Of a stretch of DNA of 64,000 nt, positions 1 to 64,000 are shown piece after piece (position 1 is the first letter of the stretch; each line of letters opens with the position of its first letter). Location: assembly GCA_022844225.1 (NCBI GenBank), contig JALHMC010000007.1, positions 1-64,000 on the forward strand, given 5' to 3'. The notes under the pieces are model-generated. The model was not told the DNA's origin. It did not search any database and saw only the letters and a list, made by a program, of their open reading frames with translations. This DNA comes from Hyphomicrobiaceae bacterium (GTDB lineage: Bacteria; Pseudomonadota; Alphaproteobacteria; Rhizobiales; Hyphomicrobiaceae). A program made the translations under genes and the position numbers.

Positions 1-173
<173 letters not shown>

Positions 174-1052
174 TGAGCTTCCTCCGAGTGACGCGGCTTC
201 GACCGCTGACGTTTCCCGGCCACACTATAGCCGATCGTAAGCTGTCGTCATGTGGACTCGCATTTTAATGGCGTTGGCGACTCCCCTGCGGGGAGCCGGC
301 CGCCAGCGCGGGGTCGCGCCAAACGCAAAAACACCGGCCCAAGGGGACCGGTGCTCTGTCTTGCTCGTGGCCGGCTCGGGCTCGCACGCCTGCCGGCGAA
401 TCCCAGTCAGCCCCGTATTGGGGGTACGAGCGGTTTGACACGCTGGACGAGCAGTCTCCAGTTCAGTGGCTCGAGCCCGCTGGTCCCTCGGGCCTGTCTT
501 CCTTCCGCAACGATCGCGTTCACTGTCACTGGCACTGGCTGCACTCGTGGATGACGGCGTGTCGGCATGGACCACTCCATCGTCGTTGAGACCTTTCCCG
601 TGCACGTCGGCGCACCACCGGCAAGCCGGCGGCACCACATCTGCGGGACATGGCCAGGTCAGGATGGGCTCGGCTGGAGCCGGAACGGTCTGGCGATCCG
701 CGACGTTCGCTCGAGCGGCCCATCCATGCCGCCGTGCTGCTCGTCTGAGGCCTGAGGCCTGGTGCCAGCATACCCTCGCCCGGTTCCCGCGAGGCGATAG
801 GCCTCGCGTCTCGACGCGGACTTTTCACGCGGGATCCGAGCGCCGATGAGCCCTTTTCCCCCGTGACGGCCTCGAAGCGGCCATGAGTGTGACAATAGTC
901 GATTCGCACGACACCCCGTTGACGCTTCAACCGGCAGTGGTGACGGGGAAGTGGGCAGGGGGACTGTGGAATGGCGTTCGATCGTCCTTGTTGTGGTCGA
1001 ATTTTACGTACACGCTTGAATGCAAATATATCGCGACCGGTGGGATAAGGCG
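174..1052. other. No convincing gene; intergenic stretch with a leftward terminator
   Basis: About 880 bases without a credible protein gene. Open frames here are Arg/Pro/Ser-rich and resemble no family I know. Two hairpins stand out near the left end: a 6-bp stem at 281-295 and the intrinsic terminator at 326-353. Nothing matching RNase P RNA, tmRNA or SRP RNA was recognised. The right part (about 960-1050) is more AT-rich and probably holds the promoter of the gene at 1053, but no clear -35/-10 pair can be assigned. Confidence 0.6.
326..353 (-). terminator. Rho-independent terminator for a leftward transcript
   Basis: On the minus strand a 6-bp outer stem (CACCGG/CCGGTG) plus an inner CCC/GGG pairing with a short loop and one bulge is followed directly by five T residues. 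This is a textbook intrinsic terminator for a transcript coming from higher coordinates. No leftward coding gene was found upstream of it before the rightward gene at 1053. Confidence 0.7.
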
Positions 1053-1583
1053 ATGCTGGGCGAATTGATCGAGGGACTCAAGACTTCTTTGCCATTGCCG
1101 TTCCACCTCGGTGCGATTGCAGTAGGAGTGGTCGGTGCCTATTCAGCCTTCCGAAAGGTCCATCGCGCCCACCTGACGTCGCTCGATGCAGAGTTGGAGG
1201 GCAAGCTATCGGAGCTGAGGGCCGTCGAACGCGAGGAAGCGCAGCTCAAAGCCGACACTGCAGCCCTCAAGAAGCAGTCTGAGAAGTTAGATGACGAGGC
1301 CCGTGTTCTTCGTACCCGCTCGGCCGAAGCCGTCTTGGAGAAGGCCGCACGCGAGCGCGAGCAGGGCAACCACGAGATCGCCGCGCGTCTGCTCGCCGAC
1401 TGGCACAAAGCCGAGGCATCAGGACTGGCTGAGGCCGCGCAACATTTGGCAAGCTGGCACGACGAAATCCTGAAGCAACGTACCGGCGACTACGACCAGA
1501 AGCTTACGGTCGAGCGCCTGCAATCGTTGGCGGAACTAGCCGCCCCCGACCTCATCAGGAAGCGGGGGGCCGTGCATGTTTGA
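1053..1583 (+). CDS. Membrane-anchored coiled-coil protein, unknown function
   Basis: 176 residues, not recognised. A hydrophobic segment (about 15-33) is followed by a long charged coiled coil (about 40-103) and then a short helical module (about 100-140) with Gly105, an AA-x-LL pattern, Trp117 and Trp135. The downstream protein has the same three parts in the same order, and the module aligns with it without gaps (both Gly-to-Trp and Trp-to-Trp distances are identical), so the two look paralogous. I prefer the ATG at 1053, just after a GATAAGG stretch; an in-frame ATG at 1020 is possible. The stop overlaps the next gene by 8 bases, which suggests translational coupling. Probable inner-membrane protein; role unknown. 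Confidence 0.75.
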   Translation: MLGELIEGLKTSLPLPFHLGAIAVGVVGAYSAFRKVHRAHLTSLDAELEGKLSELRAVEREEAQLKADTAALKKQSEKLDDEARVLRTRSAEAVLEKAAREREQGNHEIAARLLADWHKAEASGLAEAAQHLASWHDEILKQRTGDYDQKLTVERLQSLAELAAPDLIRKRGAVHV

Positions 1584-3597
1584 GACGCTGGCCGCAGCCG
1601 AAGACCTCCTTTCGATTCGACTGGACGCATGGGTAGCCATTGCCGGATTCATCGCCACTTTTTTTGGCTTGCTGAAGTTCCTCTACTTCTGGGGCCGCCG
1701 CAAACGGGATGAGCGCGCGGAGGAGATCGCCGAGACCATCGAGGAGATAGCGGCCGCCAATGGGCGACGAGCATATCTGGCATCGGACAAGGCAGCCGCC
1801 GAAAGCGCCCTTGCAACGAGCTTGGCCGCGCGCGACGCTGCCGCTCAGCAAATTGCACAACTCGCCGTCGCCGAGGCGTGGCGGCACTACAAGGCCGGCG
1901 ACACCGATCAAGCCGCCGACACGCTGCTCGGCTGGTGGGAGGGCACGCACGTCCCGACCGCCGAAGTGCACGGGCAGTTGGCCGAGTGGTACGCCATGTT
2001 CGCCGAGGCGGACGGCGACGCGCCGGACGCCATCGCAAGCGCTGAGGCGGCGCGGAAGCTGGCCCTTCGCCACTTCCTCATCGCCGAGAATCTGGCGCCG
2101 GAGGAGTGGTCCGGCCGTGCGGCAGAGCTGGCCCTGACCGGCGACCCGAGCCTCGACGCAGACGACGAACTGGAGCGGCATTTCTCGTTGCCGGTGGGGC
2201 TTGATAAAGCGTCGGCAACCCTGCTTGTCAATCGATTGATCGAGAGGTCGCAGCGCCAGCTGGTGCTCGGCCAATACTGGGCAACGTACGCGCTTGCGGC
2301 TCGCGGCAGCCTGATCGCATCGCGGGTCTTGCCGCGCTCGGAGTTGTATCTGAAGTGCGAGCATCGCCGAGCCGTCGCTCTCCGGTTTGCGGGGCATCTC
2401 AAGCAGGCGCTGCCCATCGCCCAGACGACCCGCGACGCCCAGACGGCGCACCCAGATCTCGGTGCTAACCATCCCGACACCCTCGGCAGCGGCTATCTGC
2501 TGGCTCAGATTCTCCATGATCTCGGCCACAGCGACGAGGCGCTGCCCATCGCCCAGACTACGCGGAAAGCTATGATGGCCCACCCTGATCGCGGCGCCGA
2601 CCATCCCGACACCCACGTCAGTGGCGTGCTCGTGGCGCAGATCCTCAATGAACTCCGCCGCAGCACCGACGCACTGCCCATCGCCGAGACGACCCGAGGA
2701 GCTCTGACGGCCACCCTCGGCGCCGGCGATCCCAATACTCTCCTCTGCGGCTTTCTCGTGGCGCAGATCCTCCGCAACCTCGGCCGCAGCGACGAGGCGC
2801 TTCGCACCGCCAAGGACACTTGGGACGCCACGACGCTCCACCTCGGCCCCGACCATCCCCACACTCTCCTCAGCGGCGTTCTCGTGGCCCAAATTCTCGG
2901 CAACTTCGGCCGCAGCGACGAGGCGCTGCCCATCGCCCAGGACACCTGGAAGGCCATGACGGCCCACCCCGCTCTCGGCGCCGACCATCCCGACACCCTC
3001 GCCTGCGGCGCTATGGTGGCGCAGATCCTCCGCGACCTCGGCCGCAATGCCGAGGCGCTGCCCATCGCCCAGACGACCCGGGAGGCCCTCACGGCCCACC
3101 TCGGCGCCGACTATCCCGACACCCTCGCCTGCTGCGCTCTGGTGGCGTCCATCCTCAGCAACCTCGGCCGCGACGCGGAGGCCCTGCCCATCGCCCAAGA
3201 CACTTGGGTGGCCAGGAAGGCCCACCCCGATCGCGGCGCCGGGCATCCGTCCACCCTCGCCAGCGGCATGATCGTGGCACAGATCCTCAGAAACCTTGGC
3301 CGCAACGATGAGGCCCTGCCCATCGCGCACGCCACCTGGGAGGCCATGACCGGCGCCGACCATCCCGAAACGATCGCCAGCGGCGGTCTCGTGGCGCAGA
3401 TCCTCCGCGACCTCGGCCGCAACGTCGAGGCGAGAACAATCGCGACGAACGCGCTCGCTATTGCCGTCGAGTCCCTGGCTGAGACTCACCCCGTTCGCCG
3501 CGATCTCGCGGCGTTCGTGGCGAGCCTCGATGCAGTGGCTACAGAGACCGCACCTCAGACGCCTCCCACACCCAAGGACCAGTCACTCGTCGCGTGA
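1576..3597 (+). CDS. Membrane-anchored TPR-repeat protein (kinesin light chain-like repeats)
   Basis: 673 residues. Order of parts: a transmembrane helix (about 17-39), a coiled coil (about 41-98), a short module with Gly108, Trp120 and Trp138 that matches the preceding protein, a helical linker, then eight tandem 39-44-residue TPR units (about 278-620) and a decayed ninth. Each unit carries a core like A-L-P-I-A-Q, a G-A-D-H-P-D-T-L turn and a V-A-Q-I-L-x-x-L-G-R helix. Such repeats are typical protein-binding surfaces. The C-terminal TPR array is likely cytoplasmic or periplasmic depending on topology, which I cannot decide. No enzymatic domain was seen. It overlaps the upstream gene by 8 bases, so the two products probably act together. 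Confidence 0.85.
   Translation: MFETLAAAEDLLSIRLDAWVAIAGFIATFFGLLKFLYFWGRRKRDERAEEIAETIEEIAAANGRRAYLASDKAAAESALATSLAARDAAAQQIAQLAVAEAWRHYKAGDTDQAADTLLGWWEGTHVPTAEVHGQLAEWYAMFAEADGDAPDAIASAEAARKLALRHFLIAENLAPEEWSGRAAELALTGDPSLDADDELERHFSLPVGLDKASATLLVNRLIERSQRQLVLGQYWATYALAARGSLIASRVLPRSELYLKCEHRRAVALRFAGHLKQALPIAQTTRDAQTAHPDLGANHPDTLGSGYLLAQILHDLGHSDEALPIAQTTRKAMMAHPDRGADHPDTHVSGVLVAQILNELRRSTDALPIAETTRGALTATLGAGDPNTLLCGFLVAQILRNLGRSDEALRTAKDTWDATTLHLGPDHPHTLLSGVLVAQILGNFGRSDEALPIAQDTWKAMTAHPALGADHPDTLACGAMVAQILRDLGRNAEALPIAQTTREALTAHLGADYPDTLACCALVASILSNLGRDAEALPIAQDTWVARKAHPDRGAGHPSTLASGMIVAQILRNLGRNDEALPIAHATWEAMTGADHPETIASGGLVAQILRDLGRNVEARTIATNALAIAVESLAETHPVRRDLAAFVASLDAVATETAPQTPPTPKDQSLVA
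2407..3480 (+). repeat. In-gene tandem repeats encoding TPR units
   Basis: Eight complete units of roughly 117-132 bases plus a degenerate ninth lie head to tail inside the TPR gene. Conservation is visible at DNA level (for example GCGCTGCCCATCGCCCAG recurs in several units), so homogenisation or recent duplication is likely. Unit length varies by whole codons because a two-residue insert comes and goes before the G-A-D-H-P turn. Confidence 0.85.
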
Positions 3598-3620
3598 AGG
3601 CACTGGCGTTCACCCACCCC

Positions 3621-5060
3621 TCACTCTCCCCGATCCACCGCGCGCGGCTCGAAGACGGTGCCGGCGAAGGATTGGAGGTCGTGCCAGTGGTGGGTGAGGT
3701 CGGAGGCGAAGAGGCCGCGGGTGATGCCGGATACGAGCTTGGGCACGGCGATGTTCATCGCGTTGATGGAGCAGCCGAACGGGCCGAAGCTCATGGTCGT
3801 GGCGATGGTGAAGTCGTGGATGTCGGCGAGGTGGGGGGCGGTTCCCGGAACGCGTTCGACGAAGGCGCCGTCCGGGGCGTGATAGGGGAAGCGGGCGAGG
3901 CGCGGCTCGGCCTCGTCGGGCGGCGGTGAGTAGCGGTCGCCCCAGGTCGCGACGTGGGCGGCGATGGAGGCGAGTTCCGGTCGGCGCGCGAGATCGATGT
4001 CGATGCCCGTGCCGCAGATCAGGAAGTCGGCCTCGAACGGGCCTTTCGTGGTGGTGATGCGCACGCGATCTCCGCCCACGTCGGCACCCGTCCAACCGGC
4101 GCCGCGATGGATCGTGAAGTTGGCGTGGCGGCACATGCGGTCGTAGGTCTCTTGCGGGAAGCTCTCGCGGAGCGACAGGATGTGGCGCATGAAACGCCAG
4201 CGCCAGTCGTCGGGCATCTCGCCGATATGGCGGAGGAAGCCCGCGAACGTGAGCCAGAGGTAGGGCTGCACGCGCTGCAACTCCGGGCGGCGGACGAACA
4301 TGTGCACGCTCTCCGCGCCGGCCTCAAGGGCCGTTGCGGCATTATCGGCGGCGGAGGCGCCCTGTCCGAGGACGGCGACGGTCTTGCCTTTGAGCGCGGT
4401 GAAATCGATGTCGGCGTCGCAGGTGGCGCGGAAGCGTTCGGGAAGGGCCTCGATAAAGTCCGGCATCCACCAGCGGCCCATGCCGTCCTGGCCGGTGGCG
4501 AGGACGAGCTTGCGGGTGAGCAACTGCTCTGTGCCTGCGGGTGTCGTGACGGTGAGGCAGAGGCCGCCGCCAGGGAGGGGCGCGAAGCCGGTCAGCGCGG
4601 TGTCGTTTCGCACGGGCAGATCGAGCACACGGCGATACCAGGCGAGATAGGCGTTCCAGTCCTGCTTCGGAATGCGCCCCAGCGTGGCCCAGGATTCGGC
4701 GCCGTACGTCGCCTCGTGCCACGACTGATAGGTGAGGCTCGGCAGCCCCAGATCCGGCCCGGTGAACTCCTTCGGCGACCGCAACGTCGGCATGCGCGCG
4801 TACTGCACCCAGACGCCTTCGCCGCCGGCCGGTGCCCTGTCGATGACGACGATGTTGGTGACCTGCTCACGACGTAGCGCGTGTGCGATGGCAAGGCCGC
4901 CCTGTCCGGCGCCGACGATGACGACGTCGTGCATGGGACGGCCGTCAGGGCTCGTTCTGGTGGGCATCCAGGTACGGGCGGGGTGGGCGATGCGCGCGAG
5001 GTCGTCGCGAACGCGGGCCTCTAGGGCGAGCAGGGCGGGGGACGGCGGCCGTTCGATCAT
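3621..5060 (-). CDS. FAD/NAD(P)-binding monooxygenase-like protein
   Basis: 479 residues. An N-terminal extension of about 43 residues precedes the FAD-binding Rossmann motif G-A-G-Q-G-G (about 50-55). An A-T-G motif follows at about 188-190, and a second dinucleotide-binding motif G-Q-G-A-S-A (about 232-237) should bind NADPH. This two-Rossmann layout is that of class B flavin monooxygenases and related flavin-dependent oxidoreductases. The characteristic BVMO fingerprint was not found, so N- or S-oxidation, or a non-monooxygenase role, is equally possible. It lies convergent to the TPR gene and upstream of DUF1285 on the same strand, but the 67-base gap gives no strong sign of a shared job. 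Confidence 0.8.
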   Translation of the reverse strand: MIERPPSPALLALEARVRDDLARIAHPARTWMPTRTSPDGRPMHDVVIVGAGQGGLAIAHALRREQVTNIVVIDRAPAGGEGVWVQYARMPTLRSPKEFTGPDLGLPSLTYQSWHEATYGAESWATLGRIPKQDWNAYLAWYRRVLDLPVRNDTALTGFAPLPGGGLCLTVTTPAGTEQLLTRKLVLATGQDGMGRWWMPDFIEALPERFRATCDADIDFTALKGKTVAVLGQGASAADNAATALEAGAESVHMFVRRPELQRVQPYLWLTFAGFLRHIGEMPDDWRWRFMRHILSLRESFPQETYDRMCRHANFTIHRGAGWTGADVGGDRVRITTTKGPFEADFLICGTGIDIDLARRPELASIAAHVATWGDRYSPPPDEAEPRLARFPYHAPDGAFVERVPGTAPHLADIHDFTIATTMSFGPFGCSINAMNIAVPKLVSGITRGLFASDLTHHWHDLQSFAGTVFEPRAVDRGE

Positions 5061-5127
5061 CCGTCATCGATGGCAGACCGCTCAATGGTCAGCAAGTTGA
5101 CGGAACAGCGCTGCCCGACGGCCCCCC

Positions 5128-5697
5128 TCAACCCTCCATCACGTAGAAGTGACCGTTGCTCCAGATGCCAAGGCGTCCGCTGTCGTCGGTGACGGCAAGC
5201 TCGACCAGATCATAGTAGAGCGCGCGCGTAACCAGGGCCTCGAGACGGCCGCGGACGAGGAGATAGGGTTTCAGGCCGCCGCTGCCGGCCTCGGTCTCGA
5301 AGCGAAGGGGATGGTCCGGCCCGCAGGCGACGACGTCGTCGACGTTGGTGCGGAAGACGAGCGCCTGCTCGGGACCAGTGCCGGAGACCTCCATCTCGAC
5401 GGCCAGGAACGGCGCGTCCTCGACGGCGATATCGATCTTCTCGACCGGCGTGACGAGGTAGAAACGGTCGTCGACGTCGCGGCGGAGCACGCGCGAAAAC
5501 AGCCGCACCAAGGGTTTACGGCCTATGGGGCTGTTCTGGTAGGTCCACGTTCCGTCGCGGCGGATCGCCATGCCGATATCGCCGCAGTAGGGCGGATTCC
5601 AGCGCTCGACGGGCGGCAGGCGGTCGCCGGCCTGGGCCTTGAGCAAGGCCTCAAGCCCACTCAGCCCCGATGATGGACCCACCTCGCCGTCGCTCAT
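5128..5697 (-). CDS. DUF1285 domain-containing protein
   Basis: 189 residues, matching the DUF1285 family in length and sequence character (W-N-P-P-x-C-G-D-I-G-M-x-I near the start, then V-T-P-V-E-K and a C-terminal Y-D-L-V-E). Structures of the family show a two-domain fold of unknown function. In many alphaproteobacteria the gene sits, as here, divergently next to the moxR operon. I chose the ATG at 5697 because a GAGAGG ribosome-binding sequence lies about 8 bases before it; an upstream ATG at 5736 would add 13 unlikely residues. Confidence 0.85.
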   Translation of the reverse strand: MSDGEVGPSSGLSGLEALLKAQAGDRLPPVERWNPPYCGDIGMAIRRDGTWTYQNSPIGRKPLVRLFSRVLRRDVDDRFYLVTPVEKIDIAVEDAPFLAVEMEVSGTGPEQALVFRTNVDDVVACGPDHPLRFETEAGSGGLKPYLLVRGRLEALVTRALYYDLVELAVTDDSGRLGIWSNGHFYVMEG

Positions 5698-5857
5698 CGT
5701 GCAGCCTCTCTTTTCGGCACTTCGGTGCCGGCACATTACTCATGATTAATATACCCGGGTTCCACGGGCCTGCTATGCTGTCAACACGTTCACATTCTGA
5801 ACACTTTCGGGCATTCCCTGTTCCTGATCGCCCCGGAGCCAGCGTATAGATGAGCGC

Positions 5858-6865
5858 ATGAGCACAGTCATCGAGACAGACCACGACATCGTCGCCCGCG
5901 TCGAGGCGGCCGGCGAGCGGATCCAGAGAGTCCAGAAGGCCGTCGGCACCGTCATCTTCGGGCAGGAGGAGGTGATCGAGCGCACGCTCATCACGATTCT
6001 TGCGGGCGGGCACGGTTTGCTGGTCGGCGTACCGGGCCTCGCGAAGACGCTGCTGGTCGAGACGCTCGGGCGAACGCTCGGGCTCGACGCCAAGCGCATC
6101 CAGTTCACGCCCGACCTGATGCCTTCCGACATCATCGGCTCGGAGGTGCTCGAGGACCAGGGTGGCGCGGCGGGCGCGCGGCGCAGCTTCCGGTTCATCA
6201 AGGGTCCGATTTTCGCTCAGCTGCTTATGGCGGACGAGATCAATCGCGCCTCGCCCAAGACGCAGTCGGCGCTGCTGCAGGCGATGCAGGAGCACCACGT
6301 CACGGTCGCGGGCCAGCGGCACGACATTCCAGCGCCGTTCCATGTCCTCGCGACCCAGAATCCGCTGGAGCAGGAAGGCACCTATCCGCTGCCGGAAGCG
6401 CAGCTCGACCGGTTCCTGCTCGAGATCGACGTCGGCTATCCCGGCGAGGCGGCCGAGCGACGCATGCTGTTCGCGACGACCGGGACCGAGGAGCGCCGGC
6501 TCGAGGCCGCGCTGACGGCTCAGGAGCTGATGGGCATCCAACGGCTGGTGCGCCAGATTCCAGTCCCCGACAAGGTGGTCGAGGCGATCCTCAAGCTCGT
6601 TCGCTCGGCGCGCCCGGGCACCGGTGCCAGCGCCGATGTCGACCGCCTCGTAGCGTGGGGTCCGGGACCGCGCGCGAGCCAGGCATTGATGCTCGCCGTG
6701 AGGGCCAAGGCCCTGATCGACGGCCGCTTGGCGCCGTCCGTCGATGACGTGCTCGCTCTGGCGGAGCCCGTCCTGAAACACCGCATGGCGCTGTCGTTCG
6801 CAGCGCGGGCGGAAGGCGAAAGCATGGCCGGCGTGATCGGCCGCCTGGCTTCGACCGTAACTTGA
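5858..6865 (+). CDS. MoxR family AAA+ ATPase
   Basis: 335 residues, the usual MoxR length. Walker A is G-V-P-G-L-A-K-T (57-64), Walker B is L-L-M-A-D-E (about 122-127), and sensor 1 lies in L-A-T-Q-N-P-L-E-Q-E-G. MoxR ATPases act as chaperone-like remodelers, usually with VWA or DUF58 partners, in maturation of metalloenzymes or cell-envelope stress responses. It is the first gene of a four-gene operon and overlaps the DUF58 gene by four bases. The partner identities point to the widespread but poorly defined MoxR/DUF58/DUF4159 system rather than to methanol dehydrogenase maturation. Confidence 0.93.
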   Translation: MSTVIETDHDIVARVEAAGERIQRVQKAVGTVIFGQEEVIERTLITILAGGHGLLVGVPGLAKTLLVETLGRTLGLDAKRIQFTPDLMPSDIIGSEVLEDQGGAAGARRSFRFIKGPIFAQLLMADEINRASPKTQSALLQAMQEHHVTVAGQRHDIPAPFHVLATQNPLEQEGTYPLPEAQLDRFLLEIDVGYPGEAAERRMLFATTGTEERRLEAALTAQELMGIQRLVRQIPVPDKVVEAILKLVRSARPGTGASADVDRLVAWGPGPRASQALMLAVRAKALIDGRLAPSVDDVLALAEPVLKHRMALSFAARAEGESMAGVIGRLASTVT

Positions 6866-7914
6866 AGGCGGACCGGGACCAGCGCGTGACAACAGGCGAT
6901 CGCGACAGGGCCAGTGCAGGCCAGAAGGGTTGGGCGGGGACGAGCGTGCGCGGTCTCGAGGGCGAGGCGCACAAGCTTGCCGACCGCCTGCCCGAGCTGG
7001 TCCTCGATGCCATGCGGATCTCCAGCACGGTCGCGCACGGGATTCACGGTCGCCGGCGCGCCGGTCCGGGCGAGACGTTCTGGCAGTTCCGTCAGCTCGG
7101 TGCGCTCGATGCCGCCACCTCGATCGACTGGCGGCGGTCGGCGAGTTCGGACACGCTTTTCGTCCGCGAGCGCGAATGGGAGGCGGCCCACACCGTGTGG
7201 CTTTGGCCGGATCTTTCCGTGTCGATGAATTTCAAGAGCCACCTGTCGACAATCACCAAGCGCGACCGTGCCGTCGTTCTGGCGCTGGCCGCAGCCGAGT
7301 TGCTGGTCGCGGGCGGCGAGCGGGTCGGTTTGCTCGGGTTGACGCGACCGACGGCGGCTCGGCGCGCCGCCACGCGTCTCGCTGAATCGCTGGTGCTGCA
7401 TGGCGATAAGCCGGAAGCGACGCGGAGCCTGCCCCCGGAGGTTCGCCTCGCGAGGTTCTCAGGCGCGATCCTGATCAGCGATTTCCTGGACCCGATCGAG
7501 ACGATCGCGGCGCGGCTGAGAGCCATTGCCGGGACGGATGTGTCCGGGCATCTCGTGCAAGTGCTCGATCCTGCCGAGGAAACATTGCCCTACGACGGAC
7601 GGGCCGAGTTTGTCGGACCGGAAGACGGCGCGCACTGGATCGCGGACCGCGCGGAAAGCCTGCGGGAACGCTATCAGGCGAAGCTCGCGGCGCATCGCGA
7701 GGCGCTGGCCGATGTGGCGCGGCGGCTCGGCTGGACGCTGCTCATCCATCATACTGACAGGCCGGCGTCGGAGCCGCTGCTTGCGCTCGCGATGCGCCTC
7801 AGAGGGGACGCGGCCGGCTATCGTATCACGTCGCCAGTCCAATCAGCCCTACCGCGCGACGGTGCGGACAAGGCGACGCCGTCAGGTTTCGAGCCGAGGG
7901 ACGGTGCAGCATGA
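6862..7914 (+). CDS. DUF58 domain-containing protein
   Basis: About 350 residues. The typical DUF58 region begins with R-x-G-x-G-E-x-F-W-Q-F-R (about 60-75) and continues into a VWA-like fold with D-W-R-R-S near 85-92. DUF58 proteins are the standard partners of MoxR ATPases. The overlap with moxR suggests a TTG start at 6862; a GTG at 6886 is an alternative. The stop overlaps the next ATG (ATGA at 7911), so the two proteins are probably made in a fixed ratio. Likely cytoplasmic or membrane-associated; no signal peptide. Confidence 0.9.
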   Translation: MKADRDQRVTTGDRDRASAGQKGWAGTSVRGLEGEAHKLADRLPELVLDAMRISSTVAHGIHGRRRAGPGETFWQFRQLGALDAATSIDWRRSASSDTLFVREREWEAAHTVWLWPDLSVSMNFKSHLSTITKRDRAVVLALAAAELLVAGGERVGLLGLTRPTAARRAATRLAESLVLHGDKPEATRSLPPEVRLARFSGAILISDFLDPIETIAARLRAIAGTDVSGHLVQVLDPAEETLPYDGRAEFVGPEDGAHWIADRAESLRERYQAKLAAHREALADVARRLGWTLLIHHTDRPASEPLLALAMRLRGDAAGYRITSPVQSALPRDGADKATPSGFEPRDGAA

Positions 7915-10826
7915 GCCTCGGAGCCCTGGCGTTCCTCAATCCGGCCCTGCTCGGTGCCCTGGCTCTGCTGCCGGTGATCTACTGGCTGCTCAGAACGGTG
8001 CCGCCGCGCCCGCAACGGATTTCGTTCCCTGCGACGCGGATCCTGGTCGGCATCGAGAACCGCGAGAAGACGCCCGCAAAGACACCGTGGTGGCTGACGC
8101 TGATCCGCATGCTGGCGGCCGCGTTCGTCATCATGGCGCTGGCCGAGCCGGTTCTCAATCCGAACCGCGAGGGAGCCTTGAAAGGCTCCGGTCCGGTGGT
8201 GCTCGTGGTCGACAACGGCTGGTCGGCGGCGAGCCGCTTCAACGACCGGCTCGGTCTCGTCGACCGGCTGATCGGTGAGGCCGAGGCGCAGAGCCGGCCC
8301 GTCATGCTCGCCCAGACGGCACCGCCCGCGCGAACGCAGACGCTTCGGGTCGAGGCTCCGGCAGCCGCGCGCTCGACGGCTGCCGCGCTCATCGCGCAAC
8401 CGTTTGCGCCCCGGCGGCGAGAAGCTGCCGAGCAGATCGGGCGAGCGATGGCCGGACAGAGCAACGCGACGATCGTGTGGCTCTCCGACGGCATCGACCA
8501 TGACGATGAGGCTGGCGCCTTTGCCAATCGGCTCGCGGAGCTTTCGGGCTCTGGTGGAGCGTTCGTCGTCGTCCAGCAGCCGTCCGGGCAAGAAGCGTTG
8601 GGCGCGGCGGCTGGTCTCGGCCGCGACGGGCGTCTCGAGGTCACGGTGCTGCGTGCCGGAGGGCCCGCACAAAACGGCATGGCTCTCGCATATTCGGCGC
8701 GAGGACAACGGCTTGGTGAGGTGCCGTTCTCGCTGTCCGCCGGGGGCACGAGTACGACTGCACCTTTCGCGCTGCCGCTGGAGCTCAGAAATCAGGTCAC
8801 CCGTGTCGAGTTGGCGGGCGAGCGCTCAGCGGGCGCGGTGCATCTTCTCGATGCGCGCTCACGCTGGAATCGAATCGCGCTGATTTCAGGTGAGAGCCGC
8901 GAGCAGGCGCAGCCCCTTCTCGCGCAGCTTTATTATCTCGATCGCGCCCTCGGCCCCTTCTCGGAGTTGGTAAAGCCCGGCAAGGCGAACCTCGACGAGG
9001 CAACGCGCGATGCGTTCCGCCAGAACGTGTCGGTCATGATGCTGGCCGACATCGGCACACTTGCCGGCGATCTCGAGGGCGAGGTCGATCGTTGGGTGAA
9101 GAAGGGCGGCGTTCTGGTGCGGTTCGCGGGGCCACGCCTCGAAAAGGGTGGCGATGCGCTGCTGCCGGTAGCACTGCGCGTTGGCGGTCGCGCTCTCGGC
9201 GGCGCGCTCTCGTGGTCGACGCCGCAGCCCCTGGCGCCGTTCGATGAGACGAGCTTGTTCGCAGGGCTCGAGACGAAGCCCGAGATCACGGTCAACCGGC
9301 AGGTTCTGGCCGATCCCGGCGCACTCGGGGCCGACGTCGAGATCTGGGCTCGGCTCAAGGACGGCACGCCGCTCGTCACGGCAAAGCGACATGGCGAGGG
9401 ACGCATGGTGTTGTTCCACATCACAGCGAATTCGGATTGGTCGAACCTGCCGCTGTCGGGGCTTTTCGTCGACATGTTGCGGCGCATCGCGACACTCGGC
9501 CAGCCGGGTGGCGTCGCTGCCGGCGGTGTGACGGTGGCGGCCAGCGCCGATCAGGCGCAGCCGGCACTCGCGAGCAACGCGGAAGTGCTGACACCACGAC
9601 AAGTGCTCGACGGCTACGGCGTGCTCCGCTCCCCGCCGGCCACCGCTCAGCCGATCGAGGCCAGTCGCATCGCCACGCTGGTGCCGGGTGTCGAGCATCC
9701 GCCGGGCTTCTATGGCCCGGAGGCCAGTCCGCGCGCGCTCAACATTCTCGGCGCGAAATCCGTGCTGAAGCCACTGCCGGCACTTCCCGCCAAAGCCGAG
9801 CGGCGCGCCTATGAAGGCCAGACTGCCGAGCCGTTGAAGCCCACACTTTTGGCGCTGGCCCTCGGTTTGCTGCTGCTTGATATCCTCGCGGTCCTGTTGC
9901 TGCAGGCGGGACCGTTCTGGCGACGTAGGCGCCCAGCTGCCGCGGCGCTCGCCTGCCTTGCCGTGCTGGGACTCGCGGCGATCTCGCCAACGCCGGCGTC
10001 AGCTCAACGTTTCGGAGATCCGCCGCTCGAGGGCGCACGCCGACCGCTGCCGCCGAACATGCCGCGGGATCTGCAGATTGCGATCCAGTCGACGGGACGT
10101 GTGACGTTCGGCTACGTGCTCACGGGAGAGCCACAGGTCGACGAAGCGAGCCGTCAGGGACTCGCCGGGCTCGCCAAGGTGCTCCAAGCGCGGACCGCCG
10201 TGGAGCCGGGCGAGGCATTCGGCGTCAATATCGTGACCGACGAAATCGCATTCTTCCCGATCCTCTATTGGCCTATCGTCGCCAGCGCCAAGCCGCTCGG
10301 CGATGCGACGCTCGCAAAGATCGACGCCTACATGAAGCAGGGCGGCATGATTGTCTTCGACACCCGCGACTATGGGCAGGGCGTGCCGACCGGACAGCGT
10401 CTCGGCCGTGAGGAGGGCACCCCACTCCAGCGGCTCCTCGGGCGCCTCGACATTCCACGTCTAGAGCCGGTGCCGGAAGGCCATGTGATGACCAAGGCGT
10501 TCTATCTCATGCGGACTTTCCCAGGCCGATGGGACGGTGGGCAGCTCTGGGTGGAAGCCGAGAGCGCGGAGGACAAGGCTAACCCGGGCCGGCGGGCTCG
10601 GCGGTCGGACGGGGTGAGTTCGATCCTGGTCACGTCCAACGACCTGGCTGCGGCCTGGGCGCTCGACGACGCCAACCGACCGATCTACCCGACCGTGCCC
10701 GGTGGGGAGGTGCAGCGCGAGCAGGCGTTCCGCACGGGCGTCAACATCGTCATGTACGCGCTGACCGGCAACTACAAGGCGGATCAAGTGCACGTGCCCG
10801 CGCTCCTCGAGAGGCTCGGTCAGTGA
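7911..10826 (+). CDS. BatA-like N-terminal / DUF4159 C-terminal membrane protein
   Basis: 971 residues. The N terminus has the BatA/aerotolerance-regulator pattern: a hydrophobic helix (about 10-28), a P-x-R-I-x-F-P-A-T-R segment and a second helix (about 62-80). A VWA-like domain and a long extracytoplasmic region follow, then two helices around 645-700 and a C-terminal DUF4159 domain (about 725-970), which resembles a glutamine amidotransferase-like fold. Both families recur together downstream of moxR and DUF58. The protein probably spans the inner membrane several times and carries large periplasmic domains. Function is not established; cell-envelope maintenance is an inference from the family. 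Confidence 0.88.
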   Translation: MSLGALAFLNPALLGALALLPVIYWLLRTVPPRPQRISFPATRILVGIENREKTPAKTPWWLTLIRMLAAAFVIMALAEPVLNPNREGALKGSGPVVLVVDNGWSAASRFNDRLGLVDRLIGEAEAQSRPVMLAQTAPPARTQTLRVEAPAAARSTAAALIAQPFAPRRREAAEQIGRAMAGQSNATIVWLSDGIDHDDEAGAFANRLAELSGSGGAFVVVQQPSGQEALGAAAGLGRDGRLEVTVLRAGGPAQNGMALAYSARGQRLGEVPFSLSAGGTSTTAPFALPLELRNQVTRVELAGERSAGAVHLLDARSRWNRIALISGESREQAQPLLAQLYYLDRALGPFSELVKPGKANLDEATRDAFRQNVSVMMLADIGTLAGDLEGEVDRWVKKGGVLVRFAGPRLEKGGDALLPVALRVGGRALGGALSWSTPQPLAPFDETSLFAGLETKPEITVNRQVLADPGALGADVEIWARLKDGTPLVTAKRHGEGRMVLFHITANSDWSNLPLSGLFVDMLRRIATLGQPGGVAAGGVTVAASADQAQPALASNAEVLTPRQVLDGYGVLRSPPATAQPIEASRIATLVPGVEHPPGFYGPEASPRALNILGAKSVLKPLPALPAKAERRAYEGQTAEPLKPTLLALALGLLLLDILAVLLLQAGPFWRRRRPAAAALACLAVLGLAAISPTPASAQRFGDPPLEGARRPLPPNMPRDLQIAIQSTGRVTFGYVLTGEPQVDEASRQGLAGLAKVLQARTAVEPGEAFGVNIVTDEIAFFPILYWPIVASAKPLGDATLAKIDAYMKQGGMIVFDTRDYGQGVPTGQRLGREEGTPLQRLLGRLDIPRLEPVPEGHVMTKAFYLMRTFPGRWDGGQLWVEAESAEDKANPGRRARRSDGVSSILVTSNDLAAAWALDDANRPIYPTVPGGEVQREQAFRTGVNIVMYALTGNYKADQVHVPALLERLGQ

Positions 10827-10905
10827 TGGCGGCAGGCCGTACAATGCGACGCGACGGCTGCATCACGATCGACCACCGTGGATTGGCTCGTGAATGGAGT
10901 GAGCG

Positions 10906-13038
10906 TTGAACTGGTCCATCGACATCCAGCCGATCATACCCGCGCCGCTCTTCTGGGCCGCGATCCTGGTCGCTGCCGCGCTCGTCGCGCTGCTGGTTTG
11001 GCGCCGCACACGCGGGGCCAGTCTGCGTGCGCTTTCCCTCCTCGCGCTGATCGCCGCGCTCGCCAATCCGACGCTCCGACAGGAGGAGAGGGAAAGCCTC
11101 TCCAACATCGCGATCGTCGTCACGGACGAGTCGACCAGCCAGACCATCGCGGGACGACCGGCGCAAACAGCCGCTATCCGAGCCGATCTCGAGGCCAAGC
11201 TCGGAAAGGTGCCGAATCTCGAAGTCAAATGGGTTTCCTCGTCTCGGCCGACCGGTGAGGGGACGTCGGGCACCCATGTCTTCGCCGACCTCAATCGCGC
11301 CCTCGCCGACGTCGCGCCAGATCGATTGGCCGGGGTCATCACGATCACCGACGGACAAGTGCACGACGTTCCACAGGCGGTGGGTGCACTCGGCTTCGAC
11401 GCGCCCGTGCATGCCCTCCTGACCGGCCGTCCAGACGAGTTCGATCGCCGGATCGAAGTTCTGAAAGCGCCTAAATTCGGCATCGTCGGGCAAGCCCGCG
11501 AAATCGAGATCGCGGTCCGCGAGACGGGTCGCCGCGGGCGCTCCGGCAACGAGCAGGTTTCGCTCAAGATCCGCCGCGAAGATGCCCCTGACGAAACTCG
11601 CCGCGCCCGCATCGACGAGAAGCTGCGCCTTCCGATGCGATTTCCACACTCGGGCACCAATATCGTGGAGATCGAGCTCGAGCCTGTCGATGGCGAGCTG
11701 ACGGCGGCGAACAACCGCATCGTCGTCGCGGCCGAGGGGGTGCGCGAGAACCTGCGCGTGCTGCTCGTCTCGGGCGAACCGCATGCCGGCGAGCGAACAT
11801 GGCGTAATCTGCTCAAGTCGGACGCGGCCGTCGATCTGGTCCACTTCACCATTCTGAGGCCGCCCGAGAAGCAGGACGGAACCCCGATCCATCAGCTCTC
11901 GCTGATCGCATTTCCGACTCGCGAGCTGTTCTCGGAGAAGATCAGGGATTTCGACCTGATCATCTTCGACCGCTACCAGCACCGGGGCATCCTGCCGCTG
12001 CTCTACTACGACAACATCGCGCGCTACGTGGAGCGGCACGGTGGTGCGCTTCTGGTGGCCGCGGGCGACGATCTCGCTGGTCGGATGAGCCTTTCCCGGA
12101 CGCCGCTGCAGTCGGTGCTGCCTGTGGTGCCGTCGGGGCGTGTGATCGAGCAACCGTTCAAGGCAGCCGTCGATGGCGACGGTCTGCGACACCCGGTGAC
12201 GCGTGGGCTCCCCGGCGCGGGCGCGGCAGGGGCCGAGGCCAGTTGGGGCCGCTGGTTCCGCCAAGTAGAAGTTGAGCGGCGACGCGGTCGCACGTTGATG
12301 ACGGGGGCCGAGCAGAAGCCACTCCTCGTGCTCGATAGGATGGGCAAGGGTCGCGTTGCGCTGCTGACCTCGGATCACGCGTGGCTCTGGGCCCGTGGCT
12401 ATGACGGCGGCGGCCCGCATACCGATCTCCTGCGGCGGATCTCGCACTGGCTGATGAAAGAGCCGGATCTCGAGGAGGAGCGTCTCCTGGCATCGGCGCG
12501 TGGGCTGAAACTTTCAGTGGAGCGGCGATCGATGGAGGCCAGGGTGCCGCCGGTCGTCGTGTCGGCGCCCGGTGGCGAGACCACAAGTGTGACGTTGGAC
12601 CCATCAGCAGACGGCGTCTGGCGCACCACGATCGACGTCAAGACACCCGGCCTCTACAAGGTCGAAACGCCGACGCCCGACAATCAGGGCAAGCTCACGG
12701 CCGTGGCGCATGCCGGCATCGAGGACGCCCGCGAGATGAGCGAAGTGACGGCGACCGACCAGAAAATGAAGGGCTTGGTCGAGGCGACCGGCGGTGGCGT
12801 CTACTGGACGCGCGGTGGCGGCCTGCTCGGGACAGTCTCGGCAACGGCGGTCGATGTGCCGCGGGTGTCGATGCTGGCCAACGCGCGGGTGCTATCGGGC
12901 TCGGGTTGGCTCGGTCTCAAGGATCGCGAGGCGCATGTCACGCGCGGCGTATCCCTGACCCCGATGTTCTCCGGCCTGCTCGCGCTTGCTGCGCTGCTCG
13001 CCTTCATCACGCTCGCGTGGTGGCGAGAAGGGCGGTAA
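10906..13038 (+). CDS. Large membrane protein of the MoxR/DUF58 cluster (glutamine amidotransferase-like)
   Basis: 710 residues with two N-terminal hydrophobic helices (about 8-26 and 34-50), a long soluble middle and one C-terminal helix (about 685-705). The middle includes a region with D-L-I-I-F-D-R-Y and G-G-A-L-L-V-A-A-G, as in the class I glutamine amidotransferase-like domains of this cluster. The start is a TTG at 10906, seven bases after GGAG. It is the last gene of the moxR operon, separated by 79 bases from the DUF4159 gene. Family membership is fairly sure; no activity can be assigned. Confidence 0.82.
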   Translation: MNWSIDIQPIIPAPLFWAAILVAAALVALLVWRRTRGASLRALSLLALIAALANPTLRQEERESLSNIAIVVTDESTSQTIAGRPAQTAAIRADLEAKLGKVPNLEVKWVSSSRPTGEGTSGTHVFADLNRALADVAPDRLAGVITITDGQVHDVPQAVGALGFDAPVHALLTGRPDEFDRRIEVLKAPKFGIVGQAREIEIAVRETGRRGRSGNEQVSLKIRREDAPDETRRARIDEKLRLPMRFPHSGTNIVEIELEPVDGELTAANNRIVVAAEGVRENLRVLLVSGEPHAGERTWRNLLKSDAAVDLVHFTILRPPEKQDGTPIHQLSLIAFPTRELFSEKIRDFDLIIFDRYQHRGILPLLYYDNIARYVERHGGALLVAAGDDLAGRMSLSRTPLQSVLPVVPSGRVIEQPFKAAVDGDGLRHPVTRGLPGAGAAGAEASWGRWFRQVEVERRRGRTLMTGAEQKPLLVLDRMGKGRVALLTSDHAWLWARGYDGGGPHTDLLRRISHWLMKEPDLEEERLLASARGLKLSVERRSMEARVPPVVVSAPGGETTSVTLDPSADGVWRTTIDVKTPGLYKVETPTPDNQGKLTAVAHAGIEDAREMSEVTATDQKMKGLVEATGGGVYWTRGGGLLGTVSATAVDVPRVSMLANARVLSGSGWLGLKDREAHVTRGVSLTPMFSGLLALAALLAFITLAWWREGR

Positions 13039-13042
13039 GGCG

Positions 13043-13891
13043 TCAGCCGGGTCTAACCCGGCAAGGCGCCAGCGCCAAACCAGGAACGTCGGTACGCATC
13101 CGGTAAATCGTGCCGCATTTCTCGCTAGGACCGCCTCGCGATCCAGTAACGACATACAGATCGCGCAAGTCGTCGCCGCCGAAGCAGACGCTCGTCACCA
13201 TCGGCAGCGGCACCGCGATATCGCGGCGATGGCGGCCATCCGGCTCGAATACTGCCACGCGCGCGCCGTGAGCATCCGCGACCCAGACCGAGCCGTCGGC
13301 GGCCACTTTCAGTCCGTCGGGCACCCGCCCCTCACCCATGGCACAGAACGCCTTCCAGTGGCCGAGCGTCCCGTCCGCCTGGACGTCGTAGACCCGGACA
13401 AGCTGGCGCCGCGCGTCGGAGTGATAGAGCCGCTGGCCGTCCGGTGACACGGCGAGGCCGTTGGTCAGCAACACGCCGTCCGACACCTTGCGGGTGCGAC
13501 CGTCGAGATCGATGCAGTAGAGGTTTCCCGGCTTCATGGGGCCCCCGGCGAACACCTTGAAGCCGAGCGAGCCGACGTAAATGCGCCCCTGCTGATCTGT
13601 GGTGAGGTCGTTGAACCCCTCGGCGCCATCCGCCGTGGCGCTGTCGAGCAGTGTGCGTGTTGCCCCATCGGCGCCGATCCAGGCGATCTCGCGGCCGCCT
13701 GCGACCACCCCGCCGCCCGCATGGAGCGCCATGCCGCCGACGCCCTTGCGCTTCTCGACGACGGTGGAGACCCGATCCTGCCGATCGAGAAGATGAATGC
13801 CGCCGCCCGTCACGTCGCTGAAATAGAGGCCACGATCCGCGTCCCACACCGGGCCTTCGATCAGCCCATACCCCGTCGCAACCACTTGCAT
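13043..13891 (-). CDS. SMP-30/gluconolactonase family lactonase
   Basis: 282 residues, a six-bladed beta-propeller of the SMP-30/regucalcin/gluconolactonase family. The four metal ligands of the family are all in place: Glu12 (in I-E-G-P-V-W), Asn94 (F-N-D), Asn144 (T-N-G-L-A-V-S-P-D) and Asp192 (P-D-G). These enzymes open sugar or other lactones with a divalent metal. Its stop is only 4 bases from the convergent moxR-cluster gene. No sugar-catabolic genes flank it directly, so the natural lactone is unknown. Confidence 0.9.
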   Translation of the reverse strand: MQVVATGYGLIEGPVWDADRGLYFSDVTGGGIHLLDRQDRVSTVVEKRKGVGGMALHAGGGVVAGGREIAWIGADGATRTLLDSATADGAEGFNDLTTDQQGRIYVGSLGFKVFAGGPMKPGNLYCIDLDGRTRKVSDGVLLTNGLAVSPDGQRLYHSDARRQLVRVYDVQADGTLGHWKAFCAMGEGRVPDGLKVAADGSVWVADAHGARVAVFEPDGRHRRDIAVPLPMVTSVCFGGDDLRDLYVVTGSRGGPSEKCGTIYRMRTDVPGLALAPCRVRPG

Positions 13892-14101
13892 GGCCGTTTC
13901 CTCCGCTCTGGTTTCTCAGAGCATGATGGCGCCACGCGCGCGTCGCGTCCACGCCGGGAACCGCACCAGACGATGCCTTGCCGCGGCGCGCACAAGCCTC
14001 ACGACGGCTCTCGCCGGCAGCTGATATTGCCATGTCTGGCGCGCCGCATGTGGCTTGACTCTGGTATGAAAGGCCCCGATTGATCGAGCTCCCGCCAGAC
14101 G

Positions 14102-15118
14102 CTACTCGCCTCGACGGGCGAGCATGCGCTTGCGCATCGCTGCCTGTGCTTCCCGCGAGCCGTCGTGGAACGTGCCGAACAACTGATCCATCGGCGCGAT
14201 AGAGCCTCCATAATTGCACTCGAAGTACTTGTGGTGGAGATAGTGGAAATAGCTGCCGCTGTCCCAACCAGAATCTTTGCCGTTCACTGTCAATTTCTCG
14301 AAGCCGCTATGGCTCATCGCAGGCAGAAACGCGGCAAGTTGGATTTGGTACAGCGCGTTTACGGGGTGCAATGCAATCAGCCACTGGACGCAGACCGTCG
14401 AGAAGTAGATCACCTGCTCGACTGGATGCATCGCCATGCCGGACCATGGCCCGACCTCGACATTCAAGTGGTGGATGCGATGAACGAACTTGTATAGCGG
14501 CCGCCAATGCAGCAAGCGGTGCGTGAAATAGAAGTGCAGCGCATGGATAACCGGCGCAAACACCAAAAGAACGACAAACCAGCACCAGAACTGCACTGAG
14601 CCTGACTCGATCGAGACAAATCCGACGTGGCCATTGGCGAACAACCAGTACGTCAACGCCTCATAGGCCGTCATGATCGGAACGGCGGTGCCGAGCGTCC
14701 GGAACACATTGTCACGAACTTGATCTCCGAACAGAAAACGCTTCGTATTTCTGGCGAAGGGCTTGTCGGAAAACCTGCGCTCGTCACCCTGTCTCGCAAG
14801 GATGTAGAAATAGAGGTGCAAACCGCCATATAATAAGAGGATTATAGCGACATTGCGCACATAGAGAAGCGCCACCCACCAGAACTCGAACGTCTTCATG
14901 GCTGACAGGTCGGGTGTCAAGAATGCCCAGGTGAAGAGCGCAATGGCGAACCAGATGCTGTTCATGGGCCACAGGTAGCCCGGGAACCCAAAAAACCACT
15001 TCGCGATGATCAGAGGACGGGGCGGCCAGGCGACGATCGGCGGCAATCTGATCGGCTCGGCTGGCCGCCAATCTCCGCTAGTATCGCGAATTGTCGTCAC
15101 GCTCTCGACAGTCATCAT
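14102..15118 (-). CDS. Fatty acid hydroxylase / sterol desaturase family membrane protein
   Basis: 338 residues with several hydrophobic helices in the first half and the three histidine clusters of the di-iron membrane hydroxylase family: H-F-Y-F-T-H-R-L-L-H, H-R-I-H-H, and H-Y-L-H-H-K-Y-F-E-C-N-Y-G near the C terminus. Family members hydroxylate or desaturate sterols, carotenoids, alkyl-glycerols or sphingoid and fatty acyl chains. The nearby PLP condensing enzyme and SDR on the same strand make a long-chain lipid substrate attractive, but that is inference. Likely an inner-membrane enzyme that needs iron and an electron donor. Confidence 0.88.
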   Translation of the reverse strand: MMTVESVTTIRDTSGDWRPAEPIRLPPIVAWPPRPLIIAKWFFGFPGYLWPMNSIWFAIALFTWAFLTPDLSAMKTFEFWWVALLYVRNVAIILLLYGGLHLYFYILARQGDERRFSDKPFARNTKRFLFGDQVRDNVFRTLGTAVPIMTAYEALTYWLFANGHVGFVSIESGSVQFWCWFVVLLVFAPVIHALHFYFTHRLLHWRPLYKFVHRIHHLNVEVGPWSGMAMHPVEQVIYFSTVCVQWLIALHPVNALYQIQLAAFLPAMSHSGFEKLTVNGKDSGWDSGSYFHYLHHKYFECNYGGSIAPMDQLFGTFHDGSREAQAAMRKRMLARRGE

Positions 15119-15341
15119 CGCGGCTCCTAGTGCACATGCGCGGCCGATACCGGCGCCGAATCCACCGTTCGATCATCCGCGGCTAAGACACCGGGCCATC
15201 CCATATCGGTGGCTTGGCCGCCCGGTACAGTGCAGGCGAGAAGCTCGAGAAGTCGGCGAACGACAGTGTCGTCCTAAGCATGCCCGTAGGTCAGCCGGGG
15301 AATAGGGATTGCCACGGTAAGTTGCCAACCAGTCCCTGTCA
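15119..15341. other. Short intergenic stretch, no gene seen
   Basis: Lies between the hydroxylase gene and the decayed enoyl-CoA hydratase. It may include further rotted sequence of that pseudogene, since leftward transcription from the thiolase operon would run into it, but no frame gives recognisable hydratase motifs. Confidence 0.4.
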
Positions 15342-15563
15342 AAGGTATGGCGTCCGCCGAGGCGCTCTGCCAGCGCATGCCGGCCGACAACATGCGCTCG
15401 AGGGCACTCGTGAGGATGACGGCGCGCACCTTTTAGTCGGCATCGGCACGTCGATCATCCGGTGATCGATGGCCTTCACCGGGGGCCGGTTCATCGCGAC
15501 CACTGCGACCGGTCCTCGAACCTCGTAGCGGATCCGGTCGTCGATGGTCATGGGCTCTTTCAA
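15342..15563 (-). pseudogene. Enoyl-CoA hydratase/isomerase remnant
   Basis: The first frame, from TTG 15563 or ATG 15551, reads like a crotonase N terminus (G-P-V-A-V-V-A-M-N-R-P-P-V-K-A-I-D). After about 38 codons a different frame continues with V-R-A-V-I-L-T-S-A-L-E-R-M and S-A-G-M, which is the next conserved crotonase segment. About 15-20 residues are missing between the two pieces, and the remaining two thirds of the protein, including the catalytic glutamates, is absent. The TTG start overlaps the stop of the DUF35 gene (TTGA), so it was once the last gene of that operon. Confidence 0.75.
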
Positions 15564-15994
15564 ACCTGCCGCCAGTGAACGAGCGTGAACGGCACCTTGG
15601 CGTCGTCGTGGGGCTCGAACACGGCCGTTACCGGTGTGCCGATCTCGACTTCCTGCTGAGGCTCACCGAGGAGATTGCCGAGCATGCGGATCTTGCCGGC
15701 ATGCGGCAGCTCCACCACCACGGCGATGTAAGGGCCGAAGCCTTTCAGCGCGGGATGCACAGGGTGCCAGCAGCGCGTCCACGAGTAGATCGTGCCGCGG
15801 CCTTCGACCTCGACCCATTTCATGTCGAAGGAGTGGCACTCATGGCAGAGCCATTCCGGGCCCCATTGCCACGTGCCGCAGCTGCCGCAACGCTGGATCA
15901 TCAGCTTGTTTTGGCGGGTGCCCTCCCAATAGGGCTGGTCGAGCTTATCGGCCTCCGTAACGGGCGCGGGAAGGCCTGCAGGAAGGTAGGTCAT
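15560..15994 (-). CDS. DUF35 OB-fold/zinc-ribbon acyl-CoA-associated protein
   Basis: 144 residues. A rubredoxin-like zinc ribbon has two Cys pairs (C-G-S-C and C-H-E-C, about residues 39-56) and leads into an OB-fold with G-x-I-Y-S-W-T and G-P-Y-I-A-V-V-E-L. Such proteins bind acyl-CoA and form complexes with SCP2-type thiolases or, as in the ChsH2/Ltp2 steroid system, with thiolase-like aldolases. The ATG at 15994 overlaps the stop of the thiolase-like gene (ATGA), supporting a stable complex of the two products. Confidence 0.9.
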   Translation of the reverse strand: MTYLPAGLPAPVTEADKLDQPYWEGTRQNKLMIQRCGSCGTWQWGPEWLCHECHSFDMKWVEVEGRGTIYSWTRCWHPVHPALKGFGPYIAVVVELPHAGKIRMLGNLLGEPQQEVEIGTPVTAVFEPHDDAKVPFTLVHWRQV

Positions 15995-17175
15995 CACAGC
16001 GTCTCCTCCGAGCCGAGGATCATGGTCGAGACAGGGGTCACCATCGGGCCGGCGATCACACCCGCCACTTTGGCGCCGGGCACCTGCGAGGTGGATGTAC
16101 CGCGCAACTGACGGACAGCCTCGATCTGGAGCTCGAGGCCGTGCATGTAGCATTCAGCGAGGTTGCCGCCGGATGTGTTCATCGGCAACTTGCCGGTCGG
16201 TGCGATCAAGTTCTCGAGCTTCAGGAAATCGTTGGCTTCCTCGGGCTTGAAGTAGCCGTGCTCGACGAGGCTCATGAGCACGCCGCCAGTGAAGTTCTCG
16301 TACGACTGGAGAACGTCCACATCTTTGGGGCCGAGCTTCGCCATCTCCCACAGCCGCGGAGCAACGGGACCGAAGCTCGAGGTGCCGAGGTCGGTGGCGT
16401 TGTAGGCGCGGGCGGCATGGCGGTGGTTCGATCCCTGCGCGACACCCAGAATGTAGGCAGGTTTCTGTCTGAAGTCCTTGGCCCGCTCAGCCGAAACCAG
16501 GACAAGGGCGGCCGCGCCGTCGTTCTCCTGACAGCAGTCGAAGAGGCGGCTCGGCTCAGAGATCCAGCGCGCGTTATCGTAGTCCTCCTCGGAGAGGGGG
16601 CGGCCGTACATCACCGCGCGCGGGTTGGCCTGCGCGTGATGGTAGGACGCCATGGCGATGGCGCGAAGGGCCTCTCGCTCGATGCCGTGGTCGTGCATGA
16701 AACGCATCATCTTGAAGGCGTAGCGCTGAGCCGGCACGAAGATGCCGTAGGGGTTCACCAGCGCATTCTCGCCCGCAACCGTCCCGCCGGCCGCCGCAAC
16801 CCCGAAGCGCTGGAATTGGCCCTGCGCCAGGGCCCTGTAGACGATGGCGACGTCTGCCTGGCCGGAAACAATGGCGGCCGCGGCATTGCCGACCGCCGCG
16901 GCACCGCCGCCACCACCGCCACCCCACTGCATGTTGGAGAAGCGTAGCTCCTTGCAGCCCAGCGCCGAAGCGATGCGTGAAGGATCGTTGCGGTCGTTCG
17001 AGTAGGACGCGAAACTGTCGACGTCCTTGGGGTTTATGCCGGCATCAGCGCAGGCGGCCAGGATGGCCTTCAGCGCCAGCACGAACTCCGGGTCCGGCGA
17101 CTGGCTGTGCTTGTAGTATTTGGTCTCGCCGACCCCGACGACGGCAACCTTTCCGCGCAGTGTGCGCTCAGTCAT
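15994..17175 (-). CDS. Thiolase-family protein (SCP2-thiolase/Ltp2-like), lacking the usual nucleophilic Cys
   Basis: 393 residues with the thiolase-superfamily layout and a late G-G-N-L-A-E-C-Y-M-H-G segment. Where ordinary thiolases have the acyl-accepting Cys, this protein has Met-Gln-Trp followed by seven glycines, so Claisen condensation by the normal route looks unlikely. Ltp2-type aldolases of steroid degradation show the same loss and also pair with a DUF35 subunit, which fits the four-base overlap with the next gene. The ATG at 17175 is preceded by GGGAGGG; longer N termini lack such a site. Substrate unknown: a beta-hydroxyacyl-CoA retro-aldol reaction is my inference. Confidence 0.85.
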   Translation of the reverse strand: MTERTLRGKVAVVGVGETKYYKHSQSPDPEFVLALKAILAACADAGINPKDVDSFASYSNDRNDPSRIASALGCKELRFSNMQWGGGGGGGAAAVGNAAAAIVSGQADVAIVYRALAQGQFQRFGVAAAGGTVAGENALVNPYGIFVPAQRYAFKMMRFMHDHGIEREALRAIAMASYHHAQANPRAVMYGRPLSEEDYDNARWISEPSRLFDCCQENDGAAALVLVSAERAKDFRQKPAYILGVAQGSNHRHAARAYNATDLGTSSFGPVAPRLWEMAKLGPKDVDVLQSYENFTGGVLMSLVEHGYFKPEEANDFLKLENLIAPTGKLPMNTSGGNLAECYMHGLELQIEAVRQLRGTSTSQVPGAKVAGVIAGPMVTPVSTMILGSEETL

Positions 17176-17295
17176 CGTGCTCTGCCCTCCCGACCCAGGC
17201 TCCTGCAAGAGCATCAGGCTTGCACACTCGCGGCGGGAGGCCAAGTTCGCGACAATCCCGGCAGCGATGGGGCACGACCTTCGAGTGGTCGTGCG

Positions 17296-18123
17296 TCAGA
17301 GGCCGTAGGTTTTGCGGATGATCGTCTCGAAAACCCGCGAGGGTAACAGCGCCTTCAAGACGACGCCGGCCCGCTCGCTCGGCGTGCCAACCACCGCACG
17401 CACGGGCAATGAGCGCCGCGCGAGCAGCTTCAGCACCGCCTTGGCGATTACGTCGGGCTTTCTCGCTTCTCGCACGGCCTTGTCATAGGCGCCGACCGTC
17501 GCCTTGAAGCGTCGATGATAAACGGAGCTGGAGCCCGTCCGTTCGCCTTCGATCTGGTTCGCCGAAATGTCCGTCTGAATATCGCCCGGGTGCAGCACCG
17601 TCGCCTCGATGCCGAAGGGCGCGATCTCGACCCTCAGCGCCTGTACCATACCGTCGAGTGCAAATTTCGATGCCGAATAGTGACCGATGAACGGGAGACC
17701 GATCAGGCCGCCGATGGAGCCGACGACGATGATGCGGCCCTTGCCCGCCTGCCGCATGGCTGGCAGCACGGCCTGGAGCACACGGATGGTGCCAAGGTAG
17801 TTGGTTGCGAGCTGGCGCTCGGCTTCAGGAATGCTGACGTCCTCGATCGAGCCGGCGACCGAGATGCCAGCGCAGTGCACGAGTAAATCGATCCGCTGCT
17901 CGGCGCTCAACACCGAGCCCACCGCAGCTTCGACGGAGACATCCGAGATCACGTCGAGGGGGATGGGCGTCCACGCGGAAGGCTGTGTAACCGACGCGGC
18001 AGCGCGGCGACTGGCGCCGTAGACCCTCCAGCCGACGGAGGCCAAGCGGTCTGCGACCGCTTGGCCAATCCCTGACGAGCTGCCGGTGACGAGTGCGACG
18101 CCGACGCGCTCGCTAGCCGCCAT
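17296..18123 (-). CDS. SDR family NAD(P)-dependent oxidoreductase
   Basis: 275 residues, classical short-chain dehydrogenase. The cofactor motif T-G-S-S-S-G-I-G lies near residues 14-21, the structural N-Y-L-G-T motif in the middle, and the catalytic Y-S-A-S-K (Tyr and Lys) near 150. A Ser upstream of it (G-S-I-G-G) completes the triad. It sits between the serine palmitoyltransferase-like gene and the thiolase-like gene on the same strand, so reduction of a 3-keto long-chain product is plausible, as 3-ketosphinganine reductases are SDRs. Substrate is otherwise open. Confidence 0.87.
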   Translation of the reverse strand: MAASERVGVALVTGSSSGIGQAVADRLASVGWRVYGASRRAAASVTQPSAWTPIPLDVISDVSVEAAVGSVLSAEQRIDLLVHCAGISVAGSIEDVSIPEAERQLATNYLGTIRVLQAVLPAMRQAGKGRIIVVGSIGGLIGLPFIGHYSASKFALDGMVQALRVEIAPFGIEATVLHPGDIQTDISANQIEGERTGSSSVYHRRFKATVGAYDKAVREARKPDVIAKAVLKLLARRSLPVRAVVGTPSERAGVVLKALLPSRVFETIIRKTYGL

Positions 18124-18186
18124 AGCTGTCCCTCGAAGTTGAGGACGTCGGGCACGCCAGGGAAGCCGATAGGCTTCCCTGGGCGA

Positions 18187-19473
18187 TCAGAGTTTCGCCA
18201 TTTCGGCAGCGGTCACGTCGAGCGCCTGCTTGATTTGAGCCTCGGTGTGCGCCGACGTCAGGAAGAAACGCAGACGACCGGCTTTGAGCGGCACGCCCGG
18301 GTAGATGATCAGCGACGGGTTGACGCCGCCAGCGAACACACCGTGCCAGAGCTTGACGGCCTTCAGCACGTCGCCGGCGATCACCGGCATCATGCCGTAG
18401 CCGCGGCAAATGCCCGTGTTCAGTCCGCGCTCCTTAGCCAGGCTGAGGAAGAGCTGACCGTGCGAATGGAGCTTCGCCACGCGCTCCGGCTCGGCCTTGA
18501 TGATGCGCAGGCCGGCCAACGCTGCCGCCGTCATCGCAGGCAACAGGCCCACGGAGTAGACGAAGCCCGGAGCGGTGTGCTTCAGGACGCTGATCAGGTC
18601 GCTGTTACCGGCGATGTAGCCGCCGCATGAGGCCAATGTCTTCGACAGCGTGCCCATCCAAATGTCGATCTTACGGGCATCGACGCCGGCATGCTCGGCG
18701 ATGCCACGGCCCGTCTTGCCGAGAACGCCGAGACCGTGCGCATCGTCGACCATCAGCCACGACCCGAAGCGCTCCTTCAGCTCGATCGCGCGGGGCAGAT
18801 CGGTGACGTCGCCTTCGGTCGAGTAGAGGCCTTCGATGATGACGAGGCAGTTCCTGTGCTTGGCGCGCTCGCGCTTCAGGATGGCCTCGAGCTGATCGAA
18901 GTTGTTGTGAGGGAAGTTGATCGTTGTGGCGCGCGAGAGGCGCATGCCGATGACCGCGCTGTTGTGCACGAACTCATCGTGAATGATGAGGTCGTCCTCG
19001 GTCATGATCGAGCCAATCGTCGACACGTTGGCAGCATGACCACTGACGAACAGAAGCGCTGCATCGACACCCAAGAACTCGGAGATCTCGCGCTCGAGTT
19101 CGTGATGCAACGGCGTCTCACCGGCTACCATGCGGCTTGCCGACGTGCACGGGCCGAAGCGGTCGATCGCGTCCTTCATCGCCTGCGCGACGGCGGGCTC
19201 CTGGTTCAGACCCAGGTAGTCGCACCAGGCGAAGTTCAGCTTCTCCTCGCCCTTGATGGTCGTGAAGTTGCCGTGCGCCTCTTCGATGGTGCGGAAGAAC
19301 GGCGACTTGACGCCGAACATGTTCCCGACCGATTCCCAGTTCTTAAGGGATTTGTAGGCCGGCAGGTCCGAGAACTTGCTCCCCGGATAGCTGGCGACCT
19401 CACCCTCGGCCCGGGAGCCGCTCCACTTGCCGACAGTCGCAGCCAACCTTTTGTTCCAGGACGTTGTTGCCAT
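18187..19473 (-). CDS. Alpha-oxoamine synthase family PLP enzyme, serine palmitoyltransferase-like
   Basis: 428 residues. The fold-type I aminotransferase signature is complete: D-D-A-H-G-L-G (Asp243, His246) and the PLP lysine in G-T-L-S-K-T (Lys278). The family (AONS, KBL, ALAS, SPT) condenses an amino acid with an acyl thioester. An N-terminal stretch of about 70 residues before the core and the S-P-F-F-R-x-I segment resemble bacterial serine palmitoyltransferase-like proteins more than BioF. The ATG at 19473 follows AAGAGGAA; a longer reading upstream lacks support. With the SDR and membrane hydroxylase downstream it could start a sphingolipid-like pathway, but other aminoketone products are possible. 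Confidence 0.85.
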   Translation of the reverse strand: MATTSWNKRLAATVGKWSGSRAEGEVASYPGSKFSDLPAYKSLKNWESVGNMFGVKSPFFRTIEEAHGNFTTIKGEEKLNFAWCDYLGLNQEPAVAQAMKDAIDRFGPCTSASRMVAGETPLHHELEREISEFLGVDAALLFVSGHAANVSTIGSIMTEDDLIIHDEFVHNSAVIGMRLSRATTINFPHNNFDQLEAILKRERAKHRNCLVIIEGLYSTEGDVTDLPRAIELKERFGSWLMVDDAHGLGVLGKTGRGIAEHAGVDARKIDIWMGTLSKTLASCGGYIAGNSDLISVLKHTAPGFVYSVGLLPAMTAAALAGLRIIKAEPERVAKLHSHGQLFLSLAKERGLNTGICRGYGMMPVIAGDVLKAVKLWHGVFAGGVNPSLIIYPGVPLKAGRLRFFLTSAHTEAQIKQALDVTAAEMAKL

Positions 19474-19970
19474 TCGTTCCTCTTGCCGACGCGATACCGG
19501 GGCGTGTGCTCGCGGCCTCATTCAAATTGAGACGCTGCCTACACGCTCCATTCAAGACGTATGCCGTTGCCAACGGAGCTGATAGCCCCCGGGCACGGTA
19601 AATTGCCGACCCTCAACGGGTCACTAACACCCGCAGGCGAACTGACAGGCAAATCGCGTTTTGATAGAAGGTTAACAACGCCGTAGACGGGCACTGTGCC
19701 TTCGCCTCTACCTGTTGCCGCCCGCAACGCACTCACGCTGGACACTCCGAACCGCAAACGCGCGGCCGCTGAAGGTGGACGAGCGGACACACCGCTACAT
19801 CACGAGATGTACGGATCGATCGCCAGACGATTTTGGGGATGTAGTGACAGTGCTCGTGATCCGCAAAGGGGCGCGACATCTTGGACCTCTCCCTTCGATC
19901 AGGAAAAAAGCATCCGAGAACGAGCAACAACTTGCACAACACGCGGTGGACTTCAGCGGATCGGAAGTCG
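19474..19970. other. Intergenic region between PLP enzyme and tRNA-Glu, no gene seen
   Basis: About 500 bases, more AT-rich than the flanking genes. It should hold the promoter of the leftward PLP enzyme gene. No convincing coding frame, repeat or RNA fold was recognised. Confidence 0.5.
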
Positions 19971-20046
19971 TGGCGCCCCGTAGGGGTTTCGAACCCCTGT
20001 TCCCAACGTGAGAGGCTGGTGTCCTAGGCCACTAGACGAACGGGGC
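19971..20046 (-). tRNA. tRNA-Glu (anticodon CTC)
   Basis: 76 nucleotides with an encoded CCA end. The acceptor stem GCCCCGT/ACGGGGC, D arm, a 5-bp anticodon stem (CCAGC/GTTGG) and a T arm with GGTTCGAAACC all fold well. The 7-base anticodon loop CTCTCAC places CTC at positions 34-36, reading GAG codons. The 5' part (GTCTAGTGGCCTAGGACACC) is typical of bacterial tRNA-Glu. Confidence 0.95.
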
Positions 20047-20178
20047 AGCGCCGCTGTCGTATAGGGAAGTGTCACGCAGGTGGCAAGCACTCTCTTGAAC
20101 CGTCTGAACCGTCGATACTGACGGTCAAGAGGGGTGATTTCAGAGCAGAGCGGATGGGGGCGCATCGCGCAGCTGCGA

Positions 20179-20568
20179 TCAACGGCCTCCCTCTTCAACG
20201 ATTGGCAGGGTCACCGCACCGCCGCCCGGGACGAGATCGACGATGCGAATGCCGCTTCCCGCAGGGCCATCGTAATGGACGGCGAGGCGGTTGCCCGACA
20301 GCGCCAGATGCTTGATGACCGCACCTTTCGGAAGCGCCAAACCGGCGGGGGCGACAAGCGGTGCCACGCCCGACGCAACGGCGGCGGCCGGTGGTGGCGG
20401 TGCCGAGTTGACAAGGTAGATGATGCGGCCGATCACGGTTGTGAACCCGACCAGCAGGATGACGCCCATGCCGATCACGGCGATTTTCAAAAGCCGCAGC
20501 TGCGAGGGGGTGTACATCGGGGGGATGTCGGCCCCTGTTTCAGGATCGCCGCCAGGTGAATTCTGCAT
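20179..20568 (-). CDS. DUF6476 family small membrane protein
   Basis: 129 residues. One transmembrane helix (about 26-50) separates a short Pro-rich N-terminal tail from a C-terminal domain with a repeated beta-strand feel (G-A-V-I-K-H-L-A-L-S-G-N-R-L-A-V-H-Y) ending in I-V-D-L. This is the alphaproteobacterial DUF6476 pattern, and the gene is divergent from an RluA-type gene, a common arrangement. Function unknown. Confidence 0.8.
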   Translation of the reverse strand: MQNSPGGDPETGADIPPMYTPSQLRLLKIAVIGMGVILLVGFTTVIGRIIYLVNSAPPPPAAAVASGVAPLVAPAGLALPKGAVIKHLALSGNRLAVHYDGPAGSGIRIVDLVPGGGAVTLPIVEEGGR

Positions 20569-20658
20569 CGCTTGCTCTGAGATCCTGTCGCTTGTGCGGC
20601 AGCTGCATTTTCATCCCTCGCCGCCACACCGCGCGGCACTGCGAAGGCGGCTCGGGTC

Positions 20659-21723
20659 ATGACGCCGATACTCGCTGAATCTTCCGATTACGCGCCCTTT
20701 GAAGTGACCATCCCGCCGGAAGCCCATGGACTGCGTCTCGATCGCGCACTCGCCGACGCGGTCCCCAGCCTGTCGCGCTCGCGTCTACAGGGCCTCATTC
20801 GAGATGGCGCGGTCGCGTTCGACGGCGCGACGATAAGTGACCCGGGCCGAAGGGTCAAACCGGGCGAGCGCTTCACAATCGTGGTGCCTCCCGCGGAGCC
20901 GGCCGTGCCGAAGCCGGAGAGCATGGCGCTCGCGATCGTCTACGAGGACGAGGACGTGATCGTCGTCGACAAACCTGCCGGTCTCGTCGTCCACCCCGCA
21001 GCAGGCCACGAGAGCGGCACCTTGGTCAATGCGCTCATCGCGCACTGCGGCGACAGCCTGTCGGGCATCGGCGGGGTGCGGCGGCCGGGCATCGTCCATC
21101 GCCTCGACAAGGACACGAGCGGCCTACTGATCGTCGCGAAGACAGACCGCGCGCACCAGTCACTTTCTGCCCAATTCCACGCGCATGGGGCAGACGGGCG
21201 GCTCGAGCGGCGCTATCTGGCACTGGTCTGGGGAGGACCGGTGCGCCAACATGGCACAATCGACGCGCCGCTGGGTCGAAGCCGAACGAGCCGCACCAAG
21301 ATCGCGGTGACCCGCAGCGACGACGGAAGGCGGGCGGTCACACATTTCGAGGTTCTGGAGCGCTTCAACGCGGCGGACGGCAAGCCCCTGGCCGCTCTCC
21401 TGGCACTGACGCTCGAGACCGGGCGCACGCATCAGATCAGGGTGCACATGGCCCACGCCGGCCATCCCGTCATGGCCGATCCGGTTTACGCCACGGGCTT
21501 CCAGACCAGCGCCAGTCGGCTCGGGACCGAAGCCCGCACGGCGCTCGCACGACTTGACCGGCAGGCGTTGCATGCGGCATTCTTAACGGTGGAGCACCCC
21601 GTAACAGCGAAGCGAATGGCATTCGAAAGCCTGCTTCCGGCCGATATCCAGTCCCTGCTGGACGGCCTTCGTCACGATGGATCGCTTAAACCGTCTGTAC
21701 CTCAGAAAAAGCGACGGATTTGA
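20659..21723 (+). CDS. RluA family 23S rRNA/tRNA pseudouridine synthase
   Basis: 354 residues. An S4 RNA-binding domain (about 24-75) precedes the catalytic domain with the family motif H-R-L-D-K-D-T-S-G at 147-155, where Asp150 is the nucleophile. Later motifs include R-R-Y-L-A-L-V-W-G and G-R-T-H-Q-I-R-V-H, the latter typical of RluD/RluC-like enzymes. It isomerises specific uridines, most likely in 23S rRNA. Its divergent neighbour is DUF6476 and rpoH follows on the same strand about 300 bases later. Confidence 0.93.
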   Translation: MTPILAESSDYAPFEVTIPPEAHGLRLDRALADAVPSLSRSRLQGLIRDGAVAFDGATISDPGRRVKPGERFTIVVPPAEPAVPKPESMALAIVYEDEDVIVVDKPAGLVVHPAAGHESGTLVNALIAHCGDSLSGIGGVRRPGIVHRLDKDTSGLLIVAKTDRAHQSLSAQFHAHGADGRLERRYLALVWGGPVRQHGTIDAPLGRSRTSRTKIAVTRSDDGRRAVTHFEVLERFNAADGKPLAALLALTLETGRTHQIRVHMAHAGHPVMADPVYATGFQTSASRLGTEARTALARLDRQALHAAFLTVEHPVTAKRMAFESLLPADIQSLLDGLRHDGSLKPSVPQKKRRI

Positions 21724-21910
21724 GCTGACGTCCCGTTAGGTTCTCGAATAATGAGCCGAGCGGGGTGAACCGAATGGTCGGATGGAACGTCTTGACAAGC
21801 ATAGGGGGACATACGCGGTGCATCAGTCCGCCTTAGGCCTTATTACTCTCACGAAGCCGTGATGGGTGGTGAAGCCGGTACACGGGAACGTGGTTTGTGA
21901 TTGATGTTCA

Positions 21911-21932
21911 GCAGGACTAGAGCTTGTCCTGC
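21911..21932 (+). promoter_or_regulatory. Stem-loop in the rpoH leader
   Basis: A perfect 7-bp inverted repeat (GCAGGAC/GTCCTGC) with an 8-base loop lies about 90 bases before the rpoH start. rpoH leaders in proteobacteria often fold to control translation with temperature; whether this hairpin does so is only a guess. No clear sigma-70 promoter could be assigned in the 296-base gap. Confidence 0.4.
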
Positions 21933-22019
21933 CCTCTCCAGCATGTCGCTGAGGAGGAGAAACAGCTCGAAGGGAGCAGCTACAGGCCTTCACATGGGGG
22001 CAGCTGGGCTGAGTACAAG

Positions 22020-22907
22020 ATGGCAACCAAGGCTCTTCCGACGATTGCCGGTGGATCCGGCGGCCTCGCGCGGTATCTCGAGGAGATCCGCCGCTTTCCC
22101 ATGCTGGAGCCCGGCGAGGAGTACATGCTCGCCAAGCGATGGCAGGAGCACCAGGATTCTGAGGCCGCGCAAAGGCTAGTCACGTCGCATCTCCGGCTCG
22201 TGGCGCGGATTGCCATGGGCTACCGCGGCTATGGTCTGCCGATCGGCGAGGTCATCTCCGAGGGCAACGTCGGCCTGATGCAGGCGGTCAAGCGCTTCGA
22301 GGCCGATCGCGGCTTCCGTTTGGCGACCTACGCGATGTGGTGGATCCGCGCGTCGATCCAGGAGTACATCCTGCGCTCGTGGAGCCTCGTCAAAATGGGC
22401 ACCACCGCGGCCCAGAAGAAGCTGTTCTTCAACTTGCGCCGTGTGAAGGGCCAAATCCAGGCGCTCGAGGAAGGCGACCTCAAGCCAGAGCAGGTGAAGC
22501 AGATCGCGACCAAGCTCGGCGTGCCCGAGGAAGACGTGATCTCGATGAACCGCCGCCTTTCGGGCGATGCGCCGCTCAATGCGCCCGTGCGCAATGATGG
22601 CGAATCCGGCGAATGGCAGGACTGGCTCGTCGACGACACGCCGAATCAGGAGGAGCGTCTCGCTGAGAGTGAGGAGATGTCGAGGCGCAGATCGTACCTC
22701 ACGAACGCCATGTCGAGCCTCAACGAACGCGAGAAGCGCATCTTCGAGGCGCGGCGGCTGAGGGACGACCCGGCGACGTTGGAAGATCTCTCGGCCGAGT
22801 TCGGTGTCAGCCGGGAGCGCATCCGCCAGATCGAGGTTCGCGCCTTCGAGAAGGTGCAGCGCGCCGTGCAGCAGTCCGCGAAAGGCGACCGGCTAGAAGC
22901 CGTCTGA
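22020..22907 (+). CDS. rpoH: RNA polymerase heat-shock sigma factor RpoH (sigma-32)
   Basis: 295 residues, normal length. Region 2 is well kept (L-R-L-V-A-R-I-A-x-x-Y and T-Y-A-M-W-W-I-R-A-S-I-Q-E-Y-I-L-R-S-W), followed by the RpoH box Q-K-K-L-F-F-N-L-R at 132-140, which separates RpoH from RpoD. Region 4 ends with the helix-turn-helix L-S-A-E-F-G-V-S-R-E-R-I-R-Q-I-E. The protein directs transcription of heat-shock genes. The ATG at 22020 gives the standard N terminus (G-G-L-A-R-Y-L-E-E-I-R-R-F-P-M-L-E-P) and has only a weak ribosome-binding site, in line with translational control. Confidence 0.95.
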   Translation: MATKALPTIAGGSGGLARYLEEIRRFPMLEPGEEYMLAKRWQEHQDSEAAQRLVTSHLRLVARIAMGYRGYGLPIGEVISEGNVGLMQAVKRFEADRGFRLATYAMWWIRASIQEYILRSWSLVKMGTTAAQKKLFFNLRRVKGQIQALEEGDLKPEQVKQIATKLGVPEEDVISMNRRLSGDAPLNAPVRNDGESGEWQDWLVDDTPNQEERLAESEEMSRRRSYLTNAMSSLNEREKRIFEARRLRDDPATLEDLSAEFGVSRERIRQIEVRAFEKVQRAVQQSAKGDRLEAV

Positions 22908-22934
22908 TCCGGCACTCGCAGCGAATCAACGCGT

Positions 22935-22966
22935 GCGCCGGCCTCCGAAAGGGGCCGGCGCTTTGC
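22935..22966 (+). terminator. Intrinsic terminator after rpoH
   Basis: A 9-bp GC-rich perfect stem (GCGCCGGCC/GGCCGGCGC) with a 9-base loop starts 28 bases after the rpoH stop and is followed by TTTGCTTTG. Confidence 0.75.
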
Positions 22967-23066
22967 TTTGTGCCCGCATGTCTGCTGTTCCCACCGGTAT
23001 CAGGTTGGCGTTACGCTCATCGAAGGGAGTACGCTCGCAGAGAGACGTGGAACGGGAGTGGGTACC

Positions 23067-23918
23067 ATGGGTAAGCTCGACGGCCGTATCGCTATCGTGA
23101 CCGGGGCGAGCCGGGGCATCGGTGAAGAGATCGCCAAGCTCTTCGCTGCCGAGGGCGCGCGGATCATATGCGCGGCGCGAACCCTCAACGAGGGCGATCA
23201 CAGGATGCTGACGGGCTCGCTTGCGGGGACCGTCGCCCAGATCGAGAAGGCCGGCGGCAAGGCGTTGGCCGTCGCAGTCGACGTCTCCAAGGTGGAGGAG
23301 TGCGAGCGACTGGTGACTGCGGCCGAGCAGGCCTTCGGCGTGCCGGACATCCTCGTCAACAATGCGGCGCTGACCTATTACAAGAACATCATCGACTACA
23401 ATCCGAAGCACTGGGCGAAGGCGTTCGAGGTCAACGTCCACGCCCCGTTCAACCTGTCGCGACTGGTTCTACCGGGGATGTTGCGCATTGGCCGCGGCTC
23501 GATCGTGAACATTTCCTCGGGTTCGGCGATCGGGCCGGGACGGGCGCCGTTCGTGGGTGCGAGGCCTGTGCAGGGCGGCACGATGTACGGCGCCACCAAG
23601 GCGGCGCTCGAGCGCTTCACCCAGGGGCTCGCCCAGGAGGTGCACGCGAATGGGCTTTCTGTCACTGCCCTCTCGCCGTCGCAGACCGTGGCGACGCCGG
23701 GGACCGTTTATCACAAGCTGATGGCCAGCATGGACGATCCACGGGGCGAGCCGATGAGCTACATGGCTCGCGCCGCGCTGCTTCTTGCCAGCGAGCCTGC
23801 GTCCACGGTCAACGGCCGCGTGACCTACAGCCAACAGATTCTCGGCGAGTATGGCTTGATCGAGAACCCCAAGGGTCGCGGTGTCGAGACGAAAGGCTCT
23901 GGATACAGCCAGATTTGA
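23067..23918 (+). CDS. SDR family oxidoreductase
   Basis: 283 residues. The N-terminal cofactor motif T-G-A-S-R-G-I-G lies at about 12-19, N-N-A-A-L near 100, and the catalytic Y-G-A-T-K at about 175. A ~20-residue insertion before the catalytic Tyr (P-G-R-A-P-F-V-G-A-R-P-V-Q-G-G) is longer than in typical SDRs. The ATG at 23067 follows GGGAGTGGG; longer upstream readings have no support. Substrate unknown. It stands alone between the rpoH terminator and the convergent ATP synthase operon. Confidence 0.87.
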   Translation: MGKLDGRIAIVTGASRGIGEEIAKLFAAEGARIICAARTLNEGDHRMLTGSLAGTVAQIEKAGGKALAVAVDVSKVEECERLVTAAEQAFGVPDILVNNAALTYYKNIIDYNPKHWAKAFEVNVHAPFNLSRLVLPGMLRIGRGSIVNISSGSAIGPGRAPFVGARPVQGGTMYGATKAALERFTQGLAQEVHANGLSVTALSPSQTVATPGTVYHKLMASMDDPRGEPMSYMARAALLLASEPASTVNGRVTYSQQILGEYGLIENPKGRGVETKGSGYSQI

Positions 23919-23931
23919 GCGCGCAAGCACT

Positions 23932-23957
23932 CGCCCTCATCATAAGCGGTGAGGGCG
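23932..23957. terminator. Hairpin between convergent SDR and atpC genes
   Basis: An 8-bp perfect stem (CGCCCTCA/TGAGGGCG) with a 10-base loop lies 14 bases past the SDR stop. There is no T tract, so it may act as a weak terminator or as an mRNA 3' end stabiliser. Confidence 0.4.
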
Positions 23958-24016
23958 CTCACCCGACGCGCCAGCGCGGAGGGCGCGGCGATCACCGTCA
24001 CCGAAGATGGACGTCG

Positions 24017-24412
24017 TCAGCGCCCCGCCACGGCGCGGAGCTGAGCGATCGCATCCTCGGCCGCCAGACGCTCGCTATCGTCCTTCGAACCTGCCAGCGT
24101 CGCCTCTGCCGACTTGATCTCGGCCTCGATGGCCGCACCGCGGCCTGCATCCTCGAGGTCGATCAGGTGCTGTGCAAGGATCGTAAGGCTGTCCGGCTCC
24201 ACCTCGGCGATGCCGCCGCGCACAAACACACGCCGCTCGCCCGAGGGGAGCTTGATGAACATCGTGCCCGGCCTCAGAGACGAAATGAACGGTGCATGGC
24301 CCGGGAGAACGGTAAACTGCCCATCTGCTCCCGGCACGATAACCTCGTTCGCATCAGTGGACACGAGCACGCGCTCGGGAGAGACCAGTTCGAACTTGAA
24401 AGTGCCTGCCAT
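24017..24412 (-). CDS. atpC: F1 ATP synthase epsilon subunit
   Basis: 131 residues. The N-terminal beta-sandwich (F-K-F-E-L-V-S-P-E-R near the start, then G-A-D-G-Q-F-T-V-L-P-G-H-A-P-F) and the C-terminal helical pair match the epsilon subunit. It contacts gamma and the c-ring and restrains ATP hydrolysis. It is the last gene of the leftward atpHAGD-C operon, separated from atpD by a small Cys-rich gene. Confidence 0.95.
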   Translation of the reverse strand: MAGTFKFELVSPERVLVSTDANEVIVPGADGQFTVLPGHAPFISSLRPGTMFIKLPSGERRVFVRGGIAEVEPDSLTILAQHLIDLEDAGRGAAIEAEIKSAEATLAGSKDDSERLAAEDAIAQLRAVAGR

Positions 24413-24471
24413 GCTCGCCTCGACCTGCTCTCGTTCCGTCGCATGTACCTGAGCGTCACCGGGGAGGGCGA

Positions 24472-24723
24472 TCAGGAGACCGCTTCGCCGCCGGCTTGAT
24501 TGTCTTCAGCGCCCGCCTGCAATCGCGTGCCGCAGAAGGGGCAGAAAATTATCGGTTCGAGAACGAGCGTGGGCTCGTCCTCGTCCATATCCGTGATGCC
24601 GACCGTCAAGCACAGCACCCCGTCGTCGTCGACCGTGAAGCACGGCTCGTACTCGTCGGCGGTCAGAACCGCATCGAGGGCCGAGCAGCATCCAACGCCC
24701 TTGTTCGCCGTACCGCCGGCCAT
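24472..24723 (-). CDS. Small Cys-rich (zinc-ribbon-like) protein within the atp operon
   Basis: 83 residues, not recognised as a named family. Cys pairs occur at 12-13 and in F-C-P-F-C-G-T-R-L (Cys61, Cys64), with single Cys at 28 and 38; the C-P-x-C-G pair looks like half of a zinc ribbon. The middle is acidic (T-D-M-D-E-D-E-P). The ATG at 24723 lies five bases past the atpD stop, so it is co-transcribed and probably co-translated with atpD, 59 bases before atpC. The tight spacing and intact frame make a real gene likely; any tie to ATP synthase is unproven. Confidence 0.72.
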   Translation of the reverse strand: MAGGTANKGVGCCSALDAVLTADEYEPCFTVDDDGVLCLTVGITDMDEDEPTLVLEPIIFCPFCGTRLQAGAEDNQAGGEAVS

Positions 24724-24727
24724 GCCT

Positions 24728-27074
<2,347 letters not shown>

Positions 27075-27146
27075 GGCTTCGATCCGTGGGTTGGGTCGAG
27101 GAGGGCTGAGCCGGACGAGACCCAACGAGGGCCGGCGAGAGGATTA

Positions 27147-27178
27147 GGCCGGGCTCCGCCAAAAGGCTTAACCCGGCC
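27147..27178 (-). repeat. Inverted repeat in the atpA-atpG gap
   Basis: A 7-bp GC stem (GGCCGGG/CCCGGCC) with an 18-base loop lies in the 116-base space between atpA and atpG, the widest gap in the operon. It could be a processing or mRNA-stability element; no T tract follows in either direction. Confidence 0.4.
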
Positions 27179-27190
27179 GGCGATGCTGGA

Positions 27191-28723
27191 TCAAAGAAAC
27201 TGCTTCTGCACCGTCTCGACGACGCCCTTGAGCTTGGCGGCGGTCGCGTCGGAGAGATCCTTGGACGCGCGGATATCGTCGAGAATTGCGATGTTCGGCC
27301 CGCGCAGGTTGTCGAGCAGAGCCGTCTCGAACTCCCGTACCTTGCCGAGCGCCATCGGATCGAGATAGCCGTTCGTGCCGGCCCAGATGACGCAGACCTG
27401 TTCTTCCATTTTCAGCGGCGAGAACTGTGCCTGCTTCAGGAGTTCCGTCAGTCGCGATCCGCGATTGAGGAGGCGCTGAGTCGCGGCATCGAGGTCCGAG
27501 CCGAACTGGGCGAACGCCGCCATCTCGCGATACTGGGCAAGCTCGCCCTTGATCTTGCCGGCCACCTTTTTCATCGCCTTCGTCTGGGCCGACGAGCCGA
27601 CGCGCGACACCGAGAGACCGACGTTCACGGCCGGACGGATGCCCTGATAGAACAGATCCGTTTCGAGAAAGATCTGGCCGTCCGTGATCGAGATGACGTT
27701 GGTCGGGATGTAGGCCGAAACGTCGTTGGCTTGCGTCTCGATTACGGGCAGGGCCGTCAGCGAGCCCTTACCGGCCGCGTCACCCATCTTGGCGGCGCGC
27801 TCGAGCAAGCGGGAGTGGAGATAGAACACGTCGCCCGGATATGCTTCGCGGCCCGGTGGGCGGCGCAACAGCAGGGACATCTGGCGATAGGCGACGGCCT
27901 GCTTCGAGAGATCGTCGTAGATGATGACGGCGTGCATGCCATTGTCGCGGAAGTACTCGCCCATGGCGCAGCCGGCGAACGGGGCCAGGAACTGCATCGG
28001 GGCGGGGTCCGAGGCGGTGGCGGCGACGACGATCGAATACTCGAGCGCGCCGTTCTCCTCGAGAGACTTCACGAACTGGGCCACCGTCGAGCGCTTCTGG
28101 CCGACGGCCACATAGACGCAGTAGAGCTTCTGGTCCTCGGGAGCGCCCGCGACGTTGAGCGGCTTCTGGTTCAGGATCGTATCAAGCGCGACGGCCGTCT
28201 TGCCGGTCTGACGGTCGCCGATGATGAGCTCGCGCTGGCCGCGGCCGATCGGGATCAGGGCGTCGATCGCCTTGAGTCCCGTCGCCATCGGTTCGTGGAC
28301 GGATTTGCGCGGGATGATTCCCGGCGCCTTGACGTCGACGCGGGCACGGGCCTCGGCCTTGATCGGCCCCTTGCCATCGATCGGGTTGCCGAGGGCATCA
28401 ACGACGCGGCCGAGCAAGCCCTTGCCGACGGGAACGTCCACGATGGCGCGGGTGCGCTTGACCGTATCGCCTTCCTTGATGCCACGATCGTCGCCGAACA
28501 GCACGACGCCCACGTTGTCGGCCTCCAGGTTCAGCGCCATGCCGCGCACGCCACCCGGGAATTCCACCATTTCACCGGCCTGGACGTTATCCAGTCCGTA
28601 GACGCGGGCGATGCCGTCGCCCACCGAGAGTACTTGTCCGATCTCGGAAACCTCGGCTTCCTTGCCGAAGTTCTTGATCTGCTCCTTGAGGATCGATGAG
28701 ATCTCGGAGGCCTTGATGTCCAT
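27191..28723 (-). CDS. atpA: F1 ATP synthase alpha subunit
   Basis: 510 residues, full length. N-terminal M-D-I-K-A-S-E-I-S, the nucleotide-binding G-D-R-Q-T-G-K-T loop, and the signature [13 protein letters not shown] are present. Non-catalytic nucleotide-binding subunit of F1. Its start overlaps the atpH stop (TGATG), indicating translational coupling. Confidence 0.97.
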
Positions 28724-29286
28724 CAGCGAACCTCTTTCATGCGCGTCTTGAGCGAATTGAGCTTGGTGCGGAGCGAGCTGTCGATCATGCGGCTGCCCAT
28801 CTTGACGACGAGACCTCCGAGGATCGCCGGGTCGACCCGGGTTTCGATGCGAACGTTGCGACCGCCGGCGGTGCCCTTCAGGGCGTCCTCAAGGGCGGCT
28901 CTCTGGCCTTCGTCGAGAGCATGCGCAGAGACGACGTCGGCTGTCACCTCGCCGCGATAACGGGCGGCGATCTGGCGGAAGATCTTCAGCATATCGCCGA
29001 GCGCGAAGAGGCGCCGGCTCTTGGCGAGAAGCAGGAGGAAATTCGTGCTGAGGGCAGCAAACCCGGCGCCGGCAGCGATTGCGCCTATGGCCTTGCCCTG
29101 GTCCTCGGCCGTGATCACGGGGCTTCGGACCATCCGCACGAGATCAGGGCTGCCCTTCAGCATGCCTTCCAGGGCGACCATGTCCCTTTCGACCGCCTCG
29201 AGCTGGCGCTCGTCTTTGGCGAGCTCGAACAGCGCGGCCGCGTAGCGGCCGGCCACGGTTGCCATGATGGGTTCGTCTGTCGCCAC
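28723..29286 (-). CDS. atpH: F1 ATP synthase delta subunit
   Basis: 187 residues from the GTG at 29286, or 180 from the ATG at 29265; neither has a strong ribosome-binding site. The [13 protein letters not shown] start and the C-terminal [21 protein letters not shown] segment are diagnostic for delta, which ties F1 to the peripheral stalk of F0. First gene of the operon; F0 genes are not in the window, as usual for alphaproteobacteria. Confidence 0.95.
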
Positions 29287-29600
29287 GCTTGTTCTCGCTC
29301 TCGCCGAAGTGTCTGGGGCCGCCGGGTCAGCTATCGGCCGGATTTGAACCGAAGCCAGGCTGGAAACCCTCTGCGGGTACCCAAGTATAGGGAGGAGACG
29401 ACCCAAGCCGGACCGCGCGGTAGTCCGCGGGCCCAATCCACTCAGATCGCGCGCCGAGTTAGCACGCAGTCGGGCAAGCTTCAACCTCGTGTCCACAGGG
29501 CGGGTTGCCGCATCGGCTGGGGCGATGGGGGTCCTATGGCTCCTTGGGAGGCAAAAAGGTGTTATCTGCGCCCCAAGAGCTGCCCAAAGGAGCCTCAGTG
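29287..29600. other. Divergent promoter region between atpH and the dehydrogenase gene
   Basis: 314 bases without a gene. On the leftward strand a TATACT box (complement at 29384-29389) is a candidate -10 element for the atp operon, but no good -35 lies 16-18 bases upstream of it. Nothing else was recognised. Confidence 0.4.
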
Positions 29601-30599
29601 ATGATCGACTTTCCCAATAGACCCAAGCTTCTGGTCACGCTCGAAGCGGAGGCGCGGAGCCGAGCCGTAATCGCGGGTTGCATCGGGTTAACGGCGGACG
29701 TCGCCTACCTTGCTGATTTGTCGCAGGCTGATCGAGCGACCGCCCTCGCCGATGCCGACGTCATCCTCGCCCGAAATACGGCCAAGGAACTGCATCCCGG
29801 CGAGGTCGGACTCATCCGCAAGGCCCGCCTGATCCAGTTCGTTACGGCCGGGGTCGACTACATCCCATTGGGCGATATTCCCACTGACGTGCCCATTGCC
29901 AACAACGGCGGTGCCTACGCCGAACCGATGGCCGAGCACGCGCTCGCAATGACACTCGCGGCCCTGAAGCGCCTTTTCGTCGAGCACACCAAAATCGCGG
30001 CCGGGCATTTCGACCAGTTTCGACTCAATCGCATGCTGGCCGCTGCCACGGTCGGTATTCTGGGATTCGGCGGCATCGGCATCGCGACCGCACGGCTGAT
30101 GCGGGCCGTCGGCGCCAAAGTGCACGTCATCAATCGCCGAGGGGCCACGGACGAACCCGTCGACTGGATCGGGCGCGAAGCCGACCTCGATACGCTACTC
30201 GCCGCATCCGATGTGCTGATCCTCAGCTTACCGCTCACTCCCGCTTCGGAAGGTCTGATCGGCGCGCGCGAACTCGGCCTCATGAAGCCGGACGCCGTGC
30301 TCATCAACCTCGCGCGCGGCGAAATCGTCGACGAGGCGGCCCTCTATGCGCATCTCAAGGCGCATCCCACGTTCACGGCCTGCATCGACGCGTGGTGGAT
30401 CGAACCGGTCCGCCACGGCCGCTTCGAGATGGGTCACCCATTCACCAGCCTGCCCAACGTGATCGCATCGCCGCACAACTCGGCTTCGGCCGCCGGCTGG
30501 CGCGACATCGCGCTGCGACGGGCGATCGAGAACGCCATGCTGGCGCTGACCGGCCAAACGCCCCGATTCCTGGTGCCGCCGGCGGATCGAATGATGTGA
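29601..30599 (+). CDS. D-isomer-specific 2-hydroxyacid dehydrogenase family protein
   Basis: 332 residues. The NAD-binding motif G-F-G-G-I-G (155-160) and the catalytic trio Arg239 (N-L-A-R-G-E), Glu268 and His292 (S-P-H-N-S-A) are in the expected order. The family interconverts 2-keto and D-2-hydroxy acids (glyoxylate, phosphoglycerate, pyruvate and others). The ATG at 29601 follows AAAGGAGCC. The neighbour KDPG aldolase is convergent, so the specific substrate is not indicated by context. Confidence 0.9.
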   Translation: MIDFPNRPKLLVTLEAEARSRAVIAGCIGLTADVAYLADLSQADRATALADADVILARNTAKELHPGEVGLIRKARLIQFVTAGVDYIPLGDIPTDVPIANNGGAYAEPMAEHALAMTLAALKRLFVEHTKIAAGHFDQFRLNRMLAAATVGILGFGGIGIATARLMRAVGAKVHVINRRGATDEPVDWIGREADLDTLLAASDVLILSLPLTPASEGLIGARELGLMKPDAVLINLARGEIVDEAALYAHLKAHPTFTACIDAWWIEPVRHGRFEMGHPFTSLPNVIASPHNSASAAGWRDIALRRAIENAMLALTGQTPRFLVPPADRMM

Positions 30600-30641
30600 A
30601 GCAGACGTCATGCGCTCCCGGTGCGCCGTCTTTGAGACTCA

Positions 30642-31289
30642 TCATCGGCGTCGCCGTAGCCCCGCGGCCTCCTCAGCGAGCGCGGTGATCGTTGGCCATT
30701 GCTGCTCGACCACGGCCTTGCGCGGTACCACCCAGGAGCCGCCGACGGCGACCACGTTCGGCAACGCCAGATAGGCGGCTGCATTGTCGAGATCGATGCC
30801 GCCGGTGGGGCAGAACGTAATCCCCGCAAGAGGCGCCGACAAAGCCTTCAACGCACTTGCGCCGCCTGCCGCCTCGGCTGGGAAGAACTTGAGGCACTGG
30901 TAGCCGAGATCGGACAGCGCCATCGCCTCGCTCGCCGTCACGGCGCCGGGCAGGAACGGCACGGGCCAGACCTGCGCCGCCTCGATCAGCCGCGGCGTCA
31001 TGCCCGGAGAGACGATGAAGCGTGCACCCGCGGCCATGGCCTGTTGTGCCTGTTCGGGATCGAGCACCGTCCCCGCGCCGACGCGCGTCTGCGGCACCTG
31101 GAGGCGGATCTGCCGGATCGCTTCCAGCGCTACCGGCGTTCGCAACGTGACTTCGATCAGGTCGAGGCCGCCCCGCGCCAGGGCGCGCGCCATTTCAACG
31201 CCATCCTCGGGCGTGTCGATGGTCAGGACAGGCACAACGGCCGCCCTGTAGAGCGTATCCGCAAGCGCCCGGTTCAGCTCGCTCTGCAT
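30642..31289 (-). CDS. eda: 2-dehydro-3-deoxy-phosphogluconate (KDPG/KHG) aldolase
   Basis: 215 residues, normal length. Glu46 in I-E-V-T-L-R, G-A-G-T-V-L, F-I-V-S-P-G, and the Schiff-base Lys134 in C-L-K-F-F-P-A-E are all conserved. It cleaves KDPG to pyruvate and glyceraldehyde 3-phosphate in the Entner-Doudoroff pathway, and may also accept 4-hydroxy-2-oxoglutarate. No edd or other pathway gene is next to it. Confidence 0.92.
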   Translation of the reverse strand: MQSELNRALADTLYRAAVVPVLTIDTPEDGVEMARALARGGLDLIEVTLRTPVALEAIRQIRLQVPQTRVGAGTVLDPEQAQQAMAAGARFIVSPGMTPRLIEAAQVWPVPFLPGAVTASEAMALSDLGYQCLKFFPAEAAGGASALKALSAPLAGITFCPTGGIDLDNAAAYLALPNVVAVGGSWVVPRKAVVEQQWPTITALAEEAAGLRRRR

Positions 31290-31431
31290 CGGTCCGTCCT
31301 CCTTGTGACGCCACCTAGACTATCGATGAAAGGCCCTCGTCGCCACGCTGGCAATACCTGCCGGCCGGATGGGACTTGCGCTCGCTCTGCTCTGTGTCCA
31401 GTCTTTAAGGACAGATCAGGGAGAGAAACTG

Positions 31432-33030
31432 ATGGTCCGACAAAAGGCGCTTGGCCAATGGCTTGCAACAGCGCTGCTTTCGATAGTCGCCCTCGGACCT
31501 TACGCAACGCCCCTCATGGCCGAGCAGCCTCGCCATGGCGGCACGCTGGTCTTTGCGGTTCTCGGCGATCCACCGACGCTCGATTGCCACGCCGCGTCGA
31601 GCTTCGCGACCATGCATTATGTGTCGCCGCATTACTCGCTGCTCATCAAAATCGACCCCAACGATCCTTCCAAGGTCGTGCCTGACGTTGCCGCGTCGTG
31701 GGCCGCCGCGCCCGACCACCTGAGCTATACGTTCAAGTTGAAGCCCGGCATCAAATTCCACGACGGTTCGCCGCTCACGTCCGCCGACGTCAAAGCGAGC
31801 TTCGATCGCATTCGCAACCCGGCCCAGGGTATCGTCTCGATACGCAAGTCGATTTTCCAGCGCATATCCGAAATCGAGACCCCGGACGCCTCAACGGCCG
31901 TGTTCAAGCTCAGCTCGCCATCGCCGGCATTCCTGCACACGCTGGCGAGCCCCTTCAACTGCCTCTATAGCGCAGCGCGCCTCGCACAGAACCCAAACTA
32001 CCCCGCGACGGACATCATGGGCAGCGGGCCGTTCCAATTCGTCGAGCGCGTCGCCGGCGCCCACTGGACCGCCAAGCGCTTCGATGACTACTTCGACAAA
32101 CCGCGCCCCTATCTCGACGGTTTTCGCGCCATCAACACCTCGCCCCAAGCGCTTGCGACAGCACTCCAGAGCGGTCAGGTCATGACCCAGTTCCGCACCT
32201 TGTCGCCTGCCGTCCGTGACCGCCTCAAGGGCGCGCTCGGAGACGATCTGAAGGTGTACTCCCGCGTCTACGATTTCCTCATCGTGGTCGCCTTCAATAC
32301 CCGGAAAAAGCCGTTCGACGACGCTCGTGTGCGCCGGGCCCTCTCGCTCGCCATCGATCGGCATGCCGGAGCCGACGCTCTGTCCAAGGTCTCCTCGCTC
32401 GCCTTCGTCGGCGGCACGCAACGTCCGGAATCACCCTGGGCGGCCAACGAGACCGAGCTGGCCTCGCTGCCAGGCTTCGGAAAGGACATCGCCTCAGCCC
32501 GCGCTGAGGCCAGGCGCCTTCTCAAGGAAGCGGGCCAAGAAGGTTTGAAGCTCAGGCTCGTCAATCGCAACATTGCCGACCCCTACACCTCGGCCGGCGT
32601 CTACCTCGTCGACCAGTGGCGTCAGATCGGGGTCACCACCGAGCACGCTCAGGTCGACGTCAAAACGCTGGTGACGTCCATGCAAAGTGGCGAGTTCGAC
32701 GTCATCATCGACTTCCAGGGCGAAGGTGTCGACGATCCCTCGATCGTGTTCGCACGCAACATCTCCGCTGACGTCTCGAGCTACAATCCGTCGGGCTTCA
32801 TAGACCGCAAGGTCGACCACCTCTACGGCAGGATCGACAGTGAGTTCGATGTGGTCCCGCGGCGGCAACTCGTGCGGGAGATGGAGACGCACCTTTTGAC
32901 GGAAGCCTATCAGGTGCCGTTCCTCTGGCTCAATCGTACGGTGACGATGCCGTCCAAAGTGCGGGGCTTCATCATGACGCCGTCGCATTTCCTCAACCAG
33001 GATCTGTCCGGGCTCTGGCTGGCGGACTAA
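31432..33030 (+). CDS. ABC transporter substrate-binding protein (dipeptide/oligopeptide family 5)
   Basis: 532 residues. A signal peptide (positive start, hydrophobic core, cleavage near A-T-P-L-M-A before E-Q) leads into the family 5 solute-binding fold: R-H-G-G-T-L near the N terminus, Y-T-F-K-L-K-P-G-I-K-F-H-D-G-S-P-L, and F-N-T-R-K-K-P-F-D-D-A-R-V-R-R-A. The ATG at 31432 is preceded by AGGGAGAG. Likely periplasmic, binding peptides, opines or similar ligands. No permease or ATPase genes lie beside it, so it is an orphan or works with a distant transporter. Confidence 0.9.
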   Translation: MVRQKALGQWLATALLSIVALGPYATPLMAEQPRHGGTLVFAVLGDPPTLDCHAASSFATMHYVSPHYSLLIKIDPNDPSKVVPDVAASWAAAPDHLSYTFKLKPGIKFHDGSPLTSADVKASFDRIRNPAQGIVSIRKSIFQRISEIETPDASTAVFKLSSPSPAFLHTLASPFNCLYSAARLAQNPNYPATDIMGSGPFQFVERVAGAHWTAKRFDDYFDKPRPYLDGFRAINTSPQALATALQSGQVMTQFRTLSPAVRDRLKGALGDDLKVYSRVYDFLIVVAFNTRKKPFDDARVRRALSLAIDRHAGADALSKVSSLAFVGGTQRPESPWAANETELASLPGFGKDIASARAEARRLLKEAGQEGLKLRLVNRNIADPYTSAGVYLVDQWRQIGVTTEHAQVDVKTLVTSMQSGEFDVIIDFQGEGVDDPSIVFARNISADVSSYNPSGFIDRKVDHLYGRIDSEFDVVPRRQLVREMETHLLTEAYQVPFLWLNRTVTMPSKVRGFIMTPSHFLNQDLSGLWLAD

Positions 33031-33048
33031 TCGTACCGGCACTGCGCG

Positions 33049-33074
33049 GCGGCGACTGTTGTCGCCGCGCCTTT
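33049..33074 (+). terminator. Intrinsic terminator after the substrate-binding protein gene
   Basis: An 8-bp perfect stem (GCGGCGAC/GTCGCCGC) with a TGTT loop starts 19 bases after the stop and is followed by GCCTTTCC. Confidence 0.6.
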
Positions 33075-33129
33075 CCGTGTAATTGCGTCCCCGGCCAGAT
33101 TTCCTGACGCGGCCGGTGATCGCTGCGCT

Positions 33130-34236
33130 TCAGAACAGCGTTTCTGGCAGCTCGTGCGGCTGCTCGAAAATGCGCCACGATCCGGGGTGGATATCGCTGA
33201 GCGCCTCGCGTGCCCGCTGCAGGCCGGCACCGCGCCCCCGGCAGTCACGGATCAGGATGCGCTTAATCTGAGCGCCATGACGCCGGGCGGCATCGGCATA
33301 AATCTCGGCGTCGTTTTCGGCGCTATCGCCGATCAACACGAACTGCCGGCTCGGGAAATCCGCGAGGATGGCATCGATAGCCGGCGGCTTGGTCTTGGTC
33401 GCCTTGGCAAACAGATTGCGGATCGATCGATCCTTCAGCGCTACGTTCTTCAGCGTGATCGTCGCCGGCGGAAAGCCGGCCCCGCCGAGAAATCTCTCCA
33501 GCGGCTCGTAGAGCGGCCATGGGCTCGATGAGATAAAGTGCAGCGATGCGCCCTGTGCGGACCAGCTTCGGTAGCGCTCGGCCATTCCGGTAACGGCTTC
33601 GAACGGCTCGAGGAATGTTAGCGCCATCATCCGGCGGCGACTCGATACATGGGTGATCTTAACGGTGTCGTCGATGTCGGAAATGATCGAGAGCCCTTCG
33701 GGGCCAATCATCAGGACATTCACCGCAAATCGACGATGATCGCGCGCTGCCAATCGGGCTGTGACTTCGAGGCCTCTCGGGCTCGAATGAGCCTCCACAA
33801 CGTCTTGCGGTATCAAGATCGTTCCGCGAAACTGACCGTAGCGATCAGTCGGCGCAAGCTGGAAGTCCATACCTGCAACGGTCACGGCGATACGGCGATG
33901 CTCGCAATTGTCGCCGAGCATCAGAGCGCATCGCTCGTCGAAAACAATGCGGCTGAGGGCGTCGGGGCTGACGCCGAAGCCGGTCTTGAGCGCTATTGCC
34001 AGCGCCGCCTTGGCGGCACGACCGTCCGGCGGCCTGAAGACGCGGCCGTGCACCGGAACGACCCACTCGTTGCCTCGCGCAGTCTTGTGCGCGGCGGTCG
34101 CAAAGAGAACGAGACGTTCATCCCGTCCCAATTCAGAGACTACGGGCGGGCGGCTTGCGCTGCTTCCGGCAGATGAGACGGGCGCGGCCTTGGAAGAACC
34201 GCGTCGCGGGCGGCCCGCAATTTGATGCAGAGGCAT
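33130..34236 (-). CDS. App1-like phosphatidate phosphatase (DUF2183 catalytic domain)
   Basis: 368 residues. The C-terminal half has the HAD-type phosphatase motif D-I-D-D-T-V-K (DxDxT) followed by I-S-S-S-P-W-P-L and a late I-G-D-S-A-E-N-D, as in the App1/DUF2183 family. Yeast App1 dephosphorylates phosphatidic acid. The N-terminal half (about 30-190) is the usual beta-rich domain of the bacterial members. The start is the ATG at 34236, with only a weak ribosome-binding site. No signal peptide is obvious. A lipid-phosphatase role is inferred from the family. Confidence 0.85.
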   Translation of the reverse strand: MPLHQIAGRPRRGSSKAAPVSSAGSSASRPPVVSELGRDERLVLFATAAHKTARGNEWVVPVHGRVFRPPDGRAAKAALAIALKTGFGVSPDALSRIVFDERCALMLGDNCEHRRIAVTVAGMDFQLAPTDRYGQFRGTILIPQDVVEAHSSPRGLEVTARLAARDHRRFAVNVLMIGPEGLSIISDIDDTVKITHVSSRRRMMALTFLEPFEAVTGMAERYRSWSAQGASLHFISSSPWPLYEPLERFLGGAGFPPATITLKNVALKDRSIRNLFAKATKTKPPAIDAILADFPSRQFVLIGDSAENDAEIYADAARRHGAQIKRILIRDCRGRGAGLQRAREALSDIHPGSWRIFEQPHELPETLF

Positions 34237-34450
34237 AGACTCGTCTGCTCGCGCACAACCGGCTGCTTTTGCGGGCCTGCCTGCCGCCCTGGACGAGGCG
34301 TGCAGATTCCGCTGGCCTGTCACGCGACGAGGCCGATGCGTTCGTCACACTGCCGTGCCGATCGGAGAAATGCAAATACCAACCACCCGCATGCCGCCGA
34401 AACTGGCGTTACCTGCCGCGGCAGAGTAGCCAGCGTCGCTGAGCAACGGC

Positions 34451-34469
34451 CTCAGATTAGATCTCTGAG
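34451..34469 (-). terminator. Hairpin downstream of the unknown 34512-35471 gene
   Basis: A 6-bp inverted repeat (CTCAGA/TCTGAG) lies about 45 bases past the stop of the leftward unknown gene; a second short stem (GCAGC/GCTGC, 34487-34499) is between. No T tract follows, so terminator function is uncertain. Confidence 0.3.
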
Positions 34470-34511
34470 CTTTCGTTGGCGACTCAGCAGCTAAGCTGCC
34501 AGCGCGGGGGC

Positions 34512-35471
34512 TCAGGACACGGTCCCGATCTCCGCGACGAGCGACACCAAGGACCGGCTTGCGGGCGGCGATTTCGATGCTTCGGGGGACGGATCATCCG
34601 CCATGCCTGGCCGTGCGCCTGTCCCGGCTGCCTCTGGCCCTGCCGTTTGGATCGGCATCGGCTCACCGTCGGCACTGGCACGTCCCTCGTCGACCGCAGC
34701 TTCGCTCGTTACAGCGAGCAGATCACTCACGACTGCCACATCGGTTGCCTGGACTAAGTCACCGGTCGCAGTGCTGGATTTCAGGGCTTGCGCGTCGAAG
34801 TGTTCGGTTTTGCCTGTCACAACGGCGATCACCGTCTCGAGGGAAGGTGTGTCACCATCCGCGTCGACAGTTACTGCCTCATCGCTCGCTTCTGAAGCTG
34901 CCGGCCCATGCCTTTCAGAGATCTCCGGGCCGTAGAGCCCGAAACGGGCATCGAGCAAGTCGAGGACGGACGAAACCAAATCGAGGATCTGGCTCAGCAC
35001 CACAATGCCGCCGACTCGAAAGCCCTCGCCGACCGACAGACTCTCGAACGGAGATGGTGCCGCAGCCTCCGGCGCGATCAAACCACGCGACCTGAAGTAG
35101 GCGTGGCTGTCTCCGGCGCGCACGAGACCGCCTTCGGGTGTCCTGCCAGCCCGCAGAATCAACTCGTGCAACGTGTCGGTCTGCGCTCGGAACAAAGCCC
35201 CCGCGGCCTTGATGGCCGGATCTGCTCGGCCGATCTCAGTTGCGAGACGCCGCGCCTGAAGCACGCGCAACAGCAACGACGCCTCGAGTTGCAAGAGCCT
35301 CTTTACGAACGCGTCGATCGCCGCTGGCGCGGTCTCCCTATCGATCTCGTCGAGATCGGCACGGGGCGGCAGCGATGCAAGCAATAGGTCTTCACCCGCG
35401 GCAAGTGCCGCGTCGAGATGGTCGGCAAGAAGCGCGACGCTCGGAGGGCAGTCAGGATGGATGCCGATCAT
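34512..35471 (-). CDS. Hypothetical protein with helical N domain and low-complexity tail
   Basis: 319 residues, not recognised. The first ~180 residues are Leu/Ala-rich and helical (several heptad-like stretches around 55-100), with a short hydrophobic segment near 155-175 (G-G-I-V-V-L-S-Q-I-L-D-L-V-S-S-V-L-D-L-L). The last ~130 are acidic and Ala/Ser/Pro-rich and look disordered. The ATG at 35471 follows GGAAGAAG; a GTG at 35489 is possible. It starts 27 bases after the stop of the 114-residue gene upstream and probably forms an operon with it. Confidence 0.65.
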   Translation of the reverse strand: MIGIHPDCPPSVALLADHLDAALAAGEDLLLASLPPRADLDEIDRETAPAAIDAFVKRLLQLEASLLLRVLQARRLATEIGRADPAIKAAGALFRAQTDTLHELILRAGRTPEGGLVRAGDSHAYFRSRGLIAPEAAAPSPFESLSVGEGFRVGGIVVLSQILDLVSSVLDLLDARFGLYGPEISERHGPAASEASDEAVTVDADGDTPSLETVIAVVTGKTEHFDAQALKSSTATGDLVQATDVAVVSDLLAVTSEAAVDEGRASADGEPMPIQTAGPEAAGTGARPGMADDPSPEASKSPPASRSLVSLVAEIGTVS

Positions 35472-35498
35472 CACTTCTTCCAGTTGCACTTTCCACTT

Positions 35499-35843
35499 CT
35501 ACCGACTCCGCGGGGCAATCGCGAGCAGCACATCGAGTGCCGTCGTCAGGTCGCCGCCGCGCAAGGCAAGATGCTTGCCGAGCGGCGAGCCGAACGCCGC
35601 CAGCCACCGCTCGCGCTGGTTCGTTCGCACGCCGATCTGCGCAAGGCTCGCGGCAATCGTCACGTCGGGCACTCGATCCTCGATCTCCAGCCTCATCCGC
35701 ACGATCTCCACCGGGTCCAGCGCCTCGTCCGCGGGTGCATCCCGGCTACTGAGCGCCGCTGCGGCTGCGTCCAGGTCGCTCACCTCGCCAACAAATTCAG
35801 ATGGCAACGGCAGCAAGATCCCGGACGATGGGATGTTGGGCAT
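35499..35843 (-). CDS. Hypothetical protein, first gene of an unknown pair
   Basis: 114 residues, not recognised. The N terminus (N-I-P-S-S-G-I-L-L-P-L-P) is Pro-rich, followed by an acidic-helical middle (D-P-V-E-I-V-R-M-R-L-E-I-E-D-R) and a C terminus rich in Leu/Ala. No Cys, signal peptide or membrane helix. The ATG at 35843 was chosen because it gives a regular composition; the longer reading upstream is Arg/Trp-rich. It is divergent from the EamA gene at 36106. Confidence 0.55.
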   Translation of the reverse strand: MPNIPSSGILLPLPSEFVGEVSDLDAAAAALSSRDAPADEALDPVEIVRMRLEIEDRVPDVTIAASLAQIGVRTNQRERWLAAFGSPLGKHLALRGGDLTTALDVLLAIAPRSR

Positions 35844-36105
35844 GCGAAGTCTCCAGACGGTTCTACTGGGAACACACGCGTGCCAACGAAACGAACTCAA
35901 TCGTTGCTTTAGTCGGATTCGGGGCGCGCGGCCGCAAACAATTCACCGGCTTTCCCCAGGCCGCTGCTCGCCGAGACCACAGAGCCTCGCAGTTGCAGGC
36001 GCATCTAATTCGCTGTACCGCGTGGAGAAATTCGACGGTGACGTCCGTCTAGCACCCGCCTACCCTTCGGAAAGCGGCGGGACATCGACGAGATGGGGTA
36101 AGGAC

Positions 36106-36999
36106 GTGACGAGTTGGCTTTGGGCAGTCTTCACTGTTCTCGCGGCGGGGGGACAGACGCTACGCAATGCGATGCAGCGTGACTTAACGGCCAAGATCGG
36201 AACGATCGGGGCTACGCACGTCCGCTTCCTGTTCGGCCTGCCCTTCGCACTCGTCTTTCTCGCTATCGTTCTCGGTGCAACAGGATCGAGCTTTCCCACG
36301 CTTTCCGCTCGCATGATCGGATGGACCTTCGTCGGCGCCACCACACAGATCGCCGCCACCGCAATGCTGCTGACGGCGATGCGCGACAAGTCTTTCGTCC
36401 TCATCACGGCACTGAACAAGATCGAACCGGTTCATGTTGCCTTGTTCGGGCTTCTCTTTCTGGGTGATCGACTCACGCCGGGCCTCGCGGTCGCCATCCT
36501 GATCGCCACGCTGGGCGTGCTCATCATGTCGTGGCCCAAAAACACGGGCGGCGAGGTCCTGGGCACGAGACCCATCCTTCTCGGTCTGGCCGCGGGCGCG
36601 ATGTTCGGCGCGTCTGCGGTTGGCTATCGCGGAGGCATCCTGGCACTGGAGCACCCGAATTTCATCGTCGCCGCCACAGCCACAGTGGTGACCGGCCTGG
36701 CACTCCAGGTCGCGTTCCTGTCATCGTATCTGCTGCTCTTCGACCGAAAGACGCTCATGGCGATTTTCGCCGCATGGCGGCCTTCGCTTGTTGCCGGGTT
36801 CATGGGCGCCTTCGCTTCGGAGATGTGGTTTCTCGCATTCGCCCTAGCGACCGCAGCAAAAGTACGGACGTTGGCGCTGGTCGAGATTTTCTTCGCCGCC
36901 CTCGTGTCACGCAGCTTGTTCAAGGAAGGCGTCGCTTCCCGCGAGGGCCTCGGCATTCTGCTCATCGTGGTCGGCGTGATCATCCTGCTGAACATCTAG
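36106..36999 (+). CDS. EamA (DMT) family exporter
   Basis: 297 residues with about ten hydrophobic helices and the two-fold repeated EamA organisation. The segment L-N-K-I-E-P-V-H-V-A-L-F-G-L-L-F-L-G-D close to the end of the first half is typical, with its counterpart L-V-E-I-F-F-A-A-L-V-S in the second. Family members export amino acids or small metabolites across the inner membrane. A GTG start at 36106 is preceded by TAAGGA. An Lrp/AsnC-type regulator follows on the same strand, as often seen for amino acid exporters. Confidence 0.85.
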   Translation: MTSWLWAVFTVLAAGGQTLRNAMQRDLTAKIGTIGATHVRFLFGLPFALVFLAIVLGATGSSFPTLSARMIGWTFVGATTQIAATAMLLTAMRDKSFVLITALNKIEPVHVALFGLLFLGDRLTPGLAVAILIATLGVLIMSWPKNTGGEVLGTRPILLGLAAGAMFGASAVGYRGGILALEHPNFIVAATATVVTGLALQVAFLSSYLLLFDRKTLMAIFAAWRPSLVAGFMGAFASEMWFLAFALATAAKVRTLALVEIFFAALVSRSLFKEGVASREGLGILLIVVGVIILLNI

Positions 37000-37116
37000 C
37001 GCACGACGCATCGAAATCCGATCAACCGCGCCGAACAAAGAAATATTATTCTCCATGAGCTCGGATTGAGACCTAGTCAAAGGCAAACTAATTCACTAAA
37101 CGCTCCTGGGGACAAC

Positions 37117-37620
37117 ATGCTTGCAGGAGATCAATGCGCCGTGCTCGATGCCATGGACCTCAAGATCCTCACCATTCTCCAGCGGGACGCAACCCTTCCC
37201 GTAGCCGAGATCGGGAAGTCCGTTGGGCTGTCGACCACGCCCTGTTGGCGCCGCATCCAGAAGCTCGAGGAAGCCGGGGTGATCAAGCGGCGTGTCGCCG
37301 TGCTCGATGCCACCAAGGTCAATGCCGGCGTCACCGTTTTCGTTTCGATCAAAACCGATCAGCACACCCTCGCCTGGCTGGAGCGCTTTCATGCCGCCGT
37401 CGCCGATATGCCCGAGGTTGTCGGCTTCTATCGGATGTCGGGCGAGGTGGACTACCTCATGCGCGTCGTCGTTCCCGACATCGCCGCCTACGACGCTTTC
37501 TACAAGCGGCTCATCTCGCGCATCGATATTTCCAAAGTTTCGAGCGCGTTCGCCATGGAGGAAATCAAGAATACGACCGAGCTTCCTTTAGCCTTCGCGC
37601 GGGCCGGAGCGGATGGATAA
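37117..37620 (+). CDS. Lrp/AsnC family transcriptional regulator
   Basis: 167 residues. An N-terminal helix-turn-helix (L-P-V-A-E-I-G-K-S-V-G-L-S-T-T-P-C-W-R-R-I-Q) and a C-terminal RAM ligand-binding domain with G-E-V-D-Y-L-M-R-V-V-V are complete. Such regulators sense amino acids and form octamers. The ATG at 37117 follows CTGGGGA; a later ATG at 37153 lacks a good site. Located between the EamA exporter and a GNAT gene that it overlaps by 8 bases; control of the exporter is a reasonable guess. Confidence 0.92.
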   Translation: MLAGDQCAVLDAMDLKILTILQRDATLPVAEIGKSVGLSTTPCWRRIQKLEEAGVIKRRVAVLDATKVNAGVTVFVSIKTDQHTLAWLERFHAAVADMPEVVGFYRMSGEVDYLMRVVVPDIAAYDAFYKRLISRIDISKVSSAFAMEEIKNTTELPLAFARAGADG

Positions 37621-38371
37621 TCGACCGACCTGTTCGCCACTCGTACGCGCCCTCGAAGAGAGGGCGTTCAATGCCTGGCCGGCCCACCAGACCCTGGTCA
37701 TGGATGGCTGGCTCCTGCGATTTGCCGACGGCTACACCAAGCGTGCGAACTCGATCAATGCTTGGCAACCAAGTGCCCCGCTCGAGGCGATACTCGACCA
37801 TGCGGCACCGCTTTATGCTGCGCGCGGACTGCCGATCGTGGTGCGCCTTTCGCCACTCGCCTCGGGCGCGGACGACGCGGCTTTGGCGAGACGGGGCTTT
37901 GCTAGGCTCGACGAGACGATCGTGATGACGGCTCGTCTATCACGGCCGTTTCACGATTTTTCTCCGAACGTTTTCGTCGATCCCGCACCGTCTCCAGCCT
38001 GGCTCGAAGGCTTTGCCCGGGCCAATGGCGTGCCCGACGCCCGGCGCGCCGTCCACGACCGCATAGTCAGCACTATCCCATCGCCAGTCGCGTTCGCCCG
38101 ACTCGAGTTGGACGCAACTCCCGTCGCGTGGGGCATCGCCGCCTGCGAACGCGGCATCGCCGGCCTCTTCGACATTGTCACGGCCCCCGAGGCTAGACGG
38201 AAGGGTGCCGGTCGGTGCCTCGTCGAAGGCCTGTTGAACTGGGCCGCGGCACGCGGTGCGGCGTCTGCATACCTTCAGGTCGCCGTAAACAACAGCGCAG
38301 CGATAGCCCTCTATCGTGCGCTCGGCTTCGATGAGGCTTATCGCTACCACTATCGAATCGCCGGGGCCTGA
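37613..38371 (+). CDS. GNAT family N-acetyltransferase
   Basis: 252 residues. The acetyl-CoA-binding motif A of GNAT enzymes lies near 180-195 (V-T-A-P-E-A-R-R-K-G-A-G-R), followed by V-N-N-S-A-A-I-A-L-Y-R-A-L-G-F. The first ~120 residues form a second, degenerate GNAT-like half with D-G-W-L-L-R-F-A-D-G-Y-T-K-R-A-N-S, a pattern common in this tandem-type subfamily. It starts inside the end of the Lrp gene, so they are likely co-translated. Substrate unknown. Confidence 0.87.
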   Translation: MDNRPTCSPLVRALEERAFNAWPAHQTLVMDGWLLRFADGYTKRANSINAWQPSAPLEAILDHAAPLYAARGLPIVVRLSPLASGADDAALARRGFARLDETIVMTARLSRPFHDFSPNVFVDPAPSPAWLEGFARANGVPDARRAVHDRIVSTIPSPVAFARLELDATPVAWGIAACERGIAGLFDIVTAPEARRKGAGRCLVEGLLNWAAARGAASAYLQVAVNNSAAIALYRALGFDEAYRYHYRIAGA

Positions 38372-38407
38372 TTCCAACCCGATCTGGAACATTTGAGAAC
38401 ATATCGT

Positions 38408-38436
38408 TTGCTTAATGAGAACATTACATGTACATT
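38408..38436 (+). promoter_or_regulatory. recA promoter (-35/-10)
   Basis: TTGCTT (38408-38413) and TACATT (38431-38436) are separated by exactly 17 bases, a good sigma-70 type pair, about 50 bases before the recA start. The candidate LexA site lies over the spacer and the -10 box. Confidence 0.55.
38419..38433 (+). promoter_or_regulatory. Candidate LexA (SOS) operator of recA
   Basis: GAAC-N7-GTAC matches the alphaproteobacterial SOS box GAAC-N7-GAAC (GTTC-N7-GTTC on the other strand) with one mismatch. Its position over the -10 region is where LexA would block RNA polymerase. Two more GAAC half-sites, spaced by six bases, lie just upstream (38387-38400). Confidence 0.55.
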
Positions 38437-38486
38437 AAGGGTTAATTGCAGACACACCGACACCGTGGAATAAGAGGAGACCTGCT

Positions 38487-39632
38487 ATGGCTGCACCCGA
38501 GCTCCGGCTCGTCGAGGGAGAGACGATGGACAAGTCGAAGGCACTCGACGCTGCGTTGGCGCATATCGAGAAGCAGTTCGGCAAGGGCTCCATCATGAAG
38601 CTCGGCCAGAACGACAAATCGATCGACGTTGAAGCGATCTCGACCGGGTCGCTCGGCCTCGACATTGCGCTCGGCATTGGCGGACTTCCCAAGGGCCGTG
38701 TCGTCGAGATCTACGGCCCAGAGTCGTCCGGCAAGACGACGCTGACGCTCCAGGTCATCGCCGAGGCCCAGAAGAGGGGTGGTATTTGCGCCTTCATCGA
38801 TGCCGAGCACGCGCTCGATCCCGTCTATGCGCGAAAACTCGGCGTGAAGGTCGACGAGTTGCTCATCTCACAACCTGACACGGGCGAGCAGGCGCTGGAG
38901 ATCGCAGACACTCTCGTCCGCTCCGGTGCCGTCGACGTGCTCGTCGTCGACTCGGTTGCCGCACTCACGCCGAAGGCCGAACTCGAAGGCGAGATGGGCG
39001 ACAGTTTGCCCGGCTTGCAGGCTCGCCTCATGAGCCAGGCCTTGCGAAAGCTCACCGCGTCCATTTCCAAGTCAGGCTGCATGGTCGTCTTCATCAATCA
39101 GATCCGGATGAAGATCGGCGTCATGTTCGGCAATCCTGAGACGACGACAGGGGGCAATGCCCTGAAGTTCTACGCTTCCGTCCGTCTCGATATTCGCCGC
39201 ATCGGCCAGATCAAGAACGGCGAAGACGTGGTCGGCAACCAGACGCGCGTCAAAGTGGTCAAGAACAAGGTGGCGCCGCCTTTCAAACAAGTCGAGTTCG
39301 ATATCATGTACGGCGAGGGCATCTCGAAAGTCGGCGAGTTGATCGACCTCGGGGTGAAAGCAGGTATCGTCGACAAATCGGGGGCGTGGTTCGCCTACAA
39401 AGGCGACCGGATCGGCCAGGGCCGCGAGAACACCAAGTCGTTCCTCAAGGCCAATCCGAATGTCGCGGACGACATTGAGCGAGCCATCCGAGCAAATGCC
39501 GGCATCGTTACAGAAAAGCTGTTGGCTCATCCGGAAGGTGACGAGGCAAGCGCAGCTGAAGAAGGTCCGGATGCAGACGGTGTACTGCCCGATGCGGAGG
39601 AGGCTCCGACCAGAGGTCGCGCGCGTCGCTAG
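38487..39632 (+). CDS. recA: DNA recombinase RecA
   Basis: 381 residues. Walker A G-P-E-S-S-G-K-T at 77-84, [11 protein letters not shown], the L1 region near [12 protein letters not shown] and L2 [15 protein letters not shown] are intact. RecA drives homologous recombination and LexA self-cleavage. The ATG at 38487, after AGAGGAGA, gives the normal alphaproteobacterial N terminus; a second start at 38526 has its own GGGAGAG and might also be used. The acidic, variable C terminus is usual. Confidence 0.97.
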
Positions 39633-39719
39633 TGGACGCGTTCGACGGCGCGGTTTTGCGCGAGGCTCGCATCTGATGTTTGCCGGTTGCATCTCCGATT
39701 GAGCCTTGGGAGCCCAAAC

Positions 39720-40490
39720 ATGAGCGTTCCCGATCGAGGGGCCGGTCACGATGCAGCTCTGCGGGACGTCACAGCGTCCCGTCCCGTCAATCCAGAAGGG
39801 GCGCTCGTCCTTTTCTCAGGGGGGCAGGACTCGACGGCGTGTCTTGCCTGGGCGCTCGAGCGGTTCGACACCGTGGAGACGATTGGTTTCGATTACGGCC
39901 AGCGCCATCGCATCGAACTCAGCCAGAGGCCGGTCATCCGGGACGGCCTCGGTCGGTTGAAGAAATCCTGGCAGGCTCGCCTCGGGCCAGACCACGTGCT
40001 GGCCCTGCCGTCACTCGCGGCCATCAGCGAGACGAGCCTCACTCGTGACATGGCCATGGAGGCGACCGCCAGCGGTTTGCCGAACACCTTTGTCCCCGGC
40101 CGCAACATCCTCTTTCTCACCTACGCCGCGGCGCTCGGCTGGCGTCGCGGTCTCCAGGTGCTTGTCGGCGGGATGTGCGAGACAGATTTTTCCGGGTATC
40201 CGGACTGCCGCAATGACACGATCCAGGTTTTGGCGCGAGCCTTGAGCCTTGGCCTCGACCGTCCGGTCGCGATCGAGACACCGTTGATGTGGCTCACCAA
40301 AGCCGAGACTTGGGCGCTGGCTGAAACGCTCGGGGGCCAACCGCTGGTCGATCTGATCGTCGCCGAGACCGTGACCTGCTATCAGGGAGACAGGACCAAA
40401 GCGCACGCCTGGGGTACTGGCTGTGGTCAGTGCCCGGCCTGTGAACTCCGCCGGAAAGGATGGGAGGAATGGCACTCCGCGAAGATCTGA
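39720..40490 (+). CDS. queC: 7-cyano-7-deazaguanine synthase
   Basis: 256 residues. The PP-loop S-G-G-Q-D-S-T (33-39) binds ATP and the C-terminal Cys cluster (T-C-Y-Q-G, then G-C-G-Q-C-P-A-C) holds zinc, as in QueC. It converts 7-carboxy-7-deazaguanine to preQ0 for queuosine. An N-terminal extension of ~25 residues precedes the usual start. queD, queE and queF are not in the window. The next small gene overlaps its 3' end. Confidence 0.93.
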
Positions 40491-40717
40491 TCGCCGGTGT
40501 CGATGCGGCTCTAGCCGGGCGTTGGGACGAGGCCCACGCCCTGGCCCAGAAGCACGAGGGCGACGCTACGGGATGCTGGCTTCACGCCTGCCTTCACAAG
40601 ATGGAGCCGGACGAAGCGAACAGCCGATACTGGTATCGCCGCTCCGGTCATTCCTATGAGGAATATCCCGACGCGAAGGCCGAACTCGCTGCCATTCGCG
40701 CCGCGCTCACATACTGA
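40469..40717 (+). CDS. Small conserved-looking hypothetical protein overlapping queC
   Basis: 82 residues, not assigned to a named family. It is helical and Ala-rich with [13 protein letters not shown], a C-W-L-H-A-C-L-H-K pair and Y-W-Y-R-R-S-G-H near 56-63, which resembles short TPR-like proteins. It overlaps queC by 22 bases; an AAGGA eight bases before ATG 40469 supports this start (an ATG at 40460 is an alternative). The tight overlap implies co-expression with queC, not necessarily a role in queuosine. Confidence 0.75.
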
Positions 40718-40763
40718 CGACACGCTTGGCCAATGCGCCCTACGCTGCGCGGGTAGTGCCGGA

Positions 40764-40804
40764 CGCAACGCCTGCCCGGGCTAGTCCCCGAGGCAGGCAT
40801 TGCG
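40764..40804. terminator. Strong hairpin between convergent genes
   Basis: A long interrupted stem: CGCAA/TTGCG, one mismatch, then GCCTGCC/GGCAGGC, with further GC pairing in the loop. It lies between the rightward 82-residue gene and the leftward PhyH gene and is a likely bidirectional terminator, though without a strong T run. Confidence 0.5.
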
Positions 40805-40833
40805 CCGTCAGCTCCGAATTGATCCCGCGGCTC

Positions 40834-41634
40834 TCACTCGGCCGCCTCCCTGTAGCGGCGCGCGTACTGCAGTAGCGCATCGTCGGGGCATGGCTCGATT
40901 GGCCGGAAATCCTGGTGCGCGATCCATTCCTTGCGGGTGGGCTTCCTGATGTAGTTCGAGACTGCATTCAGCGTCAGGTAGACGATCTTGCGAGGCAGCG
41001 GCGTGATGTTCCCGGCCGAGCCATGCACCAGATTGCCGTGGAACAGCAGCATGCCGCCGGCCTTCCCAGTCGGAACCACGAGCCCGCCATCATCATACAG
41101 ACGCTGGACCGTCGCCTCGTCGAGGGTCCACAAAGGATAGCTGGTCGTTGACTTGTCGTGCTCGGCGGCGAGTACACCCTGCTTGTGGCTTCTTGGAATC
41201 AGCATGAGGGCGCCGTTGTAGGGGAACACCTCGTCGAGGAAGATCGAGATGTTCATGGCGCGCGGTTCAGGCATGCCGTCGTCGCGGGCCCACACACCGT
41301 AATCCTGATGCCACTGCCAAACGTCACCGCTGAACTTGGCCTTCGCGTTGATCTTGTACTGATGCATATAGACCTTCTCGCCGAACAGTTGCTCGATCGG
41401 CTCGATCATGCGCGGGTGGCGGCCGAGAATGCCGAAGGCCTCGTTGTAAAGGTGGGCCGCGAAGGCCGTGCGCGGAGCGCCTGATTTCTCGCGCCAGATC
41501 TCCTCGCGGCTCTGCTTGTAAATCTCCTCCGCCTCCGTGTTGAGAACGGCGATCTCCTCCGGTGTGAACAGCTCGGGAAGAAACAGCCAGCCTTCCTCGT
41601 TGAACTGATTGACCTGTGCTTCGGAGAGTTTCAT
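40834..41634 (-). CDS. Phytanoyl-CoA dioxygenase (PhyH) family protein
   Basis: 266 residues, Fe(II)/2-oxoglutarate dioxygenase fold. The metal ligands are His109 and Asp111 (W-H-Q-D-Y-G) and a distal His, probably His204 in N-L-V-H-G-S-A-G-N. Non-heme dioxygenases of this family hydroxylate acyl-CoAs, ectoine or small acids. It follows a GntR gene on the same strand (43-base gap), divergent from an altronate dehydratase-type gene, so a small hydroxy- or sugar-acid-related substrate is possible. Confidence 0.9.
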   Translation of the reverse strand: MKLSEAQVNQFNEEGWLFLPELFTPEEIAVLNTEAEEIYKQSREEIWREKSGAPRTAFAAHLYNEAFGILGRHPRMIEPIEQLFGEKVYMHQYKINAKAKFSGDVWQWHQDYGVWARDDGMPEPRAMNISIFLDEVFPYNGALMLIPRSHKQGVLAAEHDKSTTSYPLWTLDEATVQRLYDDGGLVVPTGKAGGMLLFHGNLVHGSAGNITPLPRKIVYLTLNAVSNYIRKPTRKEWIAHQDFRPIEPCPDDALLQYARRYREAAE

Positions 41635-41677
41635 CGGATGTTTCCTCCTGTTTCAACGTCTTCTCGTCGATCGGGCC

Positions 41678-42379
41678 TCAGGCTTCCGACGCCATCAGCC
41701 TTTTGTCTCGCCGGACCATGTCGTCGGCAGCGCCTGCGGCATGAGCGCGGGATAGCTGGCCAGCCTCGTTGACCCTGCCGGCCATGATGGCCGCGTGGAT
41801 CGCGCCATGTTCCTGCCATACCCGGCGCGCCACGCCGTCGCCGCCCAACACCTGCCGCATCGAACGCCGGAAGTGCGGCCATTGCTCTGCCACAGTCTCG
41901 ACGATGGCCGCGTTCCCAGAGAGCCGATGCAAGGCGGCATGGAAAGCCACGTCGGCCTCGACCAGATGACCGAGGTTGGTGCGCCCCGTCGCCTCGGATT
42001 CGCGCGAGCCGGTGAGCAGTGCGGCGTGCAGGGCGTCCAGATCTGCCTTTGGGACCGTGCCCGCGCCGCATCTCACCGCCGCGAGCTCGGCTGCGAGACC
42101 GTCGAGCGCGGCGCGCACCTGATAAAGATCGCGGATACGTGCGGCGTCGATCGGCGCGACCGCGATGCCGCGCTTGCCTGCGTCGACGAGCAGGCCGCGC
42201 CGCCGCAACACCTGAATTGCATGGCTGACCGGCTGACGCGAAACGCCCAGCATCTCTGCCAGCTCTTCCTGTGTCACCCGGCGGCCAGGCGCGAGCGTGC
42301 CGTCGATGATGGCTCCGAGCAGGCGATCATGAACCTGATCAATCAGTGCCGGTTGAAACTCGAGTTGGCCAATGGCCAT
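41678..42379 (-). CDS. GntR family transcriptional regulator (FCD domain)
   Basis: 233 residues. Winged helix-turn-helix (G-T-L-A-P-G-R-R-V-T-Q-E-E-L-A-E-M-L-G-V-S-R) followed by an all-helical FCD ligand domain with D-V-A-F-H-A-A-L-H-R-L-S-G-N (metal-binding Asp/His). FadR-subfamily regulators respond to organic acids. Positioned divergent to the dehydratase gene at 42683 and upstream of PhyH. The ATG at 42379 gives the regular family start; longer readings do not. Confidence 0.9.
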   Translation of the reverse strand: MAIGQLEFQPALIDQVHDRLLGAIIDGTLAPGRRVTQEELAEMLGVSRQPVSHAIQVLRRRGLLVDAGKRGIAVAPIDAARIRDLYQVRAALDGLAAELAAVRCGAGTVPKADLDALHAALLTGSRESEATGRTNLGHLVEADVAFHAALHRLSGNAAIVETVAEQWPHFRRSMRQVLGGDGVARRVWQEHGAIHAAIMAGRVNEAGQLSRAHAAGAADDMVRRDKRLMASEA

Positions 42380-42416
42380 GGGGCATCTCGCTCCAATTTC
42401 GCGAGGCATACATAGC

Positions 42417-42432
42417 ATTCGGAATTCCGAAT
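42417..42432. promoter_or_regulatory. Perfect palindrome, candidate GntR operator
   Basis: ATTCGGAATTCCGAAT is a perfect 16-bp palindrome about 40 bases before the gntR start, in the 303-base divergent gap. GntR-family dimers bind short palindromes in such places. Partial copies (GAATTCGC, ATTTCGAAG) follow immediately. No -35/-10 pair is evident in the rest of this gap. Confidence 0.55.
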
Positions 42433-42682
42433 TCGCAAATGGCATTTCGAAGTTCGTCTGCCGAGATCGGCGCCCTCCGCAGCAGCAGCCTGCTGCGTGC
42501 GTTCATGCTCGATTGCAGCAAGCCCGAGCGCCCCAGCCGCTGCCACCTTGCTGCGCCTCGCCCTCCGTCCGGCTAGCCGCCCAACTCTCCTGTCGTCAGC
42601 TTCCCGAAAGTGTAGCAAAGTCCGCGAAAGCGATTGGCATCCGCGACCGCCGATCACAGAAGCGCGATTCGGAGTGGACGAC

Positions 42683-44227
42683 ATGAGCAACGCGACAGAG
42701 CGGATGGCCGGATCAGAGCCCCGCACCCTCTCTCTCAACGCCCAGGACAACATCATCGTCGCCGTCGATGCCGTGCCTCAAACCGTGGCGGCGCGCGGCG
42801 TGAAAGCTGCCGTTCGCATTCCGCGCGGACACAAAATGGCATCAGTGCCGATCGCCAAAGGCCAGCCGGTGCTGAAGTTCGGCCAGATCATCGGCTTTGC
42901 CTCCGAGGATATCCAGCCCGGCTCTCACGTTCACACCCACAACTGCACGTTCGCCGCCTTCGAGCGCGACTATGCCTTCTGCCAGGACGCCCGCAACGAG
43001 CAGATCCTGCCTGTCGAGCAGCAAGCGACGTTCCAGGGCTTCCGCCGTGCCAACGGAAAAGTCGGCACGCGCAACTACATCGGCGTCGTCACGTCGGTGA
43101 ACTGCTCGGCCACCGTCGCCCGCTTCATCGCCGAAGCCGTCAATAAATCCGGCCTGCTGGCTGACCACCCGACGATCGATGGCGTGATCCCGCTCGTCCA
43201 CTCCACCGGTTGCGGCATCGACAGTGACGGCGAGACGTTCGAGGTCCTCAAGCGCACCACCTGGGGCTACGCCTCAAACCCGAACATGGCCGGCGTTCTT
43301 GTCGTCGGGCTCGGCTGCGAGGGCTTCCAGATCGCGCGCATGAAGGACGCCTACGGCATCGTCGAGAGCGACACCTTCCGCACGATGACGATCCAGGACA
43401 CCGGCGGCACGAAAAAGACCATCGCTGCCGGCGTCGAGGCCGTGCGCCACATGCTGCCGATCGCCGGCAAGGCACACCGCGAGACGCTGCCCGCTTCCGA
43501 GCTGATGCTGGCGCTGCAATGCGGCGGCTCCGATGGCTATTCGGGCATCACGGCCAACGTGGCCCTCGGTGTCGCAGCCGACATCCTCGTCCGTAACGGC
43601 GGTACCGCCGTACTCTCCGAGACTCCCGAGATTTATGGCGCCGAGCATCTGCTCACGCGCCGCGCCCGCACGCGCGACGTCGGCGAAAAGCTCGTCGAGA
43701 TCATCAAGTGGTGGGAGGACTATACGGCCCGCGCGCGCATGAGCATGGACAACAACCCGTCGCCAGGGAACAAGGCCGGCGGCCTGACCACCATTCTCGA
43801 GAAGTCGCTCGGCGCGGCGGCGAAGGGCGGCTCGACGACGCTCAACGCCGTCTACCGTTACGCGGAGCCCATCACCGAGAAGGGCTTCGTCTACATGGAC
43901 ACACCCGGCTACGATCCGGTTGCCGCAACGGGGCAGGTGGCCGGCGGGTGCAATGTACTCGCTTTCACGACAGGTCGCGGCTCGGCTTACGGTTGCAAGC
44001 CGACACCCTCGTTCAAGCTCGCGACCAACACCGACATCTACAATCGCATGCTTGACGACATGGACATCAACTGCGGCGACATCGTCGACGGCGTGCCGAT
44101 CGAGCAGAAGGGCCAGGAAATCTTCGACTACATGCTACGTATGGCCTCGGGCGAGAAATCCAAATCCGAGCAACTCGGCTACGGAGATGCCGAGTATGTG
44201 CCATGGGTGATCGGCGCGACGATGTAG
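42683..44227 (+). CDS. Altronate/galactarate dehydratase family (UxaA-like)
   Basis: 514 residues, a single-chain fusion: N-terminal SAF-type domain (about 25-100, with H-V-H-T-H-N) and C-terminal UxaA catalytic domain. Typical motifs are G-T-R-N-Y-I-G-V, H-S-T-G-C-G, G-L-G-C-E, Q-C-G-G-S-D-G-Y-S-G, and S-E-T-P-E-I-Y-G-A-E. These iron-dependent enzymes dehydrate sugar acids such as D-altronate or galactarate. The ATG at 42683 follows GGAGTGGA. Downstream are an SRPBCC gene and an EamA exporter. The exact sugar acid is not certain. Confidence 0.9.
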   Translation: MSNATERMAGSEPRTLSLNAQDNIIVAVDAVPQTVAARGVKAAVRIPRGHKMASVPIAKGQPVLKFGQIIGFASEDIQPGSHVHTHNCTFAAFERDYAFCQDARNEQILPVEQQATFQGFRRANGKVGTRNYIGVVTSVNCSATVARFIAEAVNKSGLLADHPTIDGVIPLVHSTGCGIDSDGETFEVLKRTTWGYASNPNMAGVLVVGLGCEGFQIARMKDAYGIVESDTFRTMTIQDTGGTKKTIAAGVEAVRHMLPIAGKAHRETLPASELMLALQCGGSDGYSGITANVALGVAADILVRNGGTAVLSETPEIYGAEHLLTRRARTRDVGEKLVEIIKWWEDYTARARMSMDNNPSPGNKAGGLTTILEKSLGAAAKGGSTTLNAVYRYAEPITEKGFVYMDTPGYDPVAATGQVAGGCNVLAFTTGRGSAYGCKPTPSFKLATNTDIYNRMLDDMDINCGDIVDGVPIEQKGQEIFDYMLRMASGEKSKSEQLGYGDAEYVPWVIGATM

Positions 44228-44260
44228 TGTCTACGACACGGCCCAAAAACGACTTGGAGA

Positions 44261-44803
44261 ATGATGCGCTTGTTACACATCGGCCGAGATATCGTCATCG
44301 CGCTGGCCGATATGCTGGGTGGCCGGAACAGGCGACGCTACGAGCATTGGATCGACATCCGCGCGCCGCGCGAGATCGTGTGGCGCATGCTGAAGTCCAG
44401 GGATCTGGTCTTCGAGGGCACCCTGCCGTTGAGGATCGTCGGGCGTGCCGTTCCGGGACGCCCTGATGTCGAGTGTGTCGAGATACAAGCCGGAAAAACA
44501 CAGCTCGAGATGCTCACCCGTATCGTCGACGAGCGCCCGGGCACTGCCATCCTCTACGAGCTTCTCCCTGAAGGCACCGATCCTGTACTGATAGAGGGTG
44601 ACGACGATTTCATCGGCTTCGTGCTCACGGATACCGCAAAAGGCACTCGCCTTAATCTCACGCGAGAGACGAGCCCGCGCCATTGGATCTCCCGGATGAC
44701 TATCCCGATGGGGCTTCGCAGCGGCGCGCGCCGCTACAAGCGTAAGGCCGAGGCCATCCTCCGCGAGACCATGGACCAGGCGCCGGAGCCCGGTCACGGA
44801 TGA
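44261..44803 (+). CDS. SRPBCC (START-like) family protein
   Basis: 180 residues. After a ~27-residue N-terminal helix the sequence Y-E-H-W-I-D-I-R-A-P-R-E-I-V-W-R-M-L-K-S begins the helix-grip fold, ending in the long C-terminal helix (R-R-Y-K-R-K-A-E-A-I-L-R-E-T-M). Such proteins bind hydrophobic ligands. TTGGAG lies before the ATG. The stop overlaps the EamA gene start by four bases. Function unknown. Confidence 0.75.
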   Translation: MMRLLHIGRDIVIALADMLGGRNRRRYEHWIDIRAPREIVWRMLKSRDLVFEGTLPLRIVGRAVPGRPDVECVEIQAGKTQLEMLTRIVDERPGTAILYELLPEGTDPVLIEGDDDFIGFVLTDTAKGTRLNLTRETSPRHWISRMTIPMGLRSGARRYKRKAEAILRETMDQAPEPGHG

Positions 44804-45675
44804 CCAGCTTTCCCTACCTGGCTCCGCTCTACGCGCTCTGCTCCGCGTTTCTGTTTGCGCTCTCAAACCACTTCACCAACATCGGCCTCGAAGGCACCGA
44901 CGCCCGCTCCGGCACGCTGGTCTCGATCGCGGCCTCGGCGGCGATCTACTGGATTTTTGCGCCATTCTTCGTCGAGAGTTGGTATTGGCTGACGTGGGCG
45001 TGCCTGCTGTTTGCCGCCGTCGGTATCATTCGCCCGTCGCTCTCCTCGGTGCTCGCAACCTCCTCGATCAAGGTGATGGGGCCGACGCTGACCAGCGCGC
45101 TCACGGCCGCAACGCCGTTGTTCGGCGCGTTCATCGCCATCACGTTTCTCGGTGAGCATCTCACGGTACCGATCGCCATCGGCACGCTTGCCGTCATCGC
45201 TGGCGCCGTGGTCGGAGCGTGGAGCCCGCAAGGTGTCAAGCGCAGCTGGCCACTCTGGGCGATTTCCCTCCCCCTCGGAGCGTCGCTCATTCGTGCGGTC
45301 GGTCATGCCGTCACCAAGACAGGCCTTGTCGAGGTGCCCAGCGCCTCCTTCGCCGTCATGGTTTCGAATACGGTTTCGCTCGCCGTGGCGCTCGTCGCGT
45401 TCAAGGTCCAGGCGCGTCCCTTCGGCGGCACCCGGACGAGTTTGCTGTGGTTCCTGGCATCCGGCATCGCCAACGCGCTGTCGCTGCAGTTCCTCAACAG
45501 TGCGCTCCAGATCGGCGATCTCGTCTCGGTGATCCCGATCGTCTCGGCGACGCCCGTCTTCACGATGGTGATGGGCTACCTCTGGTTCGGCCGCGAGATC
45601 ATCACGACGCGCACGCTCGTCACGATCGCCCTGATCGTACCTGGCGTCATTCTCGTGGCGGTCGCTGGGCGGTGA
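44800..45675 (+). CDS. EamA (DMT) family transporter
   Basis: 291 residues with around ten transmembrane helices in two repeats. The late segment S-V-I-P-I-V-S-A-T-P-V-F-T-M-V-M-G is typical of the second EamA repeat. The ATG overlaps the SRPBCC stop (ATGA). Substrate unknown; a sugar-acid or related metabolite is possible from the operon context. Confidence 0.87.
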   Translation: MTSFPYLAPLYALCSAFLFALSNHFTNIGLEGTDARSGTLVSIAASAAIYWIFAPFFVESWYWLTWACLLFAAVGIIRPSLSSVLATSSIKVMGPTLTSALTAATPLFGAFIAITFLGEHLTVPIAIGTLAVIAGAVVGAWSPQGVKRSWPLWAISLPLGASLIRAVGHAVTKTGLVEVPSASFAVMVSNTVSLAVALVAFKVQARPFGGTRTSLLWFLASGIANALSLQFLNSALQIGDLVSVIPIVSATPVFTMVMGYLWFGREIITTRTLVTIALIVPGVILVAVAGR

Positions 45676-45680
45676 GCGCA

Positions 45681-45718
45681 GGCACCGTGTTTCGCCCCAA
45701 TCGGGTCGAAGCGGTGCC
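45681..45718 (+). terminator. Long stem-loop after the EamA operon
   Basis: GGCACCG/CGGTGCC pair as an outer stem, with TTCG/CGAA and CCC/GGG stems inside, five bases past the EamA stop. There is no U tract, so either a weak terminator or a 3'-end stabiliser. Confidence 0.45.
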
Positions 45719-45788
45719 ATATTGAGCCGTTAGCGATGGAGGTGCGCGGAGGTGGCACGGCGCTGCCTCGCGAGCGTCAGCCGGCCCC

Positions 45789-48182
45789 ATGATCGCGTTG
45801 CTGCGCCTCGTCACGTTGCTGGTCGAGATGACGTTCGGCACCGCGTGCCGGCTCGGCCGCTTCATCTTCGTCTCGGTCGCCTGCAATCCGCGGCTTGGCC
45901 CGCTACGCCATGTCTTCACGCTCGCGGCCCTTTACGTCGTTTTCGCAATGACCCTCGTTTATGTCGTTGCCCCCGTGCGCGGCTATGTCGGCCACCACTA
46001 CCTGGGCGACAAACTCACCTACGACGCCGAGCGGTGGCTTGCGACGGCGCTTTACGATTCGTCGGGTAGCTTCGTCGGCACCTACGACGGCACGCTCGAC
46101 AGCCAGCGCGACGTCAACTGGACCGACAGGCCGATCGAGCTCCATGGCTACGAGGCCAATCCCGATCACAAGTCGATCCCTGTGCGCGTTGTGCCCGAGC
46201 ACTATTGGCAGTGTCTCACGCACCACGAAGACCGTTACATCGGCGGTCCGCTCAATCCCTTCGGCATCGACCTCGTCGGCGTTCTCAAGATCCCCTACTC
46301 GAGCGTCGCCCGCTCGATCGCGCTGCGCCGGCCCACACTCGGTGTCGGTGGGTCGACGTTGCCGATGCAGCTCGCGCGCGTGATCTACAAGACTCCGCCA
46401 AGCGCGCGCGAGGGCAGCCTCGGAAAGCTGCGACGCAAGTTCTCCGAGTGGTGGCTCGCGCCGGTGATCTACTACGGGCTTACGAAAGGCGGCGACGATA
46501 CCGCGCTCAGGCAATGGGCGGCCAACCATCTCTGGCTGGCGCAGCGCACCGGAGGCCAGTCGCTGCACGGCGTCGAGATGACGGCCCGCGTCGTCTTCGG
46601 CAAGGAAGCGCGCGATCTCACGGTCGCCCAACAGTTCGTGCTCGCGTCCGCCGTCAACAAGCCGATCATCCTGCTCGACGGCAACGAACGACTGAACGCG
46701 GCGCGCGACGAGAACTGGCGCTACATCATCGAGGTTCGCGCCAAGACGTGTGCCGAGCGCCTGATCGCCGACGAGACACTGAAGAAAGACGTGCTGTTCG
46801 AGCTCGTCACTCTCGCGGGTGGCCCGCCCGACCCGCACGTCAAACCCCGCCTACAGGAGGCGCTCGAGAAACACGCGCCGACCCTCGCGCGCCGCGCCGG
46901 TGCGAATCCGATGATTCGGGCGAATGCCCTGCTGCCCGTCGCCCGCTTTGGCATCCGTGAAGAGATGAAACAGCGCTTCGGTCTCGCTTGGCGCGACGAG
47001 GTCCGTGGCGTGACGACAACGCTCGACGTCGGCGCGAACCTGGCGTTCGGGGAGATGGTCAAGACAACACTGGCGCAGCTCGACCGGCAGCATCAAGCTA
47101 GGCTCAATTCGGGCTTCACGCTGGATCCGGCACGGGCAGCGGTCGGCGGGCTGAAAACGCCGAACATCTCGGTGGTGGCCGCCGACGCATCGGGGCGGAT
47201 CGTCCGCTACTGGGAGGCTGGCGAGACGGCTGCCTACTTCGGATCTCCCTACGCCCGAGATCCAGCTACAGGGCACTACGACCGAGCGCGCGAGCCCCGC
47301 CGCATCGCCTCCACCGGCAAGATGCTCGTCGCTATAGCGGCAGGCAACTCCGGCATCGACACGGCCGACAGTCTCTATCTCGACCCGCAGGCTCCGGCGC
47401 GCGGGCTCGAGACGTGCGCCCGCGGTGACGGCACACTCCGTCAGGGGCGCCGTGCCATCGTCGCTTTCGCCTGCTCCCTCAGCCCGGCCGTCGAAGGCCG
47501 CGGTTCGCGTCTCGGCCAGCATCGCATCCGCCGCCTGATCGACGGCTTCGGGTTCAACATGCCGCCAGCCGACAGCAACGGCGAGGAGACGCCGGCGTCG
47601 ACTGCTGCCGCACGCGGCCTCGTGTCGGGTTCGCCGCGCACCGTGCACCACATGGCGGGCGTGATCCTCGCTGCCATGAAGGGGCGGGGCAGCGCTCCGG
47701 TCCGGCCTCCTTCGCTCATCAAAGCCTGGGACCTCTCAAGTCGCGCTGGCAGTCCGTCGGCCGACGGCGCGCTGGTGCCGAACCGCCTGATCAAGCCACA
47801 TGCCGTGCCATTTCTGAAAGCGGTGCTCGCGGCACCTCTGTGCTATCGAGCGAACGGCGCCGCGCACGGCACGCTGAAGGGCATGAAGGATTGGTGTGCA
47901 AATAATCGTCCCGGTGTGTCGCTGCATTTCGCCAAGACCGGCACCGACACCAATCTCGATCCGAACCAGTCGGTCGATACCTGGATCGCCGGCGGGATTC
48001 GCTTCGAGACGGGCGCCTCCTACTCCTATGTGGTGCAGATCGGCACCGGCTCGACGGAGCAGCCATTCGGGCAGCGCCTCAATGCCGGCGCGCTTCTCGC
48101 GCCGCTGGCGCAGGCTCTGCTCGCAGACCTCGAGGCGGAACAGCGGCGTGGAACTTCCAAAACGGCGAGCGCCGCCAAGTAG
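45789..48182 (+). CDS. Penicillin-binding protein 1-type transglycosylase/transpeptidase, divergent
   Basis: 797 residues. A transmembrane helix (about 43-63) is followed by a GT51 transglycosylase domain: catalytic Glu147 in H-H-E-D-R-Y and G-G-S-T-L-P-M-Q-L-A (187-196, normally G-G-S-T-I-T-Q-Q). The transpeptidase domain has S508-T-G-K511 and K716-T-G-T. The usual S-x-N motif reads S563-L-S, so Asn is replaced by Ser. It should polymerise and perhaps cross-link peptidoglycan on the periplasmic side; the changed SxN motif makes transpeptidase activity doubtful. It stands alone, convergent to the efflux operon. Confidence 0.85.
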   Translation: MIALLRLVTLLVEMTFGTACRLGRFIFVSVACNPRLGPLRHVFTLAALYVVFAMTLVYVVAPVRGYVGHHYLGDKLTYDAERWLATALYDSSGSFVGTYDGTLDSQRDVNWTDRPIELHGYEANPDHKSIPVRVVPEHYWQCLTHHEDRYIGGPLNPFGIDLVGVLKIPYSSVARSIALRRPTLGVGGSTLPMQLARVIYKTPPSAREGSLGKLRRKFSEWWLAPVIYYGLTKGGDDTALRQWAANHLWLAQRTGGQSLHGVEMTARVVFGKEARDLTVAQQFVLASAVNKPIILLDGNERLNAARDENWRYIIEVRAKTCAERLIADETLKKDVLFELVTLAGGPPDPHVKPRLQEALEKHAPTLARRAGANPMIRANALLPVARFGIREEMKQRFGLAWRDEVRGVTTTLDVGANLAFGEMVKTTLAQLDRQHQARLNSGFTLDPARAAVGGLKTPNISVVAADASGRIVRYWEAGETAAYFGSPYARDPATGHYDRAREPRRIASTGKMLVAIAAGNSGIDTADSLYLDPQAPARGLETCARGDGTLRQGRRAIVAFACSLSPAVEGRGSRLGQHRIRRLIDGFGFNMPPADSNGEETPASTAAARGLVSGSPRTVHHMAGVILAAMKGRGSAPVRPPSLIKAWDLSSRAGSPSADGALVPNRLIKPHAVPFLKAVLAAPLCYRANGAAHGTLKGMKDWCANNRPGVSLHFAKTGTDTNLDPNQSVDTWIAGGIRFETGASYSYVVQIGTGSTEQPFGQRLNAGALLAPLAQALLADLEAEQRRGTSKTASAAK

Positions 48183-48203
48183 AGTACCTCGGTTGCCGGC
48201 TAT

Positions 48204-49769
48204 TCAGCTCCCGACTTCAACCGGTTTGCCCAGCTTGTGCGGGTTGTTCATGAACAGCAGCACCGGAATGCAGGCCGCAATCAGGATCGCGAGCAGTTGG
48301 AAGTCGGCATTGTAGGCCAGAAGCTTCGCCTGTTTCTCCACCGTGCGTTCCAGTGCGGACAGCCCGACCGGGTCGGTGAGGCTCCACGGCAATGGCAGCG
48401 GCACATGCCGCAATGTTTCGCTCATCGGTGAAACGTGCTCGTTCAGACCAGCCTGAAAGCGTTGGCTGGCATAGGCGAGGTAGGTCGAAAACAGCGCTAC
48501 GCCGAAGCCGCGACCGATGTTGTTGAGCAGGGAATAGAACGCCGTACCCGCATCCCGTTGCTCGGCCGGCATGGTCGTGAAGGCGACAGCATTGAGCGGC
48601 ACCATGAATGTGCCGAATGCCAGACCTTGGATGAAGTTATTGATGATCAACGCATCCCGATCGATGTCCTGAGTGAACGTGGAGAGTTGCCACATCGTGA
48701 TCGCTATCGTCGCCATCGCCAGCGCGATCACCTTCCTCGGGTCGATCTTCTTGATAAAGTAGCCCGTCAGGAACGAGGCGGCCATTGTGCCCGCTCCTCG
48801 CGGCGCCAGGATGAGGCCACTGTCCATGATCGTGTATCCGCCGATCTCCTGTACGAACGGCGGGAGGAGGACGAGACTTCCGAACAGCAGCACGCCGAAT
48901 AGCGTCCGGAGCACGGTGCCGCCGAGATAATTACGGTCGCGGAAGATCGCCGGATCGATGAAGGGCGTCGACGAGGCGAGCGAGTTTACGACGAACAGCC
49001 AGAACGCCGAGCAGCCGACCAGCGTGACGATGACAATGGTCGAGGATTCGAACCAGTCCAGTCGTTGGCCCCGGTCCAGGATGAACTGCAAAGCGGCGAT
49101 CGAGATACCCAGGGTCACGAAACCGAAGTAGTTGAACTTTCGCGGAGGGCGGCGCGCCGTCTCGGGCACCACGAAAGCCACCATGACGAAGGCCAGCACG
49201 CCGACCGGAACGTTGAGAAAGAACGCCCAGCGCCAATTGTGATACTCGGCCACGTAACCGCCGATCGTCGGCCCGAATACCGGCCCAAACATCATGCCGA
49301 CGCCCCACCACGCCATCGCGATGGAGAAATCCTCGCGTGGATAGAGCGAAAGCAGCCAGGACATGGCGATGGGCAACAGGGCGGCTCCGAAGATGCCCTG
49401 CAGCGCCCGCCACAGCATGATTTCCTCGAGCGAGTGCGACAGGCCGGAGAGCAGCGCGAAGATCGTGAAGCCAACGATCGAGATCAGGATCAGGGGCTTC
49501 CTGCCGAACGTGCCTGCCAACACACCCCAAAGCGGCGTCGTCACCGACAGCGTCACGAGATACGAGGTCAGCACCCAAGAGATCTGATCCTGCGTCGCCG
49601 ACAGCTCGCCTTGCATCTGGCGCAGTGCGATCGAGACGATCGTCGTATCCAGCACCTGCAACAGCGGCGCCAGGATCAGCGCGACGGTGATCACCTTGAG
49701 CCGAGCCGCGCTCATCGGAGCCGCCGATGTCGGCGAGGTTCCCGACGCTGCAGCCGATGCGGCGGTCAT
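48204..49769 (-). CDS. DHA2 family MFS drug efflux permease (EmrB-like)
   Basis: 521 residues with 14 predicted helices. Motif A-like G-x-L-A-G-T-F-G-R-K-P-L near helix 2-3, and the DHA2 signature L-D-T-T-I-V-S-I-A-L in helix 1. Partners with an HlyD/EmrA membrane fusion protein encoded just upstream (ATGA overlap) to export drugs across both membranes with an outer-membrane channel. The ATG at 49769 follows AAGGCGAG. Confidence 0.92.
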   Translation of the reverse strand: MTAASAAASGTSPTSAAPMSAARLKVITVALILAPLLQVLDTTIVSIALRQMQGELSATQDQISWVLTSYLVTLSVTTPLWGVLAGTFGRKPLILISIVGFTIFALLSGLSHSLEEIMLWRALQGIFGAALLPIAMSWLLSLYPREDFSIAMAWWGVGMMFGPVFGPTIGGYVAEYHNWRWAFFLNVPVGVLAFVMVAFVVPETARRPPRKFNYFGFVTLGISIAALQFILDRGQRLDWFESSTIVIVTLVGCSAFWLFVVNSLASSTPFIDPAIFRDRNYLGGTVLRTLFGVLLFGSLVLLPPFVQEIGGYTIMDSGLILAPRGAGTMAASFLTGYFIKKIDPRKVIALAMATIAITMWQLSTFTQDIDRDALIINNFIQGLAFGTFMVPLNAVAFTTMPAEQRDAGTAFYSLLNNIGRGFGVALFSTYLAYASQRFQAGLNEHVSPMSETLRHVPLPLPWSLTDPVGLSALERTVEKQAKLLAYNADFQLLAILIAACIPVLLFMNNPHKLGKPVEVGS

Positions 49770-50911
49770 GGGCTCGCCTTGGCCCAGCTCATAAGGCCCC
49801 GAGCCCAGCGCGGCAGAGGTCGCTGATGGCCGGTATCTATGTCCACGATCGCACTCATGCCGGCTCTGAGCGTCGGTGCGCCCGGCTGCGGCTCGAGACG
49901 GAGCCTGACCGACAGACGTTGAACCACCTTGACCCAATTTCCCGTGGCATTCTGCGGTGGGAGAATTGCGAACTCAGCGCCGGTCGCTGGGCTGATACTG
50001 ATCACGCGAGCGCTCCAGACATGGTCCGGATAGGTGTCGACATGAATGGTCGCCGTCTGGCCGACCTTCACGTGGGTCAGCTCGGTCTCCTTGTAGTTGG
50101 CCTGCACCCAAGTGTCTTCGGTCCCCACCATGCTGAAGACGACGCGCCCGACGTCGACGTATTCGCCCCTCTGCAAGTCGAAATTCGTGACGATTCCCGC
50201 CACGGGAGACTTGACGATCGTATGGGCCAGCTCTGCCTTCGCCCGATCACGCGCGGCCATTTTCTCCCGAACGAGCGGATGCGCCTCTGCCTTGATCTCG
50301 GGATCCCCTCCGAGTTGTGCCAGCACGCGCTGCAGCTTCTGGCGACCTGTCGCGACGCGGGCGCGCGCAGCATCCGCATTGCTGTCGGCTTCCTCGAAAA
50401 CGAACGCTTTGCCCACGCCCTTGTCGGCCAGCTGTTTTTGCCGCGACCGCTGCGCCGCAAAAAAGTGCAACCGATCCTCGGCTTCCTTGAGCTCCGACAG
50501 GGCCTCCTGATACTCGGCACGCATGGCGTCGAGGCGTGTCTTGGTGTACTCGAGTTCGGCCTCTGTCTTCTCCAATGCCAATTGAAAGAATTCTGGATCG
50601 ATACGAAACAGCACCTGATCGCGCGTAACAGGCTGGTCCGCCTGGACCATCACCTCGACCACTCGTCCTGCGACCACCGGACTGACCGTGATCTTGTCTG
50701 CCTTCACATAGGCGTTGTCGGTCGTCATGACGCGACCGCCTGCCAGGTACAGGTGGCCGCCGATGGCTACGGCCACGAGCGGCCCAATGACCGCAATCAT
50801 AGCCGTCGCGAGAAAACGTCTGGTCGGCCATGGCATACGCCATCGCCGCCTGGGTACAGCCGCCTGTGGTTCAGATGGTGCCCCCACCCGATCGGCCGTC
50901 GACTTCTGCAT
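49766..50911 (-). CDS. HlyD/EmrA-type membrane fusion protein
   Basis: 381 residues. One N-terminal helix (about 33-57), then the lipoyl half-motif (D-N-A-Y-V-K-A-D and V-S-P-V-V-A-G-R-V), a long coiled-coil hairpin (about 110-215), the second lipoyl half (K-S-P-V-A-G-I-V), and a beta-barrel. GAGGAG precedes the start. Periplasmic adaptor for the MFS pump. Confidence 0.92.
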   Translation of the reverse strand: MQKSTADRVGAPSEPQAAVPRRRWRMPWPTRRFLATAMIAVIGPLVAVAIGGHLYLAGGRVMTTDNAYVKADKITVSPVVAGRVVEVMVQADQPVTRDQVLFRIDPEFFQLALEKTEAELEYTKTRLDAMRAEYQEALSELKEAEDRLHFFAAQRSRQKQLADKGVGKAFVFEEADSNADAARARVATGRQKLQRVLAQLGGDPEIKAEAHPLVREKMAARDRAKAELAHTIVKSPVAGIVTNFDLQRGEYVDVGRVVFSMVGTEDTWVQANYKETELTHVKVGQTATIHVDTYPDHVWSARVISISPATGAEFAILPPQNATGNWVKVVQRLSVRLRLEPQPGAPTLRAGMSAIVDIDTGHQRPLPRWARGLMSWAKASP

Positions 50912-50920
50912 GGCCGCTCC

Positions 50921-51403
50921 TCAATCTCTTCTCGCCTTATCGCCCTTCGCATCCGTCTCCGCGGAGTCGAGAGCCAGCATGTTCCCTTTGATGATCAGCA
51001 GAAGCTCGATCAGTCGGTTCGCATCGGCCTCTGAAATCCCCGAGAGCGCCTCGCGGCTGGTCATTCCCGACATCTCCCGTAAACGGTCGAGCACCGGCTG
51101 CACCTGCGACCGCAGATGCAACCGCCACGCGCGCCGATCTGCAGGATCGGCGCGACGCTCGACGAAGCCTTTCTCGACAAGGCGGTCGATATGCCGCCCA
51201 AGCGTGATCGGCTCGATCTCCATGATCTCGGCCAGTGCGGTCTGGTTGATGCCCTCGCGTCGCCGAAGCTGTGCCAGCACCCGCCATTGTGCCCGTGTCA
51301 AGCCGAGCCCGCTCGCACGGGAATCGAACCGCCGCCGAACCAGACGGGATACATCCGCGAGAAGAAACCCGAGCGACCGAGTGAGATATGGATCGGTTGT
51401 CAT
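50921..51403 (-). CDS. MarR family transcriptional regulator
   Basis: 160 residues. The winged-helix region has L-T-R-A-Q-W-R-V-L-A-Q-L and the E-I-M-E-I-E-P-I-T-L-G-R-H-I-D-R-L recognition part, followed by V-E-R-R-A-D-P-A-D-R-R-A in the wing. First gene of the marR-emrA-emrB operon (9-base gap to emrA-like), so it probably represses the pump and itself. Confidence 0.92.
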   Translation of the reverse strand: MTTDPYLTRSLGFLLADVSRLVRRRFDSRASGLGLTRAQWRVLAQLRRREGINQTALAEIMEIEPITLGRHIDRLVEKGFVERRADPADRRAWRLHLRSQVQPVLDRLREMSGMTSREALSGISEADANRLIELLLIIKGNMLALDSAETDAKGDKARRD

Positions 51404-51420
51404 TCTCCCGCAAAATAGCA

Positions 51421-51439
51421 GGCATGCTTATTATATGCC
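51421..51439 (-). promoter_or_regulatory. Candidate MarR operator
   Basis: GGCAT-N9-ATGCC, an inverted repeat with AT-rich centre, 18 bases before the marR start. MarR dimers bind such palindromes, and the AT-rich centre could overlap the -10 box. Confidence 0.5.
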
Positions 51440-51539
51440 AACACAGTTTTTCTGGACGATGTTAAGGCGATCCTTGAATTGGACGACGCCGACATGCGAG
51501 CGTGACCCGATCACGGCTTCACGTCAGGACGGTAGATGC

Positions 51540-52298
51540 ATGATGCGCGTGAGTGCCCCGTTCGTCGCAATGTGGTTGGCCGTCACGAGCGGCGGCCCCG
51601 TGTTGGCAATTGACTTCGTGCGGCAGTGCCAACCTACGAGCGATCGGTATGCAATTGATCAGGAGGTCCTGTTCCACAAGTCCGACCCCAATCGCCGCGA
51701 GATCCCTTACGAGACCCTGCAAGAGACGGTACTGACCGAAAAGCGCGGCTACTGCCTCGCCAAGGGTCGACGTCACGAATTCCAGGCGCGAACGTATCGC
51801 CAACGAATCCGATTTACCGACGACGGCAAAACGGTCGAGCTGGCCGTTCTCTGCGAGATGGCTGCTGGCGGCCTCCCCGCCCATCTCACGTGCGAGAAGG
51901 AGGTCGTCACACACGAAACGAAAGCGCCGGAAAGCAAGGTCGACACGCCTGGCGCTGCCGGCGGGCCCCAGTGGACTCAGGACGGCTCCGTCATGCGGCT
52001 CGAAGCCCACGGATCGAGCCGCCGCTTCGTCTATGCCATCCCTCGTCCGGCCCTCCTTGCGTCCGGCATCAAGCCGGGCGACACCGTGTTCGAGGGCCGT
52101 CGCGAAGGTGGCAAGTACCGCGGCACGGCCTACATCTTCACTGAGACTTGCGGCCGAGTCGGCTACCCTGTTGCGGGAGATGTCGCGAGCGATGAGCGAA
52201 GCGTCACGGTGACGGGTCAAGTTCCGGTCCACGGAGCGGGATGCAGGATTACCGAATACCGACAAGAGCGCCTCGTGTTCGACCTGATCGACCACTGA
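51540..52298 (+). CDS. Predicted secreted protein of unknown function
   Basis: 252 residues, not recognised. A signal peptide (M-M-R-V then a hydrophobic core ending V-L-A, cleavage around residue 23) is followed by a soluble domain with several Cys (about 29, 72, 104, 116, 202, 237), which could form disulfides in the periplasm. It is divergent from the marR operon and 22 bases upstream of the LLM gene on the same strand. No motif suggests activity. Confidence 0.75.
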   Translation: MMRVSAPFVAMWLAVTSGGPVLAIDFVRQCQPTSDRYAIDQEVLFHKSDPNRREIPYETLQETVLTEKRGYCLAKGRRHEFQARTYRQRIRFTDDGKTVELAVLCEMAAGGLPAHLTCEKEVVTHETKAPESKVDTPGAAGGPQWTQDGSVMRLEAHGSSRRFVYAIPRPALLASGIKPGDTVFEGRREGGKYRGTAYIFTETCGRVGYPVAGDVASDERSVTVTGQVPVHGAGCRITEYRQERLVFDLIDH

Positions 52299-52320
52299 CA
52301 TCCTAAACTGGACCGAACGC

Positions 52321-53658
52321 ATGGACGCACCACGACAGATCCACCTCGCCGCCTTCATGCGGCCAGCCTCCATCCACACCGGTGCGTGGCGCTATCCCGG
52401 CGCCTGGCCCGACGCCAACTTCAATCTCGGTCATCTCAAGCAGATGATCCGCCGGCTAGAGGCCGCGTGCTTCGACGCATTCTTCATGGCTGATCATCTC
52501 GCTGTGCTGAACATGCCCGTGGAGGCGCTGAAACGCAGCCATACGGTCACGTCGTTCGAGCCGTTCACGCTGCTCTCGGCTCTTTCGCAGGCGACCGAAC
52601 GGATCGGCCTTATCGCGACCGGCTCTACGACCTTCGACACGCCGTTCCACATCGCCCGGCGATTCGCCTCGCTCGATCACATCAGCGAGGGGCGCGCCGG
52701 TTGGAACATCGTCACCACGTCGAACCCCGATGCCGCGCTCAATTTCGGCCTTGATGAACACGTCGAGCACGGCGAGCGCTACGAGCGCGCGCGCGAGTTC
52801 TACGACGTCGTGACAGGGCTTTGGGACAGCTTCGCCGACGACGCGTTCGTTCGAGACCAAGCATCCGGTATCTATTTCGACCCAGAACGGATGCATGTGC
52901 TCGGGCACAAGGGCCGCGACTTTTCGGTGCGCGGACCGCTGAACATCGCTCGGCCTGTGCAGGGGTGGCCGGTGATCGTGCAGGCGGGAGCTTCTGAAGC
53001 GGGAAAGAAACTCGCATCGGAAACCGCCGAGGCCGTCTTCACCTCCCAGGGAGACATGGAGGCCGGCCGCGAGTTCTATGCCGACGTGAAGGGCCGCATG
53101 ACGCGGATCGGGCGAAACCCGGACCACATGAAGATTCTGCCCGCCTGTTTCGTCGTCGTTGGCGAGACCGTGGACGAGGCCCGCGCCAAGCGCGCCCGCC
53201 TGGACAGCCTCGTGGACGAGGCCAACGCGATCGCGTCGCTCTCTATCGCACTCGGCCACGACGCCTCGAAGCTCGACCCCGATGCACCTTTGCCCGACGT
53301 ACCGGAGTCGAACCAGTCGAAATCGGGCCGCGAGCGCGCCATCCGGTTGGCGCGACGCGACAACCTGACGGTCCGCCAGCTCGCGCAGCGGATGGGGGGC
53401 TATGCCGGCCTCGCCATGGTCGGCACGCCCAAGACCATCGCCGACGAGATGGAGGCATGGCTCGACGCGCGCGCCTCGGACGGCTTCACGATCATGTTCC
53501 CGTACCTTCCCGCAGGCCTCGAGGACTTTTGCGACAAAGTGGTGCCCGAGTTGCAGCGACGCGGCCTTTTTCGCCGCACCTATAGTGGAACGACGCTTCG
53601 CGACCATCTCGGCTTGCCCCGCCCGCCGAACCGCTTTTTTGCAGTCAAGCCTACTTGA
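52321..53658 (+). CDS. LLM class flavin-dependent monooxygenase (NtaA/SnaA/DszA type)
   Basis: 445 residues, the length of the NtaA/SnaA/DszA subfamily. Typical stretches: F-N-L-G-H-L-K-Q-M-I-R-R-L-E-A-A-C-F-D-A-F-F-M-A-D-H, L-D-H-I-S-E-G-R-A-G-W-N-I-V-T-T, and P-V-I-V-Q-A-G-A-S-E-A-G-K. These use reduced FMN supplied by a partner reductase to oxidise amines, sulfur compounds or chelators. No reductase is beside it. Convergent to the TRAP operon: the two stop regions overlap by 8 bases. Confidence 0.9.
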   Translation: MDAPRQIHLAAFMRPASIHTGAWRYPGAWPDANFNLGHLKQMIRRLEAACFDAFFMADHLAVLNMPVEALKRSHTVTSFEPFTLLSALSQATERIGLIATGSTTFDTPFHIARRFASLDHISEGRAGWNIVTTSNPDAALNFGLDEHVEHGERYERAREFYDVVTGLWDSFADDAFVRDQASGIYFDPERMHVLGHKGRDFSVRGPLNIARPVQGWPVIVQAGASEAGKKLASETAEAVFTSQGDMEAGREFYADVKGRMTRIGRNPDHMKILPACFVVVGETVDEARAKRARLDSLVDEANAIASLSIALGHDASKLDPDAPLPDVPESNQSKSGRERAIRLARRDNLTVRQLAQRMGGYAGLAMVGTPKTIADEMEAWLDARASDGFTIMFPYLPAGLEDFCDKVVPELQRRGLFRRTYSGTTLRDHLGLPRPPNRFFAVKPT

Positions 53659-54937
53659 TGAAACCGAGGAGACGCGGCAGGAACAGCGTGGTCTCCGGGA
53701 TAAAGGCGACGACGAGGAGCGTGCCGATGATCGCCGCGAGAAACGGCAATAACGGCCGCATGAGCTTTTCCATAGAGAGCCCGCTGATCGCCATGCCGAC
53801 AAAGAGACATAAGCCCACCGGTGGCGTGATGTGTCCAATGGCCGAGGCGATCACGCAGACGAGACCGAAATGGATGGGGTGGATACCCACGGCCGTTGCC
53901 ACGGGCAGCAACACCGGCACCGTGACGAGAATGATCTCTGACGGCGTCAGGAACGTACCGAGCACCACGTAAAGCAAAATCACGATCAGGAGGAACATCC
54001 ACCACGACGGCCCTATCGCAGCGATGGACGTGGCTACTTCGAGCGGAAACTTCGAGAAGGTGAGGATCCAACCGAAGGCTCCAACGAAGCCGATAATCAT
54101 GCCGATCACGGCCGAAAGGCGAGCGCTGTCTATGAAAATCTGAGGCAGATCTCTCAGCTTCGGCTCGCGATAGAAGATGGGCGGCACGATGAGCGCGTAG
54201 ACGACGGCCACGCCCGCAGCCTCGGTCGGCGTGAAGATGCCGAAAAGGATGCCACCCATGATGATTGCCGGGATGGCGAGCGCCGGCGTGGCGCGATAGA
54301 GGGCTGCTAAAAACTCCGCTCGCGTCGGCGGCCGCTCCTTGGGGTAGTTGCGAGCCTTCGAGATCGTATAGACCGGGATTGCCATGCCGAGGCCGACCAA
54401 GATGCCCGGAATCACGCCTGCGGCGAACATCGCCGCGACCGATTCATCGGCCATCCACGCGAAGATGACCGCGATGATCGATGGCGGGATAATCGGGGCC
54501 ACCACGGCGGTCGAGACCGTCAGTGCGGTTGCAAAATCACGGTCGTAACCCTTGCGTTCCATCTGCGGGATGAGAAACGTGCCGAGCGCGGAGACGTCGG
54601 CGACCGCCGATCCGGATATGCCACCGAAAAACATGCTGTCGAGAATATTGACGTAGGCTAGGCCGCCCCGAAAGCGCCCGACCAGCACCGTGGCGAGATC
54701 GATCAGCACGCGCGCTACTCCGCCGCGCGCGGCAATATTTCCGGCGAGAATGAAAAGTGGCGCCGAAAGCAGGAGGTAGCTATCCGAGAGAAGCCCGACG
54801 AAGCGAGTCGGCACAATGATGGGATTGACGATCGGATAGAAGAACGACGACGCAAAAGCTCCCGCCGCCAGCGCGATCCCAATCGGCATTCCGGCGACGA
54901 TCGCGATTAGGAAAACGATCAGGAGCGTTTCGGCCAT
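53651..54937 (-). CDS. TRAP transporter large permease subunit (DctM)
   Basis: 428 residues, about 12 hydrophobic helices, with the G-x-S-G-S-A-V-A-D motif and P-P-S-I-I typical of DctM. Forms the sodium-driven channel with the DctQ subunit. Overlaps dctQ by 19 bases; GAGGTGAT precedes the ATG. Confidence 0.95.
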   Translation of the reverse strand: MAETLLIVFLIAIVAGMPIGIALAAGAFASSFFYPIVNPIIVPTRFVGLLSDSYLLLSAPLFILAGNIAARGGVARVLIDLATVLVGRFRGGLAYVNILDSMFFGGISGSAVADVSALGTFLIPQMERKGYDRDFATALTVSTAVVAPIIPPSIIAVIFAWMADESVAAMFAAGVIPGILVGLGMAIPVYTISKARNYPKERPPTRAEFLAALYRATPALAIPAIIMGGILFGIFTPTEAAGVAVVYALIVPPIFYREPKLRDLPQIFIDSARLSAVIGMIIGFVGAFGWILTFSKFPLEVATSIAAIGPSWWMFLLIVILLYVVLGTFLTPSEIILVTVPVLLPVATAVGIHPIHFGLVCVIASAIGHITPPVGLCLFVGMAISGLSMEKLMRPLLPFLAAIIGTLLVVAFIPETTLFLPRLLGFIK

Positions 54938-55452
54938 ATCACCTCAGCCAGCGACTCGAGAAAGCGGCGAACGAGCGGAATCAGGATCAGCCCCGCTCCC
55001 ACGGGCACGGCCATGAAAACGTAGTCGAGGCGCAACTCGAGGCCCGGCGACGATTGCAGTGCTGCATTCGGCACCAGCGTGAAGCTGAGTTTGATGAGAT
55101 AGAGGAAGACCGCAATCATTGCCGCGTGAACTGCGGCCTCTACGATCGCGCGCAGCCGCGGAGTGAGCTTCTTGACGAAATAATCAAGGACGGTGTGCTC
55201 GTTGAGGTGCATCGCAGCCGCCCCTCCGAACGCCACGAGCCATACGAACAGGTAGCGCGGCAGCTCATCGAGCCCCTCAAGTCCCTGCGTGCCGGAGAAA
55301 CGCATGATCACGCTGAGGAACACGCTGCCCGCCATTACGGCGAGGATCAGCCCGGCGATATAACCGCAAAGCGTGAACAGCGCGTCGAGGCCGCGCGCGA
55401 GAGGGGACCCACCAGAAGCCCCGGTGGGTGCATCGGGATGAGGCGACGGCAT
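54919..55452 (-). CDS. TRAP transporter small permease subunit (DctQ)
   Basis: 177 residues with four helices, including F-V-W-L-V-A-F-G-G-A-A-A-M-H in the second helix region, the usual DctQ layout. Pairs with the DctM protein in the inner membrane. It sits between the P and M subunit genes. Confidence 0.92.
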   Translation of the reverse strand: MPSPHPDAPTGASGGSPLARGLDALFTLCGYIAGLILAVMAGSVFLSVIMRFSGTQGLEGLDELPRYLFVWLVAFGGAAAMHLNEHTVLDYFVKKLTPRLRAIVEAAVHAAMIAVFLYLIKLSFTLVPNAALQSSPGLELRLDYVFMAVPVGAGLILIPLVRRFLESLAEVIWPKRS

Positions 55453-55456
55453 CGGA

Positions 55457-56470
55457 CTACTTGATGCTCTGAATGTGATCGACCATCGCCTTGGCGCTCT
55501 TGCCGGCTGGCGTTGCGTAGAACTCTTCGTAAACGCCCTTGGCAGCAGCGAGGAACGGCGCCGGATCGGGCTTGGTGATCGTCACACCCTTCTCTTTGAC
55601 AAGGTCCTGGATGCTCTTGTCCTCGTCGAGGATGAACTTCCTGTTGAAAGCCCGCGCGTGGACCCAGGCCTCGTCGACGGCCTTCTTATCGGCATCGTCG
55701 AGCTTGGCGTAAGACGCTTTGGACATGATGAGCGCTATGCACTGATGCGTATGTCGCACATCGGCCACGAACTTCACGATATCGTAGAACTTGTTGTGAT
55801 AGAAAGTATTGATACCGCCCTCGGCGAAATCGATCACTTTGGTCTGCAGCGACGTGGCGACCTCCGGCCAAGCGATCGGCGTCGAAATGGCGCCCAGCGC
55901 CTTAAAGGTTGCAACGAGGATCTTGTCCTCCTGAACCCGAACTTTCTTGCCCTTGACGTCGTCCAGCCCCTCGATCTTGCCGTGGCCGTAAATCCCTCGA
56001 TAGCCGGCGGCGAAGAAGCCGATCAGCTTGAAGCCCTTTTTGTCGAGCACGTCGGCATAGTATTTCTGCAGCGTGTCCGAGCCGTCGAGTGCCTTGTAGA
56101 CGTGGTCGTAATCGCGGAAAATGTAGGGCAGCTGGAAGACCGACAACTCCGGGACGAGCGTTGACAGCGGGGCTGTCGTAATCGGCCCCATATCGACCGC
56201 GCCGAGCTGGATCTGCTGGGCGACCTCGCGCTCGCCACCTAGCGCCGCCGAATGGTGATGGATCGTCTTCAACTTGCCGCCGGAAAGCTCGGCAAGCTTA
56301 TCGATAAACGCTTGTGCCGACTGCGACGTCCCGTGTTTCGGCGGGTTGGCGTTGCCCATTGTCAGTTCTTTGGTCTGGGCGAAAACGGGTCCCCCGGCCA
56401 GGAGCGCCAACAGACAAGCAATTGTCGCTATAGAGGCACCACGCGCACCGGCGCGCCACAATATCGGCAT
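55457..56470 (-). CDS. TRAP transporter substrate-binding protein (DctP)
   Basis: 337 residues. Signal peptide ends near V-F-A-Q. The conserved Arg in K-G-K-K-V-R-V-Q (substrate carboxylate binding) and the A-E-G-G-I-N-T-F-Y segment fit DctP. GGGAGG precedes the ATG. Ligand probably an organic acid; an amide-linked compound is possible given the amidase gene upstream in the same orientation. Confidence 0.93.
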   Translation of the reverse strand: MPILWRAGARGASIATIACLLALLAGGPVFAQTKELTMGNANPPKHGTSQSAQAFIDKLAELSGGKLKTIHHHSAALGGEREVAQQIQLGAVDMGPITTAPLSTLVPELSVFQLPYIFRDYDHVYKALDGSDTLQKYYADVLDKKGFKLIGFFAAGYRGIYGHGKIEGLDDVKGKKVRVQEDKILVATFKALGAISTPIAWPEVATSLQTKVIDFAEGGINTFYHNKFYDIVKFVADVRHTHQCIALIMSKASYAKLDDADKKAVDEAWVHARAFNRKFILDEDKSIQDLVKEKGVTITKPDPAPFLAAAKGVYEEFYATPAGKSAKAMVDHIQSIK

Positions 56471-56694
56471 ATGTAACCTCCCAAAACGTCTATCTCGAGG
56501 TCAGGCACAAGACGTCTTTCGACCGATCTGCCCGCCACGTCTGAGCTCTTCTGGGCTCCTGCGTCATCGTGCGCCTGATTGTCGCAAACGGTCAAGTCCG
56601 ACGTTGCGGGCGCGATCGTGCGCTCACCAGCAGGCGCGCTAATCGTCGCGAGACGGAATTCGAGACGCGCATCGCTGCTCCGACCGCGAGCATC

Positions 56695-58134
56695 TCAATC
56701 GAGGCCCGCAATCTTCGGCTTCAATTGGCCCCACGGCCGCGCCGCTTCGAACAAGGCTGCGACCCGCAACAACTGCTGGTCCGCACCGCGGCGGCCGACG
56801 AGCTGTATGGAAACTGGCAAGCCGTCCGAATGCATACCCGCCGGAAGAACGATGGCGGGATTGCCGGTGAGATTGAACGGATGCGTGTACGGGTACCAAG
56901 CTCGACGTACAGTATCGACCTTGCGGTTCTCGATTACGATCGGCTCGAACAGCGCCTCGTCGATCCCGAGCGCGGTGCGCGACAAGGCCGGCATGGCAAT
57001 GACATCGAAGCGCTCAAACCAATCTTGAACCTGGCGATATAGCTTCGTGCGCAGCATCAAAGCTCGCCCAACATCCTCGGCTTTCACATCCGTTCCGCGC
57101 TCCATCTGCGCCAACAAAGTGGGGCTCATGCGATCGCGCCACTTCGGTACCACGTCGGCAAATCGCGCATTCCACAAGGCCGTCGAAAGTGTGAGCCAGA
57201 ACGGCTCGGTCGGCTCGAGATCGTCTCCCATTGGTTCGACGATCGCGCCGAGGTCACCGAGAACGTGCGCGGAAGCCTCGCAGAGCGCCAAGACCTCGCT
57301 GTCGCAGACGGTGTTCGCGAGAAATGGGCGCCATGCGACGCGCATGCCTTTGAGATCGCCTTCGCCGCGGGCTGCATCAACGGAACCTGCGGCTGACATA
57401 CCGAACGAGTGCGGATCTGACGGATGCCAGCCGGCCATGGCCTCGAGCATCAGTGCGGTGTCCATCACCGTTCGCGTCGTTGGGGTGATGTAGCTCATGT
57501 TGGAGAAAGCATCGGGGGCGGTGTCGTGTGGAATCAGCCCAATCGACTGCTTCAGGCCTACGAGGCCGTTGGCAGCGGCCGGAATGCGCGTCGAGCCACC
57601 GGCGTCCGTCGCGACAGCAAGCGGTCCGATGCCGGCCGCGCAAGCAACCGCAGCGCCACCCGACGATCCTCCGGCCGTGCGCGTCTCGTCCCAGGCATTT
57701 CGCGTGCGGCCGAACAATGGCGCCTCGGTCCAGCACATGTGGCCGAACTCGGGCGTTGTCGTCTTGGCAAAGAGGATTGCCCCCGCCCCCTTGAGGCGCG
57801 CGACCGCGACCTGATCGACTGACGGAACGTTAGTCTCGTGAATGAGTGACCCGAACGTGGTCCTCACGCCGGCCGTATTGACGAGATCTTTCACATGCAG
57901 AGGCACGCCGTGTAGCGGCCCGAGCGGTTCGCCACGTTCCTGGCGCGCGTCTGCTGCAGCGGCATCCCGCAGCGCCTCATCCCCAGAGATCGTGATGAAG
58001 CAGTTGAGTATCGCCTGGGCCTTCTCTGCCCGCGCCAGGGTCGCCCGCATGACCTCCACGGCGGAGGTCCGCTTCTCACGGATCATGCGAGCGAGGGCGG
58101 CTGCAGATGCGAAGGCGACTTCATCGGTTGACAT
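56695..58134 (-). CDS. Amidase signature family amidase
   Basis: 479 residues. The Ser-cisSer-Lys triad is complete: Lys82 in H-V-K-D, cis-Ser in G-G-S-S-G-G (157-158) and nucleophile Ser181 in D-A-G-G-S-T-R-I-P. It hydrolyses an amide to acid and ammonia, or belongs to a related subgroup. GAGGA precedes the ATG. It is upstream of the TRAP genes on the same strand, 224 bases away, so may share their promoter control or substrate. Confidence 0.93.
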   Translation of the reverse strand: MSTDEVAFASAAALARMIREKRTSAVEVMRATLARAEKAQAILNCFITISGDEALRDAAAADARQERGEPLGPLHGVPLHVKDLVNTAGVRTTFGSLIHETNVPSVDQVAVARLKGAGAILFAKTTTPEFGHMCWTEAPLFGRTRNAWDETRTAGGSSGGAAVACAAGIGPLAVATDAGGSTRIPAAANGLVGLKQSIGLIPHDTAPDAFSNMSYITPTTRTVMDTALMLEAMAGWHPSDPHSFGMSAAGSVDAARGEGDLKGMRVAWRPFLANTVCDSEVLALCEASAHVLGDLGAIVEPMGDDLEPTEPFWLTLSTALWNARFADVVPKWRDRMSPTLLAQMERGTDVKAEDVGRALMLRTKLYRQVQDWFERFDVIAMPALSRTALGIDEALFEPIVIENRKVDTVRRAWYPYTHPFNLTGNPAIVLPAGMHSDGLPVSIQLVGRRGADQQLLRVAALFEAARPWGQLKPKIAGLD

Positions 58135-58278
58135 GGCGCGGGTCCTCGCGAGTTTCGCGCCATGCTACCAGTCGGCGGCAGTCCCCGTCAGTTTTCGATA
58201 TGGGACGCGTGCCGGCCCGCACACAGAATCAGCTGGCCGGCACTCATCGAAACTGGCAGCTGCCGCCACGACCTAACC

Positions 58279-58497
58279 CTACTCGCCGACGAGATCCAGA
58301 GGCTCGGGTTCGGGCCTGCCTACGGGCGCGGCATCACCGATCTGATCAAAGATCGACCTTGGCGCCGAATCACGGATATCCGTAAACACGCTCCGCGGTG
58401 CAGATTCGCCCAGTTGGTCCCACACGGACTTCGCACTCGCGGGATGAATGCCGAGTACGATCGCGGCCATCGCTGAATATGTAACCAACAGCTTCAT
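58279..58497 (-). CDS. Small exported protein with three 12-residue repeats
   Basis: 72 residues. A signal peptide (M-K-L-L-V then a hydrophobic core, cleavage near S-A-K at 21-23) is followed by three perfect-length tandem repeats: SVWDQLGESAPR (24-35), SVFTDIRDSAPR (36-47) and SIFDQIGDAAPV (48-59). The tail is Pro/Glu-rich. GGAGG lies a few bases before the ATG at 58497, and a TATAAT box is upstream. The repeat pattern S-[VI]-[WF]-x-x-[LI]-x-x-[SA]-A-P recalls short exported proteins seen in related bacteria, but no function is known to me. Confidence 0.75.
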   Translation of the reverse strand: MKLLVTYSAMAAIVLGIHPASAKSVWDQLGESAPRSVFTDIRDSAPRSIFDQIGDAAPVGRPEPEPLDLVGE

Positions 58498-58565
58498 AAT
58501 ACGCCTCCACTCAAACAATTTATTCAACATCAGTCGTATGAAATACGCCCCACCCCATAAAATCA

Positions 58566-58571
58566 TTATAG
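58566..58571 (-). promoter_or_regulatory. -10 box for the small exported protein gene
   Basis: A perfect TATAAT on the minus strand, about 70 bases before the start codon in an AT-rich stretch. A TTGTCA lies 14 bases upstream, shorter than the ideal 17, so the -35 assignment is uncertain. Confidence 0.4.
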
Positions 58572-58722
58572 CGTGAAACGTGCCTGACAATTAACGTCAC
58601 ACATTATCGACGTCAATAGCATCCAGAAAAAGTGATCGATCGACAGTCGTTTGCTCCAAGAACCAATCAATTCAAGAAACACGTCGCAAGCGAGCACTCC
58701 GCCACTTCCGTCGATGGACAAG

Positions 58723-59091
58723 TTATGCCGTCCTGGGTCTCGTCATCTTTGGGCGGCGAGACTGCTGGGCTCTTTGCGCTGCGCTCAAAGCCCGTCTGGC
58801 CCAATCAACGAGGTCGTCCGGCTCGTCGAGCAGCCGCTCGGGCACTCGCCAGTAACTCATGATGGTCGTTTGCCCCGTCCTCTTCATGTAGGCGAAGGGC
58901 ATCATTCCCTCGGCCTCAAAACTCGCGCGATTGCTTTCGTCAGCCTTCAAATAAAGATTACCGTCAGCAATCAGTCCAAACATCAATCCATCGAGAAAAA
59001 TTCCACCGCCTCCGAACATGCGTTTGACGACTACTGGCCCCAATGGCGCCAGCATGTCCTCGACCAGGTTTTTGATATCATGGTCGAGCAT
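58723..59091 (-). CDS. TfoX/Sxy family protein (N-terminal domain only)
   Basis: 122 residues: V-V-V-K-R-M-F-G-G-G-G-I-F-L-D-G and F-G-L-I-A-D-G-N-L-Y-L-K-A-D mark the TfoX N-terminal domain. The C-terminal TfoX domain of the competence regulator is absent, which is usual for these stand-alone forms. Role unclear; not evidence for competence. It ends with a basic tail. Confidence 0.88.
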   Translation of the reverse strand: MLDHDIKNLVEDMLAPLGPVVVKRMFGGGGIFLDGLMFGLIADGNLYLKADESNRASFEAEGMMPFAYMKRTGQTTIMSYWRVPERLLDEPDDLVDWARRALSAAQRAQQSRRPKMTRPRTA

Positions 59092-59135
59092 GACGATAGC
59101 GACTCACTGGAGGCGATCCGATTCTAGGGGACCTA

Positions 59136-59708
59136 TCAGAAAGAACTGCCGGGCTGCTTCAGGAATGCGAGTTCCTCGGGAGTCGATTCGCGTGCCAGCA
59201 CGTCATTGCGATGCGGGAAGCGACCGAAGCGCCGGATGATTTCCAGGTGAGCAACCGCATACCGGTCGAGTTCGGCATCGCCGAGCCCTGCGATCAGCGC
59301 AACAGAGCGCTCCTGATCGGCGAGATCTTCGCTGTGCTCGAACGGCAGGTAGAGGAACAGGCGTCCGTACTTGTCGAACTCCCGGTCAAAGCCCAACATG
59401 ATGGCCTTGCGCGCCACAGACAAAGCCTTGGCGTCGCTTGCGAAGGCCTTCGGCGAACCGCGAAACATGTTGCGCGAGAACTGGTCGATCACGATCACGG
59501 TCGAAAGCGCTCGATGCGCTGATGCTACAGCCTCATCAACAGTAATAGCGCTGACGTCGGCATGGACAACGGAGAAGCGCCTCCCGATCTCAACATCCAG
59601 AGCTTCGTCCCGTTTGAATCGCGCCTCGGCCGGCGTCTCCTCAAGCCAGAAGCGGATCACCTCGCCCACCCAAGCCGGCTCATCGCCGGTGATGGTCGCA
59701 GACGTCAC
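59136..59708 (-). CDS. DUF924 family protein
   Basis: 190 residues. V-I-R-F-W near the start, the V-I-V-I-D-Q-F-S-R-N-M-F-R-G motif, F-L-Y-L-P-F-E-H-S-E-D, and F-G-R-F-P-H-R-N are the DUF924 hallmarks; the fold is TPR-like. A GTG start at 59708 overlaps the stop of the Fe-S assembly gene (GTGA), so both are translated together. Function unknown. Confidence 0.88.
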   Translation of the reverse strand: MTSATITGDEPAWVGEVIRFWLEETPAEARFKRDEALDVEIGRRFSVVHADVSAITVDEAVASAHRALSTVIVIDQFSRNMFRGSPKAFASDAKALSVARKAIMLGFDREFDKYGRLFLYLPFEHSEDLADQERSVALIAGLGDAELDRYAVAHLEIIRRFGRFPHRNDVLARESTPEELAFLKQPGSSF

Positions 59709-60112
59709 TGCTCGAGAGCCTCGAGCTTGTCCCTGGACGCGGGCACCAGGTTGACGCTCTCGCCACAACCGCAGGCGCTCGATTGGTTCGGATTGTTGAA
59801 AACGAACTGCGAGGCGAGCTTGTCGACCTTCCAGTCCATTTGAGTCCCGAGAAGGAAGAGCACGGCTTGCGGGTCGACGATGACGCGAGCCCCATCCTGC
59901 TCCACGACCTCATCGAATTTCGAGACGGTTTCAACCCAATCGAGGGTGTACTCCATCCCGGCACATCCGCCCTTCTTCACGCCAATCTTGAGACCGGCAA
60001 CGGTCGGGCCCTTTGCTGCCATCAGTTTGCGCACTCTCTCGACCGCAGCCGGGGTCATGGTCATGACCTTGGGGCGAGGACGGGGGGTACGGGGGATCGA
60101 GGAAGTAGACAT
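59705..60112 (-). CDS. A-type iron-sulfur cluster assembly protein (IscA/SufA/ErpA family)
   Basis: 135 residues with a ~14-residue extension. The three conserved cysteines are Cys50 (G-G-C-A-G-M) and Cys114/Cys116 (S-A-C-G-C-G). It carries or builds [2Fe-2S]/[4Fe-4S] clusters for target proteins. No suf or isc genes are adjacent; DUF924 follows with overlapping start. Confidence 0.93.
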   Translation of the reverse strand: MSTSSIPRTPRPRPKVMTMTPAAVERVRKLMAAKGPTVAGLKIGVKKGGCAGMEYTLDWVETVSKFDEVVEQDGARVIVDPQAVLFLLGTQMDWKVDKLASQFVFNNPNQSSACGCGESVNLVPASRDKLEALEQ

Positions 60113-60238
60113 TGTTCAGATAAATCCTTCGGTTCAAGGCCGACGATTTCCGATACTCAATATAGTGTATTCAGCGGTCTCGTGCAGCAAGGATGCTCAC
60201 GGCCTGCTGAAGTTTGGCTGATCAGATTGGTGGTGCTC

Positions 60239-60850
60239 ATGCAACGCTCACCTGAGTTGGGTGGTTTCCTCGCTCACCTTCGACTGGCGATCGCCGCACG
60301 GGTTGAAGTCGGCTCGCCTGCCGCTCGAGCCATGGTGAGGGTGAACGCGGCTTTGGCCGAGCCGGCGCCTAGGCCCGACGCGCCACGTCCTTTCACCTTG
60401 CCGGCTTGCGAGCATTTGTCGCGCGCAATCTCCATCGCTCAGGCTGGCCCAGAAGATCTGGCACGTATCGCCGATTGCATTGCAGCTCTCGCACCGGCGC
60501 TGGCATGGCGGTTGAAGCCCAGCGACGATCCCGTATTCAGCAGAGGCCACGCCAATGTCGACATCGTCGGACCGGCGGCTGAAGCCTTGGAGCGGCGTGA
60601 TGACGTGCGCATCGGCATGAGCCTGATGGCGCCGGGTATCACCTACCCCGATCACCAGCATCCTCCGGAAGAAGTCTACCTCGTGCTCTCCGCGGGCGAT
60701 TGGCGACAAGACGCGAGAGCCTGGCACAGCCCCAGACTTGGAGGCATTGTCTACAATCCACCGGACATCATCCACGCCATGCGTTCCTCAGCCTCCGAGC
60801 CCCTGCTCGCCGTCTGGTGTCTGCCGCTAGAGGCGGCTCAGACTCATTGA
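60239..60850 (+). CDS. DMSP lyase-like cupin protein
   Basis: 203 residues. The C-terminal half has the cupin metal site of DddL/DddQ-type dimethylsulfoniopropionate lyases: His139 and His141 in D-H-Q-H-P-P-E-E-V-Y with Glu145, and a second motif with His179 in P-P-D-I-I-H-A-M. The N-terminal half is helical. These enzymes cleave DMSP to dimethyl sulfide and acrylate, but the family also has members with other substrates. The ATG at 60239 follows a GGTGG stretch. It lies 54 bases before purL. Confidence 0.75.
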   Translation: MQRSPELGGFLAHLRLAIAARVEVGSPAARAMVRVNAALAEPAPRPDAPRPFTLPACEHLSRAISIAQAGPEDLARIADCIAALAPALAWRLKPSDDPVFSRGHANVDIVGPAAEALERRDDVRIGMSLMAPGITYPDHQHPPEEVYLVLSAGDWRQDARAWHSPRLGGIVYNPPDIIHAMRSSASEPLLAVWCLPLEAAQTH

Positions 60851-60904
60851 GCTTGCCGGAAGCGACAAATGCCTCGCGGCCCGCTATAAGCCCGGCACCC
60901 AGCA

Positions 60905-63139
60905 ATGACAGCCGGCTATCCCTCCATGAGCGCCAATTACCCCGCCATCACTCCCGAGGTCGTCGCCGCCCATGGCTTCAAGGGCGACGAGTACCAGCGC
61001 CTGCTTGCCATCCTGGAGCGCCAACCGTCGTTTCTCGAGCTCGGCATATTCTCGGTGATGTGGTCGGAGCACTGCTCCTATAAGTCGACGCGTTACTGGC
61101 TGCGGCAACTACCGACGAGCGGCCCGCAGGTGATCCAGGGCCCCGGCGAGAATGCCGGCGTCGTCGACTTGGGCGACGGCGACGCGGCCGTCTTCAAGAT
61201 GGAGAGCCACAACCATCCTTCGTTCATCGAGCCCTACCAAGGCGCTGCAACCGGCGTTGGCGGGATCATGCGCGACGTCTTCACGATGGGCGCGCGTCCC
61301 GTCGCCAACCTCAATGCTCTCCGCTTCGGGGCGCCGGAGCATCCGCGCACTCGCCATCTCGTGTCGGGCGTGGTGCGCGGCATCGGTGGCTACGGCAATT
61401 GCGTCGGCGTACCGACAGTCGGTGGCGAGACCAACTTCGACGCCGCCTACAACAACAACATCCTCGTCAACGCCATGTGCGTCGGCCTCGCCAGAACCGA
61501 CAAGATCTTTTATTCGGCCGCAAAGGGCGTCGGCCTCCCCGTCGTCTACGTCGGCTCGAAGACAGGCCGCGACGGCATTCACGGGGCCACCATGGCCTCG
61601 ACCGAGTTTGACGACAAATCGGCCGAGAAGCGCCCGACGGTGCAGGTCGGAGATCCTTTTACCGAGAAACTGCTGATCGAGGCCTGCCTCGAGCTGATGG
61701 CGACCGACGTGATCATCGCCATTCAGGACATGGGTGCGGCAGGTCTCACGTCTTCCACCTCGGAGATGGCCGACAAGGGCGGCGTCGGCATCGATCTCGA
61801 TCTCGATCACGTCCCGCAGCGCGAGACGGAGATGACCGCCTACGAGATGATGCTCTCGGAGAGCCAAGAGCGCATGTTGATGATCCTGAAGCCCGGTCGC
61901 GAGCCGGAAGCCGAGGCGATCTTCAGGAAGTGGGGGCTCGATTTCGCCGTCATTGGCCGGACCACGGACACAGGCCGGCTGATTGTCAAACACAAAGGCG
62001 TGGTCGAGGCCGACCTTCCCGTCGACAAGCTCGCAAACTCGGCGCCCGTCTACGAGCGCCCTTGGGTGCCGACACCCACGCCGAAACTGATCCTGCCCGA
62101 GTGGGTCCCCGCACCGAATGCGATCCTCACCTGCCTCGATCGCATGATGGGTACGCCCCAGCTCTGTTCGCGGCGCTGGATCTGGGAGCAGTACGATCAC
62201 ACCGTCATGGGTGACACCATCCAGCGCCCCGGCGGCGACGCGGCGGTCGTACGGGTGCACGGCACGTCGAAAGCGATCGCCGCGACCTGTGACGTAACCC
62301 CGCGCTACTGCCTCGCCGATCCCAAGATGGGCACCAAGCAGGCCGTCGTCGAGACATGGCGCAACCTGACGGCCGTCGGCGCCGAGCCTCTCGCGATCAC
62401 CGACAACATGAACTTTGCCAGCCCTGAGCGTCCCGAGGTCATGGGCCAGTTCGTCGGTTCGGTCGAAGGCATGAAGGAGGCATGTCTTGCCCTCTCGTAC
62501 CCGGTCGTTTCCGGCAACTGCTCGCTTTACAACGAAACGAACGGCAAGGGCATTCCACCCACTCCCGCAATCGGCGGCGTGGGTCTCATCCGCGATATTG
62601 AACGGACTGCCGATATCCGCTTGAAGCACGACGGTGATCTGATCGTCTTGATCGGTCGTGAGCAGGGCCACCTCGGCCAGTCCCTTTACCAGCTGATCGA
62701 GACCGGCAAGAGTGAGGGCGCTCCGCCGCCTGTCGACCTCGCCGACGAACTCAAAGCGGGCAACCTCGTGCGTTCGCTCATTCGCGAGGGCAAAACCAAT
62801 ACGGTGCATGACATCTCCGACGGCGGCCTGCTGGTTGCACTGGCCGAGATGGCGATGGCCGGCGGTAAGGGTGTCGAACTGTTCCCCCACGAGGGTCGGC
62901 TGCCGGCTCACGCCATCTGGTTCGGCGAAGACCAAGGCCGCTACCTGATCGCCTGCCAGCCTTCGACAGCCGAAGAAATTGCGGAGCGGGCCCGCCTGCT
63001 GGCGCTTTCGGCACGGATCGTCGGCCGCGTCGGCGGGGAGGCGTTGACACTAAAGGGCGAGCAGCCCCTGCCCCTGGCGCAGCTCCGCAAGGTGCACGAG
63101 GCTTGGTTGCCCAGCTTCATGGCGGGGGAGATCGGGTAG
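60905..63139 (+). CDS. purL: Phosphoribosylformylglycinamidine synthase subunit PurL
   Basis: 744 residues, the small (multi-subunit) PurL type. [12 protein letters not shown], the ATP-binding E-S-H-N-H-P-S, and D-M-G-A-A-G-L-T are conserved. With PurS and PurQ, which are not in the window, it makes FGAM in purine synthesis. The ATG at 60905 has no clear ribosome-binding site; 60926 is an alternative start. Confidence 0.96.
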
Positions 63140-63322
63140 CGCGGGCTCGGGCCCGGCAGCGAGATTGCAGTCGGCTCGTCAGCTCCTTATTGAGCTTGCC
63201 AAGACGCTCAGCCGCAAGAGTTACGATGTGTTCAGCCGATTGGGCTATCTTGCTGAATGAACGTAACCCATCGGCGCCCTCAAATCACAGCAGGGCCCGC
63301 GAGCCTTGTCGAGTGATCTGCC

Positions 63323-63865
63323 GTGCTCAGCGTGTTCGGATTGGGTGTCTTCGCCTTTCTTTTCTTCGGCATGCTTTGGCGGACCGCCGTCCGTTGGCGC
63401 TATCTGGCAGCCAGATATGCCGGCCAAACGGGCAGAGCCATCGAGACGCGGCGCATGCAGAACGGCGTGCTGCTCGGCCTGAGCGGTTACAATTCTGTGA
63501 AGGGCATCATCAATATCGGCGTTCATCCGAACGGCATCTCGTTCCGGATCATGCCGCCATTCTCTTTGTTTCATGACCCGCTCTTCATCCCCTACGGCGA
63601 CATCCGGGGGTGGAAAACGACCTGGTACCTCGACTCGCGCTCTGTCGAGCTCGAGTTCCGCAATGCGCCCGACGTGAAAATGGTGGTGCCTGCGGATCAG
63701 GCCGAATGGATGCAGAAATTCGCTGGCCAGAAGATGGTTCTGCACGATGCCACGCCCCCGGACGGCAAAGCGGGCCGCGGTTGGTATGCCTTCGTGCTGA
63801 TCTATGCGGTCATCTCGCTGCTCATGCTCGTCGTGCTGACGGGGATATTCTTGGCCCGAGCGTAG
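63323..63865 (+). CDS. Small membrane protein of unknown function
   Basis: 180 residues. Two hydrophobic helices, one at the N terminus (about 1-20) and one at the C terminus (about 153-178), enclose a soluble domain that reads H-P-N-G-I-S-F and P-L-F-I-P-Y-G-D-I-R-G-W in a beta-rich, PH-like pattern. The start is a GTG at 63323 with a weak ribosome-binding site. Not recognised. Confidence 0.7.
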   Translation: MLSVFGLGVFAFLFFGMLWRTAVRWRYLAARYAGQTGRAIETRRMQNGVLLGLSGYNSVKGIINIGVHPNGISFRIMPPFSLFHDPLFIPYGDIRGWKTTWYLDSRSVELEFRNAPDVKMVVPADQAEWMQKFAGQKMVLHDATPPDGKAGRGWYAFVLIYAVISLLMLVVLTGIFLARA

Positions 63866-63873
63866 GCAAAGTC

Positions 63874-64000
63874 ATGAAACTCGTTCCACTGCCAACTGTC
63901 GTCGTCTCGCGCCGCGCGCGTCACCCGGGCGATAATTGGGCGATGGCCCGCAGCTGGCTCGGAGGCGCACCTCGGCTGGGACGCATGCCGTGGCCGCGCG
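63874..64000 (+). CDS. DUF1963 (YwqG-like) protein, N-terminal part
   Basis: The first 42 codons before the window edge; ATG 63874. The stretch S-W-L-G-G-A-P-R-L and the following M-P-W-P-R match the opening of DUF1963/YwqG proteins (S-x-x-G-G-x-P-x-L...W-P). It follows 8 bases after the previous stop, so probably shares its transcript. Function unknown. Confidence 0.65.
   Translation, partial: MKLVPLPTVVVSRRARHPGDNWAMARSWLGGAPRLGRMPWPR

Follow-up and report, generated by a model that had tools for sequence, protein, structure and literature searches.

Two overlapping genes predicted to encode a membrane-anchored, kinesin-light-chain-type TPR protein and a TPR-less paralogue

Near the start of the Hyphomicrobiaceae DNA analysed here (a stretch of 64,000 nt, hereafter the window), two plus-strand genes overlap, raising the question of whether their products are related and what a membrane protein ending in TPR repeats would do beside a partner that carries none. 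The window begins at base 1 of its contig, in an assembly of 4.37 Mb and 82 contigs. The original prediction had placed the overlapping pair at 1053-3597, which was right: the genes occupy 1053-1583 and 1576-3597, both on the plus strand, with an alternative ATG for the first gene lying upstream at 1020. The frames overlap by 8 bases, the ATG of the second gene lying within the end of the first, and no promoter or terminator consensus was detected in 850-3750. The products, of 176 and 673 aa, are referred to as the short and the long protein, and the predicted parts of the locus are:

1053..1583, plus strand: short gene; TM helix near residues 15-33, then a charged stalk of helix (34-99), the module (91-135) and a tail ending at residue 176
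1323..1493, plus strand: module of the short protein, 57 residues; invariant in four proteins are A8, A20, W27 and W45
1576..3597, plus strand: long gene; TM helix near residues 20-38, then a stalk of helix (39-102), the module (94-138), a helical part that diverges (about 145-275) and a KLC-type (kinesin-light-chain-type) TPR array
1855..2025, plus strand: 57-residue module of the long protein
2404..3426, plus strand: eight tandem TPR repeats of 39-44 residues each (residues 277-617, plus a divergent end)
999..3616, no strand: segment missing at the syntenic site of a congener (G002); contains both genes and little else

The long protein carries the tandem TPR_10/TPR_12 repeats of ~42 residues by which KLC-type TPR proteins are recognised. 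It matched PF13424 (TPR_12) at 71.6 bits and PF13374 (TPR_10) at 46.6 bits, both above the Pfam cut-offs, and its repeats match one another at 73-77% as DNA. The best PDB sequence match was KLC1 (6.4e-8), the structures matched being those of kinesin light chains and of a fungal protein related to them, and KLC2 was the first fold match of a single-sequence model of which the TPR part alone is fairly confident. Pfam, PDB sequence and fold matches thus agree on the kinesin-light-chain-like array that had been proposed. For the short protein, nothing in Pfam exceeded the cut-off.

Whether the short protein is a paralogue of the N-terminal part of the long one, as the original prediction held, was examined by pairwise comparison. 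The distances on which that claim was built, 12 residues from Gly to Trp and 18 from Trp to Trp, are identical in the two proteins (G105-W117-W135 in the short, G108-W120-W138 in the long), a spacing common to both members in 0.4% of shuffled pairs. The motif said to precede the first Trp in both, AA-x-LL or similar, is present in the short protein (AARLL) but not exactly in the long one, where the LL lies one residue off (AADTLL). Short residues 86-145 aligned to long residues 86-150 with an SW score of 49, compared with 26.4 +/- 4.9 for shuffles (fraction 0.001). In gapless alignment of residues 1-140 a single offset, +3, was outstanding. Its score of 33 (next best, -21) was equalled in 0.02% of 5000 shuffles, counting every offset within 15, when letters were permuted separately within TM, stalk and module. 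Taken by region at +3, the module score was reached in none of 5000 shuffles, whereas the fractions were 0.035 for the stalk and 0.16, not significant, for the TM helix, so of the parts claimed to be common the module is the firm one, the stalk is suggestive through this one register and the TM helix adds little. BLASTP between the two proteins gave nothing significant (best E 0.69, off-register; in-register piece, E 3.5). The likeness of the short and long proteins is confirmed as real, beyond chance.

Relatives were found with profiles of the N-terminal parts. In 148 genomes, a two-row profile returned the own pair and one other place, in G135 (E 2.8e-5), and in 385 genomes of the class a three-row profile returned the own pair and G470 (E 1.5e-5); multiplied by the genomes searched, these E-values come to ~0.004 and ~0.006. 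The two relatives are:

L067:2531-4960: relative in G135, 809 or 816 aa by the start chosen; TM helix, charged helix, module, TPR array
L074:289-1752: relative in G470, 487 aa; TM helix, stalk, module, TPR array

Both matches continue into a KLC-type TPR array, though the profile queries had none, and these arrays matched PF13424 at 8e-118 (G135) and 4.9e-28 (G470). By architecture as much as by E-value, the two would seem to be convincing relatives of the long protein, with the same order of parts, module position and Trp spacing. In single BLASTP comparisons the G135 protein matched the long protein at E 2e-5 and the short one at E 6e-4. All four proteins have a TM helix within residues 15-43, a module beginning at residue 86-94, and W27 and W45, the family definition having been drawn from these same four. 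Among 121 genomes around G135 the profile returned only G135 itself. Weak profile matches in G164 and G176 (E 0.002 and 0.008; 385 genomes) were rejected on reading, as were three beside G470 in a search of 107 genomes around it; twenty G470 congeners among those listed were without its gene.

A short partner was seen beside the long gene only in the window. None lies beside the G135 gene within 2.5 kb upstream or 0.4 kb downstream, and on the G470 contig 288 bases precede the gene, limiting the view of its neighbourhood. Genome-wide, with profiles that included the short module, no second module match was detected in G135 (84% complete) or G470; the one match in each was the long protein itself, so neither genome shows a short partner. 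The original prediction had looked for the two-gene arrangement to recur among homologs, and so far it is found only here.

The module was examined by profiles from which members were left out. With a profile of the three long modules, the short protein ranked first after the profile's own members (22.4-22.6 bits, E 1.4e-5) among 2941 ORFs, comprising those of the window and of the loci collected; next, at 18.2 bits, came a chance ORF which a related profile had retrieved. The bare short module scored 26.2 bits, and none of 20,000 shuffles reached 22.4 (best 16.2). None of the three TPR arrays or five plasmid TPR proteins rose above 0.1 bits, and the module is therefore no generic TPR. Profile searching had been named as a way to see the two N-terminal modules fall into unrelated families, and they did not. 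The profiles that retrieved G135 and G470 contained the short row, so the likeness of these two to the short module is partly selected for. Other combinations performed less well: with a profile of short, G135 and G470 modules, the long protein scored 12.9 bits (E 0.012) and was outranked by two chance ORFs (18.1 and 13.4 bits); one of G135 and G470 gave the short protein 20.2 and the long protein 8.7 bits; and with one of long and G135, the short protein reached 13.7 bits, less than the 14.4 of one chance ORF. With a single-sequence profile of either window protein, the other was absent among the best 12 matches listed. Judged by these scores, the long module of the window appears to be the outlier, the most weakly linked of the four.

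The four modules align over 57 columns without a gap, and the consensus combines the invariant A8, A20, W27 and W45 with VLxKAxxExxxGN. In G470 a Glu replaces the Gly before the turn; the 12-residue Gly-to-Trp spacing is accordingly found in three of four modules and the 18-residue Trp-to-Trp spacing in all four. Identities among the modules are low (9-15 of 57), and the short module (15/57 to G470, 13/57 to long, 13/57 to G135) is no closer to its neighbour than to the others, which argues for an old divergence: gapless register and profile results point to paralogues, and the two are old ones, the short gene being no recent copy of the gene beside it. Unlike BLAST with the N-terminal parts, the consensus makes further members findable.

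Hydrophobic peaks lie at residues 15-33, 20-38, 20-38 and 25-43 in the four family proteins, and in all four the 15 residues after the TM helix hold 3-6 K/R and the 15 before it 0-1. By the well-established positive-inside rule, this excess suggests that stalk, module and TPRs should be cytoplasmic. Heptad periodicity exceeded that of shuffles in the short protein (p 0.03) and G470 (p 0.008), and not in the long protein (p 0.31) or G135 (p 0.19); the coiled coil assigned to the long protein is therefore a weak point, and a long helix, charged and rich in Ala, describes its stalk better. Single-sequence AlphaFold2 modelling predicted, for the short protein, a helix at 15-103, a turn and a helix at 107-163 (pLDDT 92-94 at 91-110, pTM 0.43) and, for the long protein, a helix at 2-106, a turn and helices from 110 (the first at 110-124), with low confidence there. 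Outside the TPR array the long model is poor (mean pLDDT 59; residues 58-90 and 113-255 below 50). In both models the first long helix ends at the G(N/D) turn of the module.

The distribution of the pair is sporadic. By profile it was missing in all three congeners (G002 is 88% and G003 91% complete). A single contig of G002 is collinear with both window 1-998 and window 3617-3881, apart from 232 bases near 959 that the window lacks. In place of the 2.6-kb segment 999-3616 it has 48 non-aligning bases, and the two genes, both missing from this syntenic site, thus form one presence/absence unit. In G001, coxS and a non-coding stretch are followed by other genes, with no pair in the 13 kb read. 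Because the profile matched no other of the 148 genomes save G135, we favour horizontal gain over loss as the putative origin of this difference, the direction of which is not polarised. Inspection of the segment ends by eye revealed neither a target-site duplication nor an inverted repeat. Foreign composition was considered and set aside: GC3 is 0.716 for the short and 0.807 for the long gene, values that allow no firm inference beside the 0.79-0.88 of 10 of 12 other measured window genes and the 0.734 and 0.757 of the remaining two.

Other searches were negative or returned TPR likeness. BLAST with the long N-terminal part or the short protein found no relative in 149 relatives' genomes each or in plasmids, and with the long N-terminal part none among 385 genomes of the class; among the weak matches outside the own genome (six and three), the three whose ORFs were read, two of the six (L012 and L013) and one of the three (L017), were unrelated. 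Pattern-based scans found none in GTDB contigs and, for the long protein, none in IMG/VR. A full-length search of 398 genomes of the phylum, with three candidates scored per genome, gave matches at 1e-8 in 53 genomes, the own included. As none listed outside the own genome begins before residue 106, these reflect TPR likeness only. Matches were also found in 65 plasmid records and in three Wolbachia phage WO records, the latter with their best places in the TPR part; PHROGs gave one weak unnamed match, again to the TPR part of the long protein. In plasmids, nothing matched the N-terminal part of either the G135 or the G470 protein.

The surroundings of the pair hold features of their own. Between coxS and the pair, at window ~330-890 on the minus strand, lies a non-coding stretch conserved in two congeners. 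A 501-base query found it in 11 of 100 genomes, the own included (E <=0.001), of which the match in G006 was dropped as a chance match. The ten remaining sequences, from five genera of the family (besides the window, L089, L090, L091, L092, L093, L094, L095, L097 and L098), share an aligned core, a second GGCGTGTCAAACC-like element and, mostly, a GC-rich hairpin with a T-rich tail. In the candidate layout the core, GATGGAGTGG(C/T)C.ATGC, leads mostly to ACGCCGTC, the distant element GGCGTGTCAAACC can pair with it, and most sequences have a terminator-like hairpin. RNAalifold on the ten sequences paired the two elements; 4 of 22 pairs had changes on both sides and the covariation term was 0, so the structure is weakly supported. 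Rfam at gathering gave no match in the window or five of the loci (matches at a lax threshold were at chance level), and neither tmRNA nor tRNA was detected in the ten loci. By reading, the neighbouring genes differ between genera. We regard this stretch as a candidate for a so far undescribed non-coding RNA gene in the family. Further along, a desaturase-like gene (by reading) at 14102-15118 on the minus strand has a GC of 0.559, compared with 0.64-0.69 in the other measured chromosomal genes except the short gene, and was possibly acquired. In G001 (L087), a block matching window 17296-22879, with rpoH, is inverted and separated from coxS by ~3.4 kb that include an RTX-like repeat gene; the distance in the window is ~17-22 kb. 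Compared with L087, window 1-22900 thus appears to be a rearranged, variable region.

What might such a pair do? The reading that we prefer, tentatively and at slightly less than even confidence, is that of an accessory two-gene operon whose long product would serve as a TPR receptor or scaffold in the inner membrane, facing the cytoplasm, and whose short product would be its paralogous partner lacking TPRs. Each protein would be held by its N-terminal TM helix, the N-terminus being probably outside by the positive-inside rule; a long helical stalk would enter the cytoplasm and end in a helix-turn-helix module whose two tryptophans are spaced by 18 residues; and behind the long module, a KLC-type TPR superhelix may bind a partner protein or a peptide on the inner face of the membrane. 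The short protein, encoded first, would most likely join the long one through stalk and module and could determine how many TPR arms there are, how they are spaced or how active they are. The putative short-long heteromer of the original prediction remains a fair idea.

The finding of one module match each in G135 and G470 weakens this reading and strengthens another, which we consider unlikely although the strongest of its competitors: the long protein would be, like its relatives in G135 and G470, a membrane TPR scaffold encoded by a single gene, and the short gene a neutral remnant, the N-terminal part of another family member that was added here. Both relatives are long, G135 has no such neighbour, and the modules of all four proteins share similarly few residues; against a remnant speak the intact short gene, its 8-base overlap onto the long start and its retained module and heptads. 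Less probable again is an anti-phage or conflict system in which the TPRs sense an invader protein, the TM-stalk module of both proteins acts as an effector that, once clustered, damages the membrane or depolarises it, and the short protein is an effector-only subunit. The sporadic occurrence, with absence from all three congeners and from the G002 syntenic site, would suit such a role, as would the five plasmid TPR proteins scanned with Pfam, in which the KLC-type array follows NB-ARC (one), a protein kinase (one) or sub-cut-off AAA_16 or NB-ARC matches (three). Conflict systems with a membrane-spanning segment and C-terminal TPRs are also described (PMC7159879). Yet neither the pair (E up to 1) nor the two relatives (0.001) matched PADLOC, the eight neighbours scanned gave one weak match, MoxR to an AAA model (18.4 bits), and the pair has no NTPase, nuclease, TIR or other effector domain.

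Two further explanations have little in their favour. The first is chance likeness between two Ala-rich helical membrane proteins that are not paralogues; it would account for the lack of a significant pairwise BLASTP match and for the leave-one-out profiles that rank chance ORFs above the missing member, but is very improbable given the shuffle and profile tests and the relatives with the whole architecture. The other, which we rate lowest of all, makes the pair the third component of a vWA-MoxR type system. It was raised because a close run of genes at 5858-13038, by translation reading a MoxR ATPase, a DUF58 protein and two large BatA-like membrane proteins, begins 2.3 kb from the pair, and because subsystem 4 of PMC7159879 has a membrane-spanning protein with C-terminal TPRs. 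G002, which aligns with window 5858-10399, keeps this operon (L028 against window 4375-10399, 87%) while its syntenic site lacks the pair, and two opposite-strand genes separate pair and operon in the window. A bolder extension of the preferred receptor reading, doubtful and placed below the conflict system, is that the W-18-W module marks an unnamed alphaproteobacterial family of membrane-tethered, cytoplasm-facing KLC-type TPR receptors that are mobile as cassettes, and that this locus encodes the two-component form, in which a TPR-less and a TPR-bearing subunit on a common stalk make up an NTPase-free membrane sensor, possibly immune.

Several known systems resemble parts of the pair. In the full-text literature, judged by title and start of abstract and with most subscription papers outside its reach, no description of the layout was found. 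LapB/YciM has an N-terminal TM anchor with cytoplasmic TPRs, as the long protein is predicted to have, but ends in a rubredoxin-like part and is not known to have a paralogous partner. ZapG/YhcB (DUF1043) resembles the short protein in its N-terminal TM helix and helical remainder, but DUF1043 did not match the short protein in Pfam at E up to 1. NF040586, the NCBIfam model of the FxSxx-COOH system TPR protein, matched residues 385-640 of the long protein at 167.1 bits, below its 300-bit curated cut-off; the TPR sub-type is the same, but no NB-ARC or other AAA NTPase, the kind of domain that precedes the TPRs in STAND/NB-ARC sensors, matched from Pfam or NCBIfam across the 673 aa at E up to 1. 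The TPR domains of KLC1 and KLC2, with ~42-residue repeats, resemble the long protein in sequence and fold and are likewise preceded by a helical stalk, a coiled coil in KLC; the long protein differs in being bacterial and membrane-anchored and in its W-18-W module, and presumably has no kinesin to serve. Bacterial KLC-type TPR arrays are best known behind NTPases, a setting in which they are interpreted as sensors. A membrane-anchored form that recurs with a module of its own, and here with a TPR-less paralogue in one operon, would mount the same binding surface differently.
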